A stretch of 64,000 bases of DNA, taken from positions 1 through 64,000 of the forward strand of contig JAPOYR010000002.1 in the NCBI GenBank assembly GCA_026706485.1, read 5' to 3'. The DNA is from Chloroflexota bacterium (lineage in GTDB: Bacteria; Chloroflexota; UBA11872). Below the pieces are notes generated by a model. That model searched no databases and was not told the DNA's origin. It saw only the letters and a program-made list of their open reading frames with translations. A program made the position numbers and the translations under genes. How positions within the stretch are numbered: the first letter of the stretch is position 1; every line of letters begins with the position of its first letter. Of the stretch, positions 1 to 64,000 are shown one piece after another.

Positions 1-54
1 TAATCAGCAAGATCATCACCGTAATCGTGATGATAGTTCGCAGGACATTCAGTA
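1..54 (-). pseudogene. Distal part of the TIR-like gene, split off by the IS
   Basis: This is the continuation of the TIR-like gene found at 2727-3187. If the IS and one copy of the 3-bp repeat TTA are removed, the reading frame runs from DFACVLL on the right side directly into TECPANYHHDYGDDLAD on this side. That restored frame is the main reason to treat these 54 bases as coding. The gene leaves the window at position 1, so its end cannot be seen. Confidence 0.5.
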
Positions 55-78
55 AGGGGATTATATACTTGGCTTGAC
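55..78 (+). repeat. Left terminal inverted repeat of the IS
   Basis: 24 bp, an exact reverse complement of 2703-2726. It ends in GGCTTGAC on the inner side and starts with AGGGG on the outer side. Confidence 0.9.
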
Positions 79-113
79 AACGGGGGCGGATTCCACTACT
101 CTTAGGGTAGGTA

Positions 114-1082
114 GTGAAGGGAGCACACGACATGGCCGGACCTGGACGAGCACACCGCGAGGGCATCAGCCTGATGGAACTGGCCGACCGGTTCCCGACC
201 GAGGATGCCGCCCGCCAGTGGTTCGAGAATCAGCGCTGGCCGGACGGCGTGCGTTGCGCCCGCTGCGATGGCGACAAGGTCACCCCGGTAGCCAGCGGCC
301 AGCCCATGCCCTACCGCTGCCGCGACTGCCGCAAGTACTTCTCCGTCCGCACGAACAGCGTCATGGAGCGCTCCAAGATCACGCTGCGCAAGTGGGCGTG
401 GGGCATCTACCTGAGCACCACGAACCTCAAGGGCGTGTCGAGCCTGAAGCTCCACCGTGACCTCAACATCACGCAGAAGTCCGCTTGGTTCATGGCTCAC
501 CGTATCCGCGAAGCGTTGACCGCCGACGGTCACCTGCTGGCCGGGCCGGTCGAAGTGGACGAGAGCTATTTCGGCGGACGCGAGAAGAACCGCCACGCGA
601 AGGACCGCCAGCACGCGGGGCGCGGCACCGTCAACAAGGCTCCGGTCATCGCCATGCGCGACCGCACCACGCGCGAGGTTCGCGCCAAGGCGATCGCTAC
701 GGTCACCCGCTCCCTGCCAGCCAGCTTCATCGCCAGCAACGCGGCGCCCAACGCGATGATCTACACCGACGAGCACCCCATTTACTCGCACCTGTCCAAC
801 CACGAAACCGTCCGCCACAGCGTCGGCGAGTACGTCGCGGACCAGGCGCACACGAACGGCATCGAGTCGTTTTGGGCCATGCTCAAGCGGGCCTACCACG
901 GCACGCATCACTACTTCAGCCCGAAGCACTTGCAGCGCTACGTGGACGAAATGGCGACGCGCCAGAGCTTGCGCGAGATGGACACGGCGGACCTCATGGG
1001 TGAGCTCGCGGCCCGCATGGTCGGTCAGCGGCTCACCTACACCGACCTCACCGCCGGCGGCCCGGCGTACCCCAAGCGGTAG
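114..1082 (+). CDS. IS1595 family (ISXO2-like) transposase
   Basis: DDE transposase that moves the surrounding IS. The N-terminal zinc ribbon has two C-x2-C pairs (CARC and CRDC). The catalytic core follows: VEVDESYFGG gives the first Asp, YTDEHPIY the second, and NGIESFWAMLKR the family's N/E third position. A GTG at 114 opens the frame, but the ATG at 132 (MAGPGRAH), preceded by GAAGGGAG, is the better start and gives 316 residues, a normal length for the family. The gene lies 35 bp inside the left terminal repeat, and nothing in it looks broken. Confidence 0.92.
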   Translation: MKGAHDMAGPGRAHREGISLMELADRFPTEDAARQWFENQRWPDGVRCARCDGDKVTPVASGQPMPYRCRDCRKYFSVRTNSVMERSKITLRKWAWGIYLSTTNLKGVSSLKLHRDLNITQKSAWFMAHRIREALTADGHLLAGPVEVDESYFGGREKNRHAKDRQHAGRGTVNKAPVIAMRDRTTREVRAKAIATVTRSLPASFIASNAAPNAMIYTDEHPIYSHLSNHETVRHSVGEYVADQAHTNGIESFWAMLKRAYHGTHHYFSPKHLQRYVDEMATRQSLREMDTADLMGELAARMVGQRLTYTDLTAGGPAYPKR

Positions 1083-1168
1083 CAGCGGGAGCGCTTGTCA
1101 AGAAATGATGGACGCGCTAGCGTACGGCTATCGCGTGAACGTGATTGCCCATGGGGAGTGGATAGGCC

Positions 1169-1306
1169 ATGCGCAAACGGAGGGCCACCAAGCCAGCGCG
1201 ACGGCTACCCGTCGTCGTGCCACCGAATACCGCAACGCCCGAGGAATTGGCCCAAGCCCTGTTGCGGCCGCCGGCCCCAGCCCCGAAAGTCTCCCAACCG
1301 CGCTAA
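1169..1306 (+). CDS. Short basic protein downstream of the transposase
   Basis: A 45-codon frame beginning MRKRRATKPARRLPVVV, continuing TPEELAQALLRPPAPAP and ending in TAA. The N-terminus is strongly basic, then comes a short PEELAQALL helix and a Pro/Ala tail. It lies 86 bp after the transposase on the same strand, with GGGGAGTGGATAGGCC before the ATG. The composition looks coding, but the function is unknown. It may be an IS accessory protein, and it may equally be chance. Confidence 0.4.
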   Translation: MRKRRATKPARRLPVVVPPNTATPEELAQALLRPPAPAPKVSQPR

Positions 1307-1318
1307 CATCCTGTTAGG

Positions 1319-1409
1319 CGGAGGGCGGCGGACTCGAACCGCACCGGATGGGTTAGCATCCGGCCGTGGGTGTCCAAGACCCCGGCAGATCCTCTCTGCT
1401 TCACCCTCC
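1319..1409 (-). tRNA. Class II tRNA-like gene, anticodon UGG, with an 8/4 acceptor branch
   Basis: A cloverleaf can be drawn by hand. The acceptor GGAGGGTG pairs with CGCCCTCC (8 bp with one T-G). The D stem is GCAGA/TCTGC with a 5-nt loop. The anticodon stem GGGT/ACCC carries the loop CTTGGAC, whose centre reads TGG. The variable arm is a perfect 7-bp stem, CCGGATG/CATCCGG. The T arm GCGG-TTCGAGT-CCGC has 4 bp. The discriminator is G, followed by CCT rather than an encoded CCA. A long variable arm is normal for Ser, Leu and Sec, not for the Pro codon that UGG would read. An 8/4 branch with a long arm resembles the published 'allo-tRNA' class. The gene lies inside the IS, downstream of the methyltransferase terminator. 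Confidence 0.65.
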
Positions 1410-1411
1410 GC

Positions 1412-1455
1412 AAAACGCTAGCCGTAGGGATTGTGTGGGGAGCCTACGGCTAGCG
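1412..1455 (-). terminator. Rho-independent terminator after the methyltransferase gene
   Basis: A perfect 13-bp inverted repeat (CGCTAGCCGTAGG at 1416-1428 and CCTACGGCTAGCG at 1443-1455) with a 14-nt loop, followed on the minus strand by TTTT. It overlaps the methyltransferase stop codon at 1450-1452 and separates that gene from the tRNA-like gene. Confidence 0.75.
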
Positions 1456-2671
1456 CCCCAACTGGAGCTTGGCCCGCAGGTAGGCCATGCCGCGGTCACC
1501 CTTGACGCGGTTGCACGCGCCACAGAGCAGTTGGAGATTGCCCACGTGGTCGGTGCCGCCTGCGGCCCGCGCGATGATGTGGTCCACTTCAAGATTCTGG
1601 ATGCGAAAGTGCTCGCCGCAGCCCGCGCAATCGCCCCCCTGCTCGCCGTATAGCGCCGTCTTGTGCGCCACTGGCGGCGGGAGCGGCCCGAGGTCCGTGC
1701 GAGCTGGCCCGTCCGTGCGCGTCGTGACGTAGCCGTGGTGAAACAGTGAGCCGATGCCTAGCGGCGGCGGCTCTTGGAGCCGGAGGTTTACCAGCTCGAC
1801 GGCTTTAGGGCTGATATCGACACCCGCCCACTGGCGGTCCAGAAGTTCCGCCGCGACGCATGCCGTGGCGCAGCCGCAGAACGGGTCCAGCACGACGTCG
1901 CCAGGGTTGGAGCTGGCGGCGATCAGCCGCTGAAGGAGCGCGAGCGGTTTCTGCGTCGGGTAGCCGATGCGCTCCTTGGCGAAACCGGCAATAATCCCGA
2001 TATTCCACACGTCGCGTTGTGGCGTCCCCTTGGATCGTTCGCCGGTTGTGAGCTTGCGGGAATCGGTGACGGGGTCTTGCAACACCTTCTCGCCCTTGAA
2101 GCGCCGAAGCGTGGACTCGCTGGGCGGCTCGAAGCTCACGTTGAACGGGTAATCCCCCCCCCCCCGTGTAGAACAGCAGCACGTCGTGCATGCGCTGAAA
2201 GCGCTTCTGCTTCGCCGGCCAGCGCCGATAGGACCAGATGACCTCATTTTGAAAGTTGCGCCGCCCAAAGATCGCGTCCATCAGTAGCCTGAGATAGGGG
2301 CTCATGGTCGGATCGCAGTGGACGTAGATCGACCCCGCCGGCTTGAGCACGCGGCGCAATTCGAGCAGCCTGGCGGCCATGTAGGCGAGATACGACTTGT
2401 CGCCGTCCGTCATGGCCGCCAGCAGCACGCGATAGACGCGCGGGTGCTTGGCCTCGATGAGATTGATCCACTCCGCGTCAACGTCGGAGAGCGTCCATGT
2501 GTCGCTGAATTCCGCCCCGGCCGCCCGTGAACCGATGGGCGCGGCATAGTCGGCGTTGGAGTTGAAGGGCGGGTCCAGGTAGATCAGGTCAACGCTGGCG
2601 GCATTCATCCCCCGCAGAATCGGCAGGTTGTCGCCGGTCCACAGCGTGCGATTGCGCCAGTTGGGAGCCAT
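1450..2671 (-). pseudogene. DNA adenine methyltransferase fused to an HNH domain, frame broken at a 12-G tract
   Basis: An IS passenger gene. The N-terminal part, from ATG at 2671, holds the amino-methyltransferase motif YLDPPFNSN. The C-terminal part holds the SAM-binding motif VVLDPFCGCATA after TQKPLALLQRLI, the order of a beta-class N6-adenine/N4-cytosine enzyme. The last ~70 residues are an HNH fold: CAGC, LEVDHIIARAAGG, NLQLLCGACN. The two halves are in different frames, meeting at 12 consecutive G (plus-strand C 2154-2165). Eleven G would restore FYTGGGDYPFNV. This could be a phase-variable ON/OFF tract, a real mutation or a consensus error. The start lies 32 bp inside the right terminal repeat. 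Confidence 0.85.
2154..2165. repeat. 12-base C/G homopolymer within the methyltransferase gene
   Basis: An uninterrupted run of 12 C on the plus strand, located exactly where the methyltransferase changes frame. Eleven bases would give the full fusion protein. Tracts like this drive slipped-strand phase variation in other methyltransferase genes. Confidence 0.9.
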
Positions 2672-2702
2672 GGCGCGGAGGGTAGGCCGATTGGCTCACC
2701 GC

Positions 2703-2726
2703 GTCAAGCCAAGTATATAATCCCCT
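2703..2726 (-). repeat. Right terminal inverted repeat of the IS
   Basis: 24 bp, an exact inverted copy of 55-78. TAA follows immediately outside it. Confidence 0.9.
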
Positions 2727-3187
2727 AAGCAAAACACAGGCGAAGTCCGCATCAGTCAGTGCCTCAAGCTTCTCTATCAGTGTATCCCCGACACCTGGAA
2801 TATTCTGCAAGATGATCGGGTTTACCTGGACTCGTCGCAGGATCAGCTCCAAATCATCTCGAGCATCCGTGTTGTGACCGTACACGACGAACACCCTACG
2901 TTCAGATTCACTAGGAGCTTGGGGGGTTCCCTTTTCAATACCATGCTCTTGTCCCCAGCATCTGCCGCATCTGGCCCTGCCTTGACGAATTCCTCAACTG
3001 CCGACTTGAAATCGCTCTTGGGTCCACCGAATGTGAACTTTCCTGTGTTATACAGATTGACCTTTACACCCTTTATCAACTCGAACTCGACGGCGTGCTC
3101 TATGTCACGTGAGTCGAGAACCCAGCCTTTGCTATTGAGAGCAGCCTCTAACTCGTCCTTTCTCCATCGTGTCATCTTTGCCTCCAC
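2727..3187 (-). pseudogene. TIR-like nucleotide-binding protein, frameshifted and truncated by the IS
   Basis: The N-terminal part reads MTRWRKDELEAALNSKGW and continues through GKFTFGG. The TIR-like core follows in another frame: RRVFVVYGHNTDARDDLE, then PIILQNIPGVGDTLIEKL and DADFACVLL. This is the pattern of the CAP12/Pycsar-effector TIR family (PF10137), whose members degrade NAD in anti-phage systems. The frame changes at a run of six C (GAACCCCCCAAG, minus strand); one base fewer or more would join the parts as KGTPQAPSESERR. The IS then cuts the gene at 2727, and the rest lies at 1-54. It is the last gene of the leftward defence cluster. Confidence 0.7.
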
Positions 3188-3260
3188 TCACGCCGGTTTG
3201 GGCCGTAAATCACCGACCAAGTCTCTATCGCGGCAGCACCACTTGGTAGCATACGACTCC

Positions 3261-3485
3261 CTAGTTGCCCTCTGTTATCGGCTCTGGTGCTTGGGGGGCT
3301 TCGACCGGGCGCAGTCCGAATCTCGCAACGACTTCAATGGTTCGACGGGCGCAGTCCGGTACGCTCACCCCGGCACTCTCGTACTCCCGGCGCAGATTCG
3401 ATAGCTCACGGCGGACCAGATTGTTCCTGCCGATCGAGAGGGCTTGGTCTGCCTCGCGGAAAGGGACCATGTGCTCGGCCGACAC
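3261..3485 (-). CDS. Hypothetical 74-residue protein
   Basis: A short frame starting GTG (MSAEHMVPFREADQAL), mostly helical, with RNNLVRRELSNLRREYES and a C-terminal stretch CARRTIEVVARFGLRPV. It lies 39 bp after the YgjP-like protease on the same strand and 73 bp before the TIR-like gene. I do not recognise the family. The ATG at codon 6 is an alternative start. Position and composition favour a real gene, but there is no motif to confirm it. Confidence 0.4.
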   Translation of the reverse strand: MSAEHMVPFREADQALSIGRNNLVRRELSNLRREYESAGVSVPDCARRTIEVVARFGLRPVEAPQAPEPITEGN

Positions 3486-3524
3486 GCTTGAGACGGCGAA
3501 AAGGGGAGCAACGGGTTCGTGCGT

Positions 3525-3824
3525 CTACTTCGCTATCTCGTGCGCCCTCCAAGCGGGCACATGCGCCGTCATAAGCGCCTTGAAGAGCTTCCCGTGGTTG
3601 GGCACGTGCAGATGGAGCAGTTCGTGCACGATCACGAAGTCTTGGAACCCGCCTTCCTGGTAGCTCAGGTCGGTCGCGAGCGTGATGATTCCAGACGTCG
3701 AGCAAGACCCCCACTTGCGTGTCATGTCGCGGACACGTACTCGCGGCGTGCCAACGTGCAGACGCTCCGCCCAATACTCCACGCGTTGTCGCATGTCCTC
3801 GTGCCGGTTGTCATGCGTCGGCAT
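3525..3824 (-). CDS. YgjP-like (DUF45) zinc metallopeptidase
   Basis: A 99-residue short form of the M48-like YgjP/WLM family. It keeps the conserved KWGSCST segment, then [17 protein letters not shown], where HELLH is the zinc-binding HExxH and the downstream His completes the site. Full-length relatives run to about 230 residues, so only the catalytic C-terminal half is present. The start at 3824 overlaps the hsdR stop by 14 bases, so the two are translated in tandem. Such proteases often travel with type I restriction loci; their role there is not established. Confidence 0.8.
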
Positions 3825-6816
3825 CAGCGTCTCCGCCCAGCAGGACTATTAGGACGTGATCGACGATTCGACCCCGCGCGTGACCGTCGACGCCCAACAA
3901 GGGGTGATACAGCGAAGCTCGCAACCGCCGCCGCTCGTCAGCGTTGACGGCGGCGTTGGGGAACCGACCCACAAGGGCCTGGGCCTCTGCCGCGAACTGC
4001 ATCACGCTCACGCCGGCGGCTGTGAGCGCCGGGTCGTCCTTCAGCGTCCAGTAGATCGCGAAGGCTCTATTAGGGAGGGTACTCTCCCTCGCGGCGGACA
4101 CGGCGATATCCTTCTCCCTGGCGAGGGTCTCGAGGACCTCCATCGCCGCGAGTCCGGTTGTCGTGCGCTCCTCAAGATCCTTGAGCACGTGCTCGGCGCG
4201 TTCCTTGATGGGTCGCAGCACAGACTCAAGTTCCGGCTCGCGTTCTACCTCTGCCTGAAGACCGCGCACCAGGTTGAACACCTTGGCTTCATCTGGCCCG
4301 GATTCCTTGCGGAGCGCGGCGAGCGTGCGGAGGTCGAAGGTCACGGCCTTGGTGAGGTTCCCCAGGCCATACATCGCCGCCGACTCTTCCACGAGCCGCT
4401 GCGTCTTGTGGGCCAGCTCGGTCACGAAGTCAGAACGGTCGGCGTAAGCGTTGCGGACAACCGCGTAGAGCCTGACCAGCCGCTGAAATGGTCTGATGTG
4501 GTCGCGCAACTCGGCTGATGGAGATAAAACCTCCCAGAGCGCTTCGATCTCCTTATAGGCCGAATAGAACTCCTCCCTAGCTTCAGGCGACAGGAAGCGA
4601 CCAAAAACGATCTGCTCTAGGTGCGCGTCATCGTCGGCGCTCGTTACGTACTCGGCGCTCGCTTCGGCCGCTTGGAGCTGCCCTTCGGCGTGGTCAATCG
4701 GCACGTCCAGGTATTCCGCTCGGGCCTTGGACATCTTGGATCGAAAGTCCCGCATCAGCAGGTCCAGGTCCTCGATCACGCCGCTCACGTCCGACGAGTC
4801 GAATTGCAGCGCCTTCCTCAGTTCGCGCAGGACACCCACGAAGTCCACGACCAAGCCGATGGGCTTGCCAACGCCATTCTGGTCCACGTAGGGCCGGTTC
4901 ACGCGTGCGATGGCCTGCAGCAGCACGTGGTCGCGCATGGGCTTGTCGAGGTACAGGCAGTACAGCAAGGGCGCATCGAAGCCGGTCAGCAGTTTGTCCG
5001 TGACGATAAGGATCTTCGGGTCCCCGTTCGCCTTCTTGAACGTCAGGCGGGTGTCCTTTTCTTGCACCTCCGATAGCTGCAGCTCCGCGACGAGCGGCCG
5101 TTCGACCACGTCATTGGTGTTCTCCGAGTACACCGGCACGGTCCATTCCGCGGGCAGCAGCTGGTCCAGCGCACGCTTGTACTTGGCGCAAGCCTCGCGG
5201 TTCACACCTACCAGGAACGCCTTGTAGCCGAGGGGCAACACGTTCTCCTGGAAATGCTGGGCCACGAACGCCGCGACCTTCTCGATCCGGTCGGCCGCGG
5301 TCAGAAATGTGCGCAGGCCCACGGCTCGGTCCAGCACGCGATTAAGCTCGTCGACGTCAGTGACGCCTTCCATTTCCGCCAAGGCGAAGAACTCCCGGTC
5401 GAGTTGTGCTGCGGGCACCGTCAACTCGCTGGGCGCCAACATGTGGCGAAGCGGCAGCGTCGTCTCATCCTCGATGGACTCGGCTATCGAGTACTTGTCG
5501 AGGTAGCCCTGATGGTCGTCGGCGCCGAAAATCTTGAAGGTGCCTTCGCCGTGCTCCGTTCGGGCGATTGGCGTGCCGGTGAATCCGACGATGGTCGAGT
5601 TCGGCACCGCCGCCATGAGGTACGTGCCCAGCTCCCTCGCCACCGATCGATGCGCCTCGTCGATGAACACGTAGATGTTGTCGCGGAGATTGGCGTCCTT
5701 CTCGATGCCCTCGAACTTGTGGATCATCGAGATGATCAGCCCTCGCTTGTCAGTGGCCAAATGCTCCCGCAGATGCTCCTTCGAGCTGGCGCGCCAGACG
5801 GTAATGTCCTGCTGCTGCATTTCGCCCAGCAGCCGCTCGACCCAACCGGCAAGTTGGCCCTCCAGCTCCCGGCGATCCACCACGACGACCACCGTCGAAG
5901 CGCCAAACCGGTCCTTGGATTCCAGGATCAACCGGGCGGCGGTCAGCAGCGTGAACGTCTTGCCGGAGCCCTGGGTGTGCCAGACGAGGCCCCGGCGCTT
6001 CGCCGGCTCGGCGCAACGTTCGACGATGCGGTCAACCGCGCGGCGCTGGTGCTGCCGCAGCACGGTCTTCCGCGTCTCGCCGTCCTCCACGTAGAAGAGA
6101 ATCCAGTCGCGCAGCGTGCGCAAAAAGTCGGTCGGCTCGAAGAACGATTGGACGGCGAAGCGATAGCTCTCCTCGGGGCGCTCCTTCCACCGCGCCATGT
6201 AGCGACGAGACAGGTTCCAGGTGACGCCGTACCAGTAGTCCACCAGGTGGGTCACGTTGAAGAGCTGCGCCGCGCCCATCAGTTCGGGCGTCTCCGTCTC
6301 GTAGCGCCGCAGCTGCGTGAGGCCCCGCTCGATAGCGTCGGCGTCCGTCGGATTCTTGTGCTCGACGATGGCAACCGGCACGCCGTTAATCACGAACACC
6401 ACGTCGGCGCGGTTGCCCTTGCGGGCAGGCGGCTTGAGCCGCCATTCCCAGGTCACGTGGGGGACGTTAGTCGACGGGTCGTCGAAGTCGATGAGCGTCA
6501 CCCGCCGATTGCGCCGCTCGGCCTCGTCATACCATTGCCGCTCGCCTCGCAGCCAGGCGAGCATCCGCCGGTTGCCCTCGATGGTCGGCGGGAGCGCTTG
6601 CAAGTTTTCCACCACGGAACGCACGGCGTGGTCCGTCATCCAGGGGTTGAATTGGCGCAGCGCTTCTTCGAGCTCACCCCGGAACACCAGCCCGGCCTCG
6701 CCCTCTCGCATGGCCAGGGCATCCACTGGCCGCACAGGAATCCACCCGACCTCCGCCGCGTGGCGGACCATCGGAAACTGAACTGTGCCGGCTTCTGTGA
6801 TGTTGAACTCAGTCAT
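3811..6816 (-). CDS. hsdR: Type I restriction enzyme R subunit
   Basis: The motor and nuclease subunit of the type I complex. An N-terminal nuclease domain has the RADVVF...VAIVEHKN signature (residues ~136-155, E-x-K type). A superfamily 2 helicase follows, with Walker [10 protein letters not shown] (~281-289), DEAH (386-389) and the GFTGTP motif, then a C-terminal helical region that would dock on HsdM. At 1001 residues it is normal length and intact. It lies 120 bp after the AlbA-type gene, with G-rich repeats between, and overlaps the YgjP-like gene downstream. With hsdM and hsdS it forms a complete system, though two extra genes separate it from them. Confidence 0.93.
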
Positions 6817-6887
6817 GGTCGGACTCTATAGGCCCTATCGCGTCCCCGATTGCACCCCATCGTGCCCCTGTCTCTGCTCTTGCCCAA

Positions 6888-6936
6888 GACGCCCTCATAA
6901 CGCCCCCAAGACGCCCCTAAACGCTGTATAGCGCCC
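6888..6936 (-). repeat. G-rich imperfect repeats upstream of hsdR
   Basis: On the minus strand the gap between the AlbA-type gene and hsdR repeats GGGGCG units (GGGGCGT, GGGGCGC, GGGGCGT, GGGGGCGT, GGGCGT) with spacers of about 4-16 nt, starting just inside the AlbA-type gene. No promoter can be called with confidence. The tract could form a G-quadruplex or bind a regulator. Confidence 0.45.
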
Positions 6937-8346
6937 CTAGCACGCCCCCTGTTCACGTCTCCACCGCCCAGATCGCCCCCGACCTGGGGACATCACCAAC
7001 CCTCTATCCCTCAATTCCTCCAATATCCTCCGCACCTGGCGCTCACTGACGCCAGGACCCAGCCGGGCATGAATCTCGCGGCGCGTCAAACCATCCGGCG
7101 CACCGTCCAGCAAGGCGAGGACATCCTCCTGCCTTTCGGCGGGGCCGGCCTCGCCGCTGCGTCGCTGTGGGACGAATCGACCATGCCGGAACCGGACAGT
7201 CACGGCCCCGCCGTCATCCTCGATCTCCGGGCCCGGAAGGCCGGCGCTGCTCGCGAGTTCCGCCATCTTCAGCGTCCCACTTCCCCACTCCTCGATGATC
7301 CCGCGCCGGTAGAAGGTGCGCGCGATCAACGGGTTCCACGGCCTGGACTCGTGTGGACCAAATAGCTTCTCCGGCGTCAGGCCAAAGTGCAGCGAGCCGG
7401 AGGACGTGACCTCAAGACGGTCGTCGTAGACCGCTATGCCAACCGAGCCGCCGCCGATGGAGTAGTCACGATGGCACAGGGCGTTTGCCAGCGCCTCCCG
7501 AGTGGCCAGGGGCGGGTACAGGGGCTCGTCAATCCGCTCGAAACGGTCCTGCTCGAACCGCCCGGCGATGGGCAGGGTATCCCGCAGGAATCGCTCCGCG
7601 TTCGCCAAGAGCATGAAGGCGTTGCCATTGAACTGGCGATTGTCCAGGAACTCCATCCGGTCGAGTCCCCGGAAACGGGCGATACGAAGCAGGCACTGCG
7701 GCATCTCGAACTCCAGCCGCTCCGTGCTGCCGAACAGCACCGCCGCCGCCCGAAGCAGCACGCCGTCACGCAGTAAGCCGAGTCCGCGTAGCAGGTCGGT
7801 TGGTTCTCCGCTTACAGGCTCCTCAAGCCGCCCGCGCCTGACCGCCTCCGCGACAGTCCGGCGAATCTCCGCCGCGTCAAGGTCGTCGACGGACCACCCG
7901 GCGGCGGGCTGGTTCTCCCAGCGCTGCTCGCTGTGCATCCGCTCGAAGAGCATTCGGTTGTACTCGTCGGCGGACATTCCCAGCGTGGTGTTCCCGATGC
8001 GGCGGTAAGCAGTACCCCGGTAGGAATACGGCCTCGATGCACCCCGGGCTGTGCTGACCAAGATGACTTCACGGCCGCCGTCCACGGGGACCCGCTCGAC
8101 CTTCGGAAACGCTGGAGGGTCGATTCGCCGAAGCTCGGCGCTCAACTCCTCGATGGTGCGCTCGCTGACTTGCTGCCCAACCACGTCTCCGTCTGAGGTC
8201 ACACCAAACAGCACCTGCCCGCCGCCCTGGTTCAGGAAGGCGCACGCTGTCCTGGTGGCATCCCGGCGCGTCCCGGTCGTAGTCTTCAATTCCAGCGTCT
8301 CAGACTCACCGGCTGCAACGAGAGCTGTGACTTCGTAGAGCCTCAA
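6937..8346 (-). CDS. AlbA_2 (Schlafen-type) and ATP-binding domain regulator
   Basis: 469 residues. The N-terminal AlbA_2/Schlafen-like domain shows ESETLELKTTTG, then ACAFLNQGGGQVLFGV and AYRRIGNTT. A middle region resembles the HATPase_c_4 domain (REALANALCHRDYSIGG, EEWGSGTLKM). A C-terminal winged helix follows (TRREIHARLG...RQVRRILEEL). Proteins of this layout are annotated as transcriptional regulators or putative helicases and are common inside type I restriction loci. The TTG start overlaps the stop of the upstream HEPN-like gene (TTGA), pointing to coupled translation. The specific target is unknown. Confidence 0.82.
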   Translation of the reverse strand: MRLYEVTALVAAGESETLELKTTTGTRRDATRTACAFLNQGGGQVLFGVTSDGDVVGQQVSERTIEELSAELRRIDPPAFPKVERVPVDGGREVILVSTARGASRPYSYRGTAYRRIGNTTLGMSADEYNRMLFERMHSEQRWENQPAAGWSVDDLDAAEIRRTVAEAVRRGRLEEPVSGEPTDLLRGLGLLRDGVLLRAAAVLFGSTERLEFEMPQCLLRIARFRGLDRMEFLDNRQFNGNAFMLLANAERFLRDTLPIAGRFEQDRFERIDEPLYPPLATREALANALCHRDYSIGGGSVGIAVYDDRLEVTSSGSLHFGLTPEKLFGPHESRPWNPLIARTFYRRGIIEEWGSGTLKMAELASSAGLPGPEIEDDGGAVTVRFRHGRFVPQRRSGEAGPAERQEDVLALLDGAPDGLTRREIHARLGPGVSERQVRRILEELRDRGLVMSPGRGRSGRWRREQGAC

Positions 8347-9113
8347 GGCAGAGACCTTGTACCAATCCAGTAGTTCAGATTATCGTGGAGATCGAGGTGG
8401 CGTGTCAGGTTAAAGAGAATATCCTTGGTTTCTTCCAGGTATTTCTCGGCTTCCATACCAGTAGGCCGATAGCCTCGTTTGTGAACGACAGCATTGCGTA
8501 TTACATTGATATCTGTATGTTTCAACCGTACAAGAAACGGAACCATTTCCCTATCACTCAGATCTCTGATCCTGCATTCTGACGTGTTCTGAGAATTGAG
8601 GGATGCAATTCTTCTTTCAGACGTGTCTAAATCCGGCACTGGAAGTTGATCAGTGGCAACACTCAGAAAGATATTTCGCATTTTGCCAAAGGCCCATCCC
8701 CGTGTCTTACGTTCGAGCTTCCTGGATAGCGTATTCATCCGATCTAACTTCTCCGAATGCCTGAGATTAGGATCTGCGATAAAAAGTTTATACAGAAGTT
8801 CAACTCGTAGGAATAGACTGAAAAACATCTCATAGGCCATAGTCAAATTGAGAATGCAGTACATGTACTGCTTACGCTCAAAAAGCTGGTGGCAATCGAA
8901 AACAAGCATCTCGTGACGCTCGTTTGCCGTGTCACTAACAATACGGAACGGCTTTTGACAGCTGTCTTTCAAGCACTTCACATCCTCCCCCCATATAGGC
9001 TCAAATGTTCCAATATCAGACGCGCGGTTGAATATACACTCGTGACCGCACCAATGGCAGTCTGCTATGACATTCTCGTAATTGGCGTGCTTTATGTAGA
9101 CTATTGGAAGCAT
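8343..9113 (-). CDS. HEPN-like protein with an N-terminal zinc ribbon
   Basis: 256 residues from ATG at 9113, preceded by AGGGGGAATGC; an upstream GTG frame to 9149 is less likely. The N-terminus has cysteine pairs (CHWCGHEC near 19-26, and C47/C52) typical of a zinc ribbon. The C-terminal half is helical and contains VIRNAVVHKRGYRP, where RNAVVH matches the R-x4-6-H motif of HEPN ribonucleases. It is clearly richer in AT and Lys/Asn than its neighbours, which suggests separate acquisition. It sits between hsdS and the AlbA-type gene. No exact family is recognised; an RNase or abortive-infection role is inference. Confidence 0.6.
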   Translation of the reverse strand: MLPIVYIKHANYENVIADCHWCGHECIFNRASDIGTFEPIWGEDVKCLKDSCQKPFRIVSDTANERHEMLVFDCHQLFERKQYMYCILNLTMAYEMFFSLFLRVELLYKLFIADPNLRHSEKLDRMNTLSRKLERKTRGWAFGKMRNIFLSVATDQLPVPDLDTSERRIASLNSQNTSECRIRDLSDREMVPFLVRLKHTDINVIRNAVVHKRGYRPTGMEAEKYLEETKDILFNLTRHLDLHDNLNYWIGTRSLP

Positions 9114-9158
9114 GCATTCCCCCTTATGGCTGCGATGGCGCAGCTTCAACGTAGTCGG

Positions 9159-10463
9159 CTATCTGCCATTGGTCCTGTTTGAAGCCCTATGAAATGATAA
9201 GGGATCCAACTCCCTCGCCCGTACCTCACCCGTCATCAGCTTGTGCAGCAGAGTCTTGAACAACTCCTCTAGGATCATCTGCTTCCTTCTGTGCAGATCG
9301 ATCTTGCGGTCGACCGAGTCGAGGACGGCGACGATACTCCGCTGCTCGTCGATGGCGGGCAGCGGAAACAGTACCGTACGGAGCTTGGTCGCATTGATGT
9401 TAGCTTGCCCGACGGCGCGGCTAGCGAGCTTCTTGATCTCCCCCTGCGTTCTCGGCCAGTTCATGAAATAATTCAGAAACTCCGGGATGCATCGGCCGGC
9501 ATCAACCACAACGCGTACGAGATAGGACGCAAAGACAGCGGGTCTATCCTCGTCAATAATCGCCATGCGCCCAACCAAGTCGATGCTGTTTGTGCGATTG
9601 AAGAGGAGATCGCCAGGCTTTACCCGGAACCGGTCGTAACTCTCGGCATCTAGATCGACGAACTGGATATCTCGATAATGCACCTTGCCGTCTTCCTGGC
9701 AGTTCATTCGCAGGATTGGGTAGGTACCGGACGTTCGGCCGCGCATTGATAGGCCGTATTGAGTGGCCACGGCCACGTCGTTGATTGTCGTAATCTCCCA
9801 ACTCTCCGGCACCGGCCCAATCTCCGTCTCCTTCTGCGCCTCTCCCCGCAGCCCGTGCGTGAACAGCGTCTGCATCGTGGCGCGCTTGAGAGATTGAGTT
9901 GTTTGAATCGATTGCGTCTCAAAAGCCTTCAGCCGTTGAATCATCTCCAAGGGGTCCGCGATTGCCGTTTGCTCTTCGGGCTCGAATCTTGGGAACGGCA
10001 GATTGAGGAGCACCTCGGTGGGTACGCGCTGTCGCCCGGTCGTGCCTTCCATACGCTCGGCGACGTGATGGCGGACATCAGGATGTAACAAATAGAAGAA
10101 CAACAGCCGCCTGTCTTGTCCTTCCTCGCGCGGTCGAAGCGGGATCACCTCGGTAGTGGCGAAACCGAAGCGTGCCGGTAACTCGGTCGCTAGAGCTTGC
10201 TTTCCGTTCTCGAACGATGGCGTGATCTTGGCGATCAGAGCATCGCCACGCTCGAAGTAGGTTCCACTCCTGATTTCACCCGGCGATCTCAGTGCGTAGT
10301 CAGGCTCGTACGCACCGCCTTGCGGAACGGCGCCCATCGGCACGAACGGGACTACAGGCAACGAATCCATGTCAAGACCACGAGGCTTTTTCGTGACTTC
10401 GTAGGCGTCTCCCACTCGATCCCACTCGCGAGCTTCAGTGAGTGCAGCGTCAAGGAGACTCAT
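9159..10463 (-). CDS. hsdS: Type I restriction enzyme S (specificity) subunit
   Basis: Recognises the DNA target for the HsdM/HsdR complex. Two target-recognition domains are visible; the second starts at [17 protein letters not shown], a classic HsdS motif, and ends [20 protein letters not shown]. Each is followed by a helical conserved region (e.g. [21 protein letters not shown]). The start is ATG at 10463, overlapping the hsdM stop (GATGAGTCTCC). A longer frame to 10541 would run back into hsdM and is unlikely. The first recognition domain begins abruptly, as in many such proteins. 434 residues, intact. Confidence 0.9.
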
Positions 10464-12303
10464 CAGCAACCCCAGCCAAGAGTTTATGCAGCGAAGCTGA
10501 AAGCTTGTTCGCTTCCTCGTCGAGAGCGACAAGCTCCGCAAGCAGATCGCGAACCGAACCCGCTTCTGTTGAGTTTGTCTGCCCCACCCATCGACTCGGA
10601 CTAAGGTTGTAGTCAGCCTCCGCCGCCTGCTCCCGCGTGACGACGGCCACCTCGCCCTCCACCGGCTCGCCTTTCAGGAACATCGCTGCCAGCGGACGAA
10701 TGTCGTCCTCCGGGATGTAGTTCTTGGGCCGCCCTTTGCGCACACGCCGGCTGGCGTTCAGCAGCACGATCTTGCCCTGGCGCACAGCTGGCTTGCGCTT
10801 GGATAACACAATGATGATTCCGGCGGCGCTGGTGTTGTAGAAGAGGTTGTCCGGCAGCAGGATCACGCCGTCGACCAAGTCCCGCTCCACGAACCACCGG
10901 CGGATGTTGCGCTCCCGGTCCTCGTGCCGGCTGCCGGAGCCGCGCGTCACCGCGCCGGTGTCCAGTACCACCGCCGCCCGCCCGCGCTCGTTCAGGCAGG
11001 CCAGGGCGTGCTGCAGCCAGGCCCAGTCCCCCTTGCCGGTGGTGACGCCGCCGGCGCCGCGGAACCGGTCGAACGGGTCGTTTTCAAAGACATCGGGGCT
11101 GAAAGGCTGATTCCACATTGGATTGGCGACGACGATGTCATGGGTGGCGATGCGCCCGGCGGCATCCTTGAACTTGGGATTGAGCATCGTGTCGCCGCGC
11201 TCGATCCGGACTTCCATGTCGTGGACGATGGCGTTCATGTGGGCCGTTGCATAACTCTCGGCTTGCAGCTCCTGTCCGTACAGCTTCAGTGGGACGCGAC
11301 TGGTCGGATCGAGTTCGCGGGCGGCGAGTTCAAGCTTGACCAGCAGCCCTGCCGAGCCGCACGCGTAGTCGTGGCAACTCTCGCCAGGCCGTGGGCGCAT
11401 GATGTGCGCCATCAGGAATCCGACCTCAGTTGGCGTGAAGAACTCGCCGGAGCTGCGACCGGAGCCTTCCGCGAACTTCCTGAGCAGGTATTCGTAGGCA
11501 CGACCCAGAAAGTCGGGCTGCACGTCGGCGAGGCCGAGGCGGTAGCGGGGGTCGGAGAAGGTCTCGACTACGGTCGCCAGGCGGGCCGGATTGACGTCCC
11601 GCTCCCCGCTGCGCTCAGCCGCAAAGTCCACCAGGTCGATCACGCCGGAGAGCGACGGGTTCCACCGCACGACCGCGCGCATCGCCCGCGTCAGGTGCTC
11701 GCCGATGTCGCGGGGGCGGGTGCTGCGGCCCTGGGCGTCCAGGGACCAGTCGTGAGTCTCTCGACCGTTGACCACGCTCCACCGAGCCTCAGGCGGCAAA
11801 TAGAATCGCAGCAGGTCGTGGTCGCTCTCCGCGATCTCTTGCGCGACTACACGATCCCCGAACTCTTGGGCTAGACGCTCGATCTCGTCGTCGAACACGT
11901 CGGACAGGCGCTTGAGGAAGAGGAGCGGTAGCAGGTAGTCCTTGAACTTAGCTGCGTCCTTGGCCCCTCTGATCGAGCAGGCCGCATCCCACAGCATCTG
12001 CTCCATGGGCTTGGTTGTGGGAACTGCGGCTTGCCGGCGACGGGACCGCCGCCGAGTCACACTGGCCGCTGATTCCACCTCGTCAATGGCCAGATCAGTG
12101 GTGTCAATGCCTGCATCGGCAGCAAGGGCGGCGATCGCCGTCCGCGCCGCCCTCTGTGGCGTCGTGACACCCCCCTCCCACCGATTCACTGTGGCGAACG
12201 ACACGCCAAGCCGCTCCGCCAGCTGCTCCTGTGTCAGATCCAGCTTGGCACGAACGGCGTGTAGGGTCGCTCGGACCGCCTGCTTGTCTGCTACACTTAC
12301 CAT
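10450..12303 (-). CDS. hsdM: Type I restriction enzyme M subunit with fused N-terminal HTH
   Basis: 617 residues from ATG at 12303. Residues ~15-65 are an XRE-type HTH ([20 protein letters not shown]). A basic linker (RRRSRRR) follows, then the HsdM body: [10 protein letters not shown] near 286, the SAM motif [10 protein letters not shown] near 312, and motif IV written ANPMWN where most relatives have NPPF/Y. The HTH fusion suggests the enzyme may control its own operon. The start is 43 bp after the stop of the DUF6602-like gene, and hsdS overlaps its end. The HTH is nearly the same as the small regulator at 15500-15709. Confidence 0.92.
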
Positions 12304-12345
12304 GTACAAGTCTCAGGTCTTGTAATACCGCTTAATTCGGCTGAG

Positions 12346-13071
12346 TCATCGCGATAGCCACGCAGCATAGGCTTCAACGTCAATCATCGGGACCGTGCCG
12401 CTAAACTGAAGCTGCGAGATCAGCGTTAGCAGGAATGCAGTCGCGGTCTTACCACCTTCATAGGTCTCGTACCGCGAGTTGGCCTCATCGAATCTGAAGT
12501 ACCCGTGAGCCGCAACACAACCAAGGTCGAGATGGTCATCACTCTTCCCATCACCAAGTGCTGTGCGCAAAGGTTCGCCAAGGGCGGGCTGCCAATCACT
12601 GTCTAAGGTCAACAGCCCTCCACATATTGGAATAAGCGGCTTCGGTGGATAGGTTCCTCCTGCATGGGGAATCGGTAGACTGGTTCGGTGAAGCTGACGA
12701 ACACTGGCCACCTTCTCACGTGCATATTTGACGTGCTCTGCATTGAGCGTCTGCTTCGCCTCAAACGCAGCATAGACGCTTTCTGAGGGAATGATTTTCT
12801 GCTCTTCGTAGCGGAAGATGAAAGGTGAATACTGACGGTCGTATATGACCACATCGATCTGATCACTGAATGCTCCTTTGCTATCGACCACATGGGCTTT
12901 GGCGGCCTGGTATCGTTTGGGCAAGTACGTGTTGAGAAGGTCCAACCAAACACCCTCGGTGGCATCTCCCTTTGTGCCTGGGTGTGCGAAACTTTGGCGG
13001 GCGGTCTCCAGGCGTCGCTGGATGTCGTCGTGCAGTCCGGTGAGAAGTTGGTTCAGTGACCACTCGCTCAC
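12346..13071 (-). CDS. DUF6602-like putative PD-(D/E)xK nuclease, likely CBASS effector
   Basis: 241 residues. The core reads SDQIDVVIYD (D70, D73) and later YAAFEAKQTL (E104, K106), the spacing of a PD-(D/E)xK nuclease, with an upstream Glu (GDATEGVW) as possible fourth residue. This pattern is typical of the DUF6602 family as I know it. Its GTG start overlaps the TRIP13-type gene's stop as GTGA, the same junction as between TRIP13 and HORMA, so it belongs to the CBASS operon and occupies the effector slot. No SAVED or other nucleotide-sensing domain is seen, so the activation mode is open. It could instead be an auxiliary gene. Confidence 0.68.
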   Translation of the reverse strand: MSEWSLNQLLTGLHDDIQRRLETARQSFAHPGTKGDATEGVWLDLLNTYLPKRYQAAKAHVVDSKGAFSDQIDVVIYDRQYSPFIFRYEEQKIIPSESVYAAFEAKQTLNAEHVKYAREKVASVRQLHRTSLPIPHAGGTYPPKPLIPICGGLLTLDSDWQPALGEPLRTALGDGKSDDHLDLGCVAAHGYFRFDEANSRYETYEGGKTATAFLLTLISQLQFSGTVPMIDVEAYAAWLSR

Positions 13072-14006
13072 GATGCACCATCCCGAAACGGTGCTGTCGG
13101 GGACATGTTTCGAGCGATTTCCAGTGCTCGGTTGGGATCGGCTGGACTATCCGGATAAGCATCAAGCACGATGGCCGGCAAGAGCCGTTGCGTGAGATCC
13201 GAGAAAGTAAAGCCGTAGCCACAGTCCTGTTGAGGTCCCGTGGCTGCGATCAAGACCGAAACTTGTGGGTCTGAGAAACCCAACTGGTGCAAGGGCGGCT
13301 CTAGCATGGCCAAGCGCTGCTCGGCGTCCGGCCGGGCGAATGTCAGGATATCTGCTGCGCGGCGTTGTACCGCCGGGTCTAAGGCCCCGAGCCGGTTTGT
13401 GCACATGATGACGGCAGCGGGGAGTTTGCCACGGCCAAGGCGATCTATCCCTCGTATAAAAGCGTTGACGCCTGCCCTATCCTCATGGTGCATTTGATGT
13501 GCCTCGCGCGATTGGGCGATGGCGTCCGCCTCATCTACCAGGAGAATGACGGCTCCTCGTGAAGTCCCGCTGGAGTCCTTGAGCTTCCGAGCTTCCTCTA
13601 GAGTGTGATCGAAAGCAGCGGACAATAGCTGGGTCATCTCGCCCACGCGTCCCTGTCCACGCGTAGAGAGACTCATCGGGAAAAGGTTGATGCTAACGCC
13701 CTCCCGGCGGGCAACATCGTCGCCGATGGTCTCCGCGAGCTCAGATTTTCCGGATCCGACATCACCAGCAAGTACAACAAGAGGCGGCCTTCTCAGCACT
13801 ACATCGAGCAGGCTATTAGCTCCAGGGTGGTACTTCCTCGCCCAAGAATCCAGGCCGGCCGGGTTGATGAGTAGTCCTAGGATTTTCGCTAAGCGTGCCT
13901 TATGTTCATCTAGCCCTACCAGGCGAGCCAAACGCTCCCGCGCATCCACATCTGGATAGGTGATTGGACGGTCAAACAGGACATCGATGGTCGGCCGAGT
14001 CGTCAC
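13068..14006 (-). CDS. cap6: TRIP13-like AAA ATPase of type III CBASS (Cap6)
   Basis: 312 residues. Walker A is GDVGSGKS (81-88) and Walker B ILLVDEAD (154-161). Between them lies FPMSLSTRGQGRVGEMTQLL, a stretch characteristic of bacterial TRIP13/Pch2. In characterised type III CBASS this ATPase unfolds the HORMA protein and switches off second-messenger synthesis. The GTG start overlaps the HORMA stop (GTGA) with GAGGAG seven bases upstream, and its own stop overlaps the next gene in the same way. Intact. Confidence 0.88.
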   Translation of the reverse strand: MTTRPTIDVLFDRPITYPDVDARERLARLVGLDEHKARLAKILGLLINPAGLDSWARKYHPGANSLLDVVLRRPPLVVLAGDVGSGKSELAETIGDDVARREGVSINLFPMSLSTRGQGRVGEMTQLLSAAFDHTLEEARKLKDSSGTSRGAVILLVDEADAIAQSREAHQMHHEDRAGVNAFIRGIDRLGRGKLPAAVIMCTNRLGALDPAVQRRAADILTFARPDAEQRLAMLEPPLHQLGFSDPQVSVLIAATGPQQDCGYGFTFSDLTQRLLPAIVLDAYPDSPADPNRALEIARNMSPTAPFRDGAS

Positions 14007-14521
14007 CGGTAGCTCCTCAAGCTGGCGCGATCAAGGGCACGACCACCCGCCGAGTAGGTCAGATCTTGGCTCCAGTATCCGTTGATGCCGGGTTCTGCTC
14101 CCGCAGTTCTTTGGAAGGGGAGCCTCTTGGCGAACTCCTCCTGCTGCTTCCACGTCAACTGGTTCCACGCAGAGTTGTAGGTTAGGTAGCTGTAGAAGGA
14201 CGCTCCGCTTACCTGGGCGCCGGGTCGAATCCGTCCGGGGTCATCATCGTTAGCAGTGATACCCATTAGATCTCGTGCTGTGTAGAACAGCGTCGGTTCG
14301 ATCCAGTAGCCATTCCTTCGAAAGCCATAGGCCACAGTGTCAAGGAGACCTTCCTTGAGGCACTCGATGGCCTTCGCTTCAAAGGCGCCGATCCAGTCGT
14401 CCGATGGCTCGTCGTAGAACCTCTGCATCCGCTTGAGGTCGGTGGCGACCTTCGCTGCTATATGCCTCGCATGTGTCCGGGTGAAGCTTATGGTGTCGGC
14501 AACCGTATAGCTGTAAGTCAT
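14003..14521 (-). CDS. cap7: Bacterial HORMA domain protein of type III CBASS (Cap7)
   Basis: 172 residues from ATG at 14521, which has AGGAGAAG directly upstream and starts MTYSYTVADTISFTRTHARH, the usual opening of the family. LDTVAYGFRRNGYWIEPTL and FYTARDL are further family features. HORMA proteins bind a closure peptide, often of foreign origin, and activate the CD-NTase. The start is 7 bp after the CD-NTase stop, and TRIP13 overlaps its end. A longer frame to 14617 reads into the CD-NTase gene and is rejected. The gene order CD-NTase-HORMA-TRIP13 makes the assignment firm. Confidence 0.88.
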   Translation of the reverse strand: MTYSYTVADTISFTRTHARHIAAKVATDLKRMQRFYDEPSDDWIGAFEAKAIECLKEGLLDTVAYGFRRNGYWIEPTLFYTARDLMGITANDDDPGRIRPGAQVSGASFYSYLTYNSAWNQLTWKQQEEFAKRLPFQRTAGAEPGINGYWSQDLTYSAGGRALDRASLRSYR

Positions 14522-14528
14522 CTTCTCC

Positions 14529-15494
14529 TCACACTTGAAACGAAGGGTCAAAGACCTTCCGCCAGTAGTAGACTGTCTCCTGCTTTGTCGGCGCAGCGAG
14601 GGCTGCGTCGATAGCATCGCCCGCGTCGAGGGCGGCGTCTACTATCGCGTCAGCCTCCGCGTCGGTATACAGAGCGGCAACGTTGTTCTCCTCATTTACC
14701 GGGTCGATGATCTGCACCGGATCGGAGAACTGACCAACCGCCGATGCTCGGTAATAGTCGGTGAATATGATCTTTTCCCGCATGTCGGTACGGGCGACGT
14801 ACGTGAAGAAGTGCTGAAGGGCCTCAGGGTAGTCGGAAAAGTCGAGCCCTTTGTCGCAAAGATGGGAGAGGATCATCTCTATCATGAAGGACTTGAATCG
14901 AAAGCCCGGTAACTCAGTCTTTACCCTATCTGCCCAGAACTTCACCAGGCGTACCACCTGGGCAAAATACTGCTCTTGCGCCTTCTTGCGCGTGCCTATG
15001 AATTCAAGGTGAAGCGGGATACTGGTCTCTAGGAAGGAACCATCGTCTTGGCTGACAAGCCTCCCGTACCACTGCGGATCCCCATCGTAGAGGATCGGAA
15101 CCACATCAACGTCGAGTCCCGTCCCGCGAAAAGAGACCGTGACACTGTATGTCTGGGGCTCTACCTGGTCTGGACTGAAGTTGGGGAACGCCTTGCGGAG
15201 GCGCTCAGCCAGATAGTCGAGGAGATCTGCCACATCCTGGGGTGTGTCAGCACCGCTGATGTAGCAGGCCAGGTCGATATCATTCAGCGAGCGCAGCGCC
15301 GTCCCCTTCGCAAGGCTGCCGGATAGCAGCATCTTCTTGAGAGTGAAGTCGGGATTCTCACTCAGATATCCGTCGAGCTTCTCCCGGAGGCGGCGAGCCT
15401 GTGCCCGAAATTCACTCGCCTTGTCTCGCGGGAGGTTCACCCTGTCCTGGGCGAACCTCGCGATGTCGAGATGATCAACATGCTGTCGCGCCAT
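14529..15494 (-). CDS. CBASS CD-NTase (cyclic oligonucleotide synthase)
   Basis: 321 residues. The nucleotidyltransferase signature GSLAKGTALRSLNDIDL (59-75) supplies G-S and two catalytic Asp (72, 74). The third acidic position is in GLDVDVVP (128/130). The C-terminal helical part (VRLVKFWADRV...MIEMILSH) is the OAS/cGAS-like lobe. Presumed function: synthesis of a cyclic nucleotide alarm signal on phage infection, activating the downstream effector. The clade cannot be fixed by eye; type III operons usually carry clade C or D enzymes. It starts 6 bp after the XRE regulator's end and is followed closely by HORMA. Confidence 0.88.
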   Translation of the reverse strand: MARQHVDHLDIARFAQDRVNLPRDKASEFRAQARRLREKLDGYLSENPDFTLKKMLLSGSLAKGTALRSLNDIDLACYISGADTPQDVADLLDYLAERLRKAFPNFSPDQVEPQTYSVTVSFRGTGLDVDVVPILYDGDPQWYGRLVSQDDGSFLETSIPLHLEFIGTRKKAQEQYFAQVVRLVKFWADRVKTELPGFRFKSFMIEMILSHLCDKGLDFSDYPEALQHFFTYVARTDMREKIIFTDYYRASAVGQFSDPVQIIDPVNEENNVAALYTDAEADAIVDAALDAGDAIDAALAAPTKQETVYYWRKVFDPSFQV

Positions 15495-15499
15495 AGCCC

Positions 15500-15709
15500 T
15501 TACCTTGACCGGTCACCAGACTCTTCGGCAGCCAGTGCGGGGTGTCCGCCCGCAGCCTTCTGGGGCATGGTCGCGCCGCCCTCCCAGCGGTTCACCGTGG
15601 TGGACGACACGCCGAACAGCTCGGCGAGCTGCTCCTGGGTGGGGTCTATCCGTGCCCGGTTCGTCTGCAGAGTCGGGAGAATATGCCGAAGGTCTGCCAT
15701 ATCTGCCAT
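15500..15709 (-). CDS. Small XRE-type HTH regulator heading the CBASS operon
   Basis: 69 residues from ATG at 15709 ([15 protein letters not shown]; 15700 and 15730 are alternatives). The HTH reads [19 protein letters not shown], then [13 protein letters not shown]. It is strikingly similar to the HTH fused to HsdM at ~12.2 kb, so both may bind the same operator. It lies 5 bp upstream of the CD-NTase. A short dyad, ATGC-TATACT-GCAT, overlaps its start region and could be an autoregulatory site. Probably the operon repressor; no ligand domain is present. Confidence 0.72.
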
Positions 15710-15854
15710 GTATGCAGTATAGCATTTCATCAGTCAATGGCCTATACACCCGCCGGTAGTGCCCCAGAGGGCGGAGCTTGATGCAACGAGGGCCGGCCCT
15801 GCCCTTACAGACTCAGGGCGAACCTCAGGGTGAAGGTTCTTGATTTTATCCAGT

Positions 15855-15901
15855 TTGGTGGGCCGAGCGAGACTCGAACTAGGAAGCCAAGCGATTAGAA
15901 G
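15855..15901 (-). other. Degenerate tRNA-Arg(UCU)-like 3' half; first att core
   Basis: On the minus strand this reads CTTCTAA (anticodon loop, TCT), then TTCGAGTC at T-loop distance, then CGGCCCACCA. The T stem does not pair, so this is a decayed or mimic tRNA end, not a gene. The core TTAGAAG (plus strand 15895-15901) is shared with the junctions at 24687, 32982 and 45702, and the repeated element module starts at it. Confidence 0.5.
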
Positions 15902-16010
15902 AACCGCGCCGACACGCGCCGCTTCTGAGCGAGGCCAAACCTGTTACGGCTTCGAGGCCGATTTACAGGCCGTTGCCCCCTTCTTGGAGCAATGGCACGG
16001 AAATTCTACG

Positions 16011-16445
16011 CTATTTCGAGGGTAATTCCGCCTACGCCGGCGCCAGGAACTCGCAGGTCACGGCCTCAACCACGGGTCGCCGATGTACGGCACACAGATG
16101 CGGGCGGCTACGCAGGCGCAGACGTGCCGCAATGGCGACCATTGGAGCCCTCGCAATAGAGCTTCAGTGCCAGACCTGCAGTGGCTCCAGCACCGCTGAG
16201 GCTCGCTCGGTGGCCTGCTGGAGAAGGGCTCGCGATGCATGCCCATCGGCGAAAGCGCTGGCGTGCCAGGCGCCTCACTCCAGCAAGGCCAGGCAGGGCC
16301 GAGCCGAGCAGGCGATTGCCATCCGCGCGATGGTGCAAGGCATCGTCGACCCACCAGTGGCACGCCGCAATCGGCCGGCAACTGCGACGCGGTGCACGGT
16401 GAGGACTTTTCTTCCCGACGAACGGCACGGTAGCGGCCTGAGGCT
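16011..16445 (-). pseudogene. Broken copy A of the element-end HTH gene
   Basis: Homologous to the intact genes at 24803-25258 and 33098-33550. WWVDDALHHRADGNRLLGSA and LAGVRRLARQRFRRWA are in one frame. The continuation (ASRALLQQATERASAV-type sequence, then PMVAIAARLRLRSR and a TAG stop at 16011-16013) is in others. No start codon is present where the copies have theirs. At least two indels are needed, so no protein is expected. Confidence 0.7.
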
Positions 16446-16505
16446 CTCGCAGCCTAGGTGTGCTCTGTCGGAATGCCCCAAGGGTGCCGGAACTTCGCCC
16501 CGCCC

Positions 16506-16520
16506 GGAAGACAGGATTCC
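16506..16520 (-). promoter_or_regulatory. GGATTCC-type operator, copy A
   Basis: Plus-strand GGAAGACAGGATTCC, followed by GTAAG. One half-site is perfect (GGATTCC) and the other degenerate. It lies ~60 bp upstream of the HTH pseudogene, as in the other copies. Confidence 0.5.
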
Positions 16521-16793
16521 GTAAGCCGCCAATTCCCCCTTGATCGTTCGAGACGCCCGAGGCAGCCACTCTTGGTACGCGTAGCCAAGAGTCACCGGCC
16601 ATCGCCTCGAAAGTGACGACATGCGTCCATCTAGAGTCACTGACCTGAAGAGTCCAGAAACCTGAAGAGCGCCGTGGCGTTTGGTAACTGAGGAGTACTT
16701 GACCCATCGTTAGGCGTCTTAATAGTCTTGGGCAGAGAAGACGACCTGCTTCGTCAACGACTACGCCTCGTAGCGCACGGTCGGGGGAAAGAC

Positions 16794-17300
16794 ATGGCCA
16801 ACCGGATTCGGCTGCCGCACGAGGGCGAATGGGTGGATCGACTGTTGCGCGAGGTCAAAGATGCCGTCTGGGAAACCCGGACGGTGGTAATCGCCGACGT
16901 CAAGGTCACGTATTCGATCTGCGACCCATGGCCACTTGGCGGAGAGATTGCGATCTACGATCACGACGGAGACATCTACCTGCCAGAGAGCTATGTCAGA
17001 TCCCACCCGTCGAATGCGGATCTGGTCGCATACCACGAACAGATCGAGATCGGCCACAAGCTCGCTGGTAGGTCACACGCGTACGCCCACCGTCGTGCAC
17101 TGCTAATGGAACTATTGGCAGCCAAACAGAGCTATGACGAGGTCGGGCTGAGAGCCTACGTTCACCAGAGGGTGTTTGGCTATCCAGACTGGAAGATTCC
17201 TGACAAGGACGCCATTGAGGAGAGACTGTACGAGCTTCTCTCAGCTGATCGGCCGTTGCGGGGCAGGCTGATAGCGGTGATCACCGAAGCCAAGATGTAG
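16794..17300 (+). CDS. Hypothetical protein, 168 residues
   Basis: ATG at 16794 with GGGGGAAAGAC upstream; a frame open from 16728 is less likely. The protein starts MANRIRLPHEGEWVDRLLRE and has a central segment AYHEQIEIGHKLAGRSHAYAHRR, rich in His/Glu and suggestive of, but not proving, metal binding. DPWPLGGEIAIYDHDGDIYL precedes it. No signal peptide or membrane segment. It is the first intact gene of element A and stands alone, with 393 bp before the ABC exporter. Family not recognised. Confidence 0.6.
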   Translation: MANRIRLPHEGEWVDRLLREVKDAVWETRTVVIADVKVTYSICDPWPLGGEIAIYDHDGDIYLPESYVRSHPSNADLVAYHEQIEIGHKLAGRSHAYAHRRALLMELLAAKQSYDEVGLRAYVHQRVFGYPDWKIPDKDAIEERLYELLSADRPLRGRLIAVITEAKM

Positions 17301-17693
17301 GGCGATGGCGAATGCCTGCGAATCTACGCCCTGCGAGCTCGTTACGGAGCATTGGCCGCACACACGGACGACCAATCCAGTGGAGTGATCCCCCGTCTTC
17401 CGCGCGCTTCGCACCGGAACGACCACCACGCCCAAGCACCGCCAGCGCAAGTGCGTAGGTTCAAGTGGCGCACACGACTCGCCATGCCAACCGCGGCGTC
17501 ACTTTGACAGTGCGGCGGAGCGCTTACCGGGGACAGCGGGTCCCGGCGGCGCCGGCAGTGTCGCCATGTTCCCTCAAGCCAGCACCTATCTCTTTCCCAC
17601 GCCAGGTGCGGGCTGAGTATCGGTGCAAACGGGCCGATCGTGATCAGAGTCCCGACTCCTTCGGCCGCGAGTTGCAGCACCTAAGCTAGGCAG
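17301..17693. other. 393-bp intergenic region
   Basis: Between the hypothetical gene and the ABC exporter. I see no coding frame with sensible composition and no clear promoter or hairpin; the promoter for the exporter pair presumably lies here. Confidence 0.4.
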
Positions 17694-19574
17694 ATGGCAT
17701 GGCGTAGGCCCTTGTCCTTTCGCCCAGGCCAGGATGCACGCTGGCTCCTAGCCCGTCGGCTCCCCGCGGTGAGCGGGCCTCTCACGACGTTGCTTGGCGC
17801 ACTCATCGTGGTGGGCGTACTCCAAAGCCTCGGGTTCATTCTCGCGACGGGGGTGCTCGTCGGCGCGGTGCCAGACGCCATCGGCGGAGGGCTCGGCTCC
17901 GCCGCGGGAACTCGCCTGCTGACCGCCCTCGCGGTGGTCGTGGTTCTCTTTGTGGTTGGGCAGGTGGTCGAGCCGCTGCGGTCCACGGTGGCCGACACCC
18001 TCGGCAGGCAGCTTGAAGGACACCTGCGGACCAGGATCATCGCCGCCTCGGTCGGCCTCCATCCGCCGACGGGGATCGGGCATCTCGAGGATCCGAGGCT
18101 TCGCGATCTCATCGCACGGGCACGGGGTGCCGCGCTTGGACAGCACACGCCGGCGATGGCCTTGCACGGGCTCGTCTACGTTGCCACCACGCGCCTGGAG
18201 CTGGTCGGCGTGGTCGCCATGACCGCGATCTACTTCCACTGGTGGCTTGCCGCGGGACTGACTGGAGTCCTGCTGGCGGCGAGGGTCCTCGTGCGCCGCC
18301 CATCGGCAGGCGTAGTGGCGGCGGTCGCGGACACGACGGCCGATCTGTGGCGGTCGGACTACTACGCCGACTTGGCCCTCGCACCCGGCGTGGCCAAAGA
18401 GACGAGAGTCTTCGGACTCGGCGACTGGATCGTCGACCGGTTTCGCGGCCACTGGTTCGAAGGCATGGAACGACTCTGGGCCGCCCGGCGTGCGGGCACC
18501 CAGGCGGCCGCTCCGTGGGTCGTCGCGATTGTCTTCCTCTCCGTACTCGCCACCCTGGTCATCGCCGGGCGTGCGGCCGCGAACGGCGACCTGAGCTTGA
18601 CGGCCCTCGCCATCGTGGGCCAGTCCGTGCTCGGCATGGCCGGCATCCTCTTCAGCTTTCCCCAGCAGGAGCGGTGGCTTGACGAGGGGTCCCTCACAGT
18701 GCCCGCCGTTGAGGAGTTCGAACGGGAGGCGCGGTCGCATCGGCTGACCTCCGGCACTAGGAATCCAAGGTCGGCGGCCGGCACAGATATTCGCTTCGCA
18801 AACGTGTCGTTCGGCTATCCGGGAACCGACGTCGAGGTCTTGCGTCATCTCGATCTCAGAATCCCCGTCGGTCGGTCGCTGGCGATCGTTGGGACCAACG
18901 GTGCGGGCAAGACGACCCTCATCAAGCTGCTGTGCCGACTCTACGAGCCGACGGACGGCCAAATCGCGCTGGGTGAATCGGACCTGCGTGACCTCGATCT
19001 CGTCGCCTGGCGGCGCGAGATCGCCGTCATATTTCAAGACTTCGTGCGCTACGAGCTTACCGCCGCCGACAACGTGGGTCTCGGTGCGGTCGAACGGCGC
19101 TGGGACCGTGCACTGCTGGAGCGGTCGGCGCAGCGGGCTGGAGCCGACGACCTGATTGCGGGGCTCCCACACGGGTGGGACACGGTGCTGTCGCGGCAGT
19201 ACCGCAACGGCTCGGACATATCGGGGGGAGAGTGGCAGCGCGTGGCCATCGCTCGGGCGCTCGGTGCCCTGGAGGCAGGCAGCCGCGTGCTGGTCCTCGA
19301 CGAGCCCACGGCGCACCTCGACGTGAGGGCGGAGGTCGAATTCTTCGATCGATTCCTGGAGCTCACGAGGGGCGTGACGACGATCCTGATCTCGCATCGC
19401 TTCTCGACGGTGCGAAGGGCCGATGCCATCTGTGTGCTCGACGGCGGCCGTGTCGTGGAGCGCGGTACCCATGACGAGCTGATGGATCTTGGCGGCCACT
19501 ATGCGCGCATGTACTCGATCCAGGCCGAGCGGTTCAGGGAACAGGCGGCTGAAGGTGTGGACCCGGATGGGTAA
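17694..19574 (+). CDS. ABC exporter half-transporter, first of a heterodimer
   Basis: 626 residues. About six membrane segments in the first ~320 residues (e.g. LIVVGVLQSLGFILATGVLV, VVVVLFVVG, ALATLVIAG-type runs). The nucleotide-binding domain has Walker A GTNGAGKTT (~400-408), signature SGGEWQ (~510) and Walker B VLVLDEPTAHLD (~531-542). Starts at ATG 17694. The next gene overlaps it by eight bases and encodes the partner, so the pair likely forms a heterodimer exporting a peptide, lipid or drug. No substrate-processing domain or precursor gene is visible nearby. Confidence 0.88.
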   Translation: MAWRRPLSFRPGQDARWLLARRLPAVSGPLTTLLGALIVVGVLQSLGFILATGVLVGAVPDAIGGGLGSAAGTRLLTALAVVVVLFVVGQVVEPLRSTVADTLGRQLEGHLRTRIIAASVGLHPPTGIGHLEDPRLRDLIARARGAALGQHTPAMALHGLVYVATTRLELVGVVAMTAIYFHWWLAAGLTGVLLAARVLVRRPSAGVVAAVADTTADLWRSDYYADLALAPGVAKETRVFGLGDWIVDRFRGHWFEGMERLWAARRAGTQAAAPWVVAIVFLSVLATLVIAGRAAANGDLSLTALAIVGQSVLGMAGILFSFPQQERWLDEGSLTVPAVEEFEREARSHRLTSGTRNPRSAAGTDIRFANVSFGYPGTDVEVLRHLDLRIPVGRSLAIVGTNGAGKTTLIKLLCRLYEPTDGQIALGESDLRDLDLVAWRREIAVIFQDFVRYELTAADNVGLGAVERRWDRALLERSAQRAGADDLIAGLPHGWDTVLSRQYRNGSDISGGEWQRVAIARALGALEAGSRVLVLDEPTAHLDVRAEVEFFDRFLELTRGVTTILISHRFSTVRRADAICVLDGGRVVERGTHDELMDLGGHYARMYSIQAERFREQAAEGVDPDG

Positions 19575-21354
19575 GCCCCTGCGCTCGATATGGCTCGTCG
19601 TGACGTTGGCCGCGCGCGCCGACCCCCGGCGGGCTTTGCTGGTCGCGCTGATGGAGCTGGCGAACGGGCTCTGCGTCGCGACGTTGCCGCTGTGGCTGAA
19701 ACTGCTGGCGGACGCCGCCGTCGACCGTGACGCGACCATGGCGCTCGTGGCGGCCGCGGGCGGAGCGTGCGCGGTCACGATCGGGATCTTCGCGGGTTGG
19801 CTGGGAGCCAACGGCCAGACGGTTCTGCGAGAGCGAACCGGTCTCGCGCTCGAGGAACGTCTGGCCCGGCTCAGCCTTGGCGTTCCCGGCCTGGAGCATC
19901 ACGAACGCCCCGACTATCGGGACACGCTCGCCCTGCTGCGCGAAGAGCGAGGCAGGCTCGGCGACTCCTTCTACGCGACGATTTCGGGGCTGCAGCTGGT
20001 AGTGCGCTTCGGCGCGACCCTCGTCTTGCTGATCACGGTCCACTTCTCCCTGGTGCTCTTGCCCGTCTTTGGGCTCGTTCTCCTGGAGACTGGACGAAAG
20101 GCCGAGCGGCTCCGCCAATCGGCGATGGCGGAAACGGCAGAGCCGTTGCGAACGGCGAACCACCTCGTGGAGACCGCGACCTCCGCCGGGCCCGCGAGAG
20201 AGCTGCTGGTCTTCGGTCTTGGGGATGAGTTCCTGCGGCGGCATCGAGCCATCTGGGGCGGGATCGATCGGGCGCGGACCAGGGCGGCTATCCACGAGGT
20301 GGCGCTCAAGACCGCGGGCTGGGTGGTGCTCTCGGTCGGCTACGCGGCGGCGGTTGCGCTTGCCACGTGGCTGGCCGTCGAGGGTCGGGCAACTGCCGGT
20401 GACGTCCTGATGACGCTGAGTCTGGCCGGCCAGGTTCACGGGTACGTCGCGGGCGGCGCGGGCCTGTTCGCGTGGATATTGGGCACCCTCAAGGCTGTCG
20501 AGCGGCTTCTGTGGCTGTCCGACTACTCGTCGGATGCCGCCAGGACCGATACCGGTCACACGCCTTCGCCGCGACGGCTTACGGCCGGCATAGACCTCAA
20601 GGACGTGTCCTTCACATATCCGGGAACCGGCAATGAGGTGCTCTCTGATGTTTCCCTGCACCTGCCGGCTGGCAGCACGGTGGCGATCATCGGGGAAAAC
20701 GGTGCCGGGAAGACGACGCTGGTCAAGCTCCTGTGTCGGTTCTACGACCCGTCGCAGGGGCGCATCGTCATTGATGGGACGGGGCTCGATCAGCACGACC
20801 TTGAAGACTGGCGAGCGGGAGTAACGGCGGCTTTCCAGGACTTCGCTCGCTTCCAGTTCGTCGCCCGGGAGACCGTCGGCGTTGGGGACCTGCAGGCTGT
20901 CGAAGACCTATCGGCCGTGGAACGGGCGGTTTCCCGGGCCGGCGCCGAAGATGTCTCAGCGGGTCTGCCTTCTGGCCTGGAGACGCAGTTGGGACGGGAA
21001 TGGAAGTGTGGGGTTGAACTCTCCGAAGGTCAATGGCAGAAGCTGGCTCTGGCCAGGGCGCTGATGCGGGAGCGGCCCGTATTGCTGATCCTGGACGAGC
21101 CGACGGCCAGTCTGGACGCGGAGACGGAATATGCGCTGTTCGCCCGGTATGCGTCCGCGGTGAAGGCGACGGCTTCTGAGGTTGGGACGATCACGATTCT
21201 GGTCTCGCATCGCTTTTCCACCGTTCGCATGGCCGACTCAATCGTCGTGTTGGACAGCGGCCGGGTGATCGAGGTCGGCAACCATGACGCGCTGATGGCT
21301 CGTGGCGGGCTCTACGCGGAACTCTATGGGCTGCAGGAGAGGGCCTATCGCTAA
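19567..21354 (+). CDS. ABC exporter half-transporter, second of a heterodimer
   Basis: 595 residues from ATG at 19567, overlapping the first gene's stop (ATGGGTAA). A longer frame from 19489 runs inside the first gene. Membrane domain ~1-320, then an ATPase with Walker A GENGAGKTT (~376), signature LSEGQWQKLA (~484) and Walker B LLILDEPTASLD (~507). The signature departs from LSGGQ (Glu for Gly), in line with an asymmetric pair having one degenerate site. Function as for its partner. Confidence 0.88.
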   Translation: MGKPLRSIWLVVTLAARADPRRALLVALMELANGLCVATLPLWLKLLADAAVDRDATMALVAAAGGACAVTIGIFAGWLGANGQTVLRERTGLALEERLARLSLGVPGLEHHERPDYRDTLALLREERGRLGDSFYATISGLQLVVRFGATLVLLITVHFSLVLLPVFGLVLLETGRKAERLRQSAMAETAEPLRTANHLVETATSAGPARELLVFGLGDEFLRRHRAIWGGIDRARTRAAIHEVALKTAGWVVLSVGYAAAVALATWLAVEGRATAGDVLMTLSLAGQVHGYVAGGAGLFAWILGTLKAVERLLWLSDYSSDAARTDTGHTPSPRRLTAGIDLKDVSFTYPGTGNEVLSDVSLHLPAGSTVAIIGENGAGKTTLVKLLCRFYDPSQGRIVIDGTGLDQHDLEDWRAGVTAAFQDFARFQFVARETVGVGDLQAVEDLSAVERAVSRAGAEDVSAGLPSGLETQLGREWKCGVELSEGQWQKLALARALMRERPVLLILDEPTASLDAETEYALFARYASAVKATASEVGTITILVSHRFSTVRMADSIVVLDSGRVIEVGNHDALMARGGLYAELYGLQERAYR

Positions 21355-21721
21355 GGACGATGACGTCTTTGAGACCATACCCCCAAAGTGATCAAGCTCG
21401 GACGACAGATCCAGAGCGAATCTCAAGCGAGAGTTCTCGATGTTATCAAGTGTGGTGGGCTAAGACGCACGGACTCGCAAACTCTTCGGTGGGAGGCACA
21501 CGTTTCAGGACTAGACCAGACGGCACCCAATAGGCGCGGCGATCATCCAGCCTTCAGGGTTGGAGACTCTTCCTCTATCTCCGACCATGCCGAGACATCC
21601 CCTGCTGTGGGACTCGTCTTCGCGGCCTCACCCCGGCCAAGACTTGACCGTCCACTCGGATTCGCCGGGCGTGCCCTCCACTCGAAAGCCACGCTTCGCT
21701 CCTACCCTGACTGGAAGAACA
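21355..21721. other. 367-bp convergent intergenic region
   Basis: Between the end of the exporter pair (plus strand) and the end of the kinase gene (minus strand). No convincing gene or terminator hairpin is seen. Confidence 0.4.
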
Positions 21722-23209
21722 CTAGCTCGCCCGTCTCCAAGTGCCACTGGGGTCACTTTCTGGCAGGTGGATTGGACGGTGGAGGAGATCTTGTGCAGCC
21801 TGGCCAAACCAACCAAGCCAACGCTCAACAAAGTAGATCTCATCTCCCTGGTCAATCGCCTCAAACGGCCGGGCAACCTGGAATTCCGCTGTGATTGGCG
21901 CAAGCGCGATATACGCTTCGCGCCCGGGACCTAGTGCAAAGGGGTCAATACGGCCTCGTTTAGCAATGAACGCACTGATCATGAACGCAGTTTCGTACCA
22001 CCGGAACACTCCGGCTTCTTGGGCGTCACAGTACCAAAGCGAATGAGATCGCCCTTCGAAGCCATGCGAATCTGGTTGAATCTGGAGCGTTATGCTCGAG
22101 TAAGCCACGATTTCAAACGGTGAGCCATGGGTATCACCGTCAGGGCATTCCTCCGCCATCCGAGAGGGTTCTACACTCAATTTCGCTTCATTCAAAGACC
22201 ATGACCATCCTGGAATCGGTCCTGAATGCTCGGACGCGGGTGCATTCAACATGATCTGTGCGTGCAACAGACCGATTACACGCGCCAACGACCGATCTGC
22301 TGCCCTACACAGTTCAAGGCGTCGCATGGCTTCTGATCGAGCTACAGATTCTTGCCGATCTTCTTCGGCCTGCCGACTAACGGCAATTGCGTTCGCCCTT
22401 TGTAGGCTACCTGCTCCCTCCGAAGCTTCCCGTAAACTCTCGCCCAGTCTCGCCAATAGGTTGCGAGGCCGCGGTCTTGCTTCGGGACCTTTGTAAATGC
22501 ACTCATCTATCAAGGATTGCATCTTCAGAGGAATACCTGAGATTGACTCTGGAGTCTCTTCGAGGTGCTGACGCCGGTAGTCATGCACCTCCGGGCCTAC
22601 AAATGGCACCTGTCCGGCAAGCAACTCGTAGGCGACAATTCCCAGGGAATACACGTCTGTGGCACTGCTGGCTCGCTCTCCTCGCCACTGCTCAGGAGCC
22701 GCGTAGCGGGGAGTCATCGCATACTTATGCGTGTCTGGTGCCGTGGTGGCCTCGGCATATCTGGAGATTCCAAAGTCTGCCAGGCACCACTGTCCATTAA
22801 ACAGGAGAATGTTGTCGGGCTTGATGTCCCGATGTACAACTCGTGCTTCGATTGCTGCTAGGGCTTGAGTGACATCAGAGAGCACTCGCACCGACTCATC
22901 AGCCGAGAGTTGTTCGACGTTTTCGCAAAGATACTCTCTCAGCGACTTTTCGGCCTTCGGCATGAGGAGGACCCAAAAGTCGTTCCACTCGCCCCGGTCG
23001 ATGACAGGCACGATGTTTGGAACCCCGTCCAAGTCCTCAAACAGGATCTCTCGGTCGGCACCTGGGGCCTTCGGAATGAGCTTAATCACTGCGGTCTCAC
23101 CGGATTCTGACCGAGCGAGGTGAACGCGCGCAAAGCCACCTGAACCGATTTCGTGCTCGATACACCACTTTCGGCCAAGGCAGATTTCGCCCCCGATGTG
23201 GTTGGGCAT
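21722..23209 (-). CDS. Eukaryotic-type serine/threonine protein kinase
   Basis: 495 residues from ATG at 23209 (MPNHIGGEIC; ATG 23227 is an alternative; numbering here is from 23227). The kinase domain is complete: glycine loop GSGGFARV (~28-35), ATP-site Lys in AVIKL (~49), catalytic loop HRDIKPDN (132-139), DFG (151-153) and APEQW (177-181). The C-terminal ~220 residues hold no membrane helix and no PASTA repeats, so it is a soluble kinase with an unidentified domain (IPGWSWSLNEAKLSVEP; ITLQIQPDSHGFEGR). Its place in a mobile element with defence-type cargo suggests an immune role, as for Stk2-like kinases, but that is inference. Confidence 0.85.
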   Translation of the reverse strand: MPNHIGGEICLGRKWCIEHEIGSGGFARVHLARSESGETAVIKLIPKAPGADREILFEDLDGVPNIVPVIDRGEWNDFWVLLMPKAEKSLREYLCENVEQLSADESVRVLSDVTQALAAIEARVVHRDIKPDNILLFNGQWCLADFGISRYAEATTAPDTHKYAMTPRYAAPEQWRGERASSATDVYSLGIVAYELLAGQVPFVGPEVHDYRRQHLEETPESISGIPLKMQSLIDECIYKGPEARPRPRNLLARLGESLREASEGAGSLQRANAIAVSRQAEEDRQESVARSEAMRRLELCRAADRSLARVIGLLHAQIMLNAPASEHSGPIPGWSWSLNEAKLSVEPSRMAEECPDGDTHGSPFEIVAYSSITLQIQPDSHGFEGRSHSLWYCDAQEAGVFRWYETAFMISAFIAKRGRIDPFALGPGREAYIALAPITAEFQVARPFEAIDQGDEIYFVERWLGWFGQAAQDLLHRPIHLPESDPSGTWRRAS

Positions 23210-23331
23210 GACGTTCAGCGGCTGCACGCTTTCGAATGTCCGGATTCTGCGGAGCTTTCGCTAAGACGATGGTAGTCCAATTCTGATCCGAAACCGCGAA
23301 TGAGGCCGATCCACCCAAGGGATTCCCGGGG

Positions 23332-23707
23332 TCAGGGCTTCCGACAATCCCGGGTCGTGATGTCGAAAAGGCCAGGCTGCACCACGCCCAGGTCCCCGTC
23401 CAACGACGTGTCGGACGTCTGGAGAAGCTCGCCGAAAACGGCTCGTAGCCGCGCGGTGGCCTCGTGCTGGAAGACCATGGTCGCGGTAGCCAAGCGACGA
23501 TTCACCGCAGTGTCGTCCACCACGCACTGCTGCCATGCGTGCCGCAGACGGCCAAGTGTGATTACGGTCTCCCGCAGGCTGGCCTCCCCGTGCTTCGCCT
23601 CTTGTCGAAGGCTGCCGGCAATTCAGCCAACTCTGCCACCACCGTCCCAATCTCATCGGAAGGCGCGACAGCTCATGGATGAGGCTGTCGACCGCCGACC
23701 GACCCAA
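23332..23707 (-). pseudogene. Twice-frameshifted small helical gene
   Basis: Three consecutive frames give one smooth helical protein: MGRSAVDSLIHELSRLP, then DEIGTVVAELAELPAAF, then RQEAKHGEASLRETVITL and HAWQQCVVDDTAVNRRLATA up to a stop at 23332. The protein would be ~120 residues. No family recognised. Two single-base changes would be needed to read it. Confidence 0.4.
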
Positions 23708-23767
23708 GGGGCGAAAGACTAGGCGCCAGCCCCGCCGTGCTCCGGTACCAGAATCCAGAATGAACCG

Positions 23768-24391
23768 CTAGACATAATCGTCCATGGACGGCTGTGCGTC
23801 GCGATATGCATCGATTGCGTCAATTGTTCCACTAAAGAGATTTCCCAGCCCCTCCATAACATGCGCGACGTTTGCCAGCGGAACCCTGTCCTTTTGTGTT
23901 TCGATCGGCTTACCGTCTTTACCAACGTCATATCGATAGGCCGTCGATGTTGGATCTACCTTCATAAACGCCTTAATGTTCGCTTCAACGACATCGTGTG
24001 GCTCGTTTGACTCAGGAAAGATCTCGTCAAGCATTGGCCTACACTCGCGCCACAACTTCCACAAGTTATGTCCCGTTGGATATGCACCACAGTGCCCGAG
24101 CAGAGAGCGCGCATCTACAATCACCGTCTTGAGCTTCAATTCGAGGTAATGCCTATAGGAAAACATGATTGGATACACGAGGGAATCTTGGTCCATCTGG
24201 GTAGAAGCCACATGTTCGACAAGCAGATCACCAGCCTGGAGAAAGCCGTCAGCTATTAGACTTACCCCGCCGGATTGTCCGACGATGGCAGTATTCCACC
24301 AGTCCTCGTCTTCCTTGAACAGTTCGTCATCCGGACTGGGCCACTTCGGGTCAGGCGAGTCGAACAATTGTCCTCCGAATCTTGATCGCAT
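23768..24391 (-). CDS. Hypothetical protein, 207 residues, HEPN-like helical core
   Basis: Starts MRSRFGGQLFDSPDPKWP at 24391 (a frame to 24469 is open but poorer). The centre reads MFSYRHYLELKLKTVIVDAR, then YPTGHNLWKLWRECRPMLDEIF, a helical pattern seen in HEPN-like hypothetical proteins encoded in defence neighbourhoods; no R-x4-6-H motif is clear. The tail contains YRYDVGKDGKPIETQ. Last gene of element A, ending ~300 bp from the att core at 24687. Function unknown. Confidence 0.6.
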   Translation of the reverse strand: MRSRFGGQLFDSPDPKWPSPDDELFKEDEDWWNTAIVGQSGGVSLIADGFLQAGDLLVEHVASTQMDQDSLVYPIMFSYRHYLELKLKTVIVDARSLLGHCGAYPTGHNLWKLWRECRPMLDEIFPESNEPHDVVEANIKAFMKVDPTSTAYRYDVGKDGKPIETQKDRVPLANVAHVMEGLGNLFSGTIDAIDAYRDAQPSMDDYV

Positions 24392-24802
24392 ACAGGCTAT
24401 GGTGGCATATCCTTGAGTCACCGTTCGGGTGCCGACGGCGAGAGCTCGACGGGGCGGTCGGGCCCCCATCCAAACTCTTCGTCATTGACCTCGAACCCGA
24501 GCACCTTGTCCTTGCCATCGTCTGCGTCCGTCAGATCTCTGCCTTCGGCGCTAGTCTTGGCTTGCCGACTCATTGAATGCGCTGACCCGGACTTGGCAAA
24601 CCACCCACGAATGATCACGCTAGACGATCCGCTCGACGGCGATGCCCGCGCTCGCTAAGTCGATCAACGCGAATTCGACCTCGATCTTAGAAGAACCGCG
24701 GGAAAAACTGCCGCGTTTGCGCGACGCCAAACCTGATACGGCCTCGAGGCCGATCTACAGGCCGTTGCCCCCTTCTTGGAGCAATGGCACGGAAATTCTA
24801 CG

Positions 24803-25258
24803 TTATTTCGAGGGAAATTCCGCCTGTGCAAGTGCCAGAAACTCGCGAGTCACGGCCTCAACCGCGGGTCGCCGATAGGCGGCCCATAGATGCTGGCGGC
24901 TCCGAAGTCCCAGGCGCGCCGCAATGGCGGCCATCGGTTGGCCCTCGCAATAGAGCTGCAAAGCCAGCACTTGCCGCGGCGTCAGGATCGCCGATGCCCG
25001 CTCGGTTGCCTGCTGAAGGAGCGTACGGGCCGCATGAATGTCGGCAAAGGCGCTTCGTCGAAAGCGCTGGCGTGCCAGGCGTTGCACGCCCGGCAGTCCG
25101 ACGAGAGCAGAGTCGAGCAACCGATAGCCGTCCGCACGGTGACGCAACGCGTCGTCGACCCACCGGTAATAGGCGGCAAACGACCGCCGGCCGCGCCGCA
25201 GCGTTCGGCGGTGCGCAAGTCCACGCCCAAGAATTGGCATGTGGGCAGCCCCGGTCAT
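24803..25258 (-). CDS. Element-end HTH protein, copy B
   Basis: 151 residues from ATG at 25258 (MTGAAHMPILGRGL), chosen because copy C has a start at the aligned position; the frame is open much further upstream. The N-terminal half is basic and helical (RRGRRSFAAYYRWVDDALRH, GVQRLARQRF). The C-terminal half is a sigma-region-4/LuxR-like HTH: ILTPRQVLALQLYCEGQPMA, then AARLGLRSRQHLWAAYRRPA. Transcribed toward the att core, ~110 bp away. Likely a DNA-binding regulator of the element, e.g. of excision; no named family is recognised. Confidence 0.7.
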   Translation of the reverse strand: MTGAAHMPILGRGLAHRRTLRRGRRSFAAYYRWVDDALRHRADGYRLLDSALVGLPGVQRLARQRFRRSAFADIHAARTLLQQATERASAILTPRQVLALQLYCEGQPMAAIAARLGLRSRQHLWAAYRRPAVEAVTREFLALAQAEFPSK

Positions 25259-25317
25259 CTGCAGGCTCCGATCGAACGAGTAGTACGGCTCTAGGATGCA
25301 GACGCAGAGTCCTGATG

Positions 25318-25332
25318 GGTATGCAGGATTCC
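25318..25332 (-). promoter_or_regulatory. GGATTCC-type operator, copy B
   Basis: Plus-strand GGTATGCAGGATTCC, 60 bp upstream of the copy B HTH gene. The GGATTCC half-site is conserved and the other half is weak. Confidence 0.55.
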
Positions 25333-25335
25333 ATA

Positions 25336-26260
25336 AGGTCGGGGAGGCAGACGTCGCCGGGTGTCCCCTTGCTGAGTGCAGTCTTCGGACCTCGATGCCG
25401 CTCCAAAGTCGAGACTTAACCATCCAGTCCCGAGTACGGCGACAGCCAGCGTCCGCCCATTTTGAATGCGGATTGGCGTGTGGCAATTGGAGACGGACAA
25501 GTCCCGCACCAAGTGCAGGCACCGGGCGGGTGCCACGCTGAGGCACACGTTGGACTGCCTATGGCAGCTAACACTCACATCCTGGCACCACGACGCTCCT
25601 CCTTCCGCCCGTCCGCGGACCGTCAAGGCCCGCCGCGTCCTAGCGCTGGCGGGCCGCGAACACCATACGGCGGCACTCTGGCCGGCGGCTCGATCCGCCG
25701 CCAACGAAGTCTGAAGTCCCGAGCGACTTCCCACCGCTCGGGCATCTTTACACCGACGACGGGCACGACCTCCCGGGGCGTCGTCGTCCTCATTCTCGCG
25801 ACGCGGACGACCTCCCGGCGTCCGGTCGCACTAGTCAGTGCCGCAGGCCCGCGTCGATTGCTCGCTGCGCGGGATATGCGGTACCCCCAGCATGCAGCTT
25901 CGGTCGTTGCGGCTACCCAGGCTTCCGCAATTGGCATTCCGCGGATGACCGACGGCACCGCAAACCGACACGTGGACGCTGCCGATGGTCGGTACGGCTG
26001 CGACGCGGTTGGAGGCGTGATACAGGGCCAGCCGGCACGATGCCGATCCGCCGGTCATGGAGTCATATACGCCCCGCGGTCGCGGCCATAGGGCTCCCCC
26101 ACACGTCGAGAAGCTCGCGCGGTGTGTCCTCGTGCTAGTACGGCTGAGAGCGGGCCACGTCGGAGGTGCGGGCGGCGCCAGCCGAGCCGACCCCGAGAGC
26201 AGATCTACGCAGCGACGGGGTTCGACCGGCAAGAGGATCGGCCGCTTGATTCCGGGGCTG
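25336..26260. other. ~0.9 kb without a recognisable gene
   Basis: Several overlapping open frames exist on both strands, but all have the Arg/Pro/Ser-rich composition of chance frames in high-GC DNA. Short repeats of the form CGACCTCCCGG occur near 25767-25820. I see no functional feature here. Confidence 0.4.
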
Positions 26261-27424
26261 TCAGAGCGCCCGACGTAGGCGTGCCAGCCGCGGTGATGCG
26301 TCAGGGATACCCGCCGGTGGCACAAGTGGTGGCGCAAGTTTGGCGCGAGCTGTGGCGCAAGTCTTGACGCAAGCTCGGACCGCGCCGCCTGCCAGCACGT
26401 ACTCCAGGCGGTTGGTCCGCCCGCAACGTTTAAGCGCACCCTTCTCGACCAGCGCCCGTAGATCCCGTTGCAGGGTGCGTCGCGGAGCTCCCGGAACTCG
26501 GTCTTGAAACTCGGCAATCGTGAGCCAGCCATGCGCAAGCACTGCGCCTAGCGCAACCACTTGCCGCCCGGTCAGGGCGTGACGGCGGGCCAGCACATCC
26601 TGCCGCATGGCGACTTCGCCGCGCTGTTTCACCTCGGCGCGTTGCGTGGCCAACCCGTGCGTAAAGAACTCGATCCACCGCGTCATGTCCATCTGCATCT
26701 GCCGTACGCTCTGGATGGCGTTGTAAAACGCGACCCGGTCCTGGTCGTGGTATTCGCTGATCGCAAAGAGCCGCTTGAAGTCGTAGCCGGCCCGGTAGAG
26801 ACACAGCATCGACAGCAGCCGCGACGTGCGACCGTTGCCGTCAAGGAACGGATGAATGTGCACCAACTGAAACTGCGCGATGGCGCTGGCGATCACCGGA
26901 TGCACGTCGTGCGGGTGGTTCGTGCACCGGATGAGATCGCGCATGAGCTCCGGCACGTCATCGGCCGGCGGGGCGGGACGTAGATCACATCGCCCGTGGC
27001 TGAGTCGATGGTGTAGTTCTGAATGGTTCGCTACTCGCCGGGCGCGGCAGCGCCACCACGGACGCCCCGCCACGAGGCGATGGTGAATCTCACGGACGAG
27101 GCTCTCCGTGATTGGCCCGCCATCGTTCAGATTCCGGCTGACGAATTCGAAGGCATCGCGGTAGTTGAGCAATTCGCGCGCGTCATCGGGATCGGCACTG
27201 GGAACCGAGGCTCCGGCAAGGAGCTCGGCCGCCTCGTCGATCGTGAGTTGCGTCACTTCGATGTGCGTCGCGTGGTGGGCTTCCAGTAAGGAAGCCGTGG
27301 ACTGCATGGCGTGAATCCACGCATCTGAGAGCGTGGTGGCGTCGAGGAAGCCGCGGGCCCGTTCGATGTCGGTCAGCGCAGCCGCGATCCGATTCGTGAT
27401 CGAAGAGCGCGGGACGAAGCTCAT
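26261..27424 (-). CDS. Fic family protein with an out-of-frame internal segment
   Basis: 387 residues from ATG at 27424 (MSFVPRSSITNRIAAAL). The Fic motif VHIHPFLDGNGRTSRLL is intact, and a C-terminal winged helix follows (GWLTIAEFQDRVPG...LQRDLRALVEKGALKR). Fic enzymes transfer AMP or similar groups to protein targets. Around 26970-27070 the frame reads RPWWRCRARRVANHSELHHR, whereas the shifted frame reads GGAAAPGE, stop, RTIQNYTIDSATGDVIYVPP, the conserved sequence of the family. Two offsetting indels have replaced ~30 residues without closing the frame. The protein may be inactive or misfolded. The last ~30 residues come from an imperfect GGCGCAAG repeat. Confidence 0.78.
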   Translation of the reverse strand: MSFVPRSSITNRIAAALTDIERARGFLDATTLSDAWIHAMQSTASLLEAHHATHIEVTQLTIDEAAELLAGASVPSADPDDARELLNYRDAFEFVSRNLNDGGPITESLVREIHHRLVAGRPWWRCRARRVANHSELHHRLSHGRCDLRPAPPADDVPELMRDLIRCTNHPHDVHPVIASAIAQFQLVHIHPFLDGNGRTSRLLSMLCLYRAGYDFKRLFAISEYHDQDRVAFYNAIQSVRQMQMDMTRWIEFFTHGLATQRAEVKQRGEVAMRQDVLARRHALTGRQVVALGAVLAHGWLTIAEFQDRVPGAPRRTLQRDLRALVEKGALKRCGRTNRLEYVLAGGAVRACVKTCATARAKLAPPLVPPAGIPDASPRLARLRRAL

Positions 27425-27450
27425 GGCAGGTGCTTTCGGGGCCGCGCGGC

Positions 27451-27663
27451 CGCCGGAGCGCTGCGGAGACGGCGGGGGTGCCGCTGTTACGCGAGATCCC
27501 ACTGGACCCAGGCATTCGAATGGGCGGCGACCAGGGCCGACCGCCCGCCGCAGCGGGCGCCGACGACGCACTCAGGTCGGCGTATTTCGACGCCGCGAAG
27601 CGCATGACCGCCCAACTGAGCCCGCTCACCTCCGCCAAGCCGGAGCCGTTGCCGGTGCTCTAG
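27451..27663 (+). pseudogene. C-terminal fragment of a Mrp/ApbC P-loop ATPase
   Basis: The plus-strand frame reads AETAGVPLLREIPLDPGIRM then GGDQGRPPAAAGADD and ends at TAG. This matches the closing part of Mrp/NBP35 iron-sulphur carrier proteins (GVPLLGEIPLDP...GGDxGxP). The Walker motifs and the rest of the gene are missing; the fragment begins where the Fic gene starts on the other strand. Likely a piece of chromosome trapped during element formation. Confidence 0.6.
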
Positions 27664-27838
27664 CTCGTTCGACTCCCCCGAGATGCGCGCACGGCCGGTA
27701 CCTCGGGCGAGCGGCTGCGAACGCACCACTAAGTTCACGCGCTTCCGGCAACCACGCAATATTTCTGGCCCGAATTGTTTGACAGCGTATATGCTTCGGT
27801 CTAGAATCAACGTCCGAACACGAGGTTGAATCCGTCAG

Positions 27839-28432
27839 ATGGACGTTGCGCTGCTTGGCCTTGCCGAAGGGGCTCAGTTGGCGCTTTCGGCAGTGTTCTT
27901 GGCCGCTGGCGCCGGCAAGTGGCGCAACTACGACGAATTCCGTGAGGCGGTAGACGCACACAATCTTGGCCCTGCGGCCGCACGGAATGCCGCCTCCCGT
28001 GTGATACCGGGACTGGAAATAGCTCTTGGCCTCGCCTGGTTGATCCCCGGTTTGTGGCCGATTACTTCGAGCGTCTCGATAGGCCTCTTGGCCTTCTTCA
28101 CGGCCGCAATCGTGATCAACGTATTCCGGGGTAACCGCGTCTCCTGTGGATGCTTTGGGATTATGCAGTCAAATACGATTGGCTGGCACTCTGTCGGTCG
28201 CAACGCGGCTCTCGTCACCTTGGCTCTCCTTCCATGCGTCGCATATGGAACTTCATCACAATCCGACGTATTCCAATTCATGCTTTCGCTTAACGCGACG
28301 CCCGTTACGCTCGCATCGCTGGCATTATTTGTTCTTCTTCCAATATGGATCGATGGATACGTTCTTCTGCACTCGCACAGCAACAAATACACGGCTTTTT
28401 TGAAGATGCACCAGGCAGGAACAAATGGCTGA
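27839..28432 (+). CDS. MauE-like membrane protein
   Basis: 197 residues with four or more membrane segments (GLAEGAQLALSAVFLAAGAG, GLEIALGLAWLIPGL, IGLLAFFTAAIVINVF, LASLALFVLLPIWIDG). The motif VSCGCFG after FRGN is diagnostic of the MauE/DoxX-related family, which handles disulphide formation in the periplasm for methylamine dehydrogenase. Its stop overlaps the next gene by 8 bases, so they are coupled. It heads a five-gene plus-strand cassette. Lower GC than surroundings. Probable role: delivering oxidising or reducing equivalents to the secreted 13-Cys protein downstream. Confidence 0.78.
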   Translation: MDVALLGLAEGAQLALSAVFLAAGAGKWRNYDEFREAVDAHNLGPAAARNAASRVIPGLEIALGLAWLIPGLWPITSSVSIGLLAFFTAAIVINVFRGNRVSCGCFGIMQSNTIGWHSVGRNAALVTLALLPCVAYGTSSQSDVFQFMLSLNATPVTLASLALFVLLPIWIDGYVLLHSHSNKYTAFLKMHQAGTNG

Positions 28433-29042
28433 CAATCTGCCGCTCTTGATCTCATACATAGTTTTGTGGGTTTTCGTGATAATTCTGGGGATTCTGATGG
28501 TCGCGACGCTACGACATTTGGGAGTGATGTTCGAGGCCGTGGATCCTGTACTCCAGTTCAGTCGTAGCGGTTTTCGGCTTCGTCCAGACGAACCGCTGCC
28601 TCAAGCGGAGCTAGCAGATTCAAGCGGATCTGTCGTAGGAATAGAGCAACTTGGCGACTCCAACCTGGTGCTTTTGCTGGTCGATCAGGGCTGCCCAACA
28701 TGTGCGGACGCACTTGCCGCGCTTAGCAATGGTGAGACCGAACGCTGGAGCGACAAATGGATGCCAGTCGTTGTTGTTCGATCGAATCCACAAGATGTAT
28801 CGGCGATCACAGAGTCATATAGTATCCATGAAGGTATTAGAGTATTGTTTGATGTGGCAGGCAAGACGTCGAAAGCATGGGGGATCACCACCACGCCATT
28901 TGTGATAGTCGTTGATAGCGCACGACTCGTGCGGCGAACATATCCGGTTGTAAGTGGTAGCCAGATTCGCGAAATCCTTCAGAATGATCCAAAGGACCTA
29001 CTTCGCCCGGCGATTTGGGATTCTAAGTCAATAGAAGCTTAG
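28425..29042 (+). CDS. MauD/TlpA-like membrane-anchored thioredoxin
   Basis: 205 residues. One N-terminal anchor (LISYIVLWVFVIILGILMVA), then a redoxin fold with active site VDQGCPTCADAL and the cis-Pro region GITTTPFVIVVD. The TM-plus-CPxC layout is that of MauD, the partner of MauE in maturing the multi-disulphide small subunit of methylamine dehydrogenase. Start ATG 28425 lies inside the end of the MauE-like gene. Acts outside the membrane. The substrate is probably the Cys-rich protein encoded 111 bp downstream. Confidence 0.8.
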   Translation: MADNLPLLISYIVLWVFVIILGILMVATLRHLGVMFEAVDPVLQFSRSGFRLRPDEPLPQAELADSSGSVVGIEQLGDSNLVLLLVDQGCPTCADALAALSNGETERWSDKWMPVVVVRSNPQDVSAITESYSIHEGIRVLFDVAGKTSKAWGITTTPFVIVVDSARLVRRTYPVVSGSQIREILQNDPKDLLRPAIWDSKSIEA

Positions 29043-29153
29043 CACGAAGCTTGAAAGGAGGAGGCGTCAGGTCGAAACCCCGAAGAGAGGAGGCATCCCA
29101 TTGATGGCATGGTGGGGTAGGCATCTTCTCTGTGAAGGACTAAGGAGGTTTGA

Positions 29154-29510
29154 ATGAGCGAAGGTGGAGTGACCGGGTTGTATGTCGGACTCGCTCGGCG
29201 CTTCTCGCGGAGGGGGTTTCTTGGCACCGTTGGTATTGGAGCTACGGCTGGTGTAGCTGCCGTATTGACTCGGATGGGCGTCGGTGCTCCCCCGGTGTTT
29301 GCTGCCTCAAACTGCACTGCTGCTAACGGGCCGTGCCATCCCTGCGCATCCATTGTGCACACGATCAGCCCGGACACAAGCTGCTACTGCCGGATGATTT
29401 GTGTGTGTTACAAGTGGGAGCAAGGAACTGGAAGTTGTGGACGTGCTATCGCGCTACTTCTCTGCTGCAATAACTGCATCGGCAACGTCGGCGCATGCAT
29501 TCAGTGCTAG
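29154..29510 (+). CDS. Tat-exported cysteine-rich protein (13 Cys)
   Basis: 118 residues; strong ribosome site AGGAGG seven bases before ATG. Twin-arginine signal FSRRGFLGTVGIGATAG, cleavage near VFAAS. The mature ~65 residues contain 13 Cys (GPCHPC, CYCRMICVC, CCNNCIG, ACIQC) and a single Trp. The small size, Tat signal, many disulphides and MauE/MauD neighbours recall MauA, the TTQ-bearing small subunit of methylamine dehydrogenase. The second Trp needed for a TTQ pair is absent and no large subunit is encoded, so it is not MauA itself. Family not recognised. Confidence 0.65.
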   Translation: MSEGGVTGLYVGLARRFSRRGFLGTVGIGATAGVAAVLTRMGVGAPPVFAASNCTAANGPCHPCASIVHTISPDTSCYCRMICVCYKWEQGTGSCGRAIALLLCCNNCIGNVGACIQC

Positions 29511-29574
29511 GGGCAGCTGCAATCCCTGCTCACAGTATGCTTGTGAGCTCATACTAGAAAGGTAAGGGGGACAC

Positions 29575-29910
29575 ATGGCTGAAGATTCTGCTGCGAGTGG
29601 CTCGGTCGAGACAGTCACGAAGCGATACCCGAGCGGTTGGGAGGCGACAAGCACCTTCCGACGCACAAGCGGCGGCTCACTTGGGCCGCCGCCCCGAATG
29701 GGTGCTGATGACGCCGCCTACCAGGGCCACCTGGAGATCGAGTTGTGGAATCCCAGCGATCAATACGATGACGGCGTGCGAATGTCCGTGCAACTTCCAA
29801 ACCTCGCGACGGGATCCACAGACGAGGTCGTCAGGCAAACGCATGAATTCGCTCTCGCGGCGATTGATCGTCTGCGCCCACGGTTGTTGAGAGTGCTCGG
29901 TCGGGAGTAG
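29575..29910 (+). CDS. Hypothetical protein, 111 residues
   Basis: ATG 29575 with AAGGTAAGGGGGACAC upstream. No signal peptide. Contains KRYPSGWEATSTFRR, a Gly/Pro linker and HLEIELWNPSDQYDDGVRMS, likely a small beta domain, then a C-terminal helix (VVRQTHEFALAAIDRLRPRL). Fourth gene of the MauE/MauD-like cassette. Function unknown; cytoplasmic by prediction. Confidence 0.6.
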   Translation: MAEDSAASGSVETVTKRYPSGWEATSTFRRTSGGSLGPPPRMGADDAAYQGHLEIELWNPSDQYDDGVRMSVQLPNLATGSTDEVVRQTHEFALAAIDRLRPRLLRVLGRE

Positions 29911-29984
29911 GAGTAGCCGTAGGTATTGTCGTCTCCGCAGCTCCGGCGCGGCGTGCTTGGGGGGCTGCAACACGACAGTGTGCA

Positions 29985-30413
29985 ATAGGCGGCGGTCGCG
30001 CGGCGATTCTGTTCCTGGTCTGGATTGGGCTCACGGTCAGCGGCTGCTCAGCGTCGGTGCCCGTTGACGGAGACACCGCGCACGGTGCGATGCTCTATGC
30101 CAAGCACTGTCAAGAATGTCATGGCGACCGGCATGGCGTGGGCAAGCATGCCCAGGCGCCCTACCACGGTCCCAGCGGCCACACATGGCTCCACGCGGAC
30201 AGCGTGTTGGAGTGGATAATCCTCGAGGGTCTGGGGCCGCGTGAGGATGGGACCGGGGGTGACGGTGAAGTTCGCCTGAGCATGCCGGCCTGGCGAGGCG
30301 TACTATCCGACGAGGAGATTCGAGACGTCCTCAGCTACCTCAAGACTTGGTGGACGCCGCAAGTCTGTGAGGTGCGCGTAGAGATGTTCGGCGCGGCCGA
30401 GGGCAGTTGCTAG
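29985..30413 (+). CDS. Lipoprotein c-type cytochrome
   Basis: The haem site is KHCQECHGD (CxxCH), with a distal Met probably in RLSMPAWRG and the closing motif LSDEEIRDVLSYLKTWW, a class I cytochrome c of ~115 residues. In frame upstream lies a clear lipoprotein signal, RAAILFLVWIGLTVSGC, which includes a lipobox. The only standard start, GTG 30057, falls after that signal. In frame before the signal there is no ATG, GTG or TTG; ATA at 29985 is the best placed codon. Either a rare start is used, or the start codon has mutated. It could carry electrons for the cassette. Confidence 0.68.
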   Translation: MGGGRAAILFLVWIGLTVSGCSASVPVDGDTAHGAMLYAKHCQECHGDRHGVGKHAQAPYHGPSGHTWLHADSVLEWIILEGLGPREDGTGGDGEVRLSMPAWRGVLSDEEIRDVLSYLKTWWTPQVCEVRVEMFGAAEGSC

Positions 30414-30554
30414 GCAAGTCTTGCTGCGAGCGTCGTCTGCGACTCAAGCCAGCGGCCATTAGTGTTGGCCTGGCGACGAATTGCCTTGCATCCTCCCTGG
30501 AGCTCGAATTGGCCTGTGCAAACTCCGCCACGAGTGGTGACGTCAGTCCGTCGC

Positions 30555-31242
30555 CTACCGCACGCTCCCGCCGCTTCCGTACTGGCGACCCAGCAGCAGC
30601 GGGCAGGTGGCGCAATCCGGCGTCGAGCCGCAATGCGCCTTGCCCAGCCGCACGAACAGCCCGTGCGCCTCGGCAAGCTGCCACGGATCCCGCGGCAGCG
30701 CCTCCAAGAGCAGCGCTCGCAGCGCCGCCCGTAGGACGCTGCCGGGAATGACGCCCAGCCGCTCCAACGCGCGCTGCGTGTAGGCGTCCACCACGAAGCT
30801 CGGATTTCGCGCGGCGTGGAGCAGGATGGCGTCGGCCGTCTCCGGCCCAACGCCCCAGATGCCGAGCAGCTCGCGCCGCAGCGGTTCCATGGGGGCGCGC
30901 AACATGTGGTCGAGGTCGCCGTCGTGGGCATCATGCACGTGCCCGGCGAAGGCCTTCAGCTTGGCGGTCTTCTGCCGAAAGGGCCGCTCGGACGTACCAG
31001 CTCTTGGCACCGCAGCTCGTCCAAGCCCAGCACGCCGTAGACCGACAGCGCGCCGGCGGCTTGAGGGTTCTCGATCGCCTTCGCCGCCCCCGCTCATGCA
31101 GTGTTCTGCACCAGCAGCGCGCCGGCGATCACCTCGAACGGGTCGGTATCGGTCCACCATCGCTGCGGGCCAAAGTGGTCCGCCAGCACCTCGAGCAGCG
31201 GGTCCAGCCGTTCGGTGAGCGCCGCCGGCGAGGGGAGCTTTA
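30555..31242 (-). pseudogene. Endonuclease III-like (HhH-GPD) DNA glycosylase, frameshifted
   Basis: The 5' part reads LTERLDPLLEVLADHFGPQR then DPFEVIAGALLVQNTA. The 3' part reads FRQKTAKLKAFAGHV, the HhH motif GIWGVGPETADAILL, the catalytic-type FVVDAYTQRAL, and an iron-sulphur cysteine set CGSTPDCATCPLL. The parts are in different frames, with the break near 31094. The catalytic Lys position of Nth is not obvious; VDAYT supplies the Asp. The 5' end abuts an IS5-type remnant and no proper start is visible. Confidence 0.65.
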
Positions 31243-31584
31243 CTCGATGCGAATCACGCTGTGCACGCATGCGGCAGCGGCGCCCCGCGCCGTCAACCCC
31301 ACAAACCGCTGCTCCGCCACGCTGTCGTACAGCGTGTCTTCCATCGCCGCGTCGCTGAGGTTGTAGAACAACTGAACGCAGCGAATCCGCAGCAGCAGGG
31401 CCAGCGGATACTGCGGCCGCCCGCTCTCGCCGGTGGGGTAGACCGGGCGGATGCGCGCTTCGAGCCGTGCCCACGGCAGCCGCGCGTCCATGCGCTGGAG
31501 AAAGCGTTCGCGCCGAGTCTGGCGCGGCTGTCCGTCACACTCCACGTCGGCAAATGAGCGATGGGGATGCATCGAGGCCCGCAC
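31243..31584 (-). pseudogene. IS5-type transposase, N-terminal fragment
   Basis: Reads RRERFLQRMDARLPWARLEA, then YPTGESGRPQYPLALLLRIR and LFYNLSDAAMEDTLYDSVAE, the DUF772 N-terminal domain of IS5 transposases. It stops after RFVGLTARGAAA, so the DDE domain is missing. Its broken end meets the 5' end of the glycosylase pseudogene. Confidence 0.75.
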
Positions 31585-31642
31585 CGGCTAGCGGTCACCC
31601 CTGAACATAGGTCCTGCCGTCGGGCCGCGACCGGGGACTAAA

Positions 31643-32191
31643 TCAGAGCTTTCCTGGGTGTTCGGCCAGTTGTTCTTCCGACAACTCATGCCCACTGGCA
31701 CCGCAGCCGATGGTTGCCATGAGATTGTTGGCCGCGACGGCCAAGTCGGCCGCGTGGGTGGGCGAGGCGGGACGGCCGTACGCTTGGATCGTCCAGTCGA
31801 GCGTCCGGCTCTCGCCGCCACGCTACAAGGTCGGCAGACGCGCCTCGGGAATTGGCTCAGCGAGCACGCGGGCGGCGGTGCTGATGCCGGCCAGCGTGTC
31901 CGTGAAGTCGTCGGCGGTTACGCGGTGGGGGGCCGCCACCGCCAGAATCACAAGAGCGCGATAAGCCAAGATGGCGCGCCCCAGCTTGCGGGGAGCGCCC
32001 ACGTCCTCAATGTTGGTTGGCGGCTTTCGGTCGACGTCGTTGTCGGGGGACGCTTCGGCAGCCACCATGTGCTCCTTCTGCGCGGCGGCAGGCGTCACGA
32101 CAGTCAGCAGCCCCGGGTAGTAGCCACCTGGCGGAGTCCATAGCCCCCGGACGCTCAAGCAGTCTGCGCAGCGGCCGATGGAAGACCACAC
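31643..32191 (-). pseudogene. Unknown gene interrupted by an in-frame amber codon
   Basis: One continuous frame reads AAAQKEHMVAAEASPDNDVD...VILAVAAPHRVTADDFTDTL...PEARLPTL, then TAG, and carries on in the same frame as RGGESRTLDWTIQAYGRP...ADLAVAANNLMATIGCGASG to a TGA at 31643. Composition is protein-like on both sides of the TAG, which suggests a nonsense mutation in a ~180-residue gene. Family not recognised. Confidence 0.4.
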
Positions 32192-32754
32192 CCATGCGTC
32201 GGCGCACGTGGCAATCTCGTGGCTTGGCCGGACGGGTACCAGCGGCGTGTGATGAGGCGCACCAGGGCTCGATCAAGCAGGGCGCGGCGGTACCTGCCGA
32301 GGCCGCCACCCCCTACGCCCTCCTCAGGGCGTATCACGTGTGCGCAGCGTGCCCGACGTCCCCACCAAGAGTTGCAGGAGCCGGGCGACCACGATGCCGC
32401 TAGAGATAACCACGTCTCGATGCTGATCACCTCGCCCGAGTGAAATTGAGCGAAGCGGGCATCCTGCCACATTCACACTCACGAATTGCCGACCAGCTGC
32501 GCTGCATTGCCTAACAGCCGCAAGCTGACCGATTGGGCGATGAGCTGGCTCGCTGCCACGGGTAGCGGGAGTTAACCGGCTCTATGACCTGGGTGACTGC
32601 CACTCTTCGGTTGTCCACAAGGCTACACGGGCCTCGGGACAACGCCTGCAAGCCTGCAAAACTCGATAGCACTACGTCTCGCACGGCGACATTGGCTGTC
32701 GTGGGCATCCAAATGTCTGCGGGCAAGCCGCCGCGCCGGGACCGGGTCTCCGGG

Positions 32755-32880
32755 TGGGGATCCTAAGGTCGATCGCGCCAGCGGGTGTCCGCTCCATGTC
32801 TGGTCCGAGTCTGGCCTAGGTCGGGTCGAGGCGAGGAAAAGGCCATTGGCTCCCTTATGTGAGACGCACCACACGGGATA
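32755..32880 (-). pseudogene. Remnant of the integrase 5' region
   Basis: Aligns base for base, with scattered changes, to 45475-45600, the start of the intact integrase gene. Translated fragments FPRLDPT, GPDMERTPAGAIDLRIP correspond to FSGLDPT, GPDMDRTGARPIDLRIP there. It contains stop codons. It lies ~100 bp left of the att core at 32982, the same relation as the intact gene to the core at 45702, and marks the right end of element B. Confidence 0.65.
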
Positions 32881-33097
32881 CGGGCCGCTTCCTCAGTCCG
32901 AGACCCAACTTGCGCGTCTCGGATGTTCGCCACTCCGGGTCACTGGCACCGACTTGAGTGCGCAAGCCCCCGACCATTGGCTTAGAAGAACCGCGGGAAA
33001 ATCTGCCGCGTTTGAGCGACGCCAAACCTGTTACGGCATCGAGGCCGATCTACAGGCCGTTGCCCCTTTCTTGGAGCAATGGCACGGAAATTCTACG

Positions 33098-33550
33098 TTA
33101 ATTCGAGGGAAAGTCCGCCTGCGCCAGTGCCAGGAACTCCCGAGTCACGGCCTCAACCGCAGGTCGCCGATAAGCGGCCCACAGATGCTGGCGACTACGC
33201 AGGCCCAGACGCGCCGCAATGGCAACCATTGGCTCCCCCTCGCAATAGAGCTTCAGTGCCAGGACCTGTCGTGGCGTCAGCACCACCGAGGCTCGCTCGG
33301 TGGCCTGCTGGAGAAGCGCTCGCGCCGCATGCACATCGGCGAAGGCCCTCCGTCCAAAACGCTGGCGTGCCAGGCGTCTTACTCCGGGAAGGCCTATCAG
33401 GGCTGAATCCAGCAAGCGATAGCCGTCCGCGCGATGGCGCAGAGCGTCGTCGTCCCACCGATAGTACGTCGCAAACGATCGCCGGCCGCGGCGTGCCGCA
33501 TGGTGGGCATGCGGTCGTCGTGGGATTGGTATCGCAGCAGTCTCCGGCAT
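33098..33550 (-). CDS. Element-end HTH protein, copy C
   Basis: 150 residues from ATG at 33550 (MPETAAIPIPRRPHAHHA), aligned with the start of copy B; an upstream ATG at 33598 is possible. Same layout: RRGRRSFATYYRWDDDALRH, LLDSALIGLPGVRRLARQRF, then the HTH VVLTPRQVLALKLYCEGEPM and AARLGLRSRQHLWAAYRRPA. About 80% identical to copy B by eye, with most variation in the first 25 residues. Intact, read toward the att core at the left end of element C, which also has the intact integrase. Confidence 0.72.
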   Translation of the reverse strand: MPETAAIPIPRRPHAHHAARRGRRSFATYYRWDDDALRHRADGYRLLDSALIGLPGVRRLARQRFGRRAFADVHAARALLQQATERASVVLTPRQVLALKLYCEGEPMVAIAARLGLRSRQHLWAAYRRPAVEAVTREFLALAQADFPSN

Positions 33551-33609
33551 CCGCCGACTCCGGTGAACGAGCACTGTGGCATCAGGATGCCGACGCAAAG
33601 CTGGCGGTG

Positions 33610-33624
33610 AGAATGCAGGATTCC
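33610..33624 (-). promoter_or_regulatory. GGATTCC-type operator, copy C
   Basis: Plus-strand AGAATGCAGGATTCC, 60 bp upstream of the copy C HTH start, the same spacing as in copy B. Confidence 0.55.
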
Positions 33625-33659
33625 GTAAGCGCCGGACGGCGTCCCCGAGATTGAGAGGT

Positions 33660-34721
33660 GCATTGCGGGCCTTTACTCAGACCCTCAAGCGGATTCTCCC
33701 TGCGACCCGGGAGCATTGGACCACCCTAGTCCTCAGCGAATGGATCTATCTGAACCCAGAACATCTGCCTTCGACTGTCAGCGTTCGCCGACTCAAAGTC
33801 AGCGCCAGCATCAGCATCTGTCGCCGGGCACCGAGCGTTGGCAACTTGGCTCCGCTGACAGCCAAGCTGAGTACCGCTCACCTCGGCCGTTCCCGGCGGA
33901 CTGCCGGGGTCTCGGGGTTCCTTCCGACACTTCGCTCACCCATGTGTCCGATCACTGAGCACTTCATTCACTCATCGAAATGTCACTCCCCGAACCTGTT
34001 CCCCAATGGCAGTCATCGCGCTGGCTCCCGGTGGATGGGGAGCGTCATGTCACCTGCAACTGCAGACGAGTCGCCATCCTTGCACCGCCACCAGCAAGCT
34101 GAACGCACGTAAACAGCCCGCTTGTGTAGGCGTCCGACCATCCGCGTACTCTTGGACCCAATCCCCGCACTCCTCTCCTCGTCCCTGCTCCCGCTTCCTG
34201 AACAGCAGCGTTGCAGGAGATAGGCTGCAGAACCTAGCTTGACTCCCGGCTACAATATTGTTGACGGCCACAGGCTAGTTCCCGTTCAAGACCGCCAACT
34301 CGGGCAGACCTCATCGAGCCCATCCAACACTCGGAGCCGACTCAGCTGACTCACGATCTTTGCGAGCACACCCGCTGTACCACGAATTGGCAACCCGACG
34401 ACTCCGGCCGAAATCTACCAAGACGCATGTATTGCGCATTCACGAAGTGGTCGAGAAGCCGATCAAGCGATCACCAAAATTATCAGCGCAACGCATCGTG
34501 ACCTGCACAGCAATCAACCATCCATACGCACTCCCAGATGGAAGTGTGCAGGCCGCTCCCGGAAGACTCATGGACCTCTCGACAACACCGCCACCGCGAG
34601 ATCATTGCGTTCCGAATCCTGCCACCTTCCTATTGCCGCCCACCCTTCCGCGTGCACGGCGAGACCAGCATTCCAAGAACTCTCGGCCTCCGAGACCACA
34701 GACACTTAAGTAGACTTTCCT
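33660..34721. other. ~1.06 kb without a recognisable gene
   Basis: Some plus-strand frames are open, but their Ser/Thr/Arg/Pro-rich translations show no conserved pattern. The promoter of the SIR2 operon presumably lies near the right end. No repeat or hairpin stood out. Confidence 0.4.
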
Positions 34722-35982
34722 ATGCTGATGCACGCAACCGTCCACAATCCCGATCGCTTTATGGGCGATCTGCGTCAGATTCTCGCTCAAGGCCGTAAGC
34801 GCATTGGCCTCCTCATCGGCGCGGGTGCACCTACAGCTCTTCTCGTGGACGACGCCAATCAGGTTGTAGACGAAGGTAATCCCCTCATACCGGATGTTGA
34901 AGGTCTCACAGACATCGTCATATCCCGCCTGTCACAAGACGACCAACATGCTATTGAGAGTATCAAGGAAGAGATTCGAAAAACTGGAGAAATAATCAAT
35001 ATCGAAACAATTCTAACCCAGATCCGTAGGCTCGCTCAGGCTATTGGTACCGAAAGCGTCCGTGGATTGACAGGCCACGAGTACAGCCAGTTGGCCGACC
35101 GGATCTGCCAAGGGATCGGAAAGGTGGTCTCCGCGATCCTTCCCGAGTCACCCAACCCTTACTCAGAGTTGGTTTCTTGGATATCCGGCACTCAGCGGGA
35201 ACATTCTATAGAGATATTTACAGCAAATTACGATCTCCTCATTGAAGAGGCGCTTGAGCGGTCTCGGATTCCCTATTTCGACGGATTCGTAGGCGCACAT
35301 GTTCCCTTTTTTTGATGCCGCAAGCGTGTCATCTGACGATTTGCCACCAAGATGGTCACGATTGTGGACGCTCCACGGGTCACTCGGATGGGCAATATCC
35401 AAAGGTATAGTTGTACGATCCGGTGGTCGAGAAGCCACGGAGTTGATATATCCAGACCACTTGAAGTATGAGCGTGTAACTCGCCTTCCATATTCCGCTC
35501 TTTTTGAGCGGCTGCGAAAATTCCTCATGACACCGGATACACTCCTGCTATGTTCGGGGTTTTCATTTCGCGATTCCCACATCTGCGCAATATTGGACGA
35601 AGCCCTAGCCGCTAATTCGCACGCAGCAATCCTGGCCATTCAATATGGTCCATTGGAAAGCGAATCGGAAGCAAGACAGCTAGCGTCTACTAGGCCGAAC
35701 ATGAGCGTCTATGCGCGGGACGGAGCTGTGATCAGTGGAATACCAGGCTCCTGGCGTTGCGGTGAGGCACCAAGTGAATACTGGGAAGATATACGATCCA
35801 CCTTTTGGCGCCCACATACTGACGATACCCTTGGAGAGTTCGTTCTTGGAGACTTCGCCGAGTTTTGTAGATTCCTTGCGTTGACCAGAGCTCAGCAAGT
35901 CACGTCAACCGAATCGGGGAGTCCTCCTACCACCGAGGCGTCGCTAAACGTCGTTGACTCCCGGCCAGATGCCGAAGCTTAG
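34722..35982 (+). pseudogene. SIR2-like protein of a SIR2-HerA pair, frame broken at a T run
   Basis: The first part (ATG 34722) has KRIGLLIGAGAP and the NAD-site segment IEIFTANYDLLIEEALERS. The second continues DAASVSSDDLPPRWSRLWTL, HGSLGW and LLLCSGFSFRDSHI. They meet at CCCTTTTTTTGATG: seven T put a stop after PFF, six would read PFFDAASV and give ~419 residues. SIR2-like enzymes hydrolyse NAD; paired with HerA they form an anti-phage complex. Because the partner genes are intact and the lesion is one base in a homopolymer, a sequencing error is plausible and the gene may be whole. Confidence 0.82.
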
Positions 35983-37834
35983 CAACGACCCTACCTTTCT
36001 TGGCGAAGTGGCCTCTGTTTCTGGAGCTGCCATTAACGTACAGCTGGCGCCCTCAGTCGCTTCCGGTACCTCAATCATCAAAGGCCACACTTACCGCGTA
36101 GCCCAAGTCGGCAGCTTTGTGCGCATTCCGCAGGGCTATCAGGATCTCTTCGGTGTGGTATCCGAAGTTGGAGCCGCTGCCGTACCTGATCACGTGCAGG
36201 CAGTAGATGAAACTGGACGCTGGATGAGAATCGAGCTGGTCGGCGAAACTACCGGCGGAATGTTCGAGCGCGGCGTAAGTCAATATCCAAATATTGGCGA
36301 TCCCGTCCACATTGCAATTGAGGAGCACCTCCGCAAGATCTATGAAATAGACGGCCAAGGTCACATAACCATAGGAACCCTGTCCAGCGCAGAGAGCATT
36401 TCGGCCAAGGTTTCCTTAAACGAGCTCGTCACGCGCCACTCAGCCGTACTTGGATCGACCGGATCTGGAAAGTCCACCACAATTGCCAGCTTGCTGCGGG
36501 CCGTTACGTCGGGCACGGACCCCGATCCTCACTATCCGAGTGCCCGTGTACTCATGCTTGATATCCACGGCGAATACTCAGAGCCACTAGCCGATGTTGC
36601 CCAAGTGTATAGCGTCGAGCCTCAGTACGGAGAGGAGCGCTTGTATATCCCCTATTGGGCACTCGAAGCGAACGACCTTTTGGGTTTTCTGGCCGGCGGC
36701 CTGGAAGGCCCTCGCGAGACGGCATTTACTGACAAGATATTTGAACTAAAACTCAAATCTCATACCGACATGCAATTCCCTGGTATTGATCCGACTTCCA
36801 TCACCGTGGATTCTCCACTACGTTTCAGCCTCAAGAAGCTCTGGTATGATCTCATAGACTTTGAACTTACGACATTTGAAGGACAGAACCGCGACGAGCC
36901 GACACTTCAGGAATACGGAGACCCGGATACACTTTCACCGCCAGTTTACAAACCACATGGCTTGGGAACTGTTGGACCATTCTTAAATCAGCGCGCAATT
37001 GGTATATTGCGTCCATTAAACTTACTACGATCCCGCCTTCTCGATCGACGATATGACTTTATGCTCCGACCAGGGCCATGGGAACCTAACCTTGACGGCG
37101 AGCCATCCAGGGACCTCGATGCACTCTTGGCAGGATGGCTCGGCGGTCCACGGCCAATTACAATACTGGATCTTTCTGGCATACCTAGTTCAGTCCTAGA
37201 GCGCCTTGTCGGATCAATTCTAAAAATTGTATACGAAGCGTTGTTTTGGAGCCGTGAGAAAACAGAAGGTGGAATTGAGCGACCGCTCTTGATTGTCATG
37301 GAAGAAGCACACCGTTACCTTTCAGATGACTCAGGTGGTTCCGATGCTACTGCGACAGCATTGGTGCAGCGAATCGCAAAAGAAGGCCGAAAGTACGGTG
37401 TAGGAGCTATGGTAGTGAGTCAACGACCGTCAGAAGTCAATGAGACTATTCTCTCGCAGTGCGGAACCTACTTTGCCCTGCGTCTCTCCAATCCGACCGA
37501 TCGAGCTCGGGTCCAAGGCACCCTCCCCGACGGCCTTGTTGGACTACTTGACGTGTTGCCCATCCTTCGCACAGGGGAGGCTGTAGTTACCGGCGAGGCA
37601 GCTAAGCTGCCGATGCGGTGCCGGGTGACGCTACCGCCGAAGGAGCATAGGCCCCGTAGCGAGGATCCAGAAGTGAGTCTAAAATGGCAGCTCTCACGGC
37701 GAGACGAAAGCTATGAGCGAGTTGTCACTTCGTGGCGCTCCCAGAGCCCACTCGCAGTTCCGCATCAATTGGATATAACCCGCGTTGAGGTAGACGACGA
37801 ATCCGACGTCGAGATAGGGGGGGATTATGAATAG
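35969..37834 (+). CDS. HerA-like ATPase of a SIR2-HerA system
   Basis: 621 residues from ATG at 35969, inside the end of the SIR2 gene (TTG 35954 is an alternative). The N-terminal HAS-barrel (FLGEVASVSGAAINVQLAPS) is followed by Walker A LGSTGSGKSTTIA and MLDIHGEYSEP, then Walker B LLIVMEEAHRYL and an Arg-finger region (QRIAKEGRKYGVGAMVVSQR). HerA forms hexameric translocases; in the known defence pair it assembles with SIR2 and activates it. Lower GC and different codon use from the flanking att modules suggest separate transfer. Confidence 0.9.
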   Translation: MPKLSNDPTFLGEVASVSGAAINVQLAPSVASGTSIIKGHTYRVAQVGSFVRIPQGYQDLFGVVSEVGAAAVPDHVQAVDETGRWMRIELVGETTGGMFERGVSQYPNIGDPVHIAIEEHLRKIYEIDGQGHITIGTLSSAESISAKVSLNELVTRHSAVLGSTGSGKSTTIASLLRAVTSGTDPDPHYPSARVLMLDIHGEYSEPLADVAQVYSVEPQYGEERLYIPYWALEANDLLGFLAGGLEGPRETAFTDKIFELKLKSHTDMQFPGIDPTSITVDSPLRFSLKKLWYDLIDFELTTFEGQNRDEPTLQEYGDPDTLSPPVYKPHGLGTVGPFLNQRAIGILRPLNLLRSRLLDRRYDFMLRPGPWEPNLDGEPSRDLDALLAGWLGGPRPITILDLSGIPSSVLERLVGSILKIVYEALFWSREKTEGGIERPLLIVMEEAHRYLSDDSGGSDATATALVQRIAKEGRKYGVGAMVVSQRPSEVNETILSQCGTYFALRLSNPTDRARVQGTLPDGLVGLLDVLPILRTGEAVVTGEAAKLPMRCRVTLPPKEHRPRSEDPEVSLKWQLSRRDESYERVVTSWRSQSPLAVPHQLDITRVEVDDESDVEIGGDYE

Positions 37835-38039
37835 ATCACTGGTAGCGTCATCGAACGTTCGCTCGATAGGGTATGATCGCGATAGCGAAACCCTTGAGAT
37901 TGAATTCAACAGCGGATCGATCTATCAGTATTTCGGTGTACCGGAACAAATGTATGACGAGATTATGCGAGCCCCATCGAAGGGACGTTTTGTCCACCAG
38001 TACATCAGAAACCAATATGCGTATTCCCGGGTCGGTTGA
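37827..38039 (+). CDS. KTSC domain protein
   Basis: 70 residues: VASSNVRSIGYDRDSETLEI then FNSGSIYQYFGVPEQMYDEI and GRFVHQYIRNQYAYSRVG, the full KTSC domain (about 60 residues, often encoded alone or fused to nucleases and ligases). Its ATG overlaps the HerA stop by 8 bases, making a three-gene operon with SIR2 and HerA. Its role is unknown; the tight coupling suggests it works with the HerA complex. Confidence 0.82.
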   Translation: MNRSLVASSNVRSIGYDRDSETLEIEFNSGSIYQYFGVPEQMYDEIMRAPSKGRFVHQYIRNQYAYSRVG

Positions 38040-38558
38040 CCGAACACTTGCTGTTGGTTCTTTAGGTGCCAATTCCTAGGCCGGTGACCGGCGGGTCGGT
38101 TCGCCTCCCACTTAGTCGCGTGCTGAACCTACAGCGCACCACCGGCCAAGCGATACTGCCAAGGCACGGCAGGTACGTTGTCGGCACGTCCCCAGAGCGA
38201 CCCGCCGGCAAGGACCACAGTTGTCCACCTGGCGGCCAGGGCGAGGGTAGACCGAATTCCGCTGATTGTGAGTCGGAACGGGCACACCAATCGATGGACT
38301 TCAGTAGCCAGACTGGTAGCCTCTGGAGCTTGTAGCCGCTCTCTGAGATCAATCACATAGGTCGACCATTAGACTAGCCAGCCGCCGATAGCTACCCCGC
38401 CGCAGACACTCCTGATTCTCCACCAGATAATCTATGGTCTCACCGAGCCACATCGATTGCCTAATCCTAGACGTGAATACCTTTGGCGAACATATCAAGG
38501 GACGAGATCCAAATTCGCGTTGCGATGACTCGATCGAGGAGAAAGAGCGATGCTCGAT
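38040..38558. other. 519-bp convergent intergenic region
   Basis: Between KTSC (plus) and the restriction gene (minus). No convincing gene, hairpin terminator or repeat seen. Confidence 0.4.
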
Positions 38559-39305
38559 CTATCGTGAGCGGCGCAGGCTTAGTCCATGTCCGTCATAATC
38601 ATAGGCATCTCCGTTACGCTCCGCCACAGTCCCGAGTGCTTCGGTTATGACTTCGTCCAACGCAAGTTCCGACTCAGGTTCACCGGCCCTCGCAAACGAC
38701 ATTTCCGATCTCTCTGCACTTGCCGATACCAACCCCAAATAGAATTTCTCATATTGCTCGTCCCGACCTGCCGGATCATCACGGCCAGTAAACAGTCTGA
38801 GGCCTCGATGCGCATTCTCGATTGTCGAGGCACGCCGCTCGGTGCCGTCAAATTGAGCACCGTTGTCGAATACGAATATGCCAACCAAAGTCGCGTAGGG
38901 GAATCTTCGATGGAGAGTGACTGCCTCAAATAACATATCTCCGCGCCTATTGGTGAAGTTCTTTTGATAATTCCTCGACCGCCTGTCAGCGAAATTGATA
39001 CACTTCACCGAAAATGCAATGAGCAATCCAGATTCTTCGGTTGCCCAAGTGACATCTACTTTCTTGTCACCAATCCCCCCGGCCATTCTGCGTTCCGAAC
39101 CAGAAGTACCCCGATTTCCCGGATACGGCCGAGCCTCACCTAAACCACGATTCCTGAGCGATTCGGCGATGACTTGAGCAAGCGCTGCTGACATCAACTC
39201 CGAATAGCCCTTCTTAGCGCTCGCACCAGCCTCCAGAGGCGGCTTGGGGTCAAGCTTACAGAGTGCATCGATCAGCCGCTCATGATCACTAGGTATCATG
39301 GTCAT
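38559..39305 (-). CDS. Putative type II restriction endonuclease
   Basis: 248 residues. GDKKVDVTWATEESGLLIAF leads into SVKCINFADRRSRNYQKNF, a PD-(D/E)xK-like site with Asp in KVDV and SxK instead of ExK. TNRRGDMLFEAVTLHRRFPY is a further conserved-looking block. The start overlaps the stop of the upstream methyltransferase, a typical restriction-modification order. No named enzyme is recognised. The non-canonical Ser at the acidic position leaves activity uncertain. Confidence 0.7.
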   Translation of the reverse strand: MTMIPSDHERLIDALCKLDPKPPLEAGASAKKGYSELMSAALAQVIAESLRNRGLGEARPYPGNRGTSGSERRMAGGIGDKKVDVTWATEESGLLIAFSVKCINFADRRSRNYQKNFTNRRGDMLFEAVTLHRRFPYATLVGIFVFDNGAQFDGTERRASTIENAHRGLRLFTGRDDPAGRDEQYEKFYLGLVSASAERSEMSFARAGEPESELALDEVITEALGTVAERNGDAYDYDGHGLSLRRSR

Positions 39306-40927
39306 GTTCGCGAAAACCTACGCGATCGGAGCGCGTCCCTTGCCCTCTTTACCTGAGAAAGCCGGGCAGTTGTAGCACTACGCCTTCGATTAAGAACTAC
39401 TTCATCGACCCGAACGCGAACTGCGTCGTGCATGCCGTCTCGAAGCAATTCCTCCGCCGATGCTTCCATTGACACCAGTTTATCTGCCAAAGATACGACG
39501 GCTTTAGGCGACGGTACAGGCAAGTCGGCAGCTTCACGTGGCTCCATCTTAAGTACACCGCCACCATATGAACGACCGATAATCTCTGCACCCAAGGCGG
39601 TTACCGAGTTAAGCATCGCAAGTGGAAGCAGCTCACGTGCAAATCGAGTCTCGGCGTTTAGACACAGACCGTGTACCGAGTTGAGGGCATGAACTTCCGC
39701 TGTGTTTGATACAAGACGTGGCGAGTCGTGGCTCATATAGCTAATGAAGATGTCGGCTATCTTTGGGAGCGGAATTCTCCACCACGGACGCCGCACCTTG
39801 CACTTGTAGGCTTCATGGACACACTGTTGTTCACCAACAGCTACGTATGCACGAGCTGCAGACGAGGTAAGATTGTCATCCGGATAGAACAAGAGAGTTT
39901 GAGCTTTTCGTTCAGCAAGGTGGCGGTGCACTTCAGAGGAATATTTTAGGCCGTGAAGAGCATGAGAACCCGGCGGCAAGACATCAATGAGATCGTTGGA
40001 GTCCAGGGCCAATTTCTCTGCGCGGTCGTGCGACATTCGAAAATAGGAGTTGTTTCCGCTAACTGCTCCCAGCTGGATTGTTCCCCAGGTTGAAAGAGGC
40101 ACAAAGTCTTCCGAGTCCAGCAACGTGCGGTAAACGTCGAGTGACTCCGGCGGAACTAGCGCAGGCGTCCACTTTATCTCTTCCGGGGCAGGCGTCCACG
40201 CTCTCCGTCTAACTCTGCCGTTCTGAAGACCATCGATATCTTCAACCTGCATTAGATCAATTGAGGTAGTAGAGCCAGTTCCTTGAGCAAGTAACAAGAC
40301 AATCTCGCTGAGCACTCCTGGAAATACTCGCTTTTCGAATGTGACCAAGGTCACTCGGGCAAACCTTCCCATCAGATACTTGCGGACGGGCGCCGCATAC
40401 CTGACGTGTAGTAATTCGGCAGGAAGGATGAGTGCCATTCTGCCGTCGTGCCTGAGGAAGCGAGAAGCGTGAATGACGAATGCCGCCCAGGAACTGGCGA
40501 GGCCATTGAGTCTGACTCCGGCTGCCAGCGCCGCTCGTTGCGCTTTCGCCCGGGCAGCGCCCGCAAATTCCTGATAGCGAACAAATGGAGGATTCCCGAC
40601 CACTGCGTCTGCGGTCGGCGCGGGAGCGACATCAAAAAAGTCAGCCGTCTCGATGCGCACGCGCGCACCCAAGGCGGCAACAGCCGAACGAGCGGTGTCG
40701 CTAGCCGCCGGATCAAGCTCGAATCCGATGATGGACTCGCCCTGCGGGGTATCAGGAAGGCTCAGGGCCTGTATTCGCTTCCACGCAGCCTTCAGGAATA
40801 CGCCCTCTCCGCAGGAAGGCTCAATAACCTCGTCGCACGGCGTGCAAATCGCCCAGGCAGCCAAGTATTCGGCAATCTGCGGCGGCGTGTAGAACGCACC
40901 GCGAGCCTTCCGAAACGAGCCAGCGAC
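39302..40927 (-). CDS. N6-adenine DNA methyltransferase (TaqI-like), 5' end damaged
   Basis: The SAM motif is VIEPSCGEGVFLKA, followed by IGFELDPAA and catalytic NPPFVRYQEF, a gamma-class enzyme with a C-terminal target domain (~520 residues). Coding similarity extends upstream of the first usable start (TTG 40864): ARGAFYTPPQIAEYLAAW, including the conserved GAFYTP. That stretch follows a TAG near 40928 with no start codon between, so the N-terminus is truncated or frameshifted. The downstream nuclease overlaps its end. If the enzyme is inactive, the nuclease must be too. Confidence 0.8.
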   Translation of the reverse strand, partial: VAGSFRKARGAFYTPPQIAEYLAAWAICTPCDEVIEPSCGEGVFLKAAWKRIQALSLPDTPQGESIIGFELDPAASDTARSAVAALGARVRIETADFFDVAPAPTADAVVGNPPFVRYQEFAGAARAKAQRAALAAGVRLNGLASSWAAFVIHASRFLRHDGRMALILPAELLHVRYAAPVRKYLMGRFARVTLVTFEKRVFPGVLSEIVLLLAQGTGSTTSIDLMQVEDIDGLQNGRVRRRAWTPAPEEIKWTPALVPPESLDVYRTLLDSEDFVPLSTWGTIQLGAVSGNNSYFRMSHDRAEKLALDSNDLIDVLPPGSHALHGLKYSSEVHRHLAERKAQTLLFYPDDNLTSSAARAYVAVGEQQCVHEAYKCKVRRPWWRIPLPKIADIFISYMSHDSPRLVSNTAEVHALNSVHGLCLNAETRFARELLPLAMLNSVTALGAEIIGRSYGGGVLKMEPREAADLPVPSPKAVVSLADKLVSMEASAEELLRDGMHDAVRVRVDEVVLNRRRSATTARLSQVKRARDALRSRRFSRT

Positions 40928-41111
40928 CGTCTAGTCCCTCCGAAGGCTGCCTGATGCACCGTAGCACGCTTGTTGCGCGCGTTCGAAGTCGGTGTCGCTG
41001 GTAGGCAGCCGCCGGAGTTTCAAAACTTTCGGCCCGGACCCTGAACATTCTGGCTGCCGAGGAGAACGTCATGAACGTTGAAAGCCAGAGTCAGCCGACG
41101 GCGAACCAGAG

Positions 41112-41140
41112 TGGCTGACCCTCACGCGGCGTGACGCACG
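41112..41140 (+). repeat. 29-bp direct repeat, unit 1
   Basis: Starts TGGCTGACCCTCACGCGGCG; an exact copy lies at 41173-41201, giving a 61-bp period. Between the methyltransferase and the next small gene. Confidence 0.85.
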
Positions 41141-41172
41141 ATGGCCGTGCAACGGTGTCCTGTCCCAGGCCA

Positions 41173-41201
41173 TGGCTGACCCTCACGCGGCGTGACGCAC
41201 G
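41173..41201 (+). repeat. 29-bp direct repeat, unit 2
   Basis: Exact copy of 41112-41140. Only two units are present and the spacer is 32 bp. Not a CRISPR array. Confidence 0.85.
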
Positions 41202-41273
41202 TCTTGCCTTGGCGGACGGCGTGAACCTCAAAGGCCTGATGCACGACCCCTTGGTCCTGTACTAGGTCAGCGG

Positions 41274-41498
41274 TCAGCAGACCCTAGGATTGGGACTGGC
41301 ATAGTCGAGGTTGAGGACGTTTCCGAGCCCCTTGGGTGCCCAAGAGATCTCACCAGTTGGACCCCAGTGGCCTGGACTTCGCCGCAAGTCTTCGAGATCT
41401 GTCTCGGCAATTCTCGGAAACCACGCGAACGTTGCCCATCCGCCCGAGCCGTCCACATAGTGCAACTCTACGAGGACACTGAGACGTGAGCCAGCCAT
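41274..41498 (-). CDS. Hypothetical protein, 74 residues
   Basis: MAGSRLSVLVELHYVDGSGG, then WATFAWFPRIAETDLEDLRR and GEISWAPKGLGNVLNLDYA. The pattern of two beta strands, WFPR and a final LDY recalls small DUF2442-type proteins, but the match is by eye only. Protein-like composition; the open frame extends upstream with poor sequence. Stands alone on the minus strand. Confidence 0.4.
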   Translation of the reverse strand: MAGSRLSVLVELHYVDGSGGWATFAWFPRIAETDLEDLRRSPGHWGPTGEISWAPKGLGNVLNLDYASPNPRVC

Positions 41499-41677
41499 TG
41501 CAAATGACCAACCACCGGATCCCGGCGTTGAGAGGGCACGCGATTTTGGAGCCACCGGACAGCCTGTACAACGAGTGCGCCATTTGTTCAGAGACGTGCC
41601 CGCAAGTGGCACGAAATCGCCATTCCTCGGCAGCCAACCGGACGCTAGTTGGACGGCAGCTTCCGTGCCCGTAGCGT

Positions 41678-42601
41678 GTGCGCATGAGCATTGACTTCGA
41701 AAGCCCGTTTCGCACGGAGCTTGCCGCCGGCCTGCGGCGCATCGCCGAACGCACCGGGATCGCAGAGGAACACCATCGCCGCTCGTTCCTCGTCGAACAA
41801 CTGCTAGTCCGACTTCTGGCCGACGCTCCCGACCGCTGGGTCCGTTTCGACGATTGGCGGCTGGAATACCGCTACGACGGCAGAGTTTCCGCACAGGGCG
41901 TGTCTGAAGAGGCCCGTGAGCATGCTCGCGCGGCCGTGGACGCTGCGTTGCGGCGGGCCACCGAGTACCAGGGACTTGAGCCGGTGCAGCTGGCGGTCCG
42001 TCACAGCCATCGGTGGCCACAGGTTCTCCATGGGCCCGCCCTGGCCTACCACGTCGAGGCCTCCGACGGCGATGAGGATATCGGCGACGTCGACCTGCTG
42101 GTGGGGTTTGCATTCCCCGCCGAAGACGAGATCGAGCGGATCGCCGGCCTCGACGTGCTGGCGGCCAAGGACGAACCGCCGCCGTTGCTCCCGACGCGCA
42201 CTCGGCTAGCAAAGAGCGCGGACCGCTTTGGGGCCTACACGGGCCTCACGAGCCGCTTTCCCGGCTGCCAGGACCTGCTGACCATCGCGCGTTTTGCGCA
42301 GCATCTGACCTGTACGGCGCATGAGGTGCGGCAGGCGCTGGCGCGCACGTGGCCGTGCAATGCCTCGCCGACCTGGCCGCTGGCAGTGCCGGCGCCGCCG
42401 CCATGGTGGGCCGACGAATATCGACTCAGCGCGGTCGAACTCGGTCTAACGCCAACTCTGGCTGTCGGTCACGCGTGGGCCGCGGCCCTGCTGGATCCCA
42501 TCCTCAGCAGCACGGTTCCGCCGGGGGCGCAGTGGGATCCCACGGAGGCCCGGTGGGATCAAAGTGTCCCGGAGGGCTGCCGTAGTGCCTCCGGGGCATG
42601 A
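41678..42601 (+). CDS. Hypothetical protein, possibly AbiEii-like nucleotidyltransferase
   Basis: 307 residues; ATG 41678 or 41684. The N-terminal pattern FRTELAAGLRRIAERTGIAE then FLVEQLLVRLLADAPDRWV, a central DEDIGDVDLLVGFAF and later ADRFGAYTGLTSRFPGCQDL resemble the layout of AbiEii/AbiGii toxin-type nucleotidyltransferases (helix, R-x-T-x-D-hDhh, then a KDLxDL-like segment). Key residues are not convincing, so the label is tentative. No antitoxin gene is next to it; the neighbour, 8 bp away, is convergent. Confidence 0.5.
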   Translation: MRMSIDFESPFRTELAAGLRRIAERTGIAEEHHRRSFLVEQLLVRLLADAPDRWVRFDDWRLEYRYDGRVSAQGVSEEAREHARAAVDAALRRATEYQGLEPVQLAVRHSHRWPQVLHGPALAYHVEASDGDEDIGDVDLLVGFAFPAEDEIERIAGLDVLAAKDEPPPLLPTRTRLAKSADRFGAYTGLTSRFPGCQDLLTIARFAQHLTCTAHEVRQALARTWPCNASPTWPLAVPAPPPWWADEYRLSAVELGLTPTLAVGHAWAAALLDPILSSTVPPGAQWDPTEARWDQSVPEGCRSASGA

Positions 42602-42608
42602 AATCGCC

Positions 42609-43514
42609 TCAGTCGCCCGCAGAGGCGCCTAAGGACGGGCCTGCGGACGCCGAGGGGCCGTCGACGCACCACGCGTGCCTGGCATCGCGGGGACCGTAGG
42701 CCGGCCGCCAGATGGCCCCGAATGGATCGGCCACCAGCTCCGCCTCCGAGGTCGCCGCCACGTACATCCCGTTCCGTAGGCGCTCGTAGGGCAACTGGTC
42801 GAACTGGTCGATGACATCCGTCGCCAGTTCCGCGATCGCCGCCGCCCGCGTCGCCGTGATGCTCACCACCCGCAAGGCCGGGAACATCGGGTAGACGGAC
42901 GGCCAGGTCTTGGAGAGCCAGAAGCGGGCGTAGCGCCGGACCTTGGCGGCATAGCGCTTCAGGGGCTGGGTCCCCCGGTCGATCTCCAGGAACGCCCAGT
43001 GCTCACGATCATGGACCTGCAACATGACGATGGCGTCGGGATGCACGCTCCGCTGGAGCTTCGCTCCCCGTGGCAGGTACCGCACGCGACTGAAGGGGTC
43101 TGAGGTCCACTGGTGGACGTGGGTTCCGGGACTCTGCCTAGAGGCTTGCCAAACAGCCACGAGACAACGATTGGCAGCGAGCTGGTGATGCACGAAGACT
43201 GATTTGGCGGTGGGAGCATCGGGATCTACGGGGATGTCCACGATCGGAATGTCGGCAGCCTGGGAGAGCACCTGAGCGCCTGCAGGGGCGAGTGCATAGA
43301 TGTAACTGGAACGACCACCACCAAGACCACCACGAGTGAGTTCAAAGCGGTGAACGTAGCCTTTGCGATGGAGCTTGGTGCAACAGGCCTGACAGGCGCG
43401 CCGGCTGGAGGTGGTGAAGACGAGGGCGGCAATCTGCTCCACGGAGAGATAGCGGTGAAGACGAAGCACCCGCAGGACTTGAAGTTGCCGGGCGAAGGGG
43501 TGCTGGGCGGGCAT
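42609..43514 (-). CDS. Replication-relaxation family protein
   Basis: 301 residues. An N-terminal winged helix (LQVLRVLRLHRYLSVEQIAA, then a wing with LTRGGLGGGRSSYIYAL), followed by a nuclease-like body: HHQLAANRCLVAVW, VHPDAIVMLQVHDREHWAFL, EIDRGTQPLKRY. This is the PF13814 pattern, found on plasmids and integrative elements and linked to replication initiation or mobilisation. Expected cargo for element C, which also has the integrase. A weak copy of the array's palindrome lies 15-29 bp upstream of the start. Confidence 0.8.
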   Translation of the reverse strand: MPAQHPFARQLQVLRVLRLHRYLSVEQIAALVFTTSSRRACQACCTKLHRKGYVHRFELTRGGLGGGRSSYIYALAPAGAQVLSQAADIPIVDIPVDPDAPTAKSVFVHHQLAANRCLVAVWQASRQSPGTHVHQWTSDPFSRVRYLPRGAKLQRSVHPDAIVMLQVHDREHWAFLEIDRGTQPLKRYAAKVRRYARFWLSKTWPSVYPMFPALRVVSITATRAAAIAELATDVIDQFDQLPYERLRNGMYVAATSEAELVADPFGAIWRPAYGPRDARHAWCVDGPSASAGPSLGASAGD

Positions 43515-43528
43515 CGGGCAGCAGAGGT

Positions 43529-43543
43529 TATTCCAAGGATTCG
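43529..43543 (-). promoter_or_regulatory. Weak GGATTCC-type operator before the replication gene
   Basis: Plus-strand TATTCCAAGGATTCG, 15 bp upstream of the replication-relaxation start. Matches the consensus at about 11 of 15 positions. Confidence 0.35.
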
Positions 43544-44504
43544 GAGCTCTGAAGGAGAAACGGATCCGGGAATAACGTTCGGCGATGCGTACCCCCGGAA
43601 TCTGGGGGGCCGAGGCGTCCAGGGACAGACCGGCCCTTCAAGAGATGGTCTCGGGTGGGCCGAAATTCGCGAGGCGACGGTGTTTGGCTCCAGATGCAAT
43701 GCAGGGCGCACCGGTTGCCGTACCAGACGGCGCAACGATCGCTGGGGCAACGCTTGACTCGCAGGGCTGAATGCATGGAGTCCAAGGGCTGCGTTGCTCG
43801 GACACCGGGACGCCGGATGCAGGCATGAACCGGCTTGGCCGGCGCCGGCAGTCGGACGGCGAGCACGGCCAGAGCCGAAGAGTGCCCGGCCGCAAGCGGC
43901 GCGGCAACGGATGCCAAGTCGCAGGCCATGACCTGAGGATGCCTCCCGATGACCGGGCGGACGAGGGCATGTCCGGCCGGCGTCCGGTCGCGCCGGCTTG
44001 CTCGCCCGGCCGGCAGTCGATGTAGCCGAGGCCTGCGCCACGTACAGAAAAACCCAGGCTGCATCGAGGTACTCGCCGTGGCACGGCGCTCTGGGCGGTC
44101 CAGAGGCGCCCCAGCGTGCCCCTCTGATCATGCTGCCGACCACAAGCGCTCGCCTCCGGGGCGCGGCGCTCGCCTGTCGCCGGTTGGGACCATCTGTGCA
44201 AGGCCCGTCGGACACCCGGATGGCGGGGCTTGGCCGACACGACGGTCGCCCAGCTGCGGCGAGCCGTTGCCGCGTCGCCGCTGCGGGCGATGCGTAGCCC
44301 CGTCGACTTCGACGCCTCAGTAACAGACGGCGCCGTCCTTCTCGAAGCACTGAGGCCCTGCGGAGCCACCTAATCGCCGCCGCGGCGGTTCGCGATCGAT
44401 GCAGCAGTTCGCGTAGCGGCCGGCACAACATCGAGCCGGCCATGGGCACCGGGCGACAAAGGAATGACGCCTTTGCCAGCTCCGCAGCCCAATGGGCCGT
44501 CGGC
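43544..44504. other. ~0.96 kb without a recognisable gene
   Basis: Three overlapping minus-strand frames are open for long distances, but all are Arg/Pro/Ala/Ser-rich with no conserved block. Possibly a decayed gene between integrase and replication protein; I cannot name it. Confidence 0.4.
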
Positions 44505-45653
44505 CTAGAGATTGTCGAGTGGGCTGCTGCGTCGGTGGGCCTCCACCAGGTCGCCCGTCGCCAGCGTCACGTAGCGGTTGGTGGTCGCCAGCGAGGCGTG
44601 CCCCAGCAGCCGCTGCAGCGTCAACGGGTTGCCGCCGTTGCGCAGGAAGTGCACCGCGAAGGTGTGCCGCAGCAGGTGGGCATAGAGCCGCGGGATGCGG
44701 GTGCGGCGACGCAGCCGGCGCACGATGTGGCTGACCTGCGCGGTGTCCAGCGCCCGTCCCGAGGCCGTCACGAAGAGCCGGTCGCTGGATTGGCCCAGGC
44801 CGGGCGGGCGGTGATGCAGATAGCGCCGCAGCAGGCTCAGGGCGCGGCGCCCCGCCACCACCACGCGGGACTTCTCCCCCTTGCCCACCACCCGCAACTC
44901 GCCGATGTGGAGATTGACGTCCCCGTGGCGCAGGGCCACGAGTTCGCCGGTCCGCATGCCGGTGTCCACCAGGAGTCCCACGATCGCCGCCGTGCGCCGG
45001 TCGTAGGTCTTGCGCGGATCGAACACCGCCAGCAGCCGTTCCACCTCGGCGGCGGTCAGCGGTTGGATCTCGGCCTGCGGCACCTTGGGGAGTCGCAGTC
45101 GCTCCAGCCGGTGCTCCGGCGTGATGCCCTCGTCCCACAGCCAGCGGGCGAAGGCGCGCAGGGCGCGCGCGTGCTGGTTGAGGGTGGCCGGCGCCAGCTT
45201 CCCGCCGCACCGCTCCGGCACGTCGACGAAGCGCGGTTGCTGCTGCAGGTGCACCAGGTAGCCTCGGGCCGCGTGGCGGCTGAGCGCGTCGCCCGTGGGC
45301 GCGTGCCCCAACTGCGCCTCCAGGAACCGCGTGAAGCGGTCCAGGATGCGCGTGTACATCACGATGGTGCCGCGGCTGCGGCGGGAGGCCTGGAGGTGCA
45401 GCAGGAAGGACTCGCCAAGGTCGGCCAGGGGTGGGCTGGCGTGCGGCGGCCGCGGCGTGTGCATGGGTCCCAGGATGGGGATCCGCAGGTCGATCGGGCG
45501 AGCGCCCGTCCGATCCATGTCCGGTCCGGGTCCGCCGCCGGTCGGGTCGAGGCCAGAAAAAGGCCGTTGATCACTTCGCATGAGACGCACCGTCTGGGCA
45601 CGGCCTGCAGATGCGCTCCGAGACCCGGCTAACAGGTTTGGATCGCGCGTCAC
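44505..45653 (-). CDS. int: Tyrosine recombinase (integrase) beside the tRNA-Arg att site
   Basis: 382 residues as the longest frame; the XerC-like N-terminal domain starts at ADLGESFLLHLQASRRSRGT, so a start at MHTPRPP (~45464) is also possible. The catalytic set is complete: Arg in MRTGELVALRHGD, HLLRHTFAVHFL (H-x-x-R), the LLGHASLATTNRYV segment with the second His and the nucleophile Tyr. Its 5' end is 11 bp from the tRNA fragment, and it is read away from the att. It probably catalyses integration at the tRNA-Arg(UCU) anticodon loop and served the whole array. Confidence 0.93.
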   Translation of the reverse strand: MTRDPNLLAGSRSASAGRAQTVRLMRSDQRPFSGLDPTGGGPGPDMDRTGARPIDLRIPILGPMHTPRPPHASPPLADLGESFLLHLQASRRSRGTIVMYTRILDRFTRFLEAQLGHAPTGDALSRHAARGYLVHLQQQPRFVDVPERCGGKLAPATLNQHARALRAFARWLWDEGITPEHRLERLRLPKVPQAEIQPLTAAEVERLLAVFDPRKTYDRRTAAIVGLLVDTGMRTGELVALRHGDVNLHIGELRVVGKGEKSRVVVAGRRALSLLRRYLHHRPPGLGQSSDRLFVTASGRALDTAQVSHIVRRLRRRTRIPRLYAHLLRHTFAVHFLRNGGNPLTLQRLLGHASLATTNRYVTLATGDLVEAHRRSSPLDNL

Positions 45654-45663
45654 CTCTGATGAG

Positions 45664-45708
45664 CGGCACCCCCGGCGGGATTCGAACCCACGACCGTCGG
45701 CTTAGAAG
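45664..45708 (-). other. tRNA-Arg(UCU) 3' half: att junction
   Basis: The minus strand reads CTTCTAA (loop, anticodon TCT), GCCGA, a variable segment, GTGGG-TTCGAAT-CCCGC (T arm), acceptor strand CGGGGGT and discriminator G. The D arm and 5' acceptor are missing; to the right lies the end of the T4SS operon, though CCGGC just beyond the loop would still pair with the anticodon stem. This is the expected product of site-specific integration inside the anticodon loop. Core TTAGAAG at 45702-45708. Confidence 0.85.
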
Positions 45709-45726
45709 GCCGGTGGTTGCCACGAG

Positions 45727-46428
45727 CTAGGCTCCAAGGATTCGCGTCGGATCGACGTGAGCTCCGTTCTGCCTAACTTCGAAGTGCAGATGCGGACCCG
45801 TCGACGCGCCCGAGCTTCCCAGCCCGCCAATGGCATCTCCTCGGTGAACCGCCATTCGAATGGTCATTCCGTAGCCACTCAACGTGCCCGGCTGGAGATG
45901 CGCATAGAGCGTCTGCCAGCCACTGCCATGGTCCAGAACGATGAAATGTCCGTAACCGTCAGGATCCCAGCCGATCGTGGTGATCACGCCATCAGCGGCC
46001 GCCCGCACCGGCGTGCCGAGCTGAGCCGCGATATCGATGCCCCAGTGAGGACACATGGCGGCCGTGCAGCCTCCGTAATGCGTGGTCATGCGCCCAACCA
46101 CCGGCCACAGCCAAGTCCGGGGAGGTTCCTCGCCGACGATCAATGAGTCGGGTTCGACCTGTTGACGCCAACCCGGCGAGCCGTGGTCGATCCCTGCCAC
46201 GCCTGTGCCGAAGGGCCCAAACACGGCGGCCAGGAAAAGAGACGCGGCCAGTAACACGGTCATCGCAGGCAGCACACCTATCACCGCAGCTGCCCCGAGT
46301 GCACACGCGGCCGCAGGATGCACGTCGCGCGATTCCTCCCGCGTGCGCGCGACCAAGATCTGCGCCGCCATTCGTAGCCCGAAACCGACTAGGCGCCGGC
46401 CTACAGCACCGAGCCAAGGCGCAGGCAT
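45727..46428 (-). CDS. M23 family peptidase of the conjugation operon
   Basis: 233 residues. Hydrophobic region near 40-75 (AAAVIGVLPAMTVLLAASLF), then an M23 domain: HWGIDIAAQLGTPVRAAADG, then GPHLHFEVRQNG, which give the zinc ligands H-x3-D and HLH. It cuts peptidoglycan so the transfer channel can pass the wall. Last gene of the leftward T4SS operon. Its stop is only 18 bp from the att core at 45702-45708, so the operon appears to end at the element boundary. Confidence 0.87.
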   Translation of the reverse strand: MPAPWLGAVGRRLVGFGLRMAAQILVARTREESRDVHPAAACALGAAAVIGVLPAMTVLLAASLFLAAVFGPFGTGVAGIDHGSPGWRQQVEPDSLIVGEEPPRTWLWPVVGRMTTHYGGCTAAMCPHWGIDIAAQLGTPVRAAADGVITTIGWDPDGYGHFIVLDHGSGWQTLYAHLQPGTLSGYGMTIRMAVHRGDAIGGLGSSGASTGPHLHFEVRQNGAHVDPTRILGA

Positions 46429-46451
46429 CGCGACGTGCTAGTCCTGCATCA

Positions 46452-47387
46452 TCAGCGACCGGGTGGTCGTCGCGGCGCCGTGCCGGCTGCACGGACAGTT
46501 CGCGCGTCGCGCACCAGATTTCGGACGGCCACGTATTGATGGACCCCACGGCCCCACACGGTCTGCGGCGTGATGGCCGGCAATTGCGACATTCCGGCCA
46601 TGAGCCATCGCGGGAATTGGAGCACCACCCCGAGACTCACGATCAGCATGGCGATCGAGAGCAAGCTCGGCGGCTGCGCCGCGATGATTCCGAATACCAC
46701 CACCAATCCAAAGACGATGGCCGCCTTTTCGAAGACCACGTGCGCGACTCGCTTCACCCAGGCATCCATCAGCCCGCGGGCAAATGGCAGCAGACTGAGC
46801 ACCATGACCAGTGGCGCCGCCACCACCAATACCCAGATCCAGATCATTCGCAGGGCGAACTTCATGGCCAGCAGCACAACTTCGAGCAAGAGGATCAAGT
46901 AGAGCAGCGTGCGGAACAGGGTCGTCCAGAGCCCGCCGACGACGCCTCCGGTTCCCGCGGTGCCCCAGCCCCAGCGCTCGAAAAGCTCAATTGGGCTATC
47001 GCGGTCGATCACATCGCCCCCAAGGGTCACGAACGCCTGCACCAACAGATTGTTGAGCTGCAACATGGCTTCGACCATGGCGTAGCTCGCCAGGGCAAAC
47101 CCCACAGCCACCACCGTCTGCCCGGCGAAGGCTCGCAGATCGACCGGCGCTCCCATGAACACCTTGTAGAGCGCGAAACCGACGAAGATCACCACTACCA
47201 GGGAGATCAACGGTGTCTGCGCATTCAACGCCAGATCGCGCGTGCGATCCCACATGGCGCGAAGCGCCTGGTTGGCTTTGGAAGGGACGTAGAAGTCCTT
47301 GAGGGCCGTACCGCCCGGCACGGCGGCAAACGCGCGGTCCATCGCACCGCCCGGGTCCGGCTCGATACTGTCCGGAACGGTCAGCAT
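46452..47387 (-). CDS. VirB6/TrbL-like polytopic membrane protein
   Basis: 311 residues with about six hydrophobic helices: PLISLVVVIFVGFALYKVFM, VAVGFALASYAMVEAML, LLYLILLLEVVLLAMKFAL, IWIWVLVVAAPLVMVLSLL, AIVFGLVVVFGIIAA, SIAMLIVSLGVVLQF. Ends in an Arg-rich tail. Size, topology and place between VirB4 and the M23 peptidase fit the inner-membrane channel protein of a gram-positive-type T4SS. Sequence-level identification is weak, as usual for this family. Confidence 0.72.
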   Translation of the reverse strand: MLTVPDSIEPDPGGAMDRAFAAVPGGTALKDFYVPSKANQALRAMWDRTRDLALNAQTPLISLVVVIFVGFALYKVFMGAPVDLRAFAGQTVVAVGFALASYAMVEAMLQLNNLLVQAFVTLGGDVIDRDSPIELFERWGWGTAGTGGVVGGLWTTLFRTLLYLILLLEVVLLAMKFALRMIWIWVLVVAAPLVMVLSLLPFARGLMDAWVKRVAHVVFEKAAIVFGLVVVFGIIAAQPPSLLSIAMLIVSLGVVLQFPRWLMAGMSQLPAITPQTVWGRGVHQYVAVRNLVRDARTVRAAGTAPRRPPGR

Positions 47388-47399
47388 CCAGCGCCAGGA

Positions 47400-47714
47400 C
47401 TAGGCCAAGGGGGCATGCAGAGCCTGGGTCAGCGAGGTGGTGGCACCCAGACTCGCCGTCGCGGCGACGGATCCGGGATCGCGCCACACCGGTGGAAACA
47501 GTGAGGTTAGCGTCACTCGGAGCGTCTCACCCAGGCGGTCTGCCAAGGGCTCGGTTAGCTCATCGGCGATATCGTCCGCCGAGTCGGATGAGACCGTATC
47601 GCCAGGCGTAGTCGTATCGGCGGTCGCAGGCGTGTCGGCCAATACCGGAGCCGGCAAGCAACAGACGAGCACCGTCGCCAGACCGAGCACGGCCGCGACG
47701 AGCCACCGGCACAT
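47400..47714 (-). CDS. Small secreted T4SS-associated protein
   Basis: 104 residues. Signal peptide MCRWLVAAVLGLATVLVCCL ending PAPVLADT, then a Thr/Asp-rich low-complexity segment and an amphipathic region LTEPLADRLGETLRVTLTSL. 9 bp from VirB4 and 13 bp from VirB6 on the same strand. No known family; probably an extracytoplasmic component of the transfer apparatus. Confidence 0.6.
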   Translation of the reverse strand: MCRWLVAAVLGLATVLVCCLPAPVLADTPATADTTTPGDTVSSDSADDIADELTEPLADRLGETLRVTLTSLFPPVWRDPGSVAATASLGATTSLTQALHAPLA

Positions 47715-47722
47715 CGCGGCCG

Positions 47723-50260
47723 CTAGGCGCCGGGCTTGGGCGCGACACCGGCGCGACGGCGCGCGCCCACTGCATCCACCCTAAACGCCGGTGTCTCCAA
47801 CGCCACCCGCTCGCCGGCGCCAACGAGCGCCAGCCCTTGACCGCGACGCGCCTGCGCGAGGATGGCGAGCTCTTCGTTGCTCAGGGCAAAGGCCTCGCGC
47901 AACGCCCGCTCGTGCGTCCGATGTTGGCGGAATAACAGAGTCGCGGCGCAGTTCGCGAGGATCGCGCGCGCCTTCGGCTCCTCGACGAGGTCGGAGACAT
48001 CCTGCGACACCAGCAGCAGCATGGTCTGCAACGCCCGCGCCGTCTTGGCCAACTCAAGAAGGAAGTCGGCGCCCTGCTCGCAGCCGAGCAGCGTCCACGC
48101 CTCGTCCACCACGATCACGCGCCGCCGGTGCTCGCGATCCATCCAGTTTCGGAGATGGAGCAGGATCACGTAGTAGACCAGCGGCAGAATCTCGGCCTGG
48201 TCGGCCCGCTGGTCGCGCAGGGCAAACACCGTGCAGTCGTTGCTCAGATCGACGTTGGTTGGACGATTGAAGAGCTCGGCCAACTGCCCGGTCGTAAAGC
48301 GCTTCAGCCGCTCCAGCAGATCTCGCGCGGCTTGGCCGTACATGGCGTCGTGGCCATATCGATCCTCGATGAGCCTCACGAAGTCGGATGTGGTGGGTGG
48401 CGACCGGCCGTAAGTCGACGGATCGGCCGCCTCAATGTGCCGTCTTCGGAAGGTGGGCTCGATGGCGTTGTCGATGATGGTCCGCTGCTGCTCGCTGAGA
48501 CCCCCGAGGGCCAGCCGCCAGAATCCGCGCAGGCCGCTCGCCACCCGTGCGAAGCCGCGGGCGTCGCTCACGCCGGCCAGGTCCCAGACGTTGATGGCCT
48601 GCGACGACGCCATCGCCGGCTTGAGCATCTGTCCGTTGCAGACTCGGGCGAGGGCGCCGTATTCATTCTTGGGGTCGAGGACGGTGAGGCTGGCCCCTGA
48701 GAGCCACAACCCAAAGGCGATCTGCTTGGCGCAGTGGCTCTTGCCGCCGCCGCTCTGGCCCAACACCGCGAGGTGGGGATTCTCGTGGCGTTCGGCAAAG
48801 GGATCGATGATGACCGGGGCATGGCCGTGGCCGCCACCCACCGTCGTGCCCAGGAAGATGCCACCGGGCTCCGCGAGACCCGGCGCATGAAATGGAACTG
48901 CGGCCGCCAGCGGGCCGGTGGTCAGTCCACGCCAGCGGCCGAGGCGATCCTCTGCCAACGGCAGCAAGCTGTGCAGGCCGTCCTGCTGGTAGCCGACCAC
49001 GCGAGAGGCCGACATTCCGTGTCCCGCAAGCTCCGCCTCGACATCCTGGGTGGCCTGCTGAAGGGATTCCGCACTGTCCGCAGCAACTCCGATCACCAGC
49101 GAGGTGCGAACGTAGCGCTCGCGGGCCCGGAATGCCTCGTGGACGTCTTCGAGATCTTCCAGCCGCTGACGCGAGGCGCGGGCGGCCGCGGGGTTCAGTT
49201 CTTCGCCAGCTGCCACCTCGCTGAGCAGCTCGCGCTCGGTGCTGGACAGACGACGGCGAATCGTGCGGTCGTCGACCGGCGAGACGAAGAGCGCCAGGTC
49301 GAGGTCGTGCTTCAGCGTGGCGAACCAGCGCAGCCAGCCGGCGTCGACTTCCCGCGGGTAGCCACGCAGCGCCAGGATGCGCAGGTGGCGGGCCTTCGGC
49401 CCTGGACCCTGGACAACCAGATGGTCCGGTTGGCACGCGATCCACTCCGGAAACGGATCGGCAAGGTCAAAGCCGAAACGCGTGACCGGGAGCGCCCCGC
49501 TCCGGTATTTGATTCGGCCACCGGAGCCGTTCGCTCTCATCGCATCCTGCACTTGCTGCACGGGCGAAGATTCCGATCGAAATAGGCCCTCGACCAACTC
49601 AATGAGGTCGAGCCCCTCGAGGCGCCGACTGCTCATGCCGGCTCTTGCTAGGCCCTCGCAGACCAACCGCACCCGCGCCTCAAGCGCGCCGGGATTCACA
49701 GGTCCGTGGTCGGAGGACGGTCGCCTCGACCACCATCGACGTGAGCGTGACGGCTGGCCGTGCGCCAGCAATACAAAGCAGCGCACCTGCCGCATGTGCC
49801 AGCGACCGTGGGCAGCACGTACGGCCTCGGCATACGTCGTCGGCCGTGGGGCGTCACCATCGACCTCGGCGGTCGCCACTCCCAGCAGCCGGTGCCGCAG
49901 GTCGAGCTTGTCATCCCACGTCGCCGACCAATGGCGGACTGCATCGGTCAAGTGAGTGGCCGGTTCGAACGCGCGATTGCGCAGTACGATCTGGACCGGA
50001 CACGGGAGACTTGTCAGCAGTTGCGCCAGCCCGGACACGGCCGATGCCATTCGCGCTTCGGCCAGCAGATCGAGATTGAGTGGCCGGACTTCGAGCGCGG
50101 CGACCAGCGCGCCGTCGGACCGCAGAATGCCCTGCTGCCCGATCCCGCGCACTCCCAGCGGTAGCGGTGGATGGTCGTACGGGCCGTCATCAAGGTCTTG
50201 CAGACGTCGGAGCTGGGGCTCTCCGCTCGACGGCTCCCTCGACCGGCTATCCGTCGACAC
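47723..50260 (-). CDS. VirB4-like T4SS ATPase
   Basis: 845 residues with GTG 50260 as start, overlapping the PrgI stop by 14 bases; a frame to 50473 lies wholly within PrgI and is rejected. The C-terminal motor has Walker A AVLGQSGGGKSHCAK and Walker B RRVIVVDEAWTLLG, then LLLVSQDVSDLVEE. The N-terminal ~400 residues are the VirB4 membrane-docking domain. It powers channel assembly. With PrgI, pilin and VirB6-like proteins it indicates a conjugative or mobilising element; no VirD4 coupling ATPase or relaxase is encoded in the window. Confidence 0.9.
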   Translation of the reverse strand: MSTDSRSREPSSGEPQLRRLQDLDDGPYDHPPLPLGVRGIGQQGILRSDGALVAALEVRPLNLDLLAEARMASAVSGLAQLLTSLPCPVQIVLRNRAFEPATHLTDAVRHWSATWDDKLDLRHRLLGVATAEVDGDAPRPTTYAEAVRAAHGRWHMRQVRCFVLLAHGQPSRSRRWWSRRPSSDHGPVNPGALEARVRLVCEGLARAGMSSRRLEGLDLIELVEGLFRSESSPVQQVQDAMRANGSGGRIKYRSGALPVTRFGFDLADPFPEWIACQPDHLVVQGPGPKARHLRILALRGYPREVDAGWLRWFATLKHDLDLALFVSPVDDRTIRRRLSSTERELLSEVAAGEELNPAAARASRQRLEDLEDVHEAFRARERYVRTSLVIGVAADSAESLQQATQDVEAELAGHGMSASRVVGYQQDGLHSLLPLAEDRLGRWRGLTTGPLAAAVPFHAPGLAEPGGIFLGTTVGGGHGHAPVIIDPFAERHENPHLAVLGQSGGGKSHCAKQIAFGLWLSGASLTVLDPKNEYGALARVCNGQMLKPAMASSQAINVWDLAGVSDARGFARVASGLRGFWRLALGGLSEQQRTIIDNAIEPTFRRRHIEAADPSTYGRSPPTTSDFVRLIEDRYGHDAMYGQAARDLLERLKRFTTGQLAELFNRPTNVDLSNDCTVFALRDQRADQAEILPLVYYVILLHLRNWMDREHRRRVIVVDEAWTLLGCEQGADFLLELAKTARALQTMLLLVSQDVSDLVEEPKARAILANCAATLLFRQHRTHERALREAFALSNEELAILAQARRGQGLALVGAGERVALETPAFRVDAVGARRRAGVAPKPGA

Positions 50261-50687
50261 GGAATCCCCACCTGTGCCGGATGACGGTGGCAGACGCTTG
50301 ATCCGGCAACTCCAGGAGATAGAGCGGATCGGGAATTCGCAGACGCCGTGGTGCCCGCAGCGGTGGTCGGCGTCGGGCGACGAGACGCGGACGCAGCCAG
50401 AACCGGCCCAGCGCCACGAGGTGTCGGTCGAGCGGTTGATCATCGACCCGCACCCGCATGAGCGACCACCCAAGCAAGACCGGAAGCGCGAGGGCGAACC
50501 CCACCAGCGGGCCGAGACCGAGCCACGGCACCAGGACCGCGATCAGCCCGAGCTCGAACCCACCCAGAGCCACCAGCCAGAGCAGCTCGCGGTTGGTCAG
50601 GCGAAAGCCACCCAACGGCCAGCGGGCCGGCACATGTTCCAGATCCTCCGGGATGACGAAGCGCAGGGGCGAGGCCGGCGACGTCAC
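50247..50687 (-). CDS. PrgI family (VirB3-like) protein
   Basis: 146 residues starting MTSPASPLRFVIPEDLEHVP, the usual IPEDL opening of PrgI proteins. Two hydrophobic helices (LLWLVALGGFELGLIAVLV, LGPLVGFALALPVLLGW), then DDQPLDRHLVALGRFWLRPR. It overlaps the upstream pilin gene by four bases and VirB4 downstream. Anchors VirB4 at the membrane. Confidence 0.82.
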   Translation of the reverse strand: MTSPASPLRFVIPEDLEHVPARWPLGGFRLTNRELLWLVALGGFELGLIAVLVPWLGLGPLVGFALALPVLLGWSLMRVRVDDQPLDRHLVALGRFWLRPRLVARRRPPLRAPRRLRIPDPLYLLELPDQASATVIRHRWGFRVDG

Positions 50688-51034
50688 GTCCGGCCACCCA
50701 TCGTGTCGACCAGAAACTCGACCGCGGCCTGCAGCAGCCCGAAGTTGAAGGCCATCACCAACCCGTAGACCACCAGCGCCTGCATGGCGAAGCGGCGGGC
50801 CTCGAGCTGCGCCTCGACGCTATTAGAGGTCCAGGCGGCAATCGCCTTCCAGCCAATCGCCGCAGCCACCGCCAGGCTGGCAATCGCGGCCAGAAAGCCC
50901 TTGAGGGACTCCACCGCAAATGTGATTGGGTCGGTCGTCTGCGCAAACGCAGGCACGGCCGGCAATAGCATCAAGGCCAACAGGGTGATCGCCAGGCATG
51001 CGCGTCGACCTATGCTCACGGCTGCACCTCGCAC
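50684..51034 (-). CDS. TrbC/VirB2-like pilin subunit
   Basis: 116 residues. Signal peptide (RACLAITLLALMLLPAVPAF-AQ), then two hydrophobic helices (FLAAIASLAVAAAIGWKAI and ALVVYGLVMAFNFGLLQA) separated by a charged turn, the standard conjugative pilin arrangement. Overlaps the ATPase gene upstream by 19 bases and PrgI downstream by four. Confidence 0.72.
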   Translation of the reverse strand: MRGAAVSIGRRACLAITLLALMLLPAVPAFAQTTDPITFAVESLKGFLAAIASLAVAAAIGWKAIAAWTSNSVEAQLEARRFAMQALVVYGLVMAFNFGLLQAAVEFLVDTMGGRT

Positions 51035-52383
51035 GCCGCCTCGGGCACGGAGGCAAAACTCCGCACGACGCGGCGCAGCACGGCACGCAGTCCGCCGGGG
51101 CCGCTTCCAGGATGCGGGGGCCTCGACTGCATGAGCCCCAGGCGCTCGGCCACCTCGTCGATGGCCGAGCGAAAGGCCTCGAGCTCGTCGATCATCCAGC
51201 TGTGCGGGAGCTCACCGCGACTCTGGGCCACCCCCACGTAGGGATGTGCGTCCGGGATCACCCCGATGACTGGGATCTCGAATCCCACGCCCTCGGCAAC
51301 CAGCTTGGCGATTTCTGAGACGCGGCGGCGGTCGCGGGGTCGAACGCGGTTCAGCAATAGGAATAGCCGGTCCTCAGGCATGAATTCCGGCCCAATGTCG
51401 CGGCGGACCATCGTGATATCGCGAATGGCATTGACGATGTCGGCCTGTGCCGGAGTGACCACGTAGAGAATGCGATCCGCCCGCGCCAGCGGCTGGAACC
51501 GCCAGTGGCCGTATTCGGTGGGCAGGGTGACCACCACGGCTCCATAGGGAAAGTCACGCGCCGTGACCAGCAGCTCGCGGATCAGGTTCGGCTCTTCGCG
51601 CTCGAAGCGCGCGTTCCACTGCGCGGCTAGGTGGTCGTCGGCCAGGCCGACCATCACATGAAAGTTGCGGAATCTCTGTAGACCCGCCTGAAAACCGTCA
51701 CGATTGGGCTGGCGCAGAAACGCCGCGACGCCGGGAGTCGCATCGACCCCGCAGTAGGCCGCTAAGTCATCCTTGGGATCGCTCCCCATCAGTAGGACCG
51801 GCACGTTGCGCTCGGCGATCGCCCAGGCCAGGTTGGAGGCGAGGGTGTCCTTGCCAATCCCTCCCTTGCGCGCCGTGAGGCAGACGATCGATCGCCCCGC
51901 CGGCGGCACGGCCAATCGCTCCGCCAATTGCTCGGCGGCGGCCGTCTCATGCTGTCGTGCCCGCTGCTGCGCGGCCCGTGTGGCGCAACCGAGCGTCCAG
52001 GCCCGTCCGATCACCTCGGCGGCGTCGACGGGCCGATAGTGCACGGCATCGACGGCTGGCAAGCGCTCTAGGTCGTCGTTCATGCCGTCGTGCCAAACCT
52101 CGATGAGCACTATTGCGCGCGTGCCCTGTGCTTGAAGATCGGTCAAGAACACCAGCAAGCCGTTGTCGGCGTCCTCGGGGAATAGCTCGGTCCCGACGAT
52201 GACAACGTCGGGCTGGCTCGCCGCTACGTGGGCCGCGGCGTCGGCGCCATCCGTGGAGAGGCCGGCCAGCTCGAGTTGGCCGGCCGGCCGCTGGGCCATG
52301 GCGGCACGGACCTCCTGAATCTCGGCGGCGCGCAGCAGACACAGGTGTACCCGGATCGGCAGGCTGGTCCCCTGATCGCTCAC
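51016..52383 (-). CDS. CpaE-like ParA/MinD ATPase heading the T4SS operon
   Basis: 455 residues. The N-terminal ~125 residues resemble a receiver-like domain (VHLCLLRAAEIQEVRAAM, PDVVIVGTEL) without a clear phospho-Asp site. The rest is a MinD/ParA fold with deviant Walker A CLTARKGGIGKDTLASN, and SDPKDDLAAYCG. CpaE-type ATPases localise pilus machines; heading the T4SS genes, this one may place or time the transfer apparatus. First gene of the operon; the best palindrome of the set lies 124 bp upstream. Confidence 0.78.
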   Translation of the reverse strand: MSDQGTSLPIRVHLCLLRAAEIQEVRAAMAQRPAGQLELAGLSTDGADAAAHVAASQPDVVIVGTELFPEDADNGLLVFLTDLQAQGTRAIVLIEVWHDGMNDDLERLPAVDAVHYRPVDAAEVIGRAWTLGCATRAAQQRARQHETAAAEQLAERLAVPPAGRSIVCLTARKGGIGKDTLASNLAWAIAERNVPVLLMGSDPKDDLAAYCGVDATPGVAAFLRQPNRDGFQAGLQRFRNFHVMVGLADDHLAAQWNARFEREEPNLIRELLVTARDFPYGAVVVTLPTEYGHWRFQPLARADRILYVVTPAQADIVNAIRDITMVRRDIGPEFMPEDRLFLLLNRVRPRDRRRVSEIAKLVAEGVGFEIPVIGVIPDAHPYVGVAQSRGELPHSWMIDELEAFRSAIDEVAERLGLMQSRPPHPGSGPGGLRAVLRRVVRSFASVPEAACEVQP

Positions 52384-52506
52384 GACCGGGTCGGGCTCCT
52401 TCGCTCACGCAGGGCGGCGGCGTCGGGGAGGCGCGACGCCGCCGCCGGCGTGCGGGTGCGCGCCAATTGCGCGCTGAGATCAATCTAGAAGCGCGCGAAG
52501 GGTTCT

Positions 52507-52521
52507 GGAATCCAGGATTCC
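52507..52521 (-). promoter_or_regulatory. Perfect GGAATCC-A-GGATTCC palindrome upstream of the T4SS operon
   Basis: GGAATCCAGGATTCC, a 15-bp perfect dyad about a central A, 124 bp before the CpaE-like gene. The other members of the family keep one perfect half. Likely operator of the element's regulator. Confidence 0.7.
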
Positions 52522-52724
52522 GTAATCGTCGCGGTCAGGGGGGACTACCGCGGATCGAGTGGTCGACACGTTCGTCGTGCGAGCGGATCGGCCTAAGCAT
52601 CCATGGATCACGGCGCACGGGACCGTGCCGCGGCGTTGCTCGCCACACCTGTTGCCTGCACCCCGACCGATCCAACCGTCCCGTGTACCTCCCAACAGAG
52701 TCGGAGTCTGAGTCGAGCACCGAT

Positions 52725-53462
52725 CTAGCGAACTAGTCCGCGCCGTGCGGCGATCAGACAGGCCTCGGCTCGATTCCGGGTGCCGAGCTTCCGGTAGATC
52801 ACCGTGAGAGCCTTGTCCACGGTATTCACGGCGATATGCAATTGGTCCGCGATCTCACGCGACGTCAGGCCACGGGCACCGGCGGATATGATTTCGGTCT
52901 GGCGCGGCGTGAGCTCTTCCAGGACCATTTCAGGTTGCTCACCGGCAGGCGCGCACGCGTTGAAGAAAGCATCGCGCACGGACTGCCCGATGGTGACGTG
53001 CCCAGCGGCGGCGCCGCCCACAACCTCGTGCACTTCCTGCGATGGAGCCGTGGCGGCCAGCAGGCCGTCGGGCCTCGTCAGCAGCGTGTCCCACAGGCGC
53101 TGCTTGCTGTGTAGCGCCACAACTACTCGGGTGGCCGGGTAGCGGGTCCGGATCGAAATCGCCCGTTGCAATAGCCGGGTACGGGTGGCCTGCGCCTCGG
53201 ACACTGTCACCACGACGTCAACGCGGCGACGTGCGCACGCGACGACCGCCGCATCGGCACTGTGCACAATCCCGATCACCTCAATCGACGGTTGATCCTC
53301 CAACTGGCATCGAACCCTGTTGGCCGTGTCTGGAACCGTAGCCAGCACCAGCACACGCACGCGGGGTGGCCGATCACCAGAGGCACCAGCCACTGTTGCT
53401 AGAGAGACCGCCGGCGGTCGTCGGGTGGGACCCGCCCTCCAGCCTCGTGCGTGTGTTGACAT
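52725..53462 (-). CDS. LuxR-type transcriptional regulator
   Basis: 245 residues from ATG at 53462 (GTG 53477 possible). The N-terminal part resembles a receiver domain (VRVLVLATVPDTANRVRCQL) but has no clear phosphorylation Asp. The C-terminal HTH is typical: EELTPRQTEIISAGARGLTS, then REIADQLHIAVNTVDKALTV. Divergent from the XRE gene across ~118 bp that hold a 9-bp inverted repeat. Probably controls transfer genes of the element. Confidence 0.85.
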   Translation of the reverse strand: MSTHARGWRAGPTRRPPAVSLATVAGASGDRPPRVRVLVLATVPDTANRVRCQLEDQPSIEVIGIVHSADAAVVACARRRVDVVVTVSEAQATRTRLLQRAISIRTRYPATRVVVALHSKQRLWDTLLTRPDGLLAATAPSQEVHEVVGGAAAGHVTIGQSVRDAFFNACAPAGEQPEMVLEELTPRQTEIISAGARGLTSREIADQLHIAVNTVDKALTVIYRKLGTRNRAEACLIAARRGLVR

Positions 53463-53525
53463 CGCAGACCAGATCACTATGGTGGTGACCGATTATCGTA
53501 GTGACGGCCGGGAGGCCCTGTCAAT

Positions 53526-53552
53526 ACTATTGTGCCGATAGTTCACAATAGT
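53526..53552. promoter_or_regulatory. Inverted repeat operator between LuxR and XRE genes
   Basis: ACTATTGTG (53526-53534), 9-nt spacer, CACAATAGT (53544-53552): a perfect 9-bp dyad. It covers the GTG at 53532, which argues that the XRE gene starts later, at ATG 53580. Likely bound by the XRE repressor. Confidence 0.65.
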
Positions 53553-53579
53553 GATTCACAGCTCGGGGACCTGGAAGAC

Positions 53580-53942
53580 ATGTCCCTGCGCATGCGCTAT
53601 CTGTTTGCCACGGTTCGCAAGTCCGATAACACCGCCTACACCGTCGAGGAGGTCGCGCACGGAACCGGCGTCTCCCTGACCTACCTTCGCAACATGCTGG
53701 CCGGACGCCAGGACAATCCCAGCCGAAAGGTCATCGCTGCAATTGCCCGCTTCTTTCGCGTCTCGCCCGCCTATTTCTTTGACATGGATGGCGAGAGCAA
53801 CGCGGAGCGTGAGGCACCGGCATCCGAGATCGAGGTGGCCCTTCGATCGGCCGATCGCCTGGGGCCGGAAGGGCGGCAAATCCTGCTTGACATGATTCGA
53901 CTCGCCCAGCGGATTGTGGGGCAACGCAGTCCGGACTCGTGA
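53580..53942 (+). CDS. XRE family repressor partner of ImmA/IrrE
   Basis: 120 residues from ATG at 53580 (MSLRMRYLFATVRKSD), with TGGAAGAC upstream. HTH: YTVEEVAHGTGVSLTYLRNM, then RQDNPSRKVIAAIARFFRVS and AYFFDMD. The last ~50 residues form a helix that probably is the site of cleavage by the protease. The next gene overlaps its stop, the usual arrangement for ICE repressor-protease modules. Confidence 0.82.
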   Translation: MSLRMRYLFATVRKSDNTAYTVEEVAHGTGVSLTYLRNMLAGRQDNPSRKVIAAIARFFRVSPAYFFDMDGESNAEREAPASEIEVALRSADRLGPEGRQILLDMIRLAQRIVGQRSPDS

Positions 53943-54436
53943 ACGCGCTGCTCGAGGCGCGGACGCTGTTGTGCAAGCTGGGACTCAGTGGCTGCCACTT
54001 CAATCGCGATCTCTTCCTGGAGCGGCTGGAGTCGCGTATTGAGATCAAGGTCGTCGCAGTGCCGGACTCTCGATTGCCGGCCGGTGGAATCTCCGGCGCG
54101 CGAATCACAACCGACGGATCCCACGTGGTGTTCTATCCCGCCGGCGCCTCCCACCGACTGCAACTGGCAGTCATCTGCCACGAGTGCGCTCACCTGGTGC
54201 TCGACCACACCAGCCGATCCGTCAATGATGTTCTCGCCGGGACCAACACATCGTCGCCCAACGACGAACTCGCCGCCGAAGCGTTAGGGGCCGCCCTCGT
54301 GCACTTCGCCGAACGGCCGGAGCGGCTACGGTCGCTCGTAGAGGGCGTGGGTCTGCAGGGAGAAAGCCAAGGGCACCGGGAATTACGCGCGAGTCTTCGA
54401 GACTTCTTTAGACCACACGCACCGCGTAATTCTTAG
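53939..54436 (+). CDS. ImmA/IrrE family metallo-endopeptidase
   Basis: 165 residues, GTG start at 53939 overlapping the XRE stop. The zinc motif is LAVICHECAHLVLDH (HExxH), with a downstream Glu in NDELAAEALGAAL. In known integrative elements such a protease cleaves the adjoining XRE repressor upon DNA damage and releases excision and transfer genes. Normal length, intact. Confidence 0.88.
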   Translation: MNALLEARTLLCKLGLSGCHFNRDLFLERLESRIEIKVVAVPDSRLPAGGISGARITTDGSHVVFYPAGASHRLQLAVICHECAHLVLDHTSRSVNDVLAGTNTSSPNDELAAEALGAALVHFAERPERLRSLVEGVGLQGESQGHRELRASLRDFFRPHAPRNS

Positions 54437-54761
54437 GAACTCTGCTCAGTCGGCATCGGCCCGCTAGCGCCTCACCCCACGGTTCACGCTGGCTTATCGT
54501 CGGCGATCTCCAGCCAATCGTTGCCGGAGGTCACGCCTCACTTCGCCCCATGACGCAAGCGTAGCGACCCGTACGTGGCGGCGTCACGCCGTCCCAAGGG
54601 GTAGCGCCGCCTGAGCCCTGTCACAGCCGGGGGAATCGACTGTTCGCGCCGTGCGACAGCACGCAAAGACCTGAAGGATCTGAGAGCCAAATCCCTCCCC
54701 CAACCGTTGGACCAAGGGACCGGCAAGCGGCCGCGCGTAGGTAGGTAATCCCTGCTGGGCC
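54437..54761. other. 325-bp convergent intergenic region
   Basis: Between ImmA/IrrE (plus) and the membrane/HD-like gene (minus). One minus-strand frame is open but shows no family pattern. No clear terminator. Confidence 0.4.
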
Positions 54762-56078
54762 CTAACCCGTTTCATTCTCGACGAGCACGCGCCGAAGCGC
54801 CGCTGTTTCTTCCCAGCCTGGGTATCGCCGCTCGACCAACGCCAGCGCCGGCCTTGAACCGCCTAGCACTCCGCTACCTCGATGCCACGATTCCGCGACC
54901 GCGACGTAGCTGTCGACCACCTTCAGCACCCGCGCAACTCGTGTTCTCGGCATCGGCAGCTCCACCTCACCCAACGCGTGGATCACGTCGGCTGGCACCC
55001 ACACCGTCCGTGCGACGGCGGAATGCACCCCATGGTTCTGTCCGCCGGCCGAATCCCTGCTCCCGTCCAGCGTGTCGTCAGGCAGTGGACAATTCACAGC
55101 ACGCAGCACCAAGTCCGTGTGCATCAGCGCGGCAGACAGGCGCAAACAGGCGATTTCGTCGTAGCTGCACTGCATCGTCCGGGCCACGTGGTCAACGAGC
55201 GCGATCAGTTCAGCGCGCCATCCCAAATCGCGACCACGAACGAGATCGTCCTTGGTCTGGAGCGCAAAGGCGATGGCAAAGTCCCGCGCCACCGTAGCGT
55301 CGATTCGGGCCGCCAATGTCATCAGGATGCGTGGCGGCGCGAGAGCCAGCCAAGACAGCACGCCATATCCGGATAGGAACTCAGAGAGTGTTCCCTCGGC
55401 TGCCTCAGGGCTCAGACCAAGCCACTTCGCCTGAACGCTAACGAAGAGCAGGCCCTTCATTCCCGCGTATGCCAGAGCGGCCACCGCCGCCGCATGGAGG
55501 AATCGCAAGTTCATCAGCTTCGACAGGGGCAGTCCGACTCGATAGCGGGACCTGCCAACTTCGAGCAGGCTTCCCGCGATGACAGCCATACAGACCAGGT
55601 GCAGCCCCATGCCTAGCCAGATACTCCAGGTGGAAGTCTGGCCGAGCTCCACGACCGAACCATGACCGGGCAGCCACCAAACCAAGAGTGCTGCGGCTAG
55701 GGCCGAGACTAGAAAGATCGGACGGTGGCGTTCGCGTATTCCGAACGTGGTGGTAACCAGCGCCAGAACCAGGAGCACCGCCACATTGCACAGATTCTTG
55801 ACCAATTGACGGTGATCGACATCTGCGCCCACTTGCAGGAAGAGGGGCCAGAGGACTTCGATCACTGCGGCGCCCAACCAAGCACAGAAGCCAACCAGAA
55901 CCAGCAATTGAGCCGCTGTCGGCCGCCCACCGCGAATCCGGCCGACCACGGTCACCATCCCGTATGCGGCACAGGCCATCTGCACCACCTGCCAAAGACT
56001 TGACGACGGCACGCTCGAACTCACCTTCAGATCGGGCGCCTCGCTTGCCAGAACCGCGGTCGCCTTGAAGTCGACCAC
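54762..56078 (-). CDS. Polytopic membrane protein with a degenerate HD-GYP-like tail
   Basis: 438 residues. About seven or eight membrane helices in the first ~280 residues (LLVLVGFCAWLGAAVIEVLW, VAVLLVLALVTTTFGI, IFLVSALAAALLVWWLPG, WLGMGLHLVCMAVIAG). The cytoplasmic tail contains ACLRLSAALMHTD and MPRTRVARVLKVVDSYVAVA followed by YPGWEETAALRRVL, the outline of an HD-GYP domain but without HD and GYP residues. A membrane protein after XRE and ImmA/IrrE recalls the MAB_1171c-type arrangement in some actinobacterial elements, though here it is convergent. Function unknown. Confidence 0.6.
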   Translation of the reverse strand: MVDFKATAVLASEAPDLKVSSSVPSSSLWQVVQMACAAYGMVTVVGRIRGGRPTAAQLLVLVGFCAWLGAAVIEVLWPLFLQVGADVDHRQLVKNLCNVAVLLVLALVTTTFGIRERHRPIFLVSALAAALLVWWLPGHGSVVELGQTSTWSIWLGMGLHLVCMAVIAGSLLEVGRSRYRVGLPLSKLMNLRFLHAAAVAALAYAGMKGLLFVSVQAKWLGLSPEAAEGTLSEFLSGYGVLSWLALAPPRILMTLAARIDATVARDFAIAFALQTKDDLVRGRDLGWRAELIALVDHVARTMQCSYDEIACLRLSAALMHTDLVLRAVNCPLPDDTLDGSRDSAGGQNHGVHSAVARTVWVPADVIHALGEVELPMPRTRVARVLKVVDSYVAVAESWHRGSGVLGGSRPALALVERRYPGWEETAALRRVLVENETG

Positions 56079-56104
56079 CGGTAGTCACCAGACTCTGTCT
56101 AGCT

Positions 56105-56690
56105 GTACTGACCACAAGGGTGTGCGACACGGCGAACGGGTGGGAGGCCGCCCAACGAGCCGTGGGGACGCCGCCGGTTATACCACTGCAACCAGCCGAG
56201 GAGCGCCCGCGTGCAGTGAGCGCTGGTTGGGTAGGCGAAGGCTTAGGCACACGTGTGTAAGAGGATTTGAACGAAGCGTTCGGCTTTGCCGGTGGTCCTG
56301 GGCGAATAGGGCCGGGTGCCCAGGTGCCGCAGGCCGTGCGTCATGCATTGCCGGCGCCACGCGGCGGAGCGATAGGCCGAGCCGTTGTCCGGCATTACCG
56401 CCTGCACCGAGATCCCCTGGGCGCGGAAGCACGCCGGCACCCGCTCCACGAAGGCGAGGGCGTCGCCGCGCCGGTCCGTGGGCCGCACCTTCGCATAGGC
56501 CAGTCGCGAGTGGTCGTCGACGGCCACATGCACGTGCTGCCACCCGGCGCGGGGGCCGCGCTGGACTCCGTCGCGGGTGATACGGTCGCCCACGTGCCAG
56601 AAGCAGCCCAACTTCTTGGTGTCCAGGTGCAGCAGCTCCGGGGGCCGCGGGACTCGGGGGCGGCGGCCCGAGAATCTCCCTCACCGAATT
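56105..56690 (-). pseudogene. IS481-type transposase remnant
   Basis: Frames reading GCFWHVGDRITRDGVQRGPR, AGWQHVHVAVDDHSRLAYAK, VMPDNGSAYRSAAWRRQC and TRPYSPRTTGKAERFVQILL belong to the DDE domain of IS481 transposases. A further frame gives the end, ALLGWLQWYNRRRPHGSLGG. The N-terminal HTH is missing and at least one frameshift is present. No terminal repeats found. Confidence 0.82.
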
Positions 56691-56724
56691 CGCCGATGTC
56701 GCCGAGTCTGAATGACCGGCGGCA

Positions 56725-56890
56725 CAAGTGCCTTGGCCGCGCTCACCGAGGGGGCACGACCCGTCAACTCACCCACCGCAAGAACATCGTGGCGGGGATC
56801 GAAAGTGCGCCGGCAGCCTTCGCGGGCCTGTTTGCGGGGGAGAACATCGGCAAGCAACTCGTGCGCGTGAGCTCCGAAGAGGTATCGGTA
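56725..56890 (+). pseudogene. C-terminal fragment of an MDR-type oxidoreductase
   Basis: The plus-strand frame QLTHRKNIVAGIESAPAAFA then GLFAGENIGKQLVRVSSEE matches the closing residues of NADP-dependent medium-chain dehydrogenases. The sequence just before it (SALAALTEGARP) continues the match in another frame. Only ~50 residues remain, next to the IS481 remnant. Confidence 0.6.
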
Positions 56891-57057
56891 GTCGAGACGG
56901 TGTGGCCGATTCTTTCGGCGAGAGCTAGTCCGGATCAACACGCGCGGCCACCCACCGCCAGCGGAGCTGACCTCACGAGCGCACTCTCTAATTGTCTTTT
57001 CACGAAGGGTTGGGCTTAGGAGCGTGACTCATCGGTAGAGCATGCAACGAGGAAGGC

Positions 57058-58017
57058 ATGGGACTGGCACCGCCGGATCGGGGCGCCAGAATTGAATGGG
57101 CGGAAATGCCTAGGCACGTCCGTAGCGAGATCGAACGGTGGCTGGGTGGTGCGGTCGTCGGCGCAGTTACTCAGCCCACCGGCTTTACACCTGGGGTGGC
57201 AGCGCGGCTGACCGTGGACGACGGCCGCCGATTATTCGTCAAGGCGGCCGGTCCCGAGCCCAACACGGCCACGCCTAAGGCGCACAAGAGCGAGATCAAT
57301 ATAGTGACCGCTCTACCTCGTGCCGCACCCGTCCCGCGGTTGCTGTGGTCCCACGACGAGGGAGAGGGCGGTTGGGTCGTGCGGGCCTTCGAGGACGTGG
57401 ACGGTCACCACCCGATGCAACCGTGGCGAATCGACGAGCTAGACCGCGTGGTCGCAGCCTTGGAGGAGCTCAGCACCCTGCTGACTCCAGCACCGCTGCC
57501 AGCCGCTGTGAACGGGAGGGCCCGCGACAACTTCTCTCGAGGCTGGCGTCAACTCCTCGATGAGCGCTCGTCCCTGCTGGAGTACTTGGATGGGTGGTCG
57601 CGCCGTCACATTCAAACTCTGGTGGCGATCGAAGAGACGATCGGGCCTGCGCTGGAGGGCGATACACTGCTGAACCACGACATCCGCGCAGACAACATCT
57701 TGCTCGCGCCCGACCGTGTCTGGTTCGTTGACTGGCCCCATGCCTTTGTCGGTCCTTCGTGGTTGGACGCCGTCGGCTTTGCGCCCAGCGTGACGATGCA
57801 GGGTGGTCCACCTCCCGAGGCGGTGATCTCCCGGCACTCCGCATGTCGCCACGCCAATCGTGACGCTCTTACGGCGGCGGTTGTGGCGCTGGCCGGATTC
57901 TTCACCCACCGGGCCGTGCAGCCACCACCGCCCGGCCTACCCACGGTGCGCGCGTTCCAGGACGCGCAGGGCGTAGTGGCACGCGAGTGGGCCGCCCAAC
58001 GCACAGGGCTCACTTGA
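57058..58017 (+). CDS. Aminoglycoside phosphotransferase (APH)-like kinase
   Basis: 319 residues, ATG 57058 (ATG 57103, MPRHVRSEIE, is an alternative). Lys in RLFVKAAGPE, then catalytic loop LLNHDIRADNILLAPD (H-x-D-x4-N) and metal Asp in VWFVDWPHA. This is the APH/ChoK fold. The substrate cannot be told: such proteins phosphorylate aminoglycosides, choline or other small alcohols, and many environmental copies are not resistance genes. Monocistronic. Confidence 0.82.
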   Translation: MGLAPPDRGARIEWAEMPRHVRSEIERWLGGAVVGAVTQPTGFTPGVAARLTVDDGRRLFVKAAGPEPNTATPKAHKSEINIVTALPRAAPVPRLLWSHDEGEGGWVVRAFEDVDGHHPMQPWRIDELDRVVAALEELSTLLTPAPLPAAVNGRARDNFSRGWRQLLDERSSLLEYLDGWSRRHIQTLVAIEETIGPALEGDTLLNHDIRADNILLAPDRVWFVDWPHAFVGPSWLDAVGFAPSVTMQGGPPPEAVISRHSACRHANRDALTAAVVALAGFFTHRAVQPPPPGLPTVRAFQDAQGVVAREWAAQRTGLT

Positions 58018-58501
58018 TGGACGGCTACACGAAAAATCTGAGTCATGGAGCGGGGCCTATTGGATAGCGTCGACCTCCGGCCATGCGACTGCGTGGCGAG
58101 GCGCGACGTTAGACAGGGTCTCCGGATACGGACAAGCGCCAGCCGCTTGCGATGAGGTGAGACTGGATCCTCATGGGTTCGGCGACCATCTGCATTTGCA
58201 GTGCGTTGTACGGCGGAGACATCGGGGGCGATCACATCGTTACAGGTTCGCCGCGCCGCCCGGCTATCAGATCTCGACGCCGTGTTGAACGTACGGCAAT
58301 GACAATCCCAGATCCCGCACCATCGCTCTCGGGCCCAGAGTTGCTGTGGCGCCAGGTCCGGTAGTATTCCTTGCCGAAGCGGACGAAGCAGCGAACTGTG
58401 CGGCAGGTGCAGGGGCATGGTCGTGGGATTGGGATGTTGACAGTGATTCCAGACCATGAAGTGCACTTCCAGACGCCGAACTTCTTAGGACGATTCGACT
58501 G
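58018..58501. other. 484-bp region without a recognisable gene
   Basis: Minus-strand frames are open but show no conserved pattern. Contains short direct and inverted matches only. Confidence 0.35.
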
Positions 58502-58879
58502 GTGAATATCCAGACCCTGGAAGAGAGTCCTAGAAACCATAGAGGCGGGCAGATTTCTCACCTGCTGCTCGCCCCGGATCGGTTTGCGGCAAAGAATGTC
58601 GCCATTACGTGGGCGGAAGGCCAGCCCGGAAGCGCGCAGCCGATCCACTCGCACCCAAGCAGTGATCAGGTATATGTGATTGTTAAGGGGCACGGTGCAA
58701 TGACCGTAGGGGACGAAACGCGGGAAGTCGGGCCGGGAACTGCAGTCCTCGTGCCGCCCGGGACAGGCCACTCCATACGCAATGTCGGAGAATACCGGCT
58801 CGTCTTCATCACAGCGACCTCGCCGCCCTTCGAGATGCCCACACCCGATAGCCCATTCGCATACTCCACGGCACCGTAG
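58502..58879 (+). CDS. Cupin domain protein
   Basis: 125 residues, GTG start 58502. Double-stranded beta-helix with motif 1 PIHSHPSSDQVYVIVKGHGA, and motif 2 VLVPPGTGHSIRNVG, giving two His from HSH plus one later His as metal ligands; the usual Glu of motif 1 is replaced by Asp/Gln. Single-domain cupins bind metals or small molecules; specific role unknown. Stands alone. Confidence 0.85.
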   Translation: MNIQTLEESPRNHRGGQISHLLLAPDRFAAKNVAITWAEGQPGSAQPIHSHPSSDQVYVIVKGHGAMTVGDETREVGPGTAVLVPPGTGHSIRNVGEYRLVFITATSPPFEMPTPDSPFAYSTAP

Positions 58880-58975
58880 TCACACCGTTGGCCGTAAAAG
58901 GCCTCTTAATCCACGAGCGTGCCGGATGTACTGCATGGATAGCTGGCAATCACTTCGCACCCTAGGAGAACATTT

Positions 58976-59254
58976 CTAGATAGCCGAGTACAGTACCGAC
59001 TTCTTCGAATCTTCGAGTGCGCGGCCGAAGCTATCCCGACGGCGGGCCGACTTTGGGGTACCGATGCGTACCACGTCGGCAGAACTTATGTGCCGAGACT
59101 GGCACCAAAGCCCGTCCTGGACATGGTGCCAATAGCCACAGGCCGGGCAGAACGCCTCGAAGCCTTCGAACTGATGCCCGCACTCTTCTACCGGTACCGT
59201 GGTAAGAATGGGATTGGCGGACAGTTTTTCTTTGATCGAGTCGTAGCGTCGCAC
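58976..59254 (-). CDS. Small zinc-finger-like hypothetical protein
   Basis: 92 residues. GTG at 59254 with GAGGAGC directly upstream. MRRYDSIKEKLSANPILTTV precedes PVEECGHQF, FCPACGYWHHV and GLWCQSRH, giving several Cys/His that could bind zinc. The preceding frame on the same strand (to 59552) ends in GQRFLHQRLGLGIEQRLGLV and may be a degraded partner. Function unknown. Confidence 0.45.
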   Translation of the reverse strand: MRRYDSIKEKLSANPILTTVPVEECGHQFEGFEAFCPACGYWHHVQDGLWCQSRHISSADVVRIGTPKSARRRDSFGRALEDSKKSVLYSAI

Positions 59255-59418
59255 ACGCTCCTCAGCGACGCCGCCTATCCAAGTCCTTTACAAGGCCAAG
59301 CCGTTGCTCAATGCCGAGTCCAAGCCGTTGGTGTAGGAAGCGCTGGCCCTCGCGGATACGATCGTGCTGCTTGACGAGGGCCACGTGCTTGATACCCGCC
59401 GACTTTGCAAATCCGCAT

Positions 59419-60165
59419 TCACTCCAGCAGAACACTTCTGATTTGGGCAATTTGGCTGTCGGTAAGGCCGATGTGTTCTGCGTATGGCTGAACGCCGCCA
59501 TATTGAGCCATAAGGTATTGAAGCGTATTCTCCATTGCGACTCGTGGGGCAAGTCTCATTGGATGATTGATGTCTTTTCCGACCAAGTATTCCGGTCTTC
59601 CTTCACACAAGACTCGACGTCTCACTCCGATAGCACTAAGCGCGTAATCCTCAGCGATGGTCTCCTCGGACACTCCTACAAGACCCAGCAACAACCCGGC
59701 AATGATTCCTGTTCGGTCAGTCTCCGTCGCGCAATGAAAGATCGAGGTATGCCCAGCTGTCTCGGCGAGCGTGACTAGAGCCTCGCAAATCTCTTCCTGT
59801 CGCCCGTCGACAAGCACACGGTATAGCCTTGATGTCCACTCAGCGGTCGACAGTCTAGCCGACTGAAGCTCAGCGTATCCGGGAGGATCCGTATCTCCAA
59901 TTATGTTCACATGGTAACACTCGACGCCTTCCACGCTTAAGAAGGCGCTCGGAGCATCAATGGTCTCCTGGGTGCAGCGAAGGTCAACAGCTGTCCGAAC
60001 ACCGTACGCGACCAGGCGATTCGCGTCCCACTCGGTCAGATTATCGAGACTGTCTGCCCGAAGGAACGCATGCCAGCGCGTTGTGTTGCCGTCCTTCGTC
60101 GGGTAACCCCCGAGGTCACGTACGTTGTACATCCCAGGAACATGCAGCCAACGAGAGTTGGTCAC
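59419..60165 (-). CDS. Tyrosine-protein phosphatase (DSP-like, PF13350 type)
   Basis: 248 residues. Opens with VPGMYNVRDLGGYPTKDGNT, the signature of the bacterial Y_phosphatase3 family, and has RTAVDLRCTQE. The P-loop reads FHCATETDRTGIIAGLLL: Cys and Arg of C-x5-R are kept, though the middle (ATETD) differs from the common TAGKD. RTG and the downstream helices are intact, so catalysis is possible. Likely acts on phosphotyrosine or phosphoinositide-like substrates. Monocistronic. Confidence 0.82.
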   Translation of the reverse strand: MTNSRWLHVPGMYNVRDLGGYPTKDGNTTRWHAFLRADSLDNLTEWDANRLVAYGVRTAVDLRCTQETIDAPSAFLSVEGVECYHVNIIGDTDPPGYAELQSARLSTAEWTSRLYRVLVDGRQEEICEALVTLAETAGHTSIFHCATETDRTGIIAGLLLGLVGVSEETIAEDYALSAIGVRRRVLCEGRPEYLVGKDINHPMRLAPRVAMENTLQYLMAQYGGVQPYAEHIGLTDSQIAQIRSVLLE

Positions 60166-60838
60166 GAAGGATTCCCTTTGCCAACGGTCTGACTAATGTA
60201 ATTGATCTCGCCCATACGGTTCTGACTATATCCATAAGTCTTCCGGGTAGCGGGTTGACTCATCAGGTATTCTAAGCTGATCTGACCTACCAGAACCTTT
60301 GCCATTCCTATCATCCCAACAAAGCGGCGAAGAGTTAGGGGGCAAATCGTTTCCTTTCCAATCCACTGGACTGCTCCCAATATCAAAAGCGTCGACCCCA
60401 TATCTTTCGCGACCCAACTCCTTCGTCAAGATGAATTCTAGTACTTAGTGGAGCCCTTCTATTGTTGACGGGTTATCTGCCCTGATCTCGGGATGACTTC
60501 CGATATCCCACTTCGAACCACGGTGATGAATCACGATCTACAGAGTCTATCACGAGCTGCGCACGATATATCTTGTTATATGACCTGTCACCCGCCAGAA
60601 CTCTCCTCACACACATCGCCATCCATCTGGTGATGCGGCAGCGGCATGTGTGACTCCTTCGACGAATTGACGGTCCTTCAAATGAACTTAAGTCGACTAG
60701 GCGCATGCCTGCCGTTGGAGTTTTTCACAAATCGATGCGCAGTACCTGGCCGCTGCCTCGGAGAGGCGCGGACACCAACGATAAGCCACGCTCACGCACG
60801 TTTGGTGCGAGCGTGTCGACTCATTGCCGAGGAATGGG
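60166..60838. other. 673-bp region without a recognisable gene
   Basis: Lower GC than the surroundings, with short frames on the minus strand and nothing conserved. The promoters of the phosphatase (minus) and HAD (plus) genes should lie here. Confidence 0.4.
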
Positions 60839-61579
60839 ATGGCTGATCAGCGTCAAGTATCAGGTAACCCGACATCCGTGGCGGCGGTAGTCTTCGACCT
60901 CTTCAACACGCTCACCGCCCCGATCGACGATTTGGTGTTCCGATCATCGCTCAAGGAGATGGCCCGTGCCGTCGGCACGGGCCCCGTCGCCTTCACGCAG
61001 GGCTGGCTCGACCTATGGCGGCAGCTATTCGATGGCACATTGCCGACGACCGAGGCTGGTGTGCGGGCCGTATGCGACGCGATCGGAGTTCCGGTCCATG
61101 CGGAGGCCATCAGCGAGGCAGTGAAGATTCGCGCCGAGTTCTTACGGGGCACCCTGCGACCGCGGGTGGACGCAGTTGCCACGCTGACTCAGCTGCGCGC
61201 GCTGGGCCTCCGAACGGCGCTGATTAGCAACTGCTCGCCTGGCGTGCCCGTCCTTCGGCCCACGACGCCGTACGCCGACGTGATGGGCCTACCGTTGTTC
61301 TCCTGCGTGGAGGGACTGCTCAAGCCCGATCCCGCCATCTTCTTGCGCGCCTGCCAACGTCTCGACGTGGACCCGCAGGCCTGCGTGTACGTTGGCGACG
61401 GAGGCGATCATGAGTTAACAAGCGCTGAGAGCGTTGGGATGCGGGCGGTCCTGATTACGACCCCAGAGGAAAGGACCGCTGCATACGATTCAGAACGAGC
61501 CTCATGGCGGGGAGAAGCGATCGAAGCGCTCAGCAAACTCTCAGGTCTCACCACCGGAGCGGAAGCCGCCGCCGATTGA
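60839..61579 (+). CDS. HAD superfamily hydrolase
   Basis: 246 residues from ATG 60839, with GAGGAATGGG in front; a GTG-less extension to 60824 is less likely. Motif I VVFDLFNTLTAP (nucleophile Asp, but the +2 acid/base Asp is replaced by Phe-Asn), motif II TALISNCSPG, motif III Lys in GLLKPDPAIF, motif IV YVGDGGDHEL. Members lacking the +2 Asp include dehalogenase-type and non-phosphatase HADs, so substrate class is open. Intact and monocistronic. Confidence 0.82.
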   Translation: MADQRQVSGNPTSVAAVVFDLFNTLTAPIDDLVFRSSLKEMARAVGTGPVAFTQGWLDLWRQLFDGTLPTTEAGVRAVCDAIGVPVHAEAISEAVKIRAEFLRGTLRPRVDAVATLTQLRALGLRTALISNCSPGVPVLRPTTPYADVMGLPLFSCVEGLLKPDPAIFLRACQRLDVDPQACVYVGDGGDHELTSAESVGMRAVLITTPEERTAAYDSERASWRGEAIEALSKLSGLTTGAEAAAD

Positions 61580-62086
61580 CTAGGAGCAACGGTCACGGTT
61601 GGCTGTGACTAGCACGACAGACATTGCCGTGGTGTGAGAGATCTCATCCGCTCGGCAGCGGTTTTCAGACAGTTGCAGCAATCGGCCAGCAGAGTCCTTC
61701 ACTGGGTTGCGGGAATCTAACCACTGCCAGACCAGGCGAGACAGCACCCACCACTCTCAGCCCGACGCCCTTGCCCAACCGGCGCTATGTCACCTATTTT
61801 GCCTCAAAGGGTGCGACCGACCGGGCTAAGTTTCATCGGACACTCTGACCTCCATCCCAACCAGGCTGCCAACGTCCTGCCAACATTCGGGCCCAACTGC
61901 CGTCCTACCCGTGGCCCTTGGGACGCATTCGGCACAGCGGATTACAGGAGTGGCAGGGGTTGGCGCCCGCTGGGTAAAGTTGCGGAGTACCCGAGACTCT
62001 GGACTCTCAATCCGACGGCGGCTGCGGCCGCCGCGGTGCACAGAGACCGCCCGGCAGCAGTGGCCGCATCTGCGCCTGCGCCCCCG
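61580..62086. other. 507-bp region without a recognisable gene
   Basis: No coding frame, tRNA or hairpin that I can support. A sequence near 61980-62015 has a tRNA-anticodon-like look but no cloverleaf. Confidence 0.35.
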
Positions 62087-62341
62087 TCATGCGGTCCAAG
62101 TCTCGTCGGGGCGGTGTCTCGGCCCCGGCTGCCCGGCATCGAGCAGCGCGTGCAGGTCTTCGTGCAGCGTATGGCTGGGGATGCGGATCCAGCGACCGAT
62201 GCGGATGTGGCGGATCAACCCGGCATGGCACATGCGGCGGACACGTACCTCATGGAGCTGCCACAGGTCGGCCACCTGCTTCACGGTGAGCAATCGCGGA
62301 CCGTGGTCCGCGGCCGTGGTCCGGCGGCGGGTCGGCGTCAC
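62087..62341 (-). CDS. Excisionase-like MerR/HTH-17 DNA-binding protein
   Basis: 84 residues with GTG 62341 as start; the frame is open to 62698, but the upstream sequence is low-complexity Arg/Ser. Core: LLTVKQVADLWQLHEVRVRR, then MCHAGLIRHIRIGRWIRIPS, the winged HTH-17 fold used by excisionases and torS-like factors. It may be an old excisionase from a previous element. No integrase lies next to it on this strand. Confidence 0.6.
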   Translation of the reverse strand: MTPTRRRTTAADHGPRLLTVKQVADLWQLHEVRVRRMCHAGLIRHIRIGRWIRIPSHTLHEDLHALLDAGQPGPRHRPDETWTA

Positions 62342-62933
62342 GCCGGCCGGGCCCGGTCGCGTCGGCGAACGCCGGCTGCCGTCGCAGCGGTGAAACGCAG
62401 CGCAGCGGGCGCTCGCCGCGGTCCGACCGGGCCGTGTCGATGCGCCGGCTTGCGATGTGGATGCCGTCCGTGCACGGCCCCATGATCCGCGCCGGTGCGA
62501 CATCGGCCACCCCAGGTTTCCGTACATTCTGTGAAGACGGGCGACCCCGCAACCTTGATCGTCTGCGCACCGCAAGGCGGCACACGTTCTGCTGCTTGGG
62601 CGAGACTTGGCACCTCCGTGGTCAGTACAGCTAGCAGAGTGATGCGAGGGTAGCGGCGAGAATTCGTGTCGGGGTGCGCGCGAGCTGGGGCAATTCACGA
62701 ATCGGTCACTGAACGGTCCGTGCCTGGAGGCTCGGTTCTCAGTTTCGAGTTTCAGAACCCAAGTCCAGCACGCTCATCTGGGCTTCTGTCGGCCGCGAGT
62801 CAAGTGTGTGACATAGCCTGGATCTTCCAGCCGAGCGTCGTGCATCTCGACGACCACCTGAACGGGCACCGGTCGGGTCGACACCTAGTCAATCTGTTGC
62901 ACGGCGCTCGCGTCAACGACATCGCAGGACTAC
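62342..62933. other. ~0.6 kb without a recognisable gene
   Basis: No gene with plausible composition; leads up to the xis-int promoter region. Confidence 0.35.
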
Positions 62934-62948
62934 GGAATCCTTGCTTCC
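62934..62948 (+). promoter_or_regulatory. GGAATCC-type operator upstream of xis-int
   Basis: GGAATCCTTGCTTCC, preceded by TAC as in the other copies (TACGGAATCC); 79 bp before the excisionase start. One half-site is perfect, the other has two mismatches. Confidence 0.55.
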
Positions 62949-63026
62949 ATCTTCCCAGCCCACGTCTGAGACTCGAGTGATTCGAGCCACTTGAGTGCTT
63001 GAACGCGTGGACGCAACCAACTATCG

Positions 63027-63317
63027 ATGACTGACCTTGACATGGTTCGGGCCACAGAGCCGGAATCCTCACGCGACCTTCGGCGTGCCATTTCGCCTGA
63101 CCGGGATCGACTTACCGTTGCCCCTCGCGAGGCGGCAACGATGCTCGGTGTGGACGTCAGCTTTGTCTACACTTGGGTTCGGACCGGCGAGTTGCCCCAC
63201 TTCATGGCCGGTCGGGCGATCAAGATCCCAATCGAGGGACTTCGGGAGTTCATCCGGCAGAAGTCCGGTCAAACCAGCCGCCGATCTTTAGCCTCCAGAG
63301 TCAACGAAACGACCTGA
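63027..63317 (+). CDS. xis: Excisionase family DNA-binding protein
   Basis: 96 residues. Helix-turn-helix of the HTH-17 type: RLTVAPREAATMLGVDVSFV, then YTWVRTGELPHFMAGRAIKI and PIEGLREFIRQ. Immediately followed, one base after its stop, by the integrase gene. Such pairs set the direction of recombination. The array's palindrome lies upstream, so it may share regulation with the other elements. Confidence 0.82.
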   Translation: MTDLDMVRATEPESSRDLRRAISPDRDRLTVAPREAATMLGVDVSFVYTWVRTGELPHFMAGRAIKIPIEGLREFIRQKSGQTSRRSLASRVNETT

Positions 63318-63318
63318 A

Positions 63319-64000
63319 ATGCCGACCTTTCGCCGACGCGGCGACCACTGGGAGTGCCGCATCTTCAGCCCGCAACTCAACCGACAGGTGTCGCGCAGCG
63401 CACGCAGCAAGCGCGCCGCGCGCCAGTTGGCCGAAGCTCAGCTTCGCGATCTGGAGACCGGCGCGACCGCTCCAACAGATCCCACCACGGTTGCCGAGTT
63501 CCTCGATCTATGGCTTGACCAGCACGGCACCAATATCTGGACGAACACACGCACCCGCTATGGCTATCTTGCCCGTCTGCACGTCAAGCCTTACCTCGGT
63601 GGGACACGTTTGTCGAAACTTCAGCCGCTAGATCTGGTCCAGCTCTATTCGACGCTCCTGACTAAGGGGAGACGTGACGGGAAACCCGGCGGACTCCATC
63701 CGCGCCATGTGGGACACGTACACCGCATGTTGCACAAGGCGCTGGGGGATGCCGAGGCCTGGGGCCTTGTCGCACGCAACGTTGCTGACGCCGTGAGTCC
63801 GCCGAAGGTCCCGCGGACCCCGGTGCGGCCGCCGAGCCAAGCCGAAGCCCGCGCGGTGCTAGCCCTGGCCAAGGACGCTGGCATCTACGCGGAGATCGCG
63901 ACGGCTGTGGCGACCGGCATGCGGCCAGGCGAACTACTCGCCTTGCGCTGGCGGGACGTCGATCTCGACGCCGGAGTCGCCTGGGTGCGTCAAGCAGTCC
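63319..64000 (+). CDS. int: Site-specific tyrosine recombinase, cut by the window edge
   Basis: ATG 63319; 227 codons are visible with no stop before the window ends. The N-terminus (MPTFRRRGDHWECRIFSPQL, RSKRAARQLAEAQLRDLETG) is an arm-binding domain. The SAM-like core-binding domain follows (TVAEFLDLWLDQHG, VHRMLHKALGDAEAWGLVAR). The catalytic domain begins with the first Arg in ATGMRPGELLALRWRDVDLD. Phage/ICE type of actinobacterial-Chloroflexota style, different from the shorter XerC-like integrase at 44505. Co-transcribed with xis. Confidence 0.92.
   Translation, partial: MPTFRRRGDHWECRIFSPQLNRQVSRSARSKRAARQLAEAQLRDLETGATAPTDPTTVAEFLDLWLDQHGTNIWTNTRTRYGYLARLHVKPYLGGTRLSKLQPLDLVQLYSTLLTKGRRDGKPGGLHPRHVGHVHRMLHKALGDAEAWGLVARNVADAVSPPKVPRTPVRPPSQAEARAVLALAKDAGIYAEIATAVATGMRPGELLALRWRDVDLDAGVAWVRQAV

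What the first reader, a model, noticed from the sequence alone, without database searches (positions are those of the whole stretch)
1319..1409. A class II tRNA with UGG anticodon carried inside an IS
The sequence folds into a full cloverleaf with an 8-bp acceptor, 4-bp T stem, 7-bp variable arm and discriminator G. A long variable arm with a Pro-codon anticodon is not a normal pairing. The 8/4 branch and serine-type features match the reported 'allo-tRNA' group, which may charge serine. If expressed, it could misread CCA codons. Its place beside a transposase, a methyltransferase-nuclease fusion and a terminator on an IS is, to my knowledge, undescribed.
Basis: partly seen in the sequence, partly recalled or inferred. 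Interest (0 to 1): 0.78.

Follow-up and report, generated by a model that had tools for sequence, protein, structure and literature searches.

The report
Odd serine-type tRNA inside a transposon
A small mobile DNA element in a bacterium that probably lives in marine sponges carries a well-folded serine-type tRNA whose anticodon reads a proline codon, and about a fifth of its sister elements, in bacteria of several phyla, also carry tRNAs, often with anticodons that do not match the tRNA body and often behind a strong hairpin, so they may be moving code-altering or decoy tRNAs between bacteria.

Summary
Window 1317-1409 (-) encodes a class II tRNA with an 8/4 acceptor branch, a 7-bp variable arm, anticodon UGG and discriminator G. 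It sits between perfect 24-bp inverted repeats (55-2726) of an IS1595-family element, between the transposase and a DNA methyltransferase-HNH gene. Four related tRNAs were found: three with 76-78% DNA identity (L110, L111, L112) and one more distant (L295). Their anticodons differ (CAG, GAU, UAG, GUA) and their stems show compensatory changes. L110 and L295 also lie in IS1595 elements directly behind a methyltransferase gene.

The tRNA is not a one-off. About 15 of 75 IS1595 elements with defined ends, from several phyla of mostly sponge-associated bacteria, carry one or two tRNAs inside their repeats. Many have a serine, arginine or leucine body with a foreign anticodon. About half follow a 9-15-bp hairpin ending 3-17 nt upstream; none of 42 host tRNAs do.

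It fits the published allo-tRNA structure. Charging with serine and reading of CCA are inferred, not shown. This copy may be decaying: no target-site duplication, a frameshifted methyltransferase, one unusual transposase residue. I file it as a new variant of a known kind. The wider hairpin-tRNA cargo appears undescribed in the library searched.

The parts
55..2726 (.). IS1595-family element; perfect 24-bp terminal inverted repeats AGGGGATTATATACTTGGCTTGAC at 55-78 and 2703-2726
   Evidence: no target-site duplication at this copy
126..1082 (+). IS1595 transposase (zinc ribbon + ISXO2-like DDE domain), open frame; Pro (CCA, the only one) at residue 198, where 91 of 103 aligned transposases have Leu
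   Evidence: PF12762 and PF12760; codon census and alignment
1169..1306 (+). small ORF (46 codons incl. stop, MRKRRATKPARRLPVVVPPNTATPEELAQALLRP...), conserved in sister elements L009 and L145
   Evidence: read
1317..1409 (-). class II allo-type tRNA gene: 8/4 acceptor branch, anticodon UGG at 1374-1376, 7-bp variable arm, discriminator G at 1319
   Evidence: ARAGORN; covariation; R1 model 111 bits
1416..1455 (-). 13-bp perfect hairpin ending 6 nt before the tRNA 5' end; followed by TTTT on the tRNA strand, so also a possible weak terminator of the methyltransferase gene
1450..2671 (-). DNA methyltransferase (N6_N4_Mtase) fused to HNH nuclease; frame broken at a 12-base G run (2154-2165)

Best explanation
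It is an allo-type tRNA gene carried as cargo of an IS1595-family element. Shown by sequence: the cloverleaf, the 8/4 branch, the long variable arm, G73, the position inside the inverted repeats directly downstream of a methyltransferase-HNH gene and a hairpin, and conservation of the fold with different anticodons in four relatives. Inferred: transcription (read-through from the methyltransferase promoter past the weak terminator, or its own promoter), RNase P processing at the hairpin-tRNA junction, charging by the host seryl-tRNA synthetase, which ignores the anticodon, and occasional insertion of serine at CCA (proline) codons. The element would thus carry a low-level missense tRNA that travels between bacteria as IS cargo.
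For: Fold and covariation. Nearest host tRNA body is Ser (72%), with G73 and a long variable arm. U33 and A37 stay fixed in window, L110, L111 and L112 while all three anticodon positions vary (UGG, CAG, GAU, UAG); L295 has GUA with U33 and G37. IS cargo status is proven in sister elements by inverted repeats plus perfect 8-bp target-site duplications. Tight linkage hairpin-tRNA behind a methyltransferase gene in three divergent elements (window, L110, L295). Sister elements L170 and L171 have near-identical flanks but strongly diverged serine-type tRNAs with anticodons UAU and CAA. Published precedent: 8/4 and 9/3 allo-tRNAs insert serine in E. coli (PMC7609411).
Against: No expression data, and the promoter scan found none for the tRNA. 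The anticodon stem has a G-A mismatch. Relatives have CAG and GAU, which would put serine at CUG and AUC codons, common ones in G+C-rich genomes by general knowledge, and so be costly unless weakly expressed. Transposon-linked allo-tRNA-UAU forms did not work in E. coli translation (PMC7609411). This copy may be decaying (no target-site duplication, broken methyltransferase, unusual Pro198). L111 and L112 were not found in an IS1595 element.
Confidence: 0.42

Rival explanations
1. The hairpin plus tRNA fold is a non-decoding RNA module that serves the element: RNase P and RNase Z cleavage and the hairpin cut or insulate transcripts, or the RNA regulates transposition. The anticodon is then free to drift.
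For: Stems of 9-15 bp end 3-17 nt upstream of about half of these tRNAs; 0 of 42 host tRNAs have such a stem (Mann-Whitney p 4e-5), in elements of several phyla; L196 has a hairpin-tRNA-hairpin-tRNA tandem. Anticodons vary freely; several tRNAs have 6- or 8-nt loops or mismatched anticodon stems.
Against: U33 and purine 37 are kept in nearly all (for the window family; hand reading of the others). Orientation to the transposase is not constant. Some IS-borne tRNAs lack the hairpin (L240, L241).
Confidence: 0.27
2. Captured host tRNA genes that hitchhike in an element prone to picking up cargo and are decaying without function.
For: Bodies resemble Ser, Arg, Leu, Gln, Asn and Ala tRNAs; IS1595 elements carry varied other cargo; some tRNA-likes are degenerate (L009, L155 second copy); this copy's neighbours are damaged.
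Against: Compensatory stem changes in the window family; acceptor and T stems almost intact; at L170/L171 the tRNA slot keeps its fold although its sequence diverged while flanks stayed near-identical; about a fifth of elements carry one.
Confidence: 0.2
3. Decoy or spare tRNAs against tRNA-cleaving toxins or defence nucleases, carried beside defence-like methyltransferase-nuclease genes.
For: A methyltransferase gene, mostly fused to a nuclease domain, shares the element in four cases (window, L110, L295 adjacent; L157 farther off); diversified anticodons and a hypervariable slot look like conflict.
Against: No anticodon nuclease was identified; most methyltransferase-bearing IS1595 elements checked have no tRNA.
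Confidence: 0.08
4. Assembly or binning artefact at a contig end.
For: The element begins 54 bp from the end of contig C2, lacks a target-site duplication and has a homopolymer frameshift.
Against: Independent elements in other genomes have the same architecture with perfect duplications.
Confidence: 0.03

Closest known systems
allo-tRNA (8/4 and 9/3 tRNAs; Mukai et al. 2017, read through the review PMC7609411)
   Same: 8/4 acceptor branch, long variable arm, serine-type identity features, non-serine and highly variable anticodons, tRNA-Sec-like in covariance searches; one published case overlaps a transposon ORF
   Different: Host is very probably Chloroflexota, whereas the review names Clostridia, Proteobacteria and Acidobacteria; IS1595 cargo with defined ends; upstream hairpin; anticodon stem with G-A mismatch; not compared residue by residue with published sequences (not held)
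IS1595-family insertion sequences
   Same: Zn_ribbon_IS1595 + DDE_Tnp_IS1595 transposase, terminal inverted repeats, 8-bp target duplications in relatives, cargo genes
   Different: tRNA genes as cargo; no report found in the open library searched
tRNA-Sec (RF01852)
   Same: best Rfam match; long acceptor branch and variable arm
   Different: below gathering score (31.0 against 47 bits), anticodon UGG not UCA
tRNAs with 4-bp anticodon stems (PMC13092985)
   Same: 27-43 mismatch leaves four pairs, as here and in several other IS-borne tRNAs
   Different: reported as 5.6% of bacterial tRNAs; that paper's main text does not mention mobile elements

Membership tests
allo-tRNA | 12-bp acceptor branch as 8/4 or 9/3 | tested here: met
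   8 bp acceptor and 4 bp T stem
allo-tRNA | long variable arm and SerRS-type features (G73, Ser-like body) | tested here: met
   7-bp arm, G at 1319, nearest host body Ser-UGA 72%
allo-tRNA | anticodon not serine, variable in the family | tested here: met
   UGG, CAG, GAU, UAG, GUA
allo-tRNA | lengthened anticodon stem as in tRNA-Sec | tested here: inconclusive
   readable as 6 bp with a bulged A or 4 bp plus a G-A mismatch
allo-tRNA | serylation and insertion of serine | not testable with these tools
   needs biochemistry
allo-tRNA | homology to published allo-tRNA sequences | not tested
   original paper and its sequences not held
IS1595 family | IS1595 zinc ribbon and DDE domains | tested here: met
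   PF12762 5.6e-37, PF12760 7.9e-09
IS1595 family | terminal inverted repeats | tested here: met
   24 of 24 bp
IS1595 family | 8-bp target-site duplication | tested here: not met
   absent at the window copy, 4 of 8 bases equal; perfect in many relatives; loss of the duplication at one copy does not change the family of the element
tRNA-Sec | UCA anticodon and Rfam gathering score | tested here: not met
   UGG; 31.0 bits against 47
tRNA-Pro | proline tRNA body | tested here: not met
   host Pro tRNAs are CGGGG... class I; no Pro among the nearest bodies

The most novel reading that the evidence does not exclude
A clade of IS1595 elements that moves among many phyla of sponge-associated bacteria carries hairpin-tRNA cassettes, with serine, arginine or leucine bodies under foreign, fast-changing anticodons, as a dedicated functional module: mobile missense tRNAs that alter decoding in the host or in the element's own genes.
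Probability: 0.25. Interest if true: 0.9.

Novelty: new variant of a known kind. Interest (0 to 1): 0.7.

Why it matters
Allo-tRNAs have been known since 2017 without a clear role, and the suspected link to transposable elements, in the review read here, rested on one pseudogene. Here such tRNAs lie inside well-bounded insertion sequences, with relatives, compensatory changes and a recurrent upstream hairpin. If they are charged and used, short transposons spread missense tRNAs across phyla, which bears on how codes drift and why mistranslating tRNAs persist. If they are not used in decoding, a tRNA fold serves a transposon in another way. Both are directly testable in E. coli.

Tried and rejected
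(1) Suppressor of stop codons in transposases: the 'stops inside' reported by the genome search are terminal stops in the intact copies; rejected. (2) Recoding of the element's own transposase: the sole CCA codon of the window transposase falls on a near-invariant Leu column, and sister L009 has CTA there and a UAG tRNA-like; but the window deviates at 11 of 102 conserved columns, so a chance hit is a few percent, and the other elements tested show no comparable pattern; not claimed. (3) Degenerate anticodon arms as a general rule: the first count (49 of 70 pairs) is inflated by misalignment of three tRNAs (L152 at 6100, L157, L232), whose stems pair by hand; only a mild excess of 27-43 and 31-39 mismatches remains. 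(4) Obligate link with the methyltransferase: further methyltransferase-containing or divergent IS1595 loci have no tRNA; the link holds for a few elements only. (5) Search of plasmids and viral contigs for this tRNA: nothing beyond short chance matches. (6) Whether L111 and L112 lie in other mobile elements: not resolved. (7) The ends first found for L231, L232, L164 and L166 are not credible, so their tRNAs are not counted as proven cargo.

Full report
What is there. On the minus strand at 1409-1317 the window encodes one tRNA, the only one ARAGORN reports in 64 kb. It has an 8-bp acceptor stem, a 4-bp T stem, a 4-bp D stem, a 7-bp variable arm, anticodon UGG and discriminator G. Rfam's nearest family is tRNA-Sec, below its cut-off (27.5 and 31.0 bits against 47). 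The canonical tRNA model did not list this locus in the own-genome search. The anticodon stem reads as four pairs plus a G-A mismatch, or as six pairs with a bulged A.

The element. The tRNA lies inside an IS1595-family element, 55-2726, with perfect 24-bp inverted repeats. In order: transposase (+), a 46-codon ORF (+) conserved next to the end of sister elements, the tRNA (-), a 13-bp perfect hairpin ending 6 nt upstream of the tRNA, and a methyltransferase-HNH gene (-). This copy shows decay or assembly trouble: 54 bp from a contig end, no target-site duplication, a 12-base G run that breaks the methyltransferase frame, and Pro at a near-invariant Leu of the transposase.

Host. So the window genome is very probably Chloroflexota. 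The best relatives of the transposase lie in MAGs of many phyla, most from series that I recognise as marine-sponge metagenomes; that last point rests on my knowledge of those MAG sets, not on a tool result. The host has normal Pro (UGG, CGG, GGG) and Ser (UGA, GCU, GGA, CGA) tRNAs, so the IS tRNA is an extra.

The tRNA family. A DNA search of 201 relatives found three homologues at 76-78% identity: L110 (CAG), L111 (GAU) and L112 (UAG). Stems pair in 93.7% of cells, and seven pairs change on both sides against 2.9 in shuffles. A model built on them found a fifth, more distant member, L295 (53 bits, GUA). U33 and A37 are kept in the first four while all three anticodon positions differ. L110 and L295 are IS1595 elements whose transposases are about one third identical to the window's, yet each has a methyltransferase gene, then a hairpin, then the tRNA. 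L111 and L112 are intergenic and not in a recognised IS1595 element.

A wider pattern. I fetched about 120 IS1595 loci and located ends by inverted repeats and 8-bp duplications. Of 75 elements with defined ends, about 15 carry one or two tRNAs inside: window, L009, L110, L152, L155, L157, L165, L170, L171, L189, L196, L240, L241, L260 and L295. T-arm motifs occur 19 times in 160 kb of non-transposase element DNA and 17 times in 509 kb of flank, where many are ordinary host tRNAs. A strict tRNA detector gave no hit in 383 kb of shuffled DNA. Thirty DDE_Tnp_1 loci (94 kb) gave one ordinary tRNA-His and 30 methyltransferase loci (107 kb) gave none; by the same detector 15 of about 120 IS1595 loci gave a tRNA within 1.5 kb of the transposase.

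Bodies and anticodons. Compared with 56 host tRNAs, the window, L110, L170 and L171 bodies are nearest to Ser; L164 (UCC), L166, L196 (GAC), L240 (GCU) and L241 (GAC) are nearest to Arg, and L196 (ACC) is Arg- or Lys-like; L165 (CGC) is nearest to Leu. These anticodons do not match the bodies. L155 (GUU) looks like an ordinary Asn tRNA, so mismatch is common but not universal. L164 and L166 have no credible element ends.

A recurrent hairpin. A stem of 9 bp or more lies in the 75 nt upstream of 12 of 24 tRNAs examined, ending 3-17 nt before the tRNA; in 42 host tRNAs the longest stem scores 8 (Mann-Whitney p 4e-5). In L196 the unit is repeated: hairpin, tRNA, hairpin, tRNA. In L009 and L189 it is not behind a gene end, so it is not simply a gene terminator. 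The 24 include L111 and L112 and four tRNAs without proven element ends.

A fast-changing slot. L170 and L171 are sister elements, 83% identical over 2.9 kb. DNA on both sides of the tRNA is largely 90-95% identical or more, but the tRNAs are strongly diverged outside the T arm, with anticodons UAU and CAA and intact folds. Replacement by another tRNA or rapid compensated change would both explain it.

How it may work. I commit to a serine-charged missense tRNA carried as IS cargo, at 0.42. Identity as an allo-type tRNA on an IS is well supported; transcription, processing, charging and decoding are inferred. The main doubt is cost: relatives with CAG or GAU anticodons would put serine at common codons. 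A non-decoding hairpin-tRNA module is the strongest rival.

Against what is known. Allo-tRNAs with 8/4 or 9/3 branches, variable anticodons and serine insertion in E. [quoted passage not shown]). tRNAs with 4-bp anticodon stems are 5.6% of bacterial tRNAs (PMC13092985). Six searches of the open library found no report of tRNA cargo in IS1595 or other insertion sequences. The library lacks most subscription papers, including the primary allo-tRNA paper, so this is not proof of novelty.

Noticed in passing
window 2154-2165: 12-base G run (minus strand) in the methyltransferase-HNH gene; 11 would keep the frame. Assembly error or phase variation.
   Followed up: partly
window 45665-45712 (-): 48-bp copy of the 3' half of the host tRNA-Arg(UCU) gene (intact copy at G000:C13:330253), probably the attachment-site remnant of an integrative element.
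   Followed up: partly
window 717-719 (+), transposase residue 198: Only CCA codon of the transposase lies at a near-invariant Leu position; the same column is CTA in L009, whose tRNA-like has a UAG anticodon. Possibly chance.
   Followed up: partly
window 1169-1306 (+): Small basic ORF (MRKRRATKPARRLPVVVPPNTATPEELAQALLRP...) conserved next to the IS end in L009 and L145; function unknown.
   Followed up: no
L070 4446-4533 (-) and 6301-6372 (+): Viral contig with an IS1595 transposase and two odd 8-bp-acceptor tRNA-likes (UAU and UGC); the second follows a 14-bp hairpin with a large structured loop.
   Followed up: partly
L174 2370-2480: tRNA-like with UAG anticodon embedded between the arms of a 15-bp inverted repeat (CGAATCGACCTGCCG...CGGCAGGTCGATTCG).
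   Followed up: no
L185 6240-6360: Possible further degenerate tRNA-like with a T-arm motif inside the closest named sister element (Chloroflexi IRC3_bin_22).
   Followed up: no
L302 66-141: Host tRNA-Phe copy with AAA anticodon and changed acceptor beside the intact tRNA-Phe(GAA).
   Followed up: no

Follow-up and report, generated by a model that had tools for sequence, protein, structure and literature searches.

What is a small predicted DNA-binding protein doing, in repeated copies, beside the insertion site of a genomic island? The question is raised by a 64,000-nucleotide stretch of a Chloroflexota genome (the window; G000:C2:1-64000), in which three repeats each combine a GGATTCC-type site, a gene for a putative helix-turn-helix (HTH) protein, a spacer and an att core. 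A sequence-only reading had suggested that these genes are an att-proximal family that may consist of recombination directionality factors or regulators, specific to one element family. Do the proteins direct excision? Or do they control transcription? Comparison with related Chloroflexota MAGs suggests that, in tRNA-gene islands of a group of marine Chloroflexota, an unnamed small predicted DNA-binding protein beside the insertion site probably switches on mobility genes.

The repeats span about 600 bp each. Their 300-nt blocks begin at 15894, 24686 and 32981, and the first and last are 75% and 89% identical, respectively, to the middle one. Exact copies of AGAAGAACCGCG in the window are limited to positions 15897, 24689 and 32984; with up to one mismatch there are four matches, a number equalled in none of 100 shuffles. 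Two of the HTH genes are intact, their products 82% identical, and the third is broken. All three read toward a 12-bp core that lies 106 bp from the HTH stop codon, as the sequence-only reading had seen at its rounded 110 bp (Table 1). Its count of three copies was too low, as contig C10 of the same genome has three further places matching the HTH copies.

Table 1. Features of the 64-kb window discussed in the text
Feature	Position	Strand	Evidence or remark
att core, copy C	15894..15905	-	degraded tRNA-like 3' half comes after
Putative P-arm block, copy C	15935..15980	-	
HTH copy C, broken	16011..16449	-	frameshift and stops
Putative promoter box, copy C	16506..16523	-	before the broken copy
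att core GGTTCTTCTAAG, copy A	24686..24697	-	
Putative P-arm block, copy A	24727..24772	-	conserved, between HTH stop and core
HTH protein copy A, intact, 151 aa	24803..25258	-	ORF and profile match
Putative promoter box, copy A, TATGGAATCCTGCATACC	25318..25335	-	contains the GGATTCC of the earlier reading
Remnant of integrase 5' region	32744..32848	-	right end of middle unit; 80% identical to 45465-45569
att core, copy B	32981..32992	-	
Putative P-arm block, copy B	33022..33067	-	contains CCAAACCTGTTA (33022-33033, read on +), also in integrase-side arm
HTH protein copy B, intact, 150 aa	33098..33550	-	ORF; structure model m8cc7f56d4a70
Putative promoter box, copy B, TACGGAATCCTGCATTCT	33610..33627	-	
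Replication-relaxation protein	42609..43514	-	PF13814, 116 bits
Tyrosine integrase of this element family	44505..45653	-	PF00589, 119.5 bits
Putative P' arm motif CCAAACCTGTTA	45630..45641	-	between tRNA half and integrase
3' half of tRNA-Arg(TCT) including core	45665..45709	-	integrase-side att; 100% over 45 bp
VirB4/TraG-type T4SS ATPase	47723..50473	-	PF19044
ParA/MinD-type ATPase	51016..52383	-	first gene of conjugation module
Putative promoter box TACGGAATCCTGGATTCC, exact	52507..52524	-	upstream of ParA-type gene; -10-like TAGATT
Putative promoter box, 1 mismatch	62931..62948	+	upstream of 96-aa xis-like ORF adjoining integrase at 63886

The core is the anticodon loop of tRNA-Arg(TCT), and an exact 3' half of this tRNA directly adjoins the tyrosine integrase of the window. 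A tyrosine integrase beside a restored tRNA gene or its 3' half identifies an integrative element at a tRNA gene, and this is the arrangement found. An integron was considered and rejected, as the integron model gave 60 bits against a cut-off of 265 and the sites are tRNA-derived. The window integrase has the tRNA 3' half only, and a conjugation module comes directly after it. Because the intact tRNA-Arg(TCT) gene lies on another contig (L045, G000:C13:330253-330325), this arrangement suggests a rearrangement or a secondary site. The VirB4/TraG-type ATPase and the replication-relaxation protein of the conjugation module may or may not form one element with the HTH units. At G005:C14 and G011:C65 an intact tRNA-Arg gene stands beside the integrase; the outermost HTH-att junctions are found 29-49 kb to the left of the integrase. 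The order HTH, att, integrase is seen directly at three loci: G008:C35, where an HTH piece, an arm, the core, a tRNA half, a second arm and the integrase are contiguous and co-directional; G011:C45, with a tRNA-Gly half; and G130:C262, with a tRNA half in another family.

The P and P' arms have the 12-mer CCAAACCTGTTA in common, a degree of sharing reached in 4 of 5000 shuffles, and CAGGCCGT is also common to the arms on both sides. Such shared motifs are what integrase arm sites would show. The arm block occurs 34 times in 837 kb of sequence and never in the reversed sequence. The core stands at exactly +75 in 33 of the 34 (27 have an exact CTTCTAA, as counted from the listing), and an HTH gene or a piece of one precedes the block on the same strand in 31. 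The core is followed by an exact tRNA-Arg 3' half or a degraded tRNA-like end. At several of these junctions the tRNA-like 3' end is the same (AGTTCGAGTCTCGCT..), and at a few there is a hairpin (AACCTTCAC..GAGGTTC); these shared ends may be the right end of a second type of unit, one that lacks an integrase. Most arm blocks have no integrase at the core and are att-bounded units without a recombinase. In cis-mobilizable elements and accretion arrays, att-bounded units without an integrase are likewise stacked at one tRNA site; the arrays described here differ in that most units retain a putative regulator gene at the att end.

How widely is the arrangement found? A four-sequence profile searched in 61 genomes found the family in 16. 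In the window's own family of genomes the HTH gene is present in 10 of 19, with up to 16 matches per genome, and 8 of the 19 have both integrase and HTH gene, 2 the HTH gene only, none the integrase only and 9 neither (Fisher p 0.0007). A wider profile run against 350 genomes of the phylum (E<=1e-10) returned 17 with HTH, the same 10 and seven others. Each G handle is one genome per species, which partly controls for the inflation of these counts by shared descent of similar copies.

In the window's own family, matches reaching the C-terminus (profile end >=139; 51 of 71 rows) were inspected for landmarks across all subfamilies. Within 1.5 kb downstream, 40 of the 51 have an att or tRNA 3' end, although two of these are doubtful, their landmarks being tRNA-Thr at distances of 759 and 1049 bp; on the upstream side the number is 6 of 51. 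Five of the 11 matches without a downstream landmark come after an integrase, and at another, G005_C14_160954, an altered att is visible. Altogether six matches lie 105-154 bp behind a tyrosine integrase, one of which is also among the 40. There is no att near G000_C10_414271, G003_C31_300170, G003_C31_258752, G005_C28_51584 and the fragment G000_C10_409912. Among the matches of the wider profile, the rule was applied to genomes other than G090 and G166, where the match is a domain of a long protein, and to contigs other than G242:C43, which ends 32 bp after the HTH gene.

Four subfamilies can be told apart; they are divergent, at 27-37% identity to the window protein. Type I genes face tRNA-Arg. 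The six loci of type II are the copies 105-154 bp behind an integrase, with a tRNA-Leu end on the integrase's upstream side. Type III (four loci) faces a tRNA-Leu 3' end at 258-293 bp, two of those tRNAs being intact (ARAGORN), and type IV (five loci) faces a tRNA-Gly half. The family is therefore not specific to one element family, as the sequence-only reading had supposed. Stand-alone relatives elsewhere in the phylum are in integrative elements too. In the distant G130, HTH gene, tRNA half and integrase stand in line; in G070 and G242 the HTH gene reads toward tRNA-Lys and tRNA-Pro 3' ends, respectively, at about 130 bp. In G052, HTH gene and integrase lie near opposite ends of a stretch of about 38 kb flanked by tRNA-Gly and a tRNA-like half. 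The HTH gene of G068 belongs to an element with a serine recombinase at tRNA-Val and is 2.6 kb from the recombinase, not beside att.

Profile search and inspection of neighbours thus tie the family to att sites and integrases, and its members are not mainly chromosomal sigma or LuxR factors far from integrases. One exception exists: in other Chloroflexota a related domain is fused into long proteins of signalling type (L065-L069), a likely origin of the HTH family. A free chromosomal LuxR or sigma factor is ruled out by the family-model scans, the integrase neighbourhood and the 40 landmarks. No phage or plasmid gene was matched by similarity when the window protein was compared with viral contigs and plasmids and the G130 relative with phages and plasmids.

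The window proteins matched no Pfam, NCBIfam or PHROG model at its cut-off or with a significant E-value, which bears out the earlier statement that no named excisionase or regulator is known to have this layout. No literature naming the family was found at the level of titles and the beginnings of abstracts, a scope that leaves most subscription journals outside. The family is real and conserved, has no name in the libraries searched, and is associated with integrative elements in several families of Chloroflexota.

What kind of protein is it? The HTH call is weak at the sequence level (best HTH_23, E=0.007, below the Pfam cut-off), and the predicted fold agrees with it. Structure prediction, which the sequence-only reading had proposed for the N-terminal half, gave an all-helical model for copy B (pLDDT 82.6; residues 1-21 of low confidence). 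VIA-align ranked the phage 21 Q antiterminator first (6jny_B, Z 8.4, rmsd 3.1, 98 residues), a score within the range near 8 that helical folds can reach by chance, and sigma region 4 next. Over model residues 25-149, the two Q structures (PDB 6jny and 6p18) gave Z 8.4 and 6.7; identity to Q is 11-12%, with no sequence-family match, and Q belongs to a different kind of element. Foldseek on the model returned nothing at E<=0.001. The fold is predicted to be sigma-region-4- or phage-Q-like and not that of a winged-helix Xis. A LuxR/GerE regulator was rejected, as the GerE domain scored 13.1 and 12.3 bits where the cut-off is 23.5. A sigma-70 or ECF sigma factor was also rejected: the proteins are about 150 aa, have no Sigma70_r2 match up to E=1 and have weak superfamily matches only. 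DUF1492, which we take to be akin to the RinA-ArpU regulators, was matched by remote relatives only (21.6 bits, cut-off 21.5, and 18.7) and by none of the HTH family members scanned. Antitermination of the Q kind, in which the protein acts at a paused RNA polymerase so that a terminator is bypassed, and DUF1492/RinA kinship are both possible; a common fold shows no function.

Upstream of the type I copies the similarity starts abruptly at TACGGAATCCTGC, and comparison of upstream regions confirmed the GGATTCC site as real and as part of an 18-bp box with the consensus TACGGAwTCCTGsnTTCC. Allowing up to two mismatches, 10 HTH-bearing genomes contain 70 boxes in all and 8 HTH-free relatives contain 8, the HTH-free G016 having been excluded (one-sided Mann-Whitney p 0.0015); the reversed pattern gave 1 and 3. 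Two genomes with the HTH gene, G010 and G015, have no box at 0-1 mismatch. In G010 a shorter 12-mer precedes the gene; the exact 12-mer has 20 matches in HTH-free genomes, 18 of which were inspected.

Boxes also stand before other genes. In G000, G002, G005 and G007 one lies upstream of the ParA-type gene that opens the conjugation module; others precede xis-like ORFs in the neighbourhood of other integrases, or an ORF of 99-100 aa located behind two integrases. For the window integrase itself, no preceding box was found. An exact box also lies before a 126-aa ORF of unknown function (G000:C5:18820, G002:C36:9300). Among 50 collected sites an A at position 39 and a T at position 43 stand out, both outside the pattern used for the box search; both are present in 28 of the 32 boxes that belong to HTH genes and in 17 of the 18 others. 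This promoter-like architecture suggests that A39 and T43 belong to a -10 hexamer at a fixed distance, which would place the box at about -49 to -32. Because of this placement, the box likely replaces the -35 element and defines a promoter class of its own. In DNA this rich in GC, a long open frame across the box did not tell coding and non-coding sites apart, and the promoter reading therefore rests on the counts and the -10 signature.

Fold, box and box targets together point to a transcription regulator. We consider it just on the probable side that the proteins are island-borne transcription regulators of the sigma-4/Q-like kind, located at att and driving box promoters of mobility genes. 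The HTH gene would lie at the end of a tRNA-targeting integrative element, immediately inside att and reading toward it. Its product would bind the box, centred near -40, and drive -35-less promoters of its own gene, the ParA-type conjugation gene and xis-like genes. In a circular or tandem element, HTH gene, attP (with the tRNA 3' half) and int would line up co-directionally, so that only in this state could transcription from the HTH unit cross attP into int. A terminator-like hairpin between HTH gene and core of copy A (1 found, 0.8 expected by chance) is weak; it would hinder read-through and argues for caution.

Could the proteins be recombination directionality factors instead, binding the P arm, bending attL and attR and making the integrase excise? 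Accreted units without an integrase would then each keep a copy since the factor acts best in cis. The att position and the conserved arm make such a role conceivable. As expected of a directionality factor, the gene is adjacent to att or the integrase, some 110 bp from the core or, in type II, directly behind int, and the protein is small with a basic N-terminus. The arms have their 12-mer in common, and the arm region is conserved above silent sites: among 13 intact type I copies, identity is 79.5% in the spacer from HTH gene to core and 52.5% at fourfold sites, with the spacer ahead in all 78 of 78 pairs. Almost all units lack an integrase, yet the HTH gene is kept at nearly every arm block. 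Winged-HTH or MerR-like folds are common, though not universal, in Xis/RdfS directionality factors, and the fold predicted here is neither; among the matches listed for the window proteins there is no HTH_17 or other Xis-type match, and unlisted folds could still exist. Moreover, the box regulon includes conjugation genes, and a separate HTH_17 xis-like gene stands beside the HTH gene in G242 (36.4 bits, above the cut-off) and G130 (19.8 bits, below it). We regard this role as unlikely. Directionality factors can also act on transcription, so that the two readings overlap. Between the earlier alternatives, directionality factor or regulator, we favour the regulator, because the fold is not Xis-like and GGATTCC lies in a promoter-type element common to conjugation and xis-like genes. 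According to one account, Xis/RdfS factors are small DNA-binding ICE proteins that act with a tyrosine integrase (PMC11963761); their winged HTH fold differs from the sigma-4/Q-like fold predicted for this family.

The box itself might serve some other regulator as its operator, whether a host factor or the product of another element gene, with the HTH gene as one target and the HTH protein left with a narrower job at att. This would fit the boxes at non-HTH genes, the near-perfect box variant in G004, a relative without an HTH match, and the divergence of the subfamilies while their boxes stay similar. However, at 0-1 mismatch (counted from the listing) boxes are nearly confined to HTH-bearing genomes, 49 against 1, and types II, III and IV, like type I, each have a box version before their own gene, with small subfamily-specific changes. 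An operator of this kind seems improbable to us. Very improbable is a passive marker, the last gene of a successful parent element carried along at a conserved end with no role at att: tandem insertion grows arrays and copies ends, and many HTH copies are broken or truncated, but the gene is under strong purifying selection (median dN/dS 0.129 in the 13 intact type I genes of a set of 16 that also held two frameshifted copies) and keeps this position across several subfamilies and families whose tRNA targets differ.

Transcriptional control at att has partial counterparts in known systems. In ICEKp1 and ICEclc, a promoter at the opposite end of the element is described as driving int across attP in the circular form only (PMC13023037). 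In those elements it is a promoter that occupies the element end (PMC13023037); in the islands described here the place would be taken by a regulator gene under a boxed promoter of its own, and read-through is putative. The Dehalococcoides ssrA islands, of the same phylum and alike in tandem architecture, are reported as tandem at an RNA gene, with repeated 3' ends, varied cargo and recombination genes beside one att, many islands having no integration module (PMC3146451). They use the serine recombinases DsiA and DsiB and a tmRNA target, whereas the target here is a tRNA, and the six module genes listed in that account include no such HTH gene (PMC3146451).

A wider reading joins att-end regulators with their own promoter class to a circularisation-dependent operon and to the survival of integrase-less units through a copy in cis; as a whole it is possible, if rather doubtful. 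The box promoter class would switch on xis-like genes, conjugation and the HTH gene itself, and the HTH gene at attP would make the HTH-attP-int operon dependent on circularisation. Units without an integrase would persist in defence-rich arrays, each keeping a cis-linked regulator while one integrase serves all.

Defence genes are present along the window. Type I restriction-modification genes occupy its leftmost part (3811-12309). A CBASS-type set on the minus strand, with oligonucleotide cyclase, TRIP13 and NucC (12346-15494; PADLOC), stands just left of the first att core, and a SIR2 (split: 34722-35315, 35299-35982) and HerA defence pair lies in the third unit (34722-37834). Since the contig itself starts at position 1 of the window, the array is cut at the left.

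Mobility control of genomic islands seems little described in Chloroflexota. The family offers a nameable protein, a concrete predicted binding site and a marker of element ends; arm block and core mark att junctions, with no match in the reversed-sequence control. Uncultured marine genomes become parsable into island units, and the accumulation of integrase-less, defence-loaded units (CBASS, type I restriction-modification, SIR2-HerA) at one tRNA target becomes testable. This provides a testable handle on how genomic islands move and pile up.

Follow-up and report, generated by a model that had tools for sequence, protein, structure and literature searches.

Can a single DNA site place several mobile elements under one regulator? 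The question is raised by a perfect 15-bp dyad, GGAATCC-A-GGATTCC, at 52507-52521, upstream of a T4SS operon in the window, a 64,000-nucleotide stretch of DNA from a Chloroflexota bacterium that was analysed as a whole. The original prediction held that this palindrome recurs across the mobile elements as a common operator for one regulator. Relatives with two mismatches to the dyad do occur at 16506, 25318, 33610 and 62934, the distances from site to gene are as it gave them (60 bp for HTH copies B and C, 79 bp for xis), and four of the five strong cases are alike, TACGGAATCC being exact at these four with TATGGAATCC instead at 25326. Five of the six listed sites thus hold; there is no site at 43529 (TTATTCCAAGGATTCGGAG), which had been claimed as a weak one before the replication-relaxation gene, and a strong minus-strand site at 62524 had been overlooked.

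The palindrome itself fared poorly against controls in pattern searches and fetched stretches of the genome. Within the window it matched 7 times at up to 3 mismatches versus 3.3 expected, and 6 of 100 shuffles reached 7. Genome-wide, at up to 2 mismatches, it was found at 34 places and a scrambled palindrome of the same letters at 37, a control that rules out the palindrome as the defining feature; the pattern read backwards gave 2 matches, a misleading control because of its different dinucleotide make-up. Perfect copies of the dyad number two (C2:52507, on the window's contig, and C5:18820) versus none for the scrambled palindrome. When the places were aligned, the motif that emerged, CAGGATTCCGTAA as read on the plus strand, was directional; the 3.37-Mb genome has five exact copies of it and four with one mismatch, where a rough estimate for a 13-mer gives about 0.1 exact copies by chance; this asymmetric motif is far above chance. 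Read in the opposite direction it consists of a nearly invariant upstream half, TACGGAAWCCTG, then a loose downstream half, SATTCC. The predicted sequence is therefore real and shared among the mobile elements, but it does not form a palindrome family. A scan of IMG/VR gave 27 scattered box matches, about chance level by rough estimate, and a literature search for the box sequence found nothing relevant.

As read from the DNA, the shared feature is a predicted asymmetric promoter element, TACGGAAWCCTG-(SATTCC)-N19-NAnnnT, in which an upstream box is followed at constant spacing by a -10-like hexamer. So that the test would not be circular, exact TACGGAAWCCTG 12-mers were searched for without any -10 condition; some of our position counts were drawn from sites chosen for their -10 and are informative in the box columns only. 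An A2/T6 hexamer was found at exactly +19 for 38 of the 52 exact 12-mers in nine motif-positive related genomes and at +20 for five, and at +19 for none of the 17 in family relatives lacking the regulon, several of these 17 being repeats of one apparently coding sequence. When similar sites were collapsed, 14 of 23 kept the +19 spacing (p about 1e-14, on an assumption of independent sites that is weakened by relatedness), and even so every other offset falls far short. The A2/T6 hexamer at a constant 19 nt is independent confirmation of the motif. Its spacing suggests that the box, about 32-46 bp before the inferred start of transcription, would replace a missing -35, as for an activator beside RNA polymerase.

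Table 1. Features of the window, with predicted promoter elements
Feature	Position	Strand	Remarks
att core TTAGAAG by copy A	15895-15901	+	
HTH copy A	16014-16443	-	broken (internal stops)
Predicted box and -10 before HTH copy A	16481-16523	-	-10 CACCCT
att core TTAGAAG by copy B	24687-24693	+	
HTH copy B	24803-25258	-	
Predicted box and -10 before HTH copy B	25293-25335	-	one mismatch in box; -10 CATCCT
att core TTAGAAG by copy C	32982-32988	+	
HTH copy C	33098-33553	-	about 150 aa; candidate excision factor
Predicted box and -10 before HTH copy C	33584-33627	-	-10 CATCCT; spacing 20
tRNA-Arg(TCT) 3' half	45669-45708	-	att core at 45702; joined to left end of T4SS side
T4SS operon	45727-52383	-	ParA-like 51016-52383; TrbC/VirB2 50684-51034; VirB4 47723-50473; M23 peptidase 45727-46428
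Predicted box and -10 of T4SS operon	52482-52524	-	-10 TAGATT; contains the perfect dyad
LuxR/NarL-type regulator	52725-53462	-	245 aa; ATG 53462; candidate activator
luxR-xre control region	53463-53580		luxR promoter TTGACA-N18-TACGAT; flanking repeats CACTATTGTGA, CACAATAGTA, CATAGTGATC
XRE (HTH_3) regulator	53532-53942	+	ImmR-like by position
M78 (IrrE/ImmA-like) metallopeptidase	53939-54436	+	
xis-like gene	62090-62341	-	84 aa; behind 62524 box
Predicted box and -10 before xis-like gene	62482-62524	-	-10 GATCAT
Predicted box and -10 before xis-int	62931-62973	+	one mismatch in box; -10 GAGACT
xis (HTH_17) and tyrosine integrase	63027-64000	+	xis 63027-63317; integrase from 63319, passing window end to about 64626

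The genes behind the box belong to unrelated families: the T4SS operon, VirD4-like coupling-protein genes, Replic_Relax genes (PF13814), xis (HTH_17)-tyrosine integrase pairs, HTH genes of about 150 aa and a family of about 216 aa. The window's genome has 13 promoter-type matches, or 14 with that of copy C, and all of these precede such genes except C10:399591, where the next ORF is 297 aa long. Position 43529 was rejected as a Replic_Relax box, the window's own Replic_Relax gene being without one; a gene on contig C10, 93% identical to it, has a true box upstream, and homology to the C10 locus ends before the box position in the window. Some parts have evidently decayed, to judge from this gene and the broken HTH copy A. 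The xis-int genes at 63 kb overlap tRNA-Arg(TCG). The family of about 216 aa, which has no Pfam match, stands behind a box class of its own with a GATAGG right half at at least eight loci (for example L111:13940-14587).

Several of these genes lie in what looks like a tandem array. In tRNA-Arg(TCT), which has an intact gene at C13:330255, TTAGAAG forms the anticodon loop; within C2:1-80000 this core occurs only at 15895, 24687, 32982 and 45702, and at the last of these, sequence common to the T4SS contigs of genomes G002 and G005 abuts the tRNA 3' half. It is these four cores and the 45702 junction that give copies A, B and C and the T4SS side their array-like appearance: from 15895 to 45702 run three TTAGAAG-bounded elements of 8.8, 8.3 and 12.7 kb, with an HTH module at each left end. 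Similar arrays are present in G005, G007, G011 and G012; for the T4SS element, no right end was located. Element B of the array carries a Fic-domain gene (26261-27571) with a 71% identical homologue in a mobile element of G004 (L114), and element C an Eco57I-type methyltransferase gene with its neighbour (38559-40864), likely cargo.

The fetched loci contain about two dozen copies of the HTH module, a block of about 650 bp from box to TTAGAAG; the copies often follow one another in tandem, separated by unrelated DNA. That homology between copies begins at the box and stops at the att core is what one would expect if the box were a recombinase or excisionase arm site and not a promoter element, a reading we regard as very improbable, since the box, at the same -10 spacing, also precedes T4SS, VirD4-like and Replic_Relax genes, where its flanks are unrelated. 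Because it is encoded next to att cores or integrases, the HTH protein is a candidate excision factor, and its genes appear to be under the regulon's control. These small proteins could conversely be KorA-like plasmid-type regulators that bind their own and other mobility promoters: each HTH gene is directly behind a box, and structure prediction gives an all-helical protein with an HTH of the region-4/KorA kind, on weak matches (E about 0.7). We consider this unlikely, as boxes occur in G004, where no member of the HTH family was found, distant members occur in G010 and G015, where no promoter-type boxes were found, and multicopy, often broken genes by att cores or integrases better suit an excision factor. 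Separately, the stretch of about 120 bp from HTH stop codon to att core (32981-33115) is non-coding yet strongly conserved and recurs at L120:10221-10355 without an HTH gene; perhaps it holds integrase arm sites.

Across the 19 genomes of the family that were scored, the element has a patchy distribution. Nine (G000, G002, G003, G004, G005, G007, G008, G011 and G012) have 4 to 19 promoter-type matches each, and the other ten are near control level (three in G017, one in G016, none in the rest), a mosaic in keeping with a regulon that is accessory and mobile. Eight of the 19, every one motif-positive, yielded VirD4-like genes, and the motif-positive G005 yielded none; a box lies within about 0.6 kb upstream of 11 of the 12 loci, the twelfth being cut by a contig end. 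None of the 12 is close to a LuxR/T4SS locus: those of the window's genome are on C5, C7 and C10, and that of G012 shares a contig with the LuxR/T4SS locus at about 55 kb. In G003 and G004 we found boxes with VirD4-like, Replic_Relax and integrase genes, and neither a LuxR nor a VirB4 orthologue (at 92-96% MAG completeness, either could have been missed), as expected of satellites without a helper.

Which protein, then, would read the box? Among the HTH, LuxR and XRE proteins, comparative evidence best supports the LuxR-type protein, as the candidate activator. Single-copy orthologues of it (53-95% identity) occur in G000, G002, G005, G007, G008, G011 and G012, all motif-positive, and exactly these seven genomes hold a VirB4 orthologue (68-100% identity). 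In all seven the box separates luxR from the T4SS genes, luxR standing directly upstream of the T4SS promoter, and divergent from luxR stand an adjoining XRE gene and then an M78 gene. Because LuxR, T4SS, XRE and M78 are present as a set, co-occurrence does not distinguish LuxR from the others; the DNA-binding domain of LuxR, like the box, is nearly invariant across two genera. The luxR promoter, a good match to the sigma70 type, and its three flanking repeats are likewise conserved in 7/7 genomes, in a control region that overlaps the annotated start of the XRE ORF. This gap carries operator-like repeats different from the box, and XRE is unlikely to read the box directly. Past the M78 gene, a 438-aa ORF (54762-56078) has no Pfam match and has relatives near luxR in G002 and G005.

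We placed the start of luxR at ATG 53462, since in the G005 relative the in-frame sequence before this codon is interrupted by a stop. Its product combines a GerE match (E 4.7e-12) with a receiver-like domain, as in NarL/FixJ-type response regulators such as ComA, VraR and ChrA: hits to ChrA and VraR cover both the receiver and DNA-binding parts, and the predicted model has an alternating strand-helix order at residues 35-117, in a model that is poor overall (pLDDT 55) and confident only for residues about 35-120. The usual acidic phospho-acceptor positions are not evident in an alignment inspected by eye, so that the amount of LuxR, and not its phosphorylation, may be what controls it. The nearest named record for luxR is a MAG, Chloroflexi bacterium isolate COS3_bin_17 (95% identity), of an isolate series that we take to be sponge-derived, although the record title does not say so. 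In G019, an order-level relative, a LuxR homologue (35%) adjoins a VirB4 homologue (39%) at L161:3545-9000; it has a changed recognition helix and no convincing box, and the locus is possibly an older form of the same system.

These comparisons suggest that the box is probably the activator box of an accessory promoter class, with the LuxR/NarL-type protein as its most likely activator. Against LuxR count the boxes of the incomplete G003 and G004 and a box symmetry that is odd-length, lopsided and not matched to a known LuxR-family site. Boxes that persist without LuxR, and a fixed distance to the -10 that would also suit a sigma factor, are the grounds for supposing that another regulator or an unusual sigma factor encoded elsewhere reads the box and that LuxR serves something else. 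We give this a modest chance at best: the box GG, about 34 nt from the -10, is too far for a usual -35, and the ten family genomes lacking the elements have essentially no promoter-type boxes, implying that no core genes use the box. The common-operator idea survives in altered form, without its palindrome: a cis element common to several mobile elements, through which a single regulator could time their excision, coupling, replication-relaxation and transfer, is well supported by the rigid layout of the promoter, the unrelated families of the mobility genes behind it, its accessory distribution and its occurrence in two genera.

Beyond the motif, its spacing, linked gene families, distribution, synteny and the conserved luxR control region, we infer a scheme of LuxR binding and activation under an XRE/protease switch, with an HTH role in excision and actual mobilisation as its outcome. 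The XRE protein would silence luxR; its inactivation, perhaps by the M78 protease, would release LuxR, which would activate the mating apparatus and would act in trans on elements integrated separately, turning on their genes for the coupling protein, Replic_Relax, xis-int and the HTH protein, so that hitch-hiking elements could move when the conjugative helper does. More tentatively, and with a chance we put slightly short of even, a single conjugation machine in two Chloroflexota genera may be split over separately integrated elements and work in concert solely through the shared activator box: the mating apparatus and master LuxR would be on one element, the VirD4-like, Replic_Relax and integrase genes on others, and excision genes on each.

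Helper activators that switch on xis/int of unrelated islands are known from SetR/SetCD of SXT/R391 ICEs and AcaCD of IncA/C, whose mobilizable genomic islands stay quiet without a helper (PMC4542580; PMC5704250). If our reading is true, helper-controlled satellite mobilisation, well known from these gammaproteobacterial systems, also occurs in uncultured Chloroflexota, where another activator and another repressor govern it. With its 12 conserved bases and fixed -10 distance, the element is also sharp enough to find unknown mobile elements by sequence and to tell which genes of unannotated islands belong to mobility.

The likeness to SetCD/AcaCD that we propose here is one of arrangement, a repressor over a master activator whose boxes also precede xis/int of phylogenetically unrelated islands. 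The same box does stand before helper transfer genes and before xis/int of unrelated elements, and G003 and G004, both incomplete, hold islands without a helper. The proteins differ: SetCD/AcaCD is an FlhCD-like complex, whereas the candidate activator here is a single GerE protein outside that family, and the self-cleaving CI-like repressor on the SetR side has its putative counterpart in XRE plus an M78 protease. The host also differs, as does the placing of coupling protein genes on other elements than the mating apparatus. For the repressor side, the closer likeness is to ImmR/ImmA of ICEBs1, where an XRE gene followed by an M78 gene is divergent from the genes thought to be silenced, with repeats in the gap (PMC8960796); another report describes an ImmR-like case (PMC10233336). 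Unlike ImmR/ImmA in ICEBs1, the pair here faces luxR and, by analogy, would act on the mobility genes through it.
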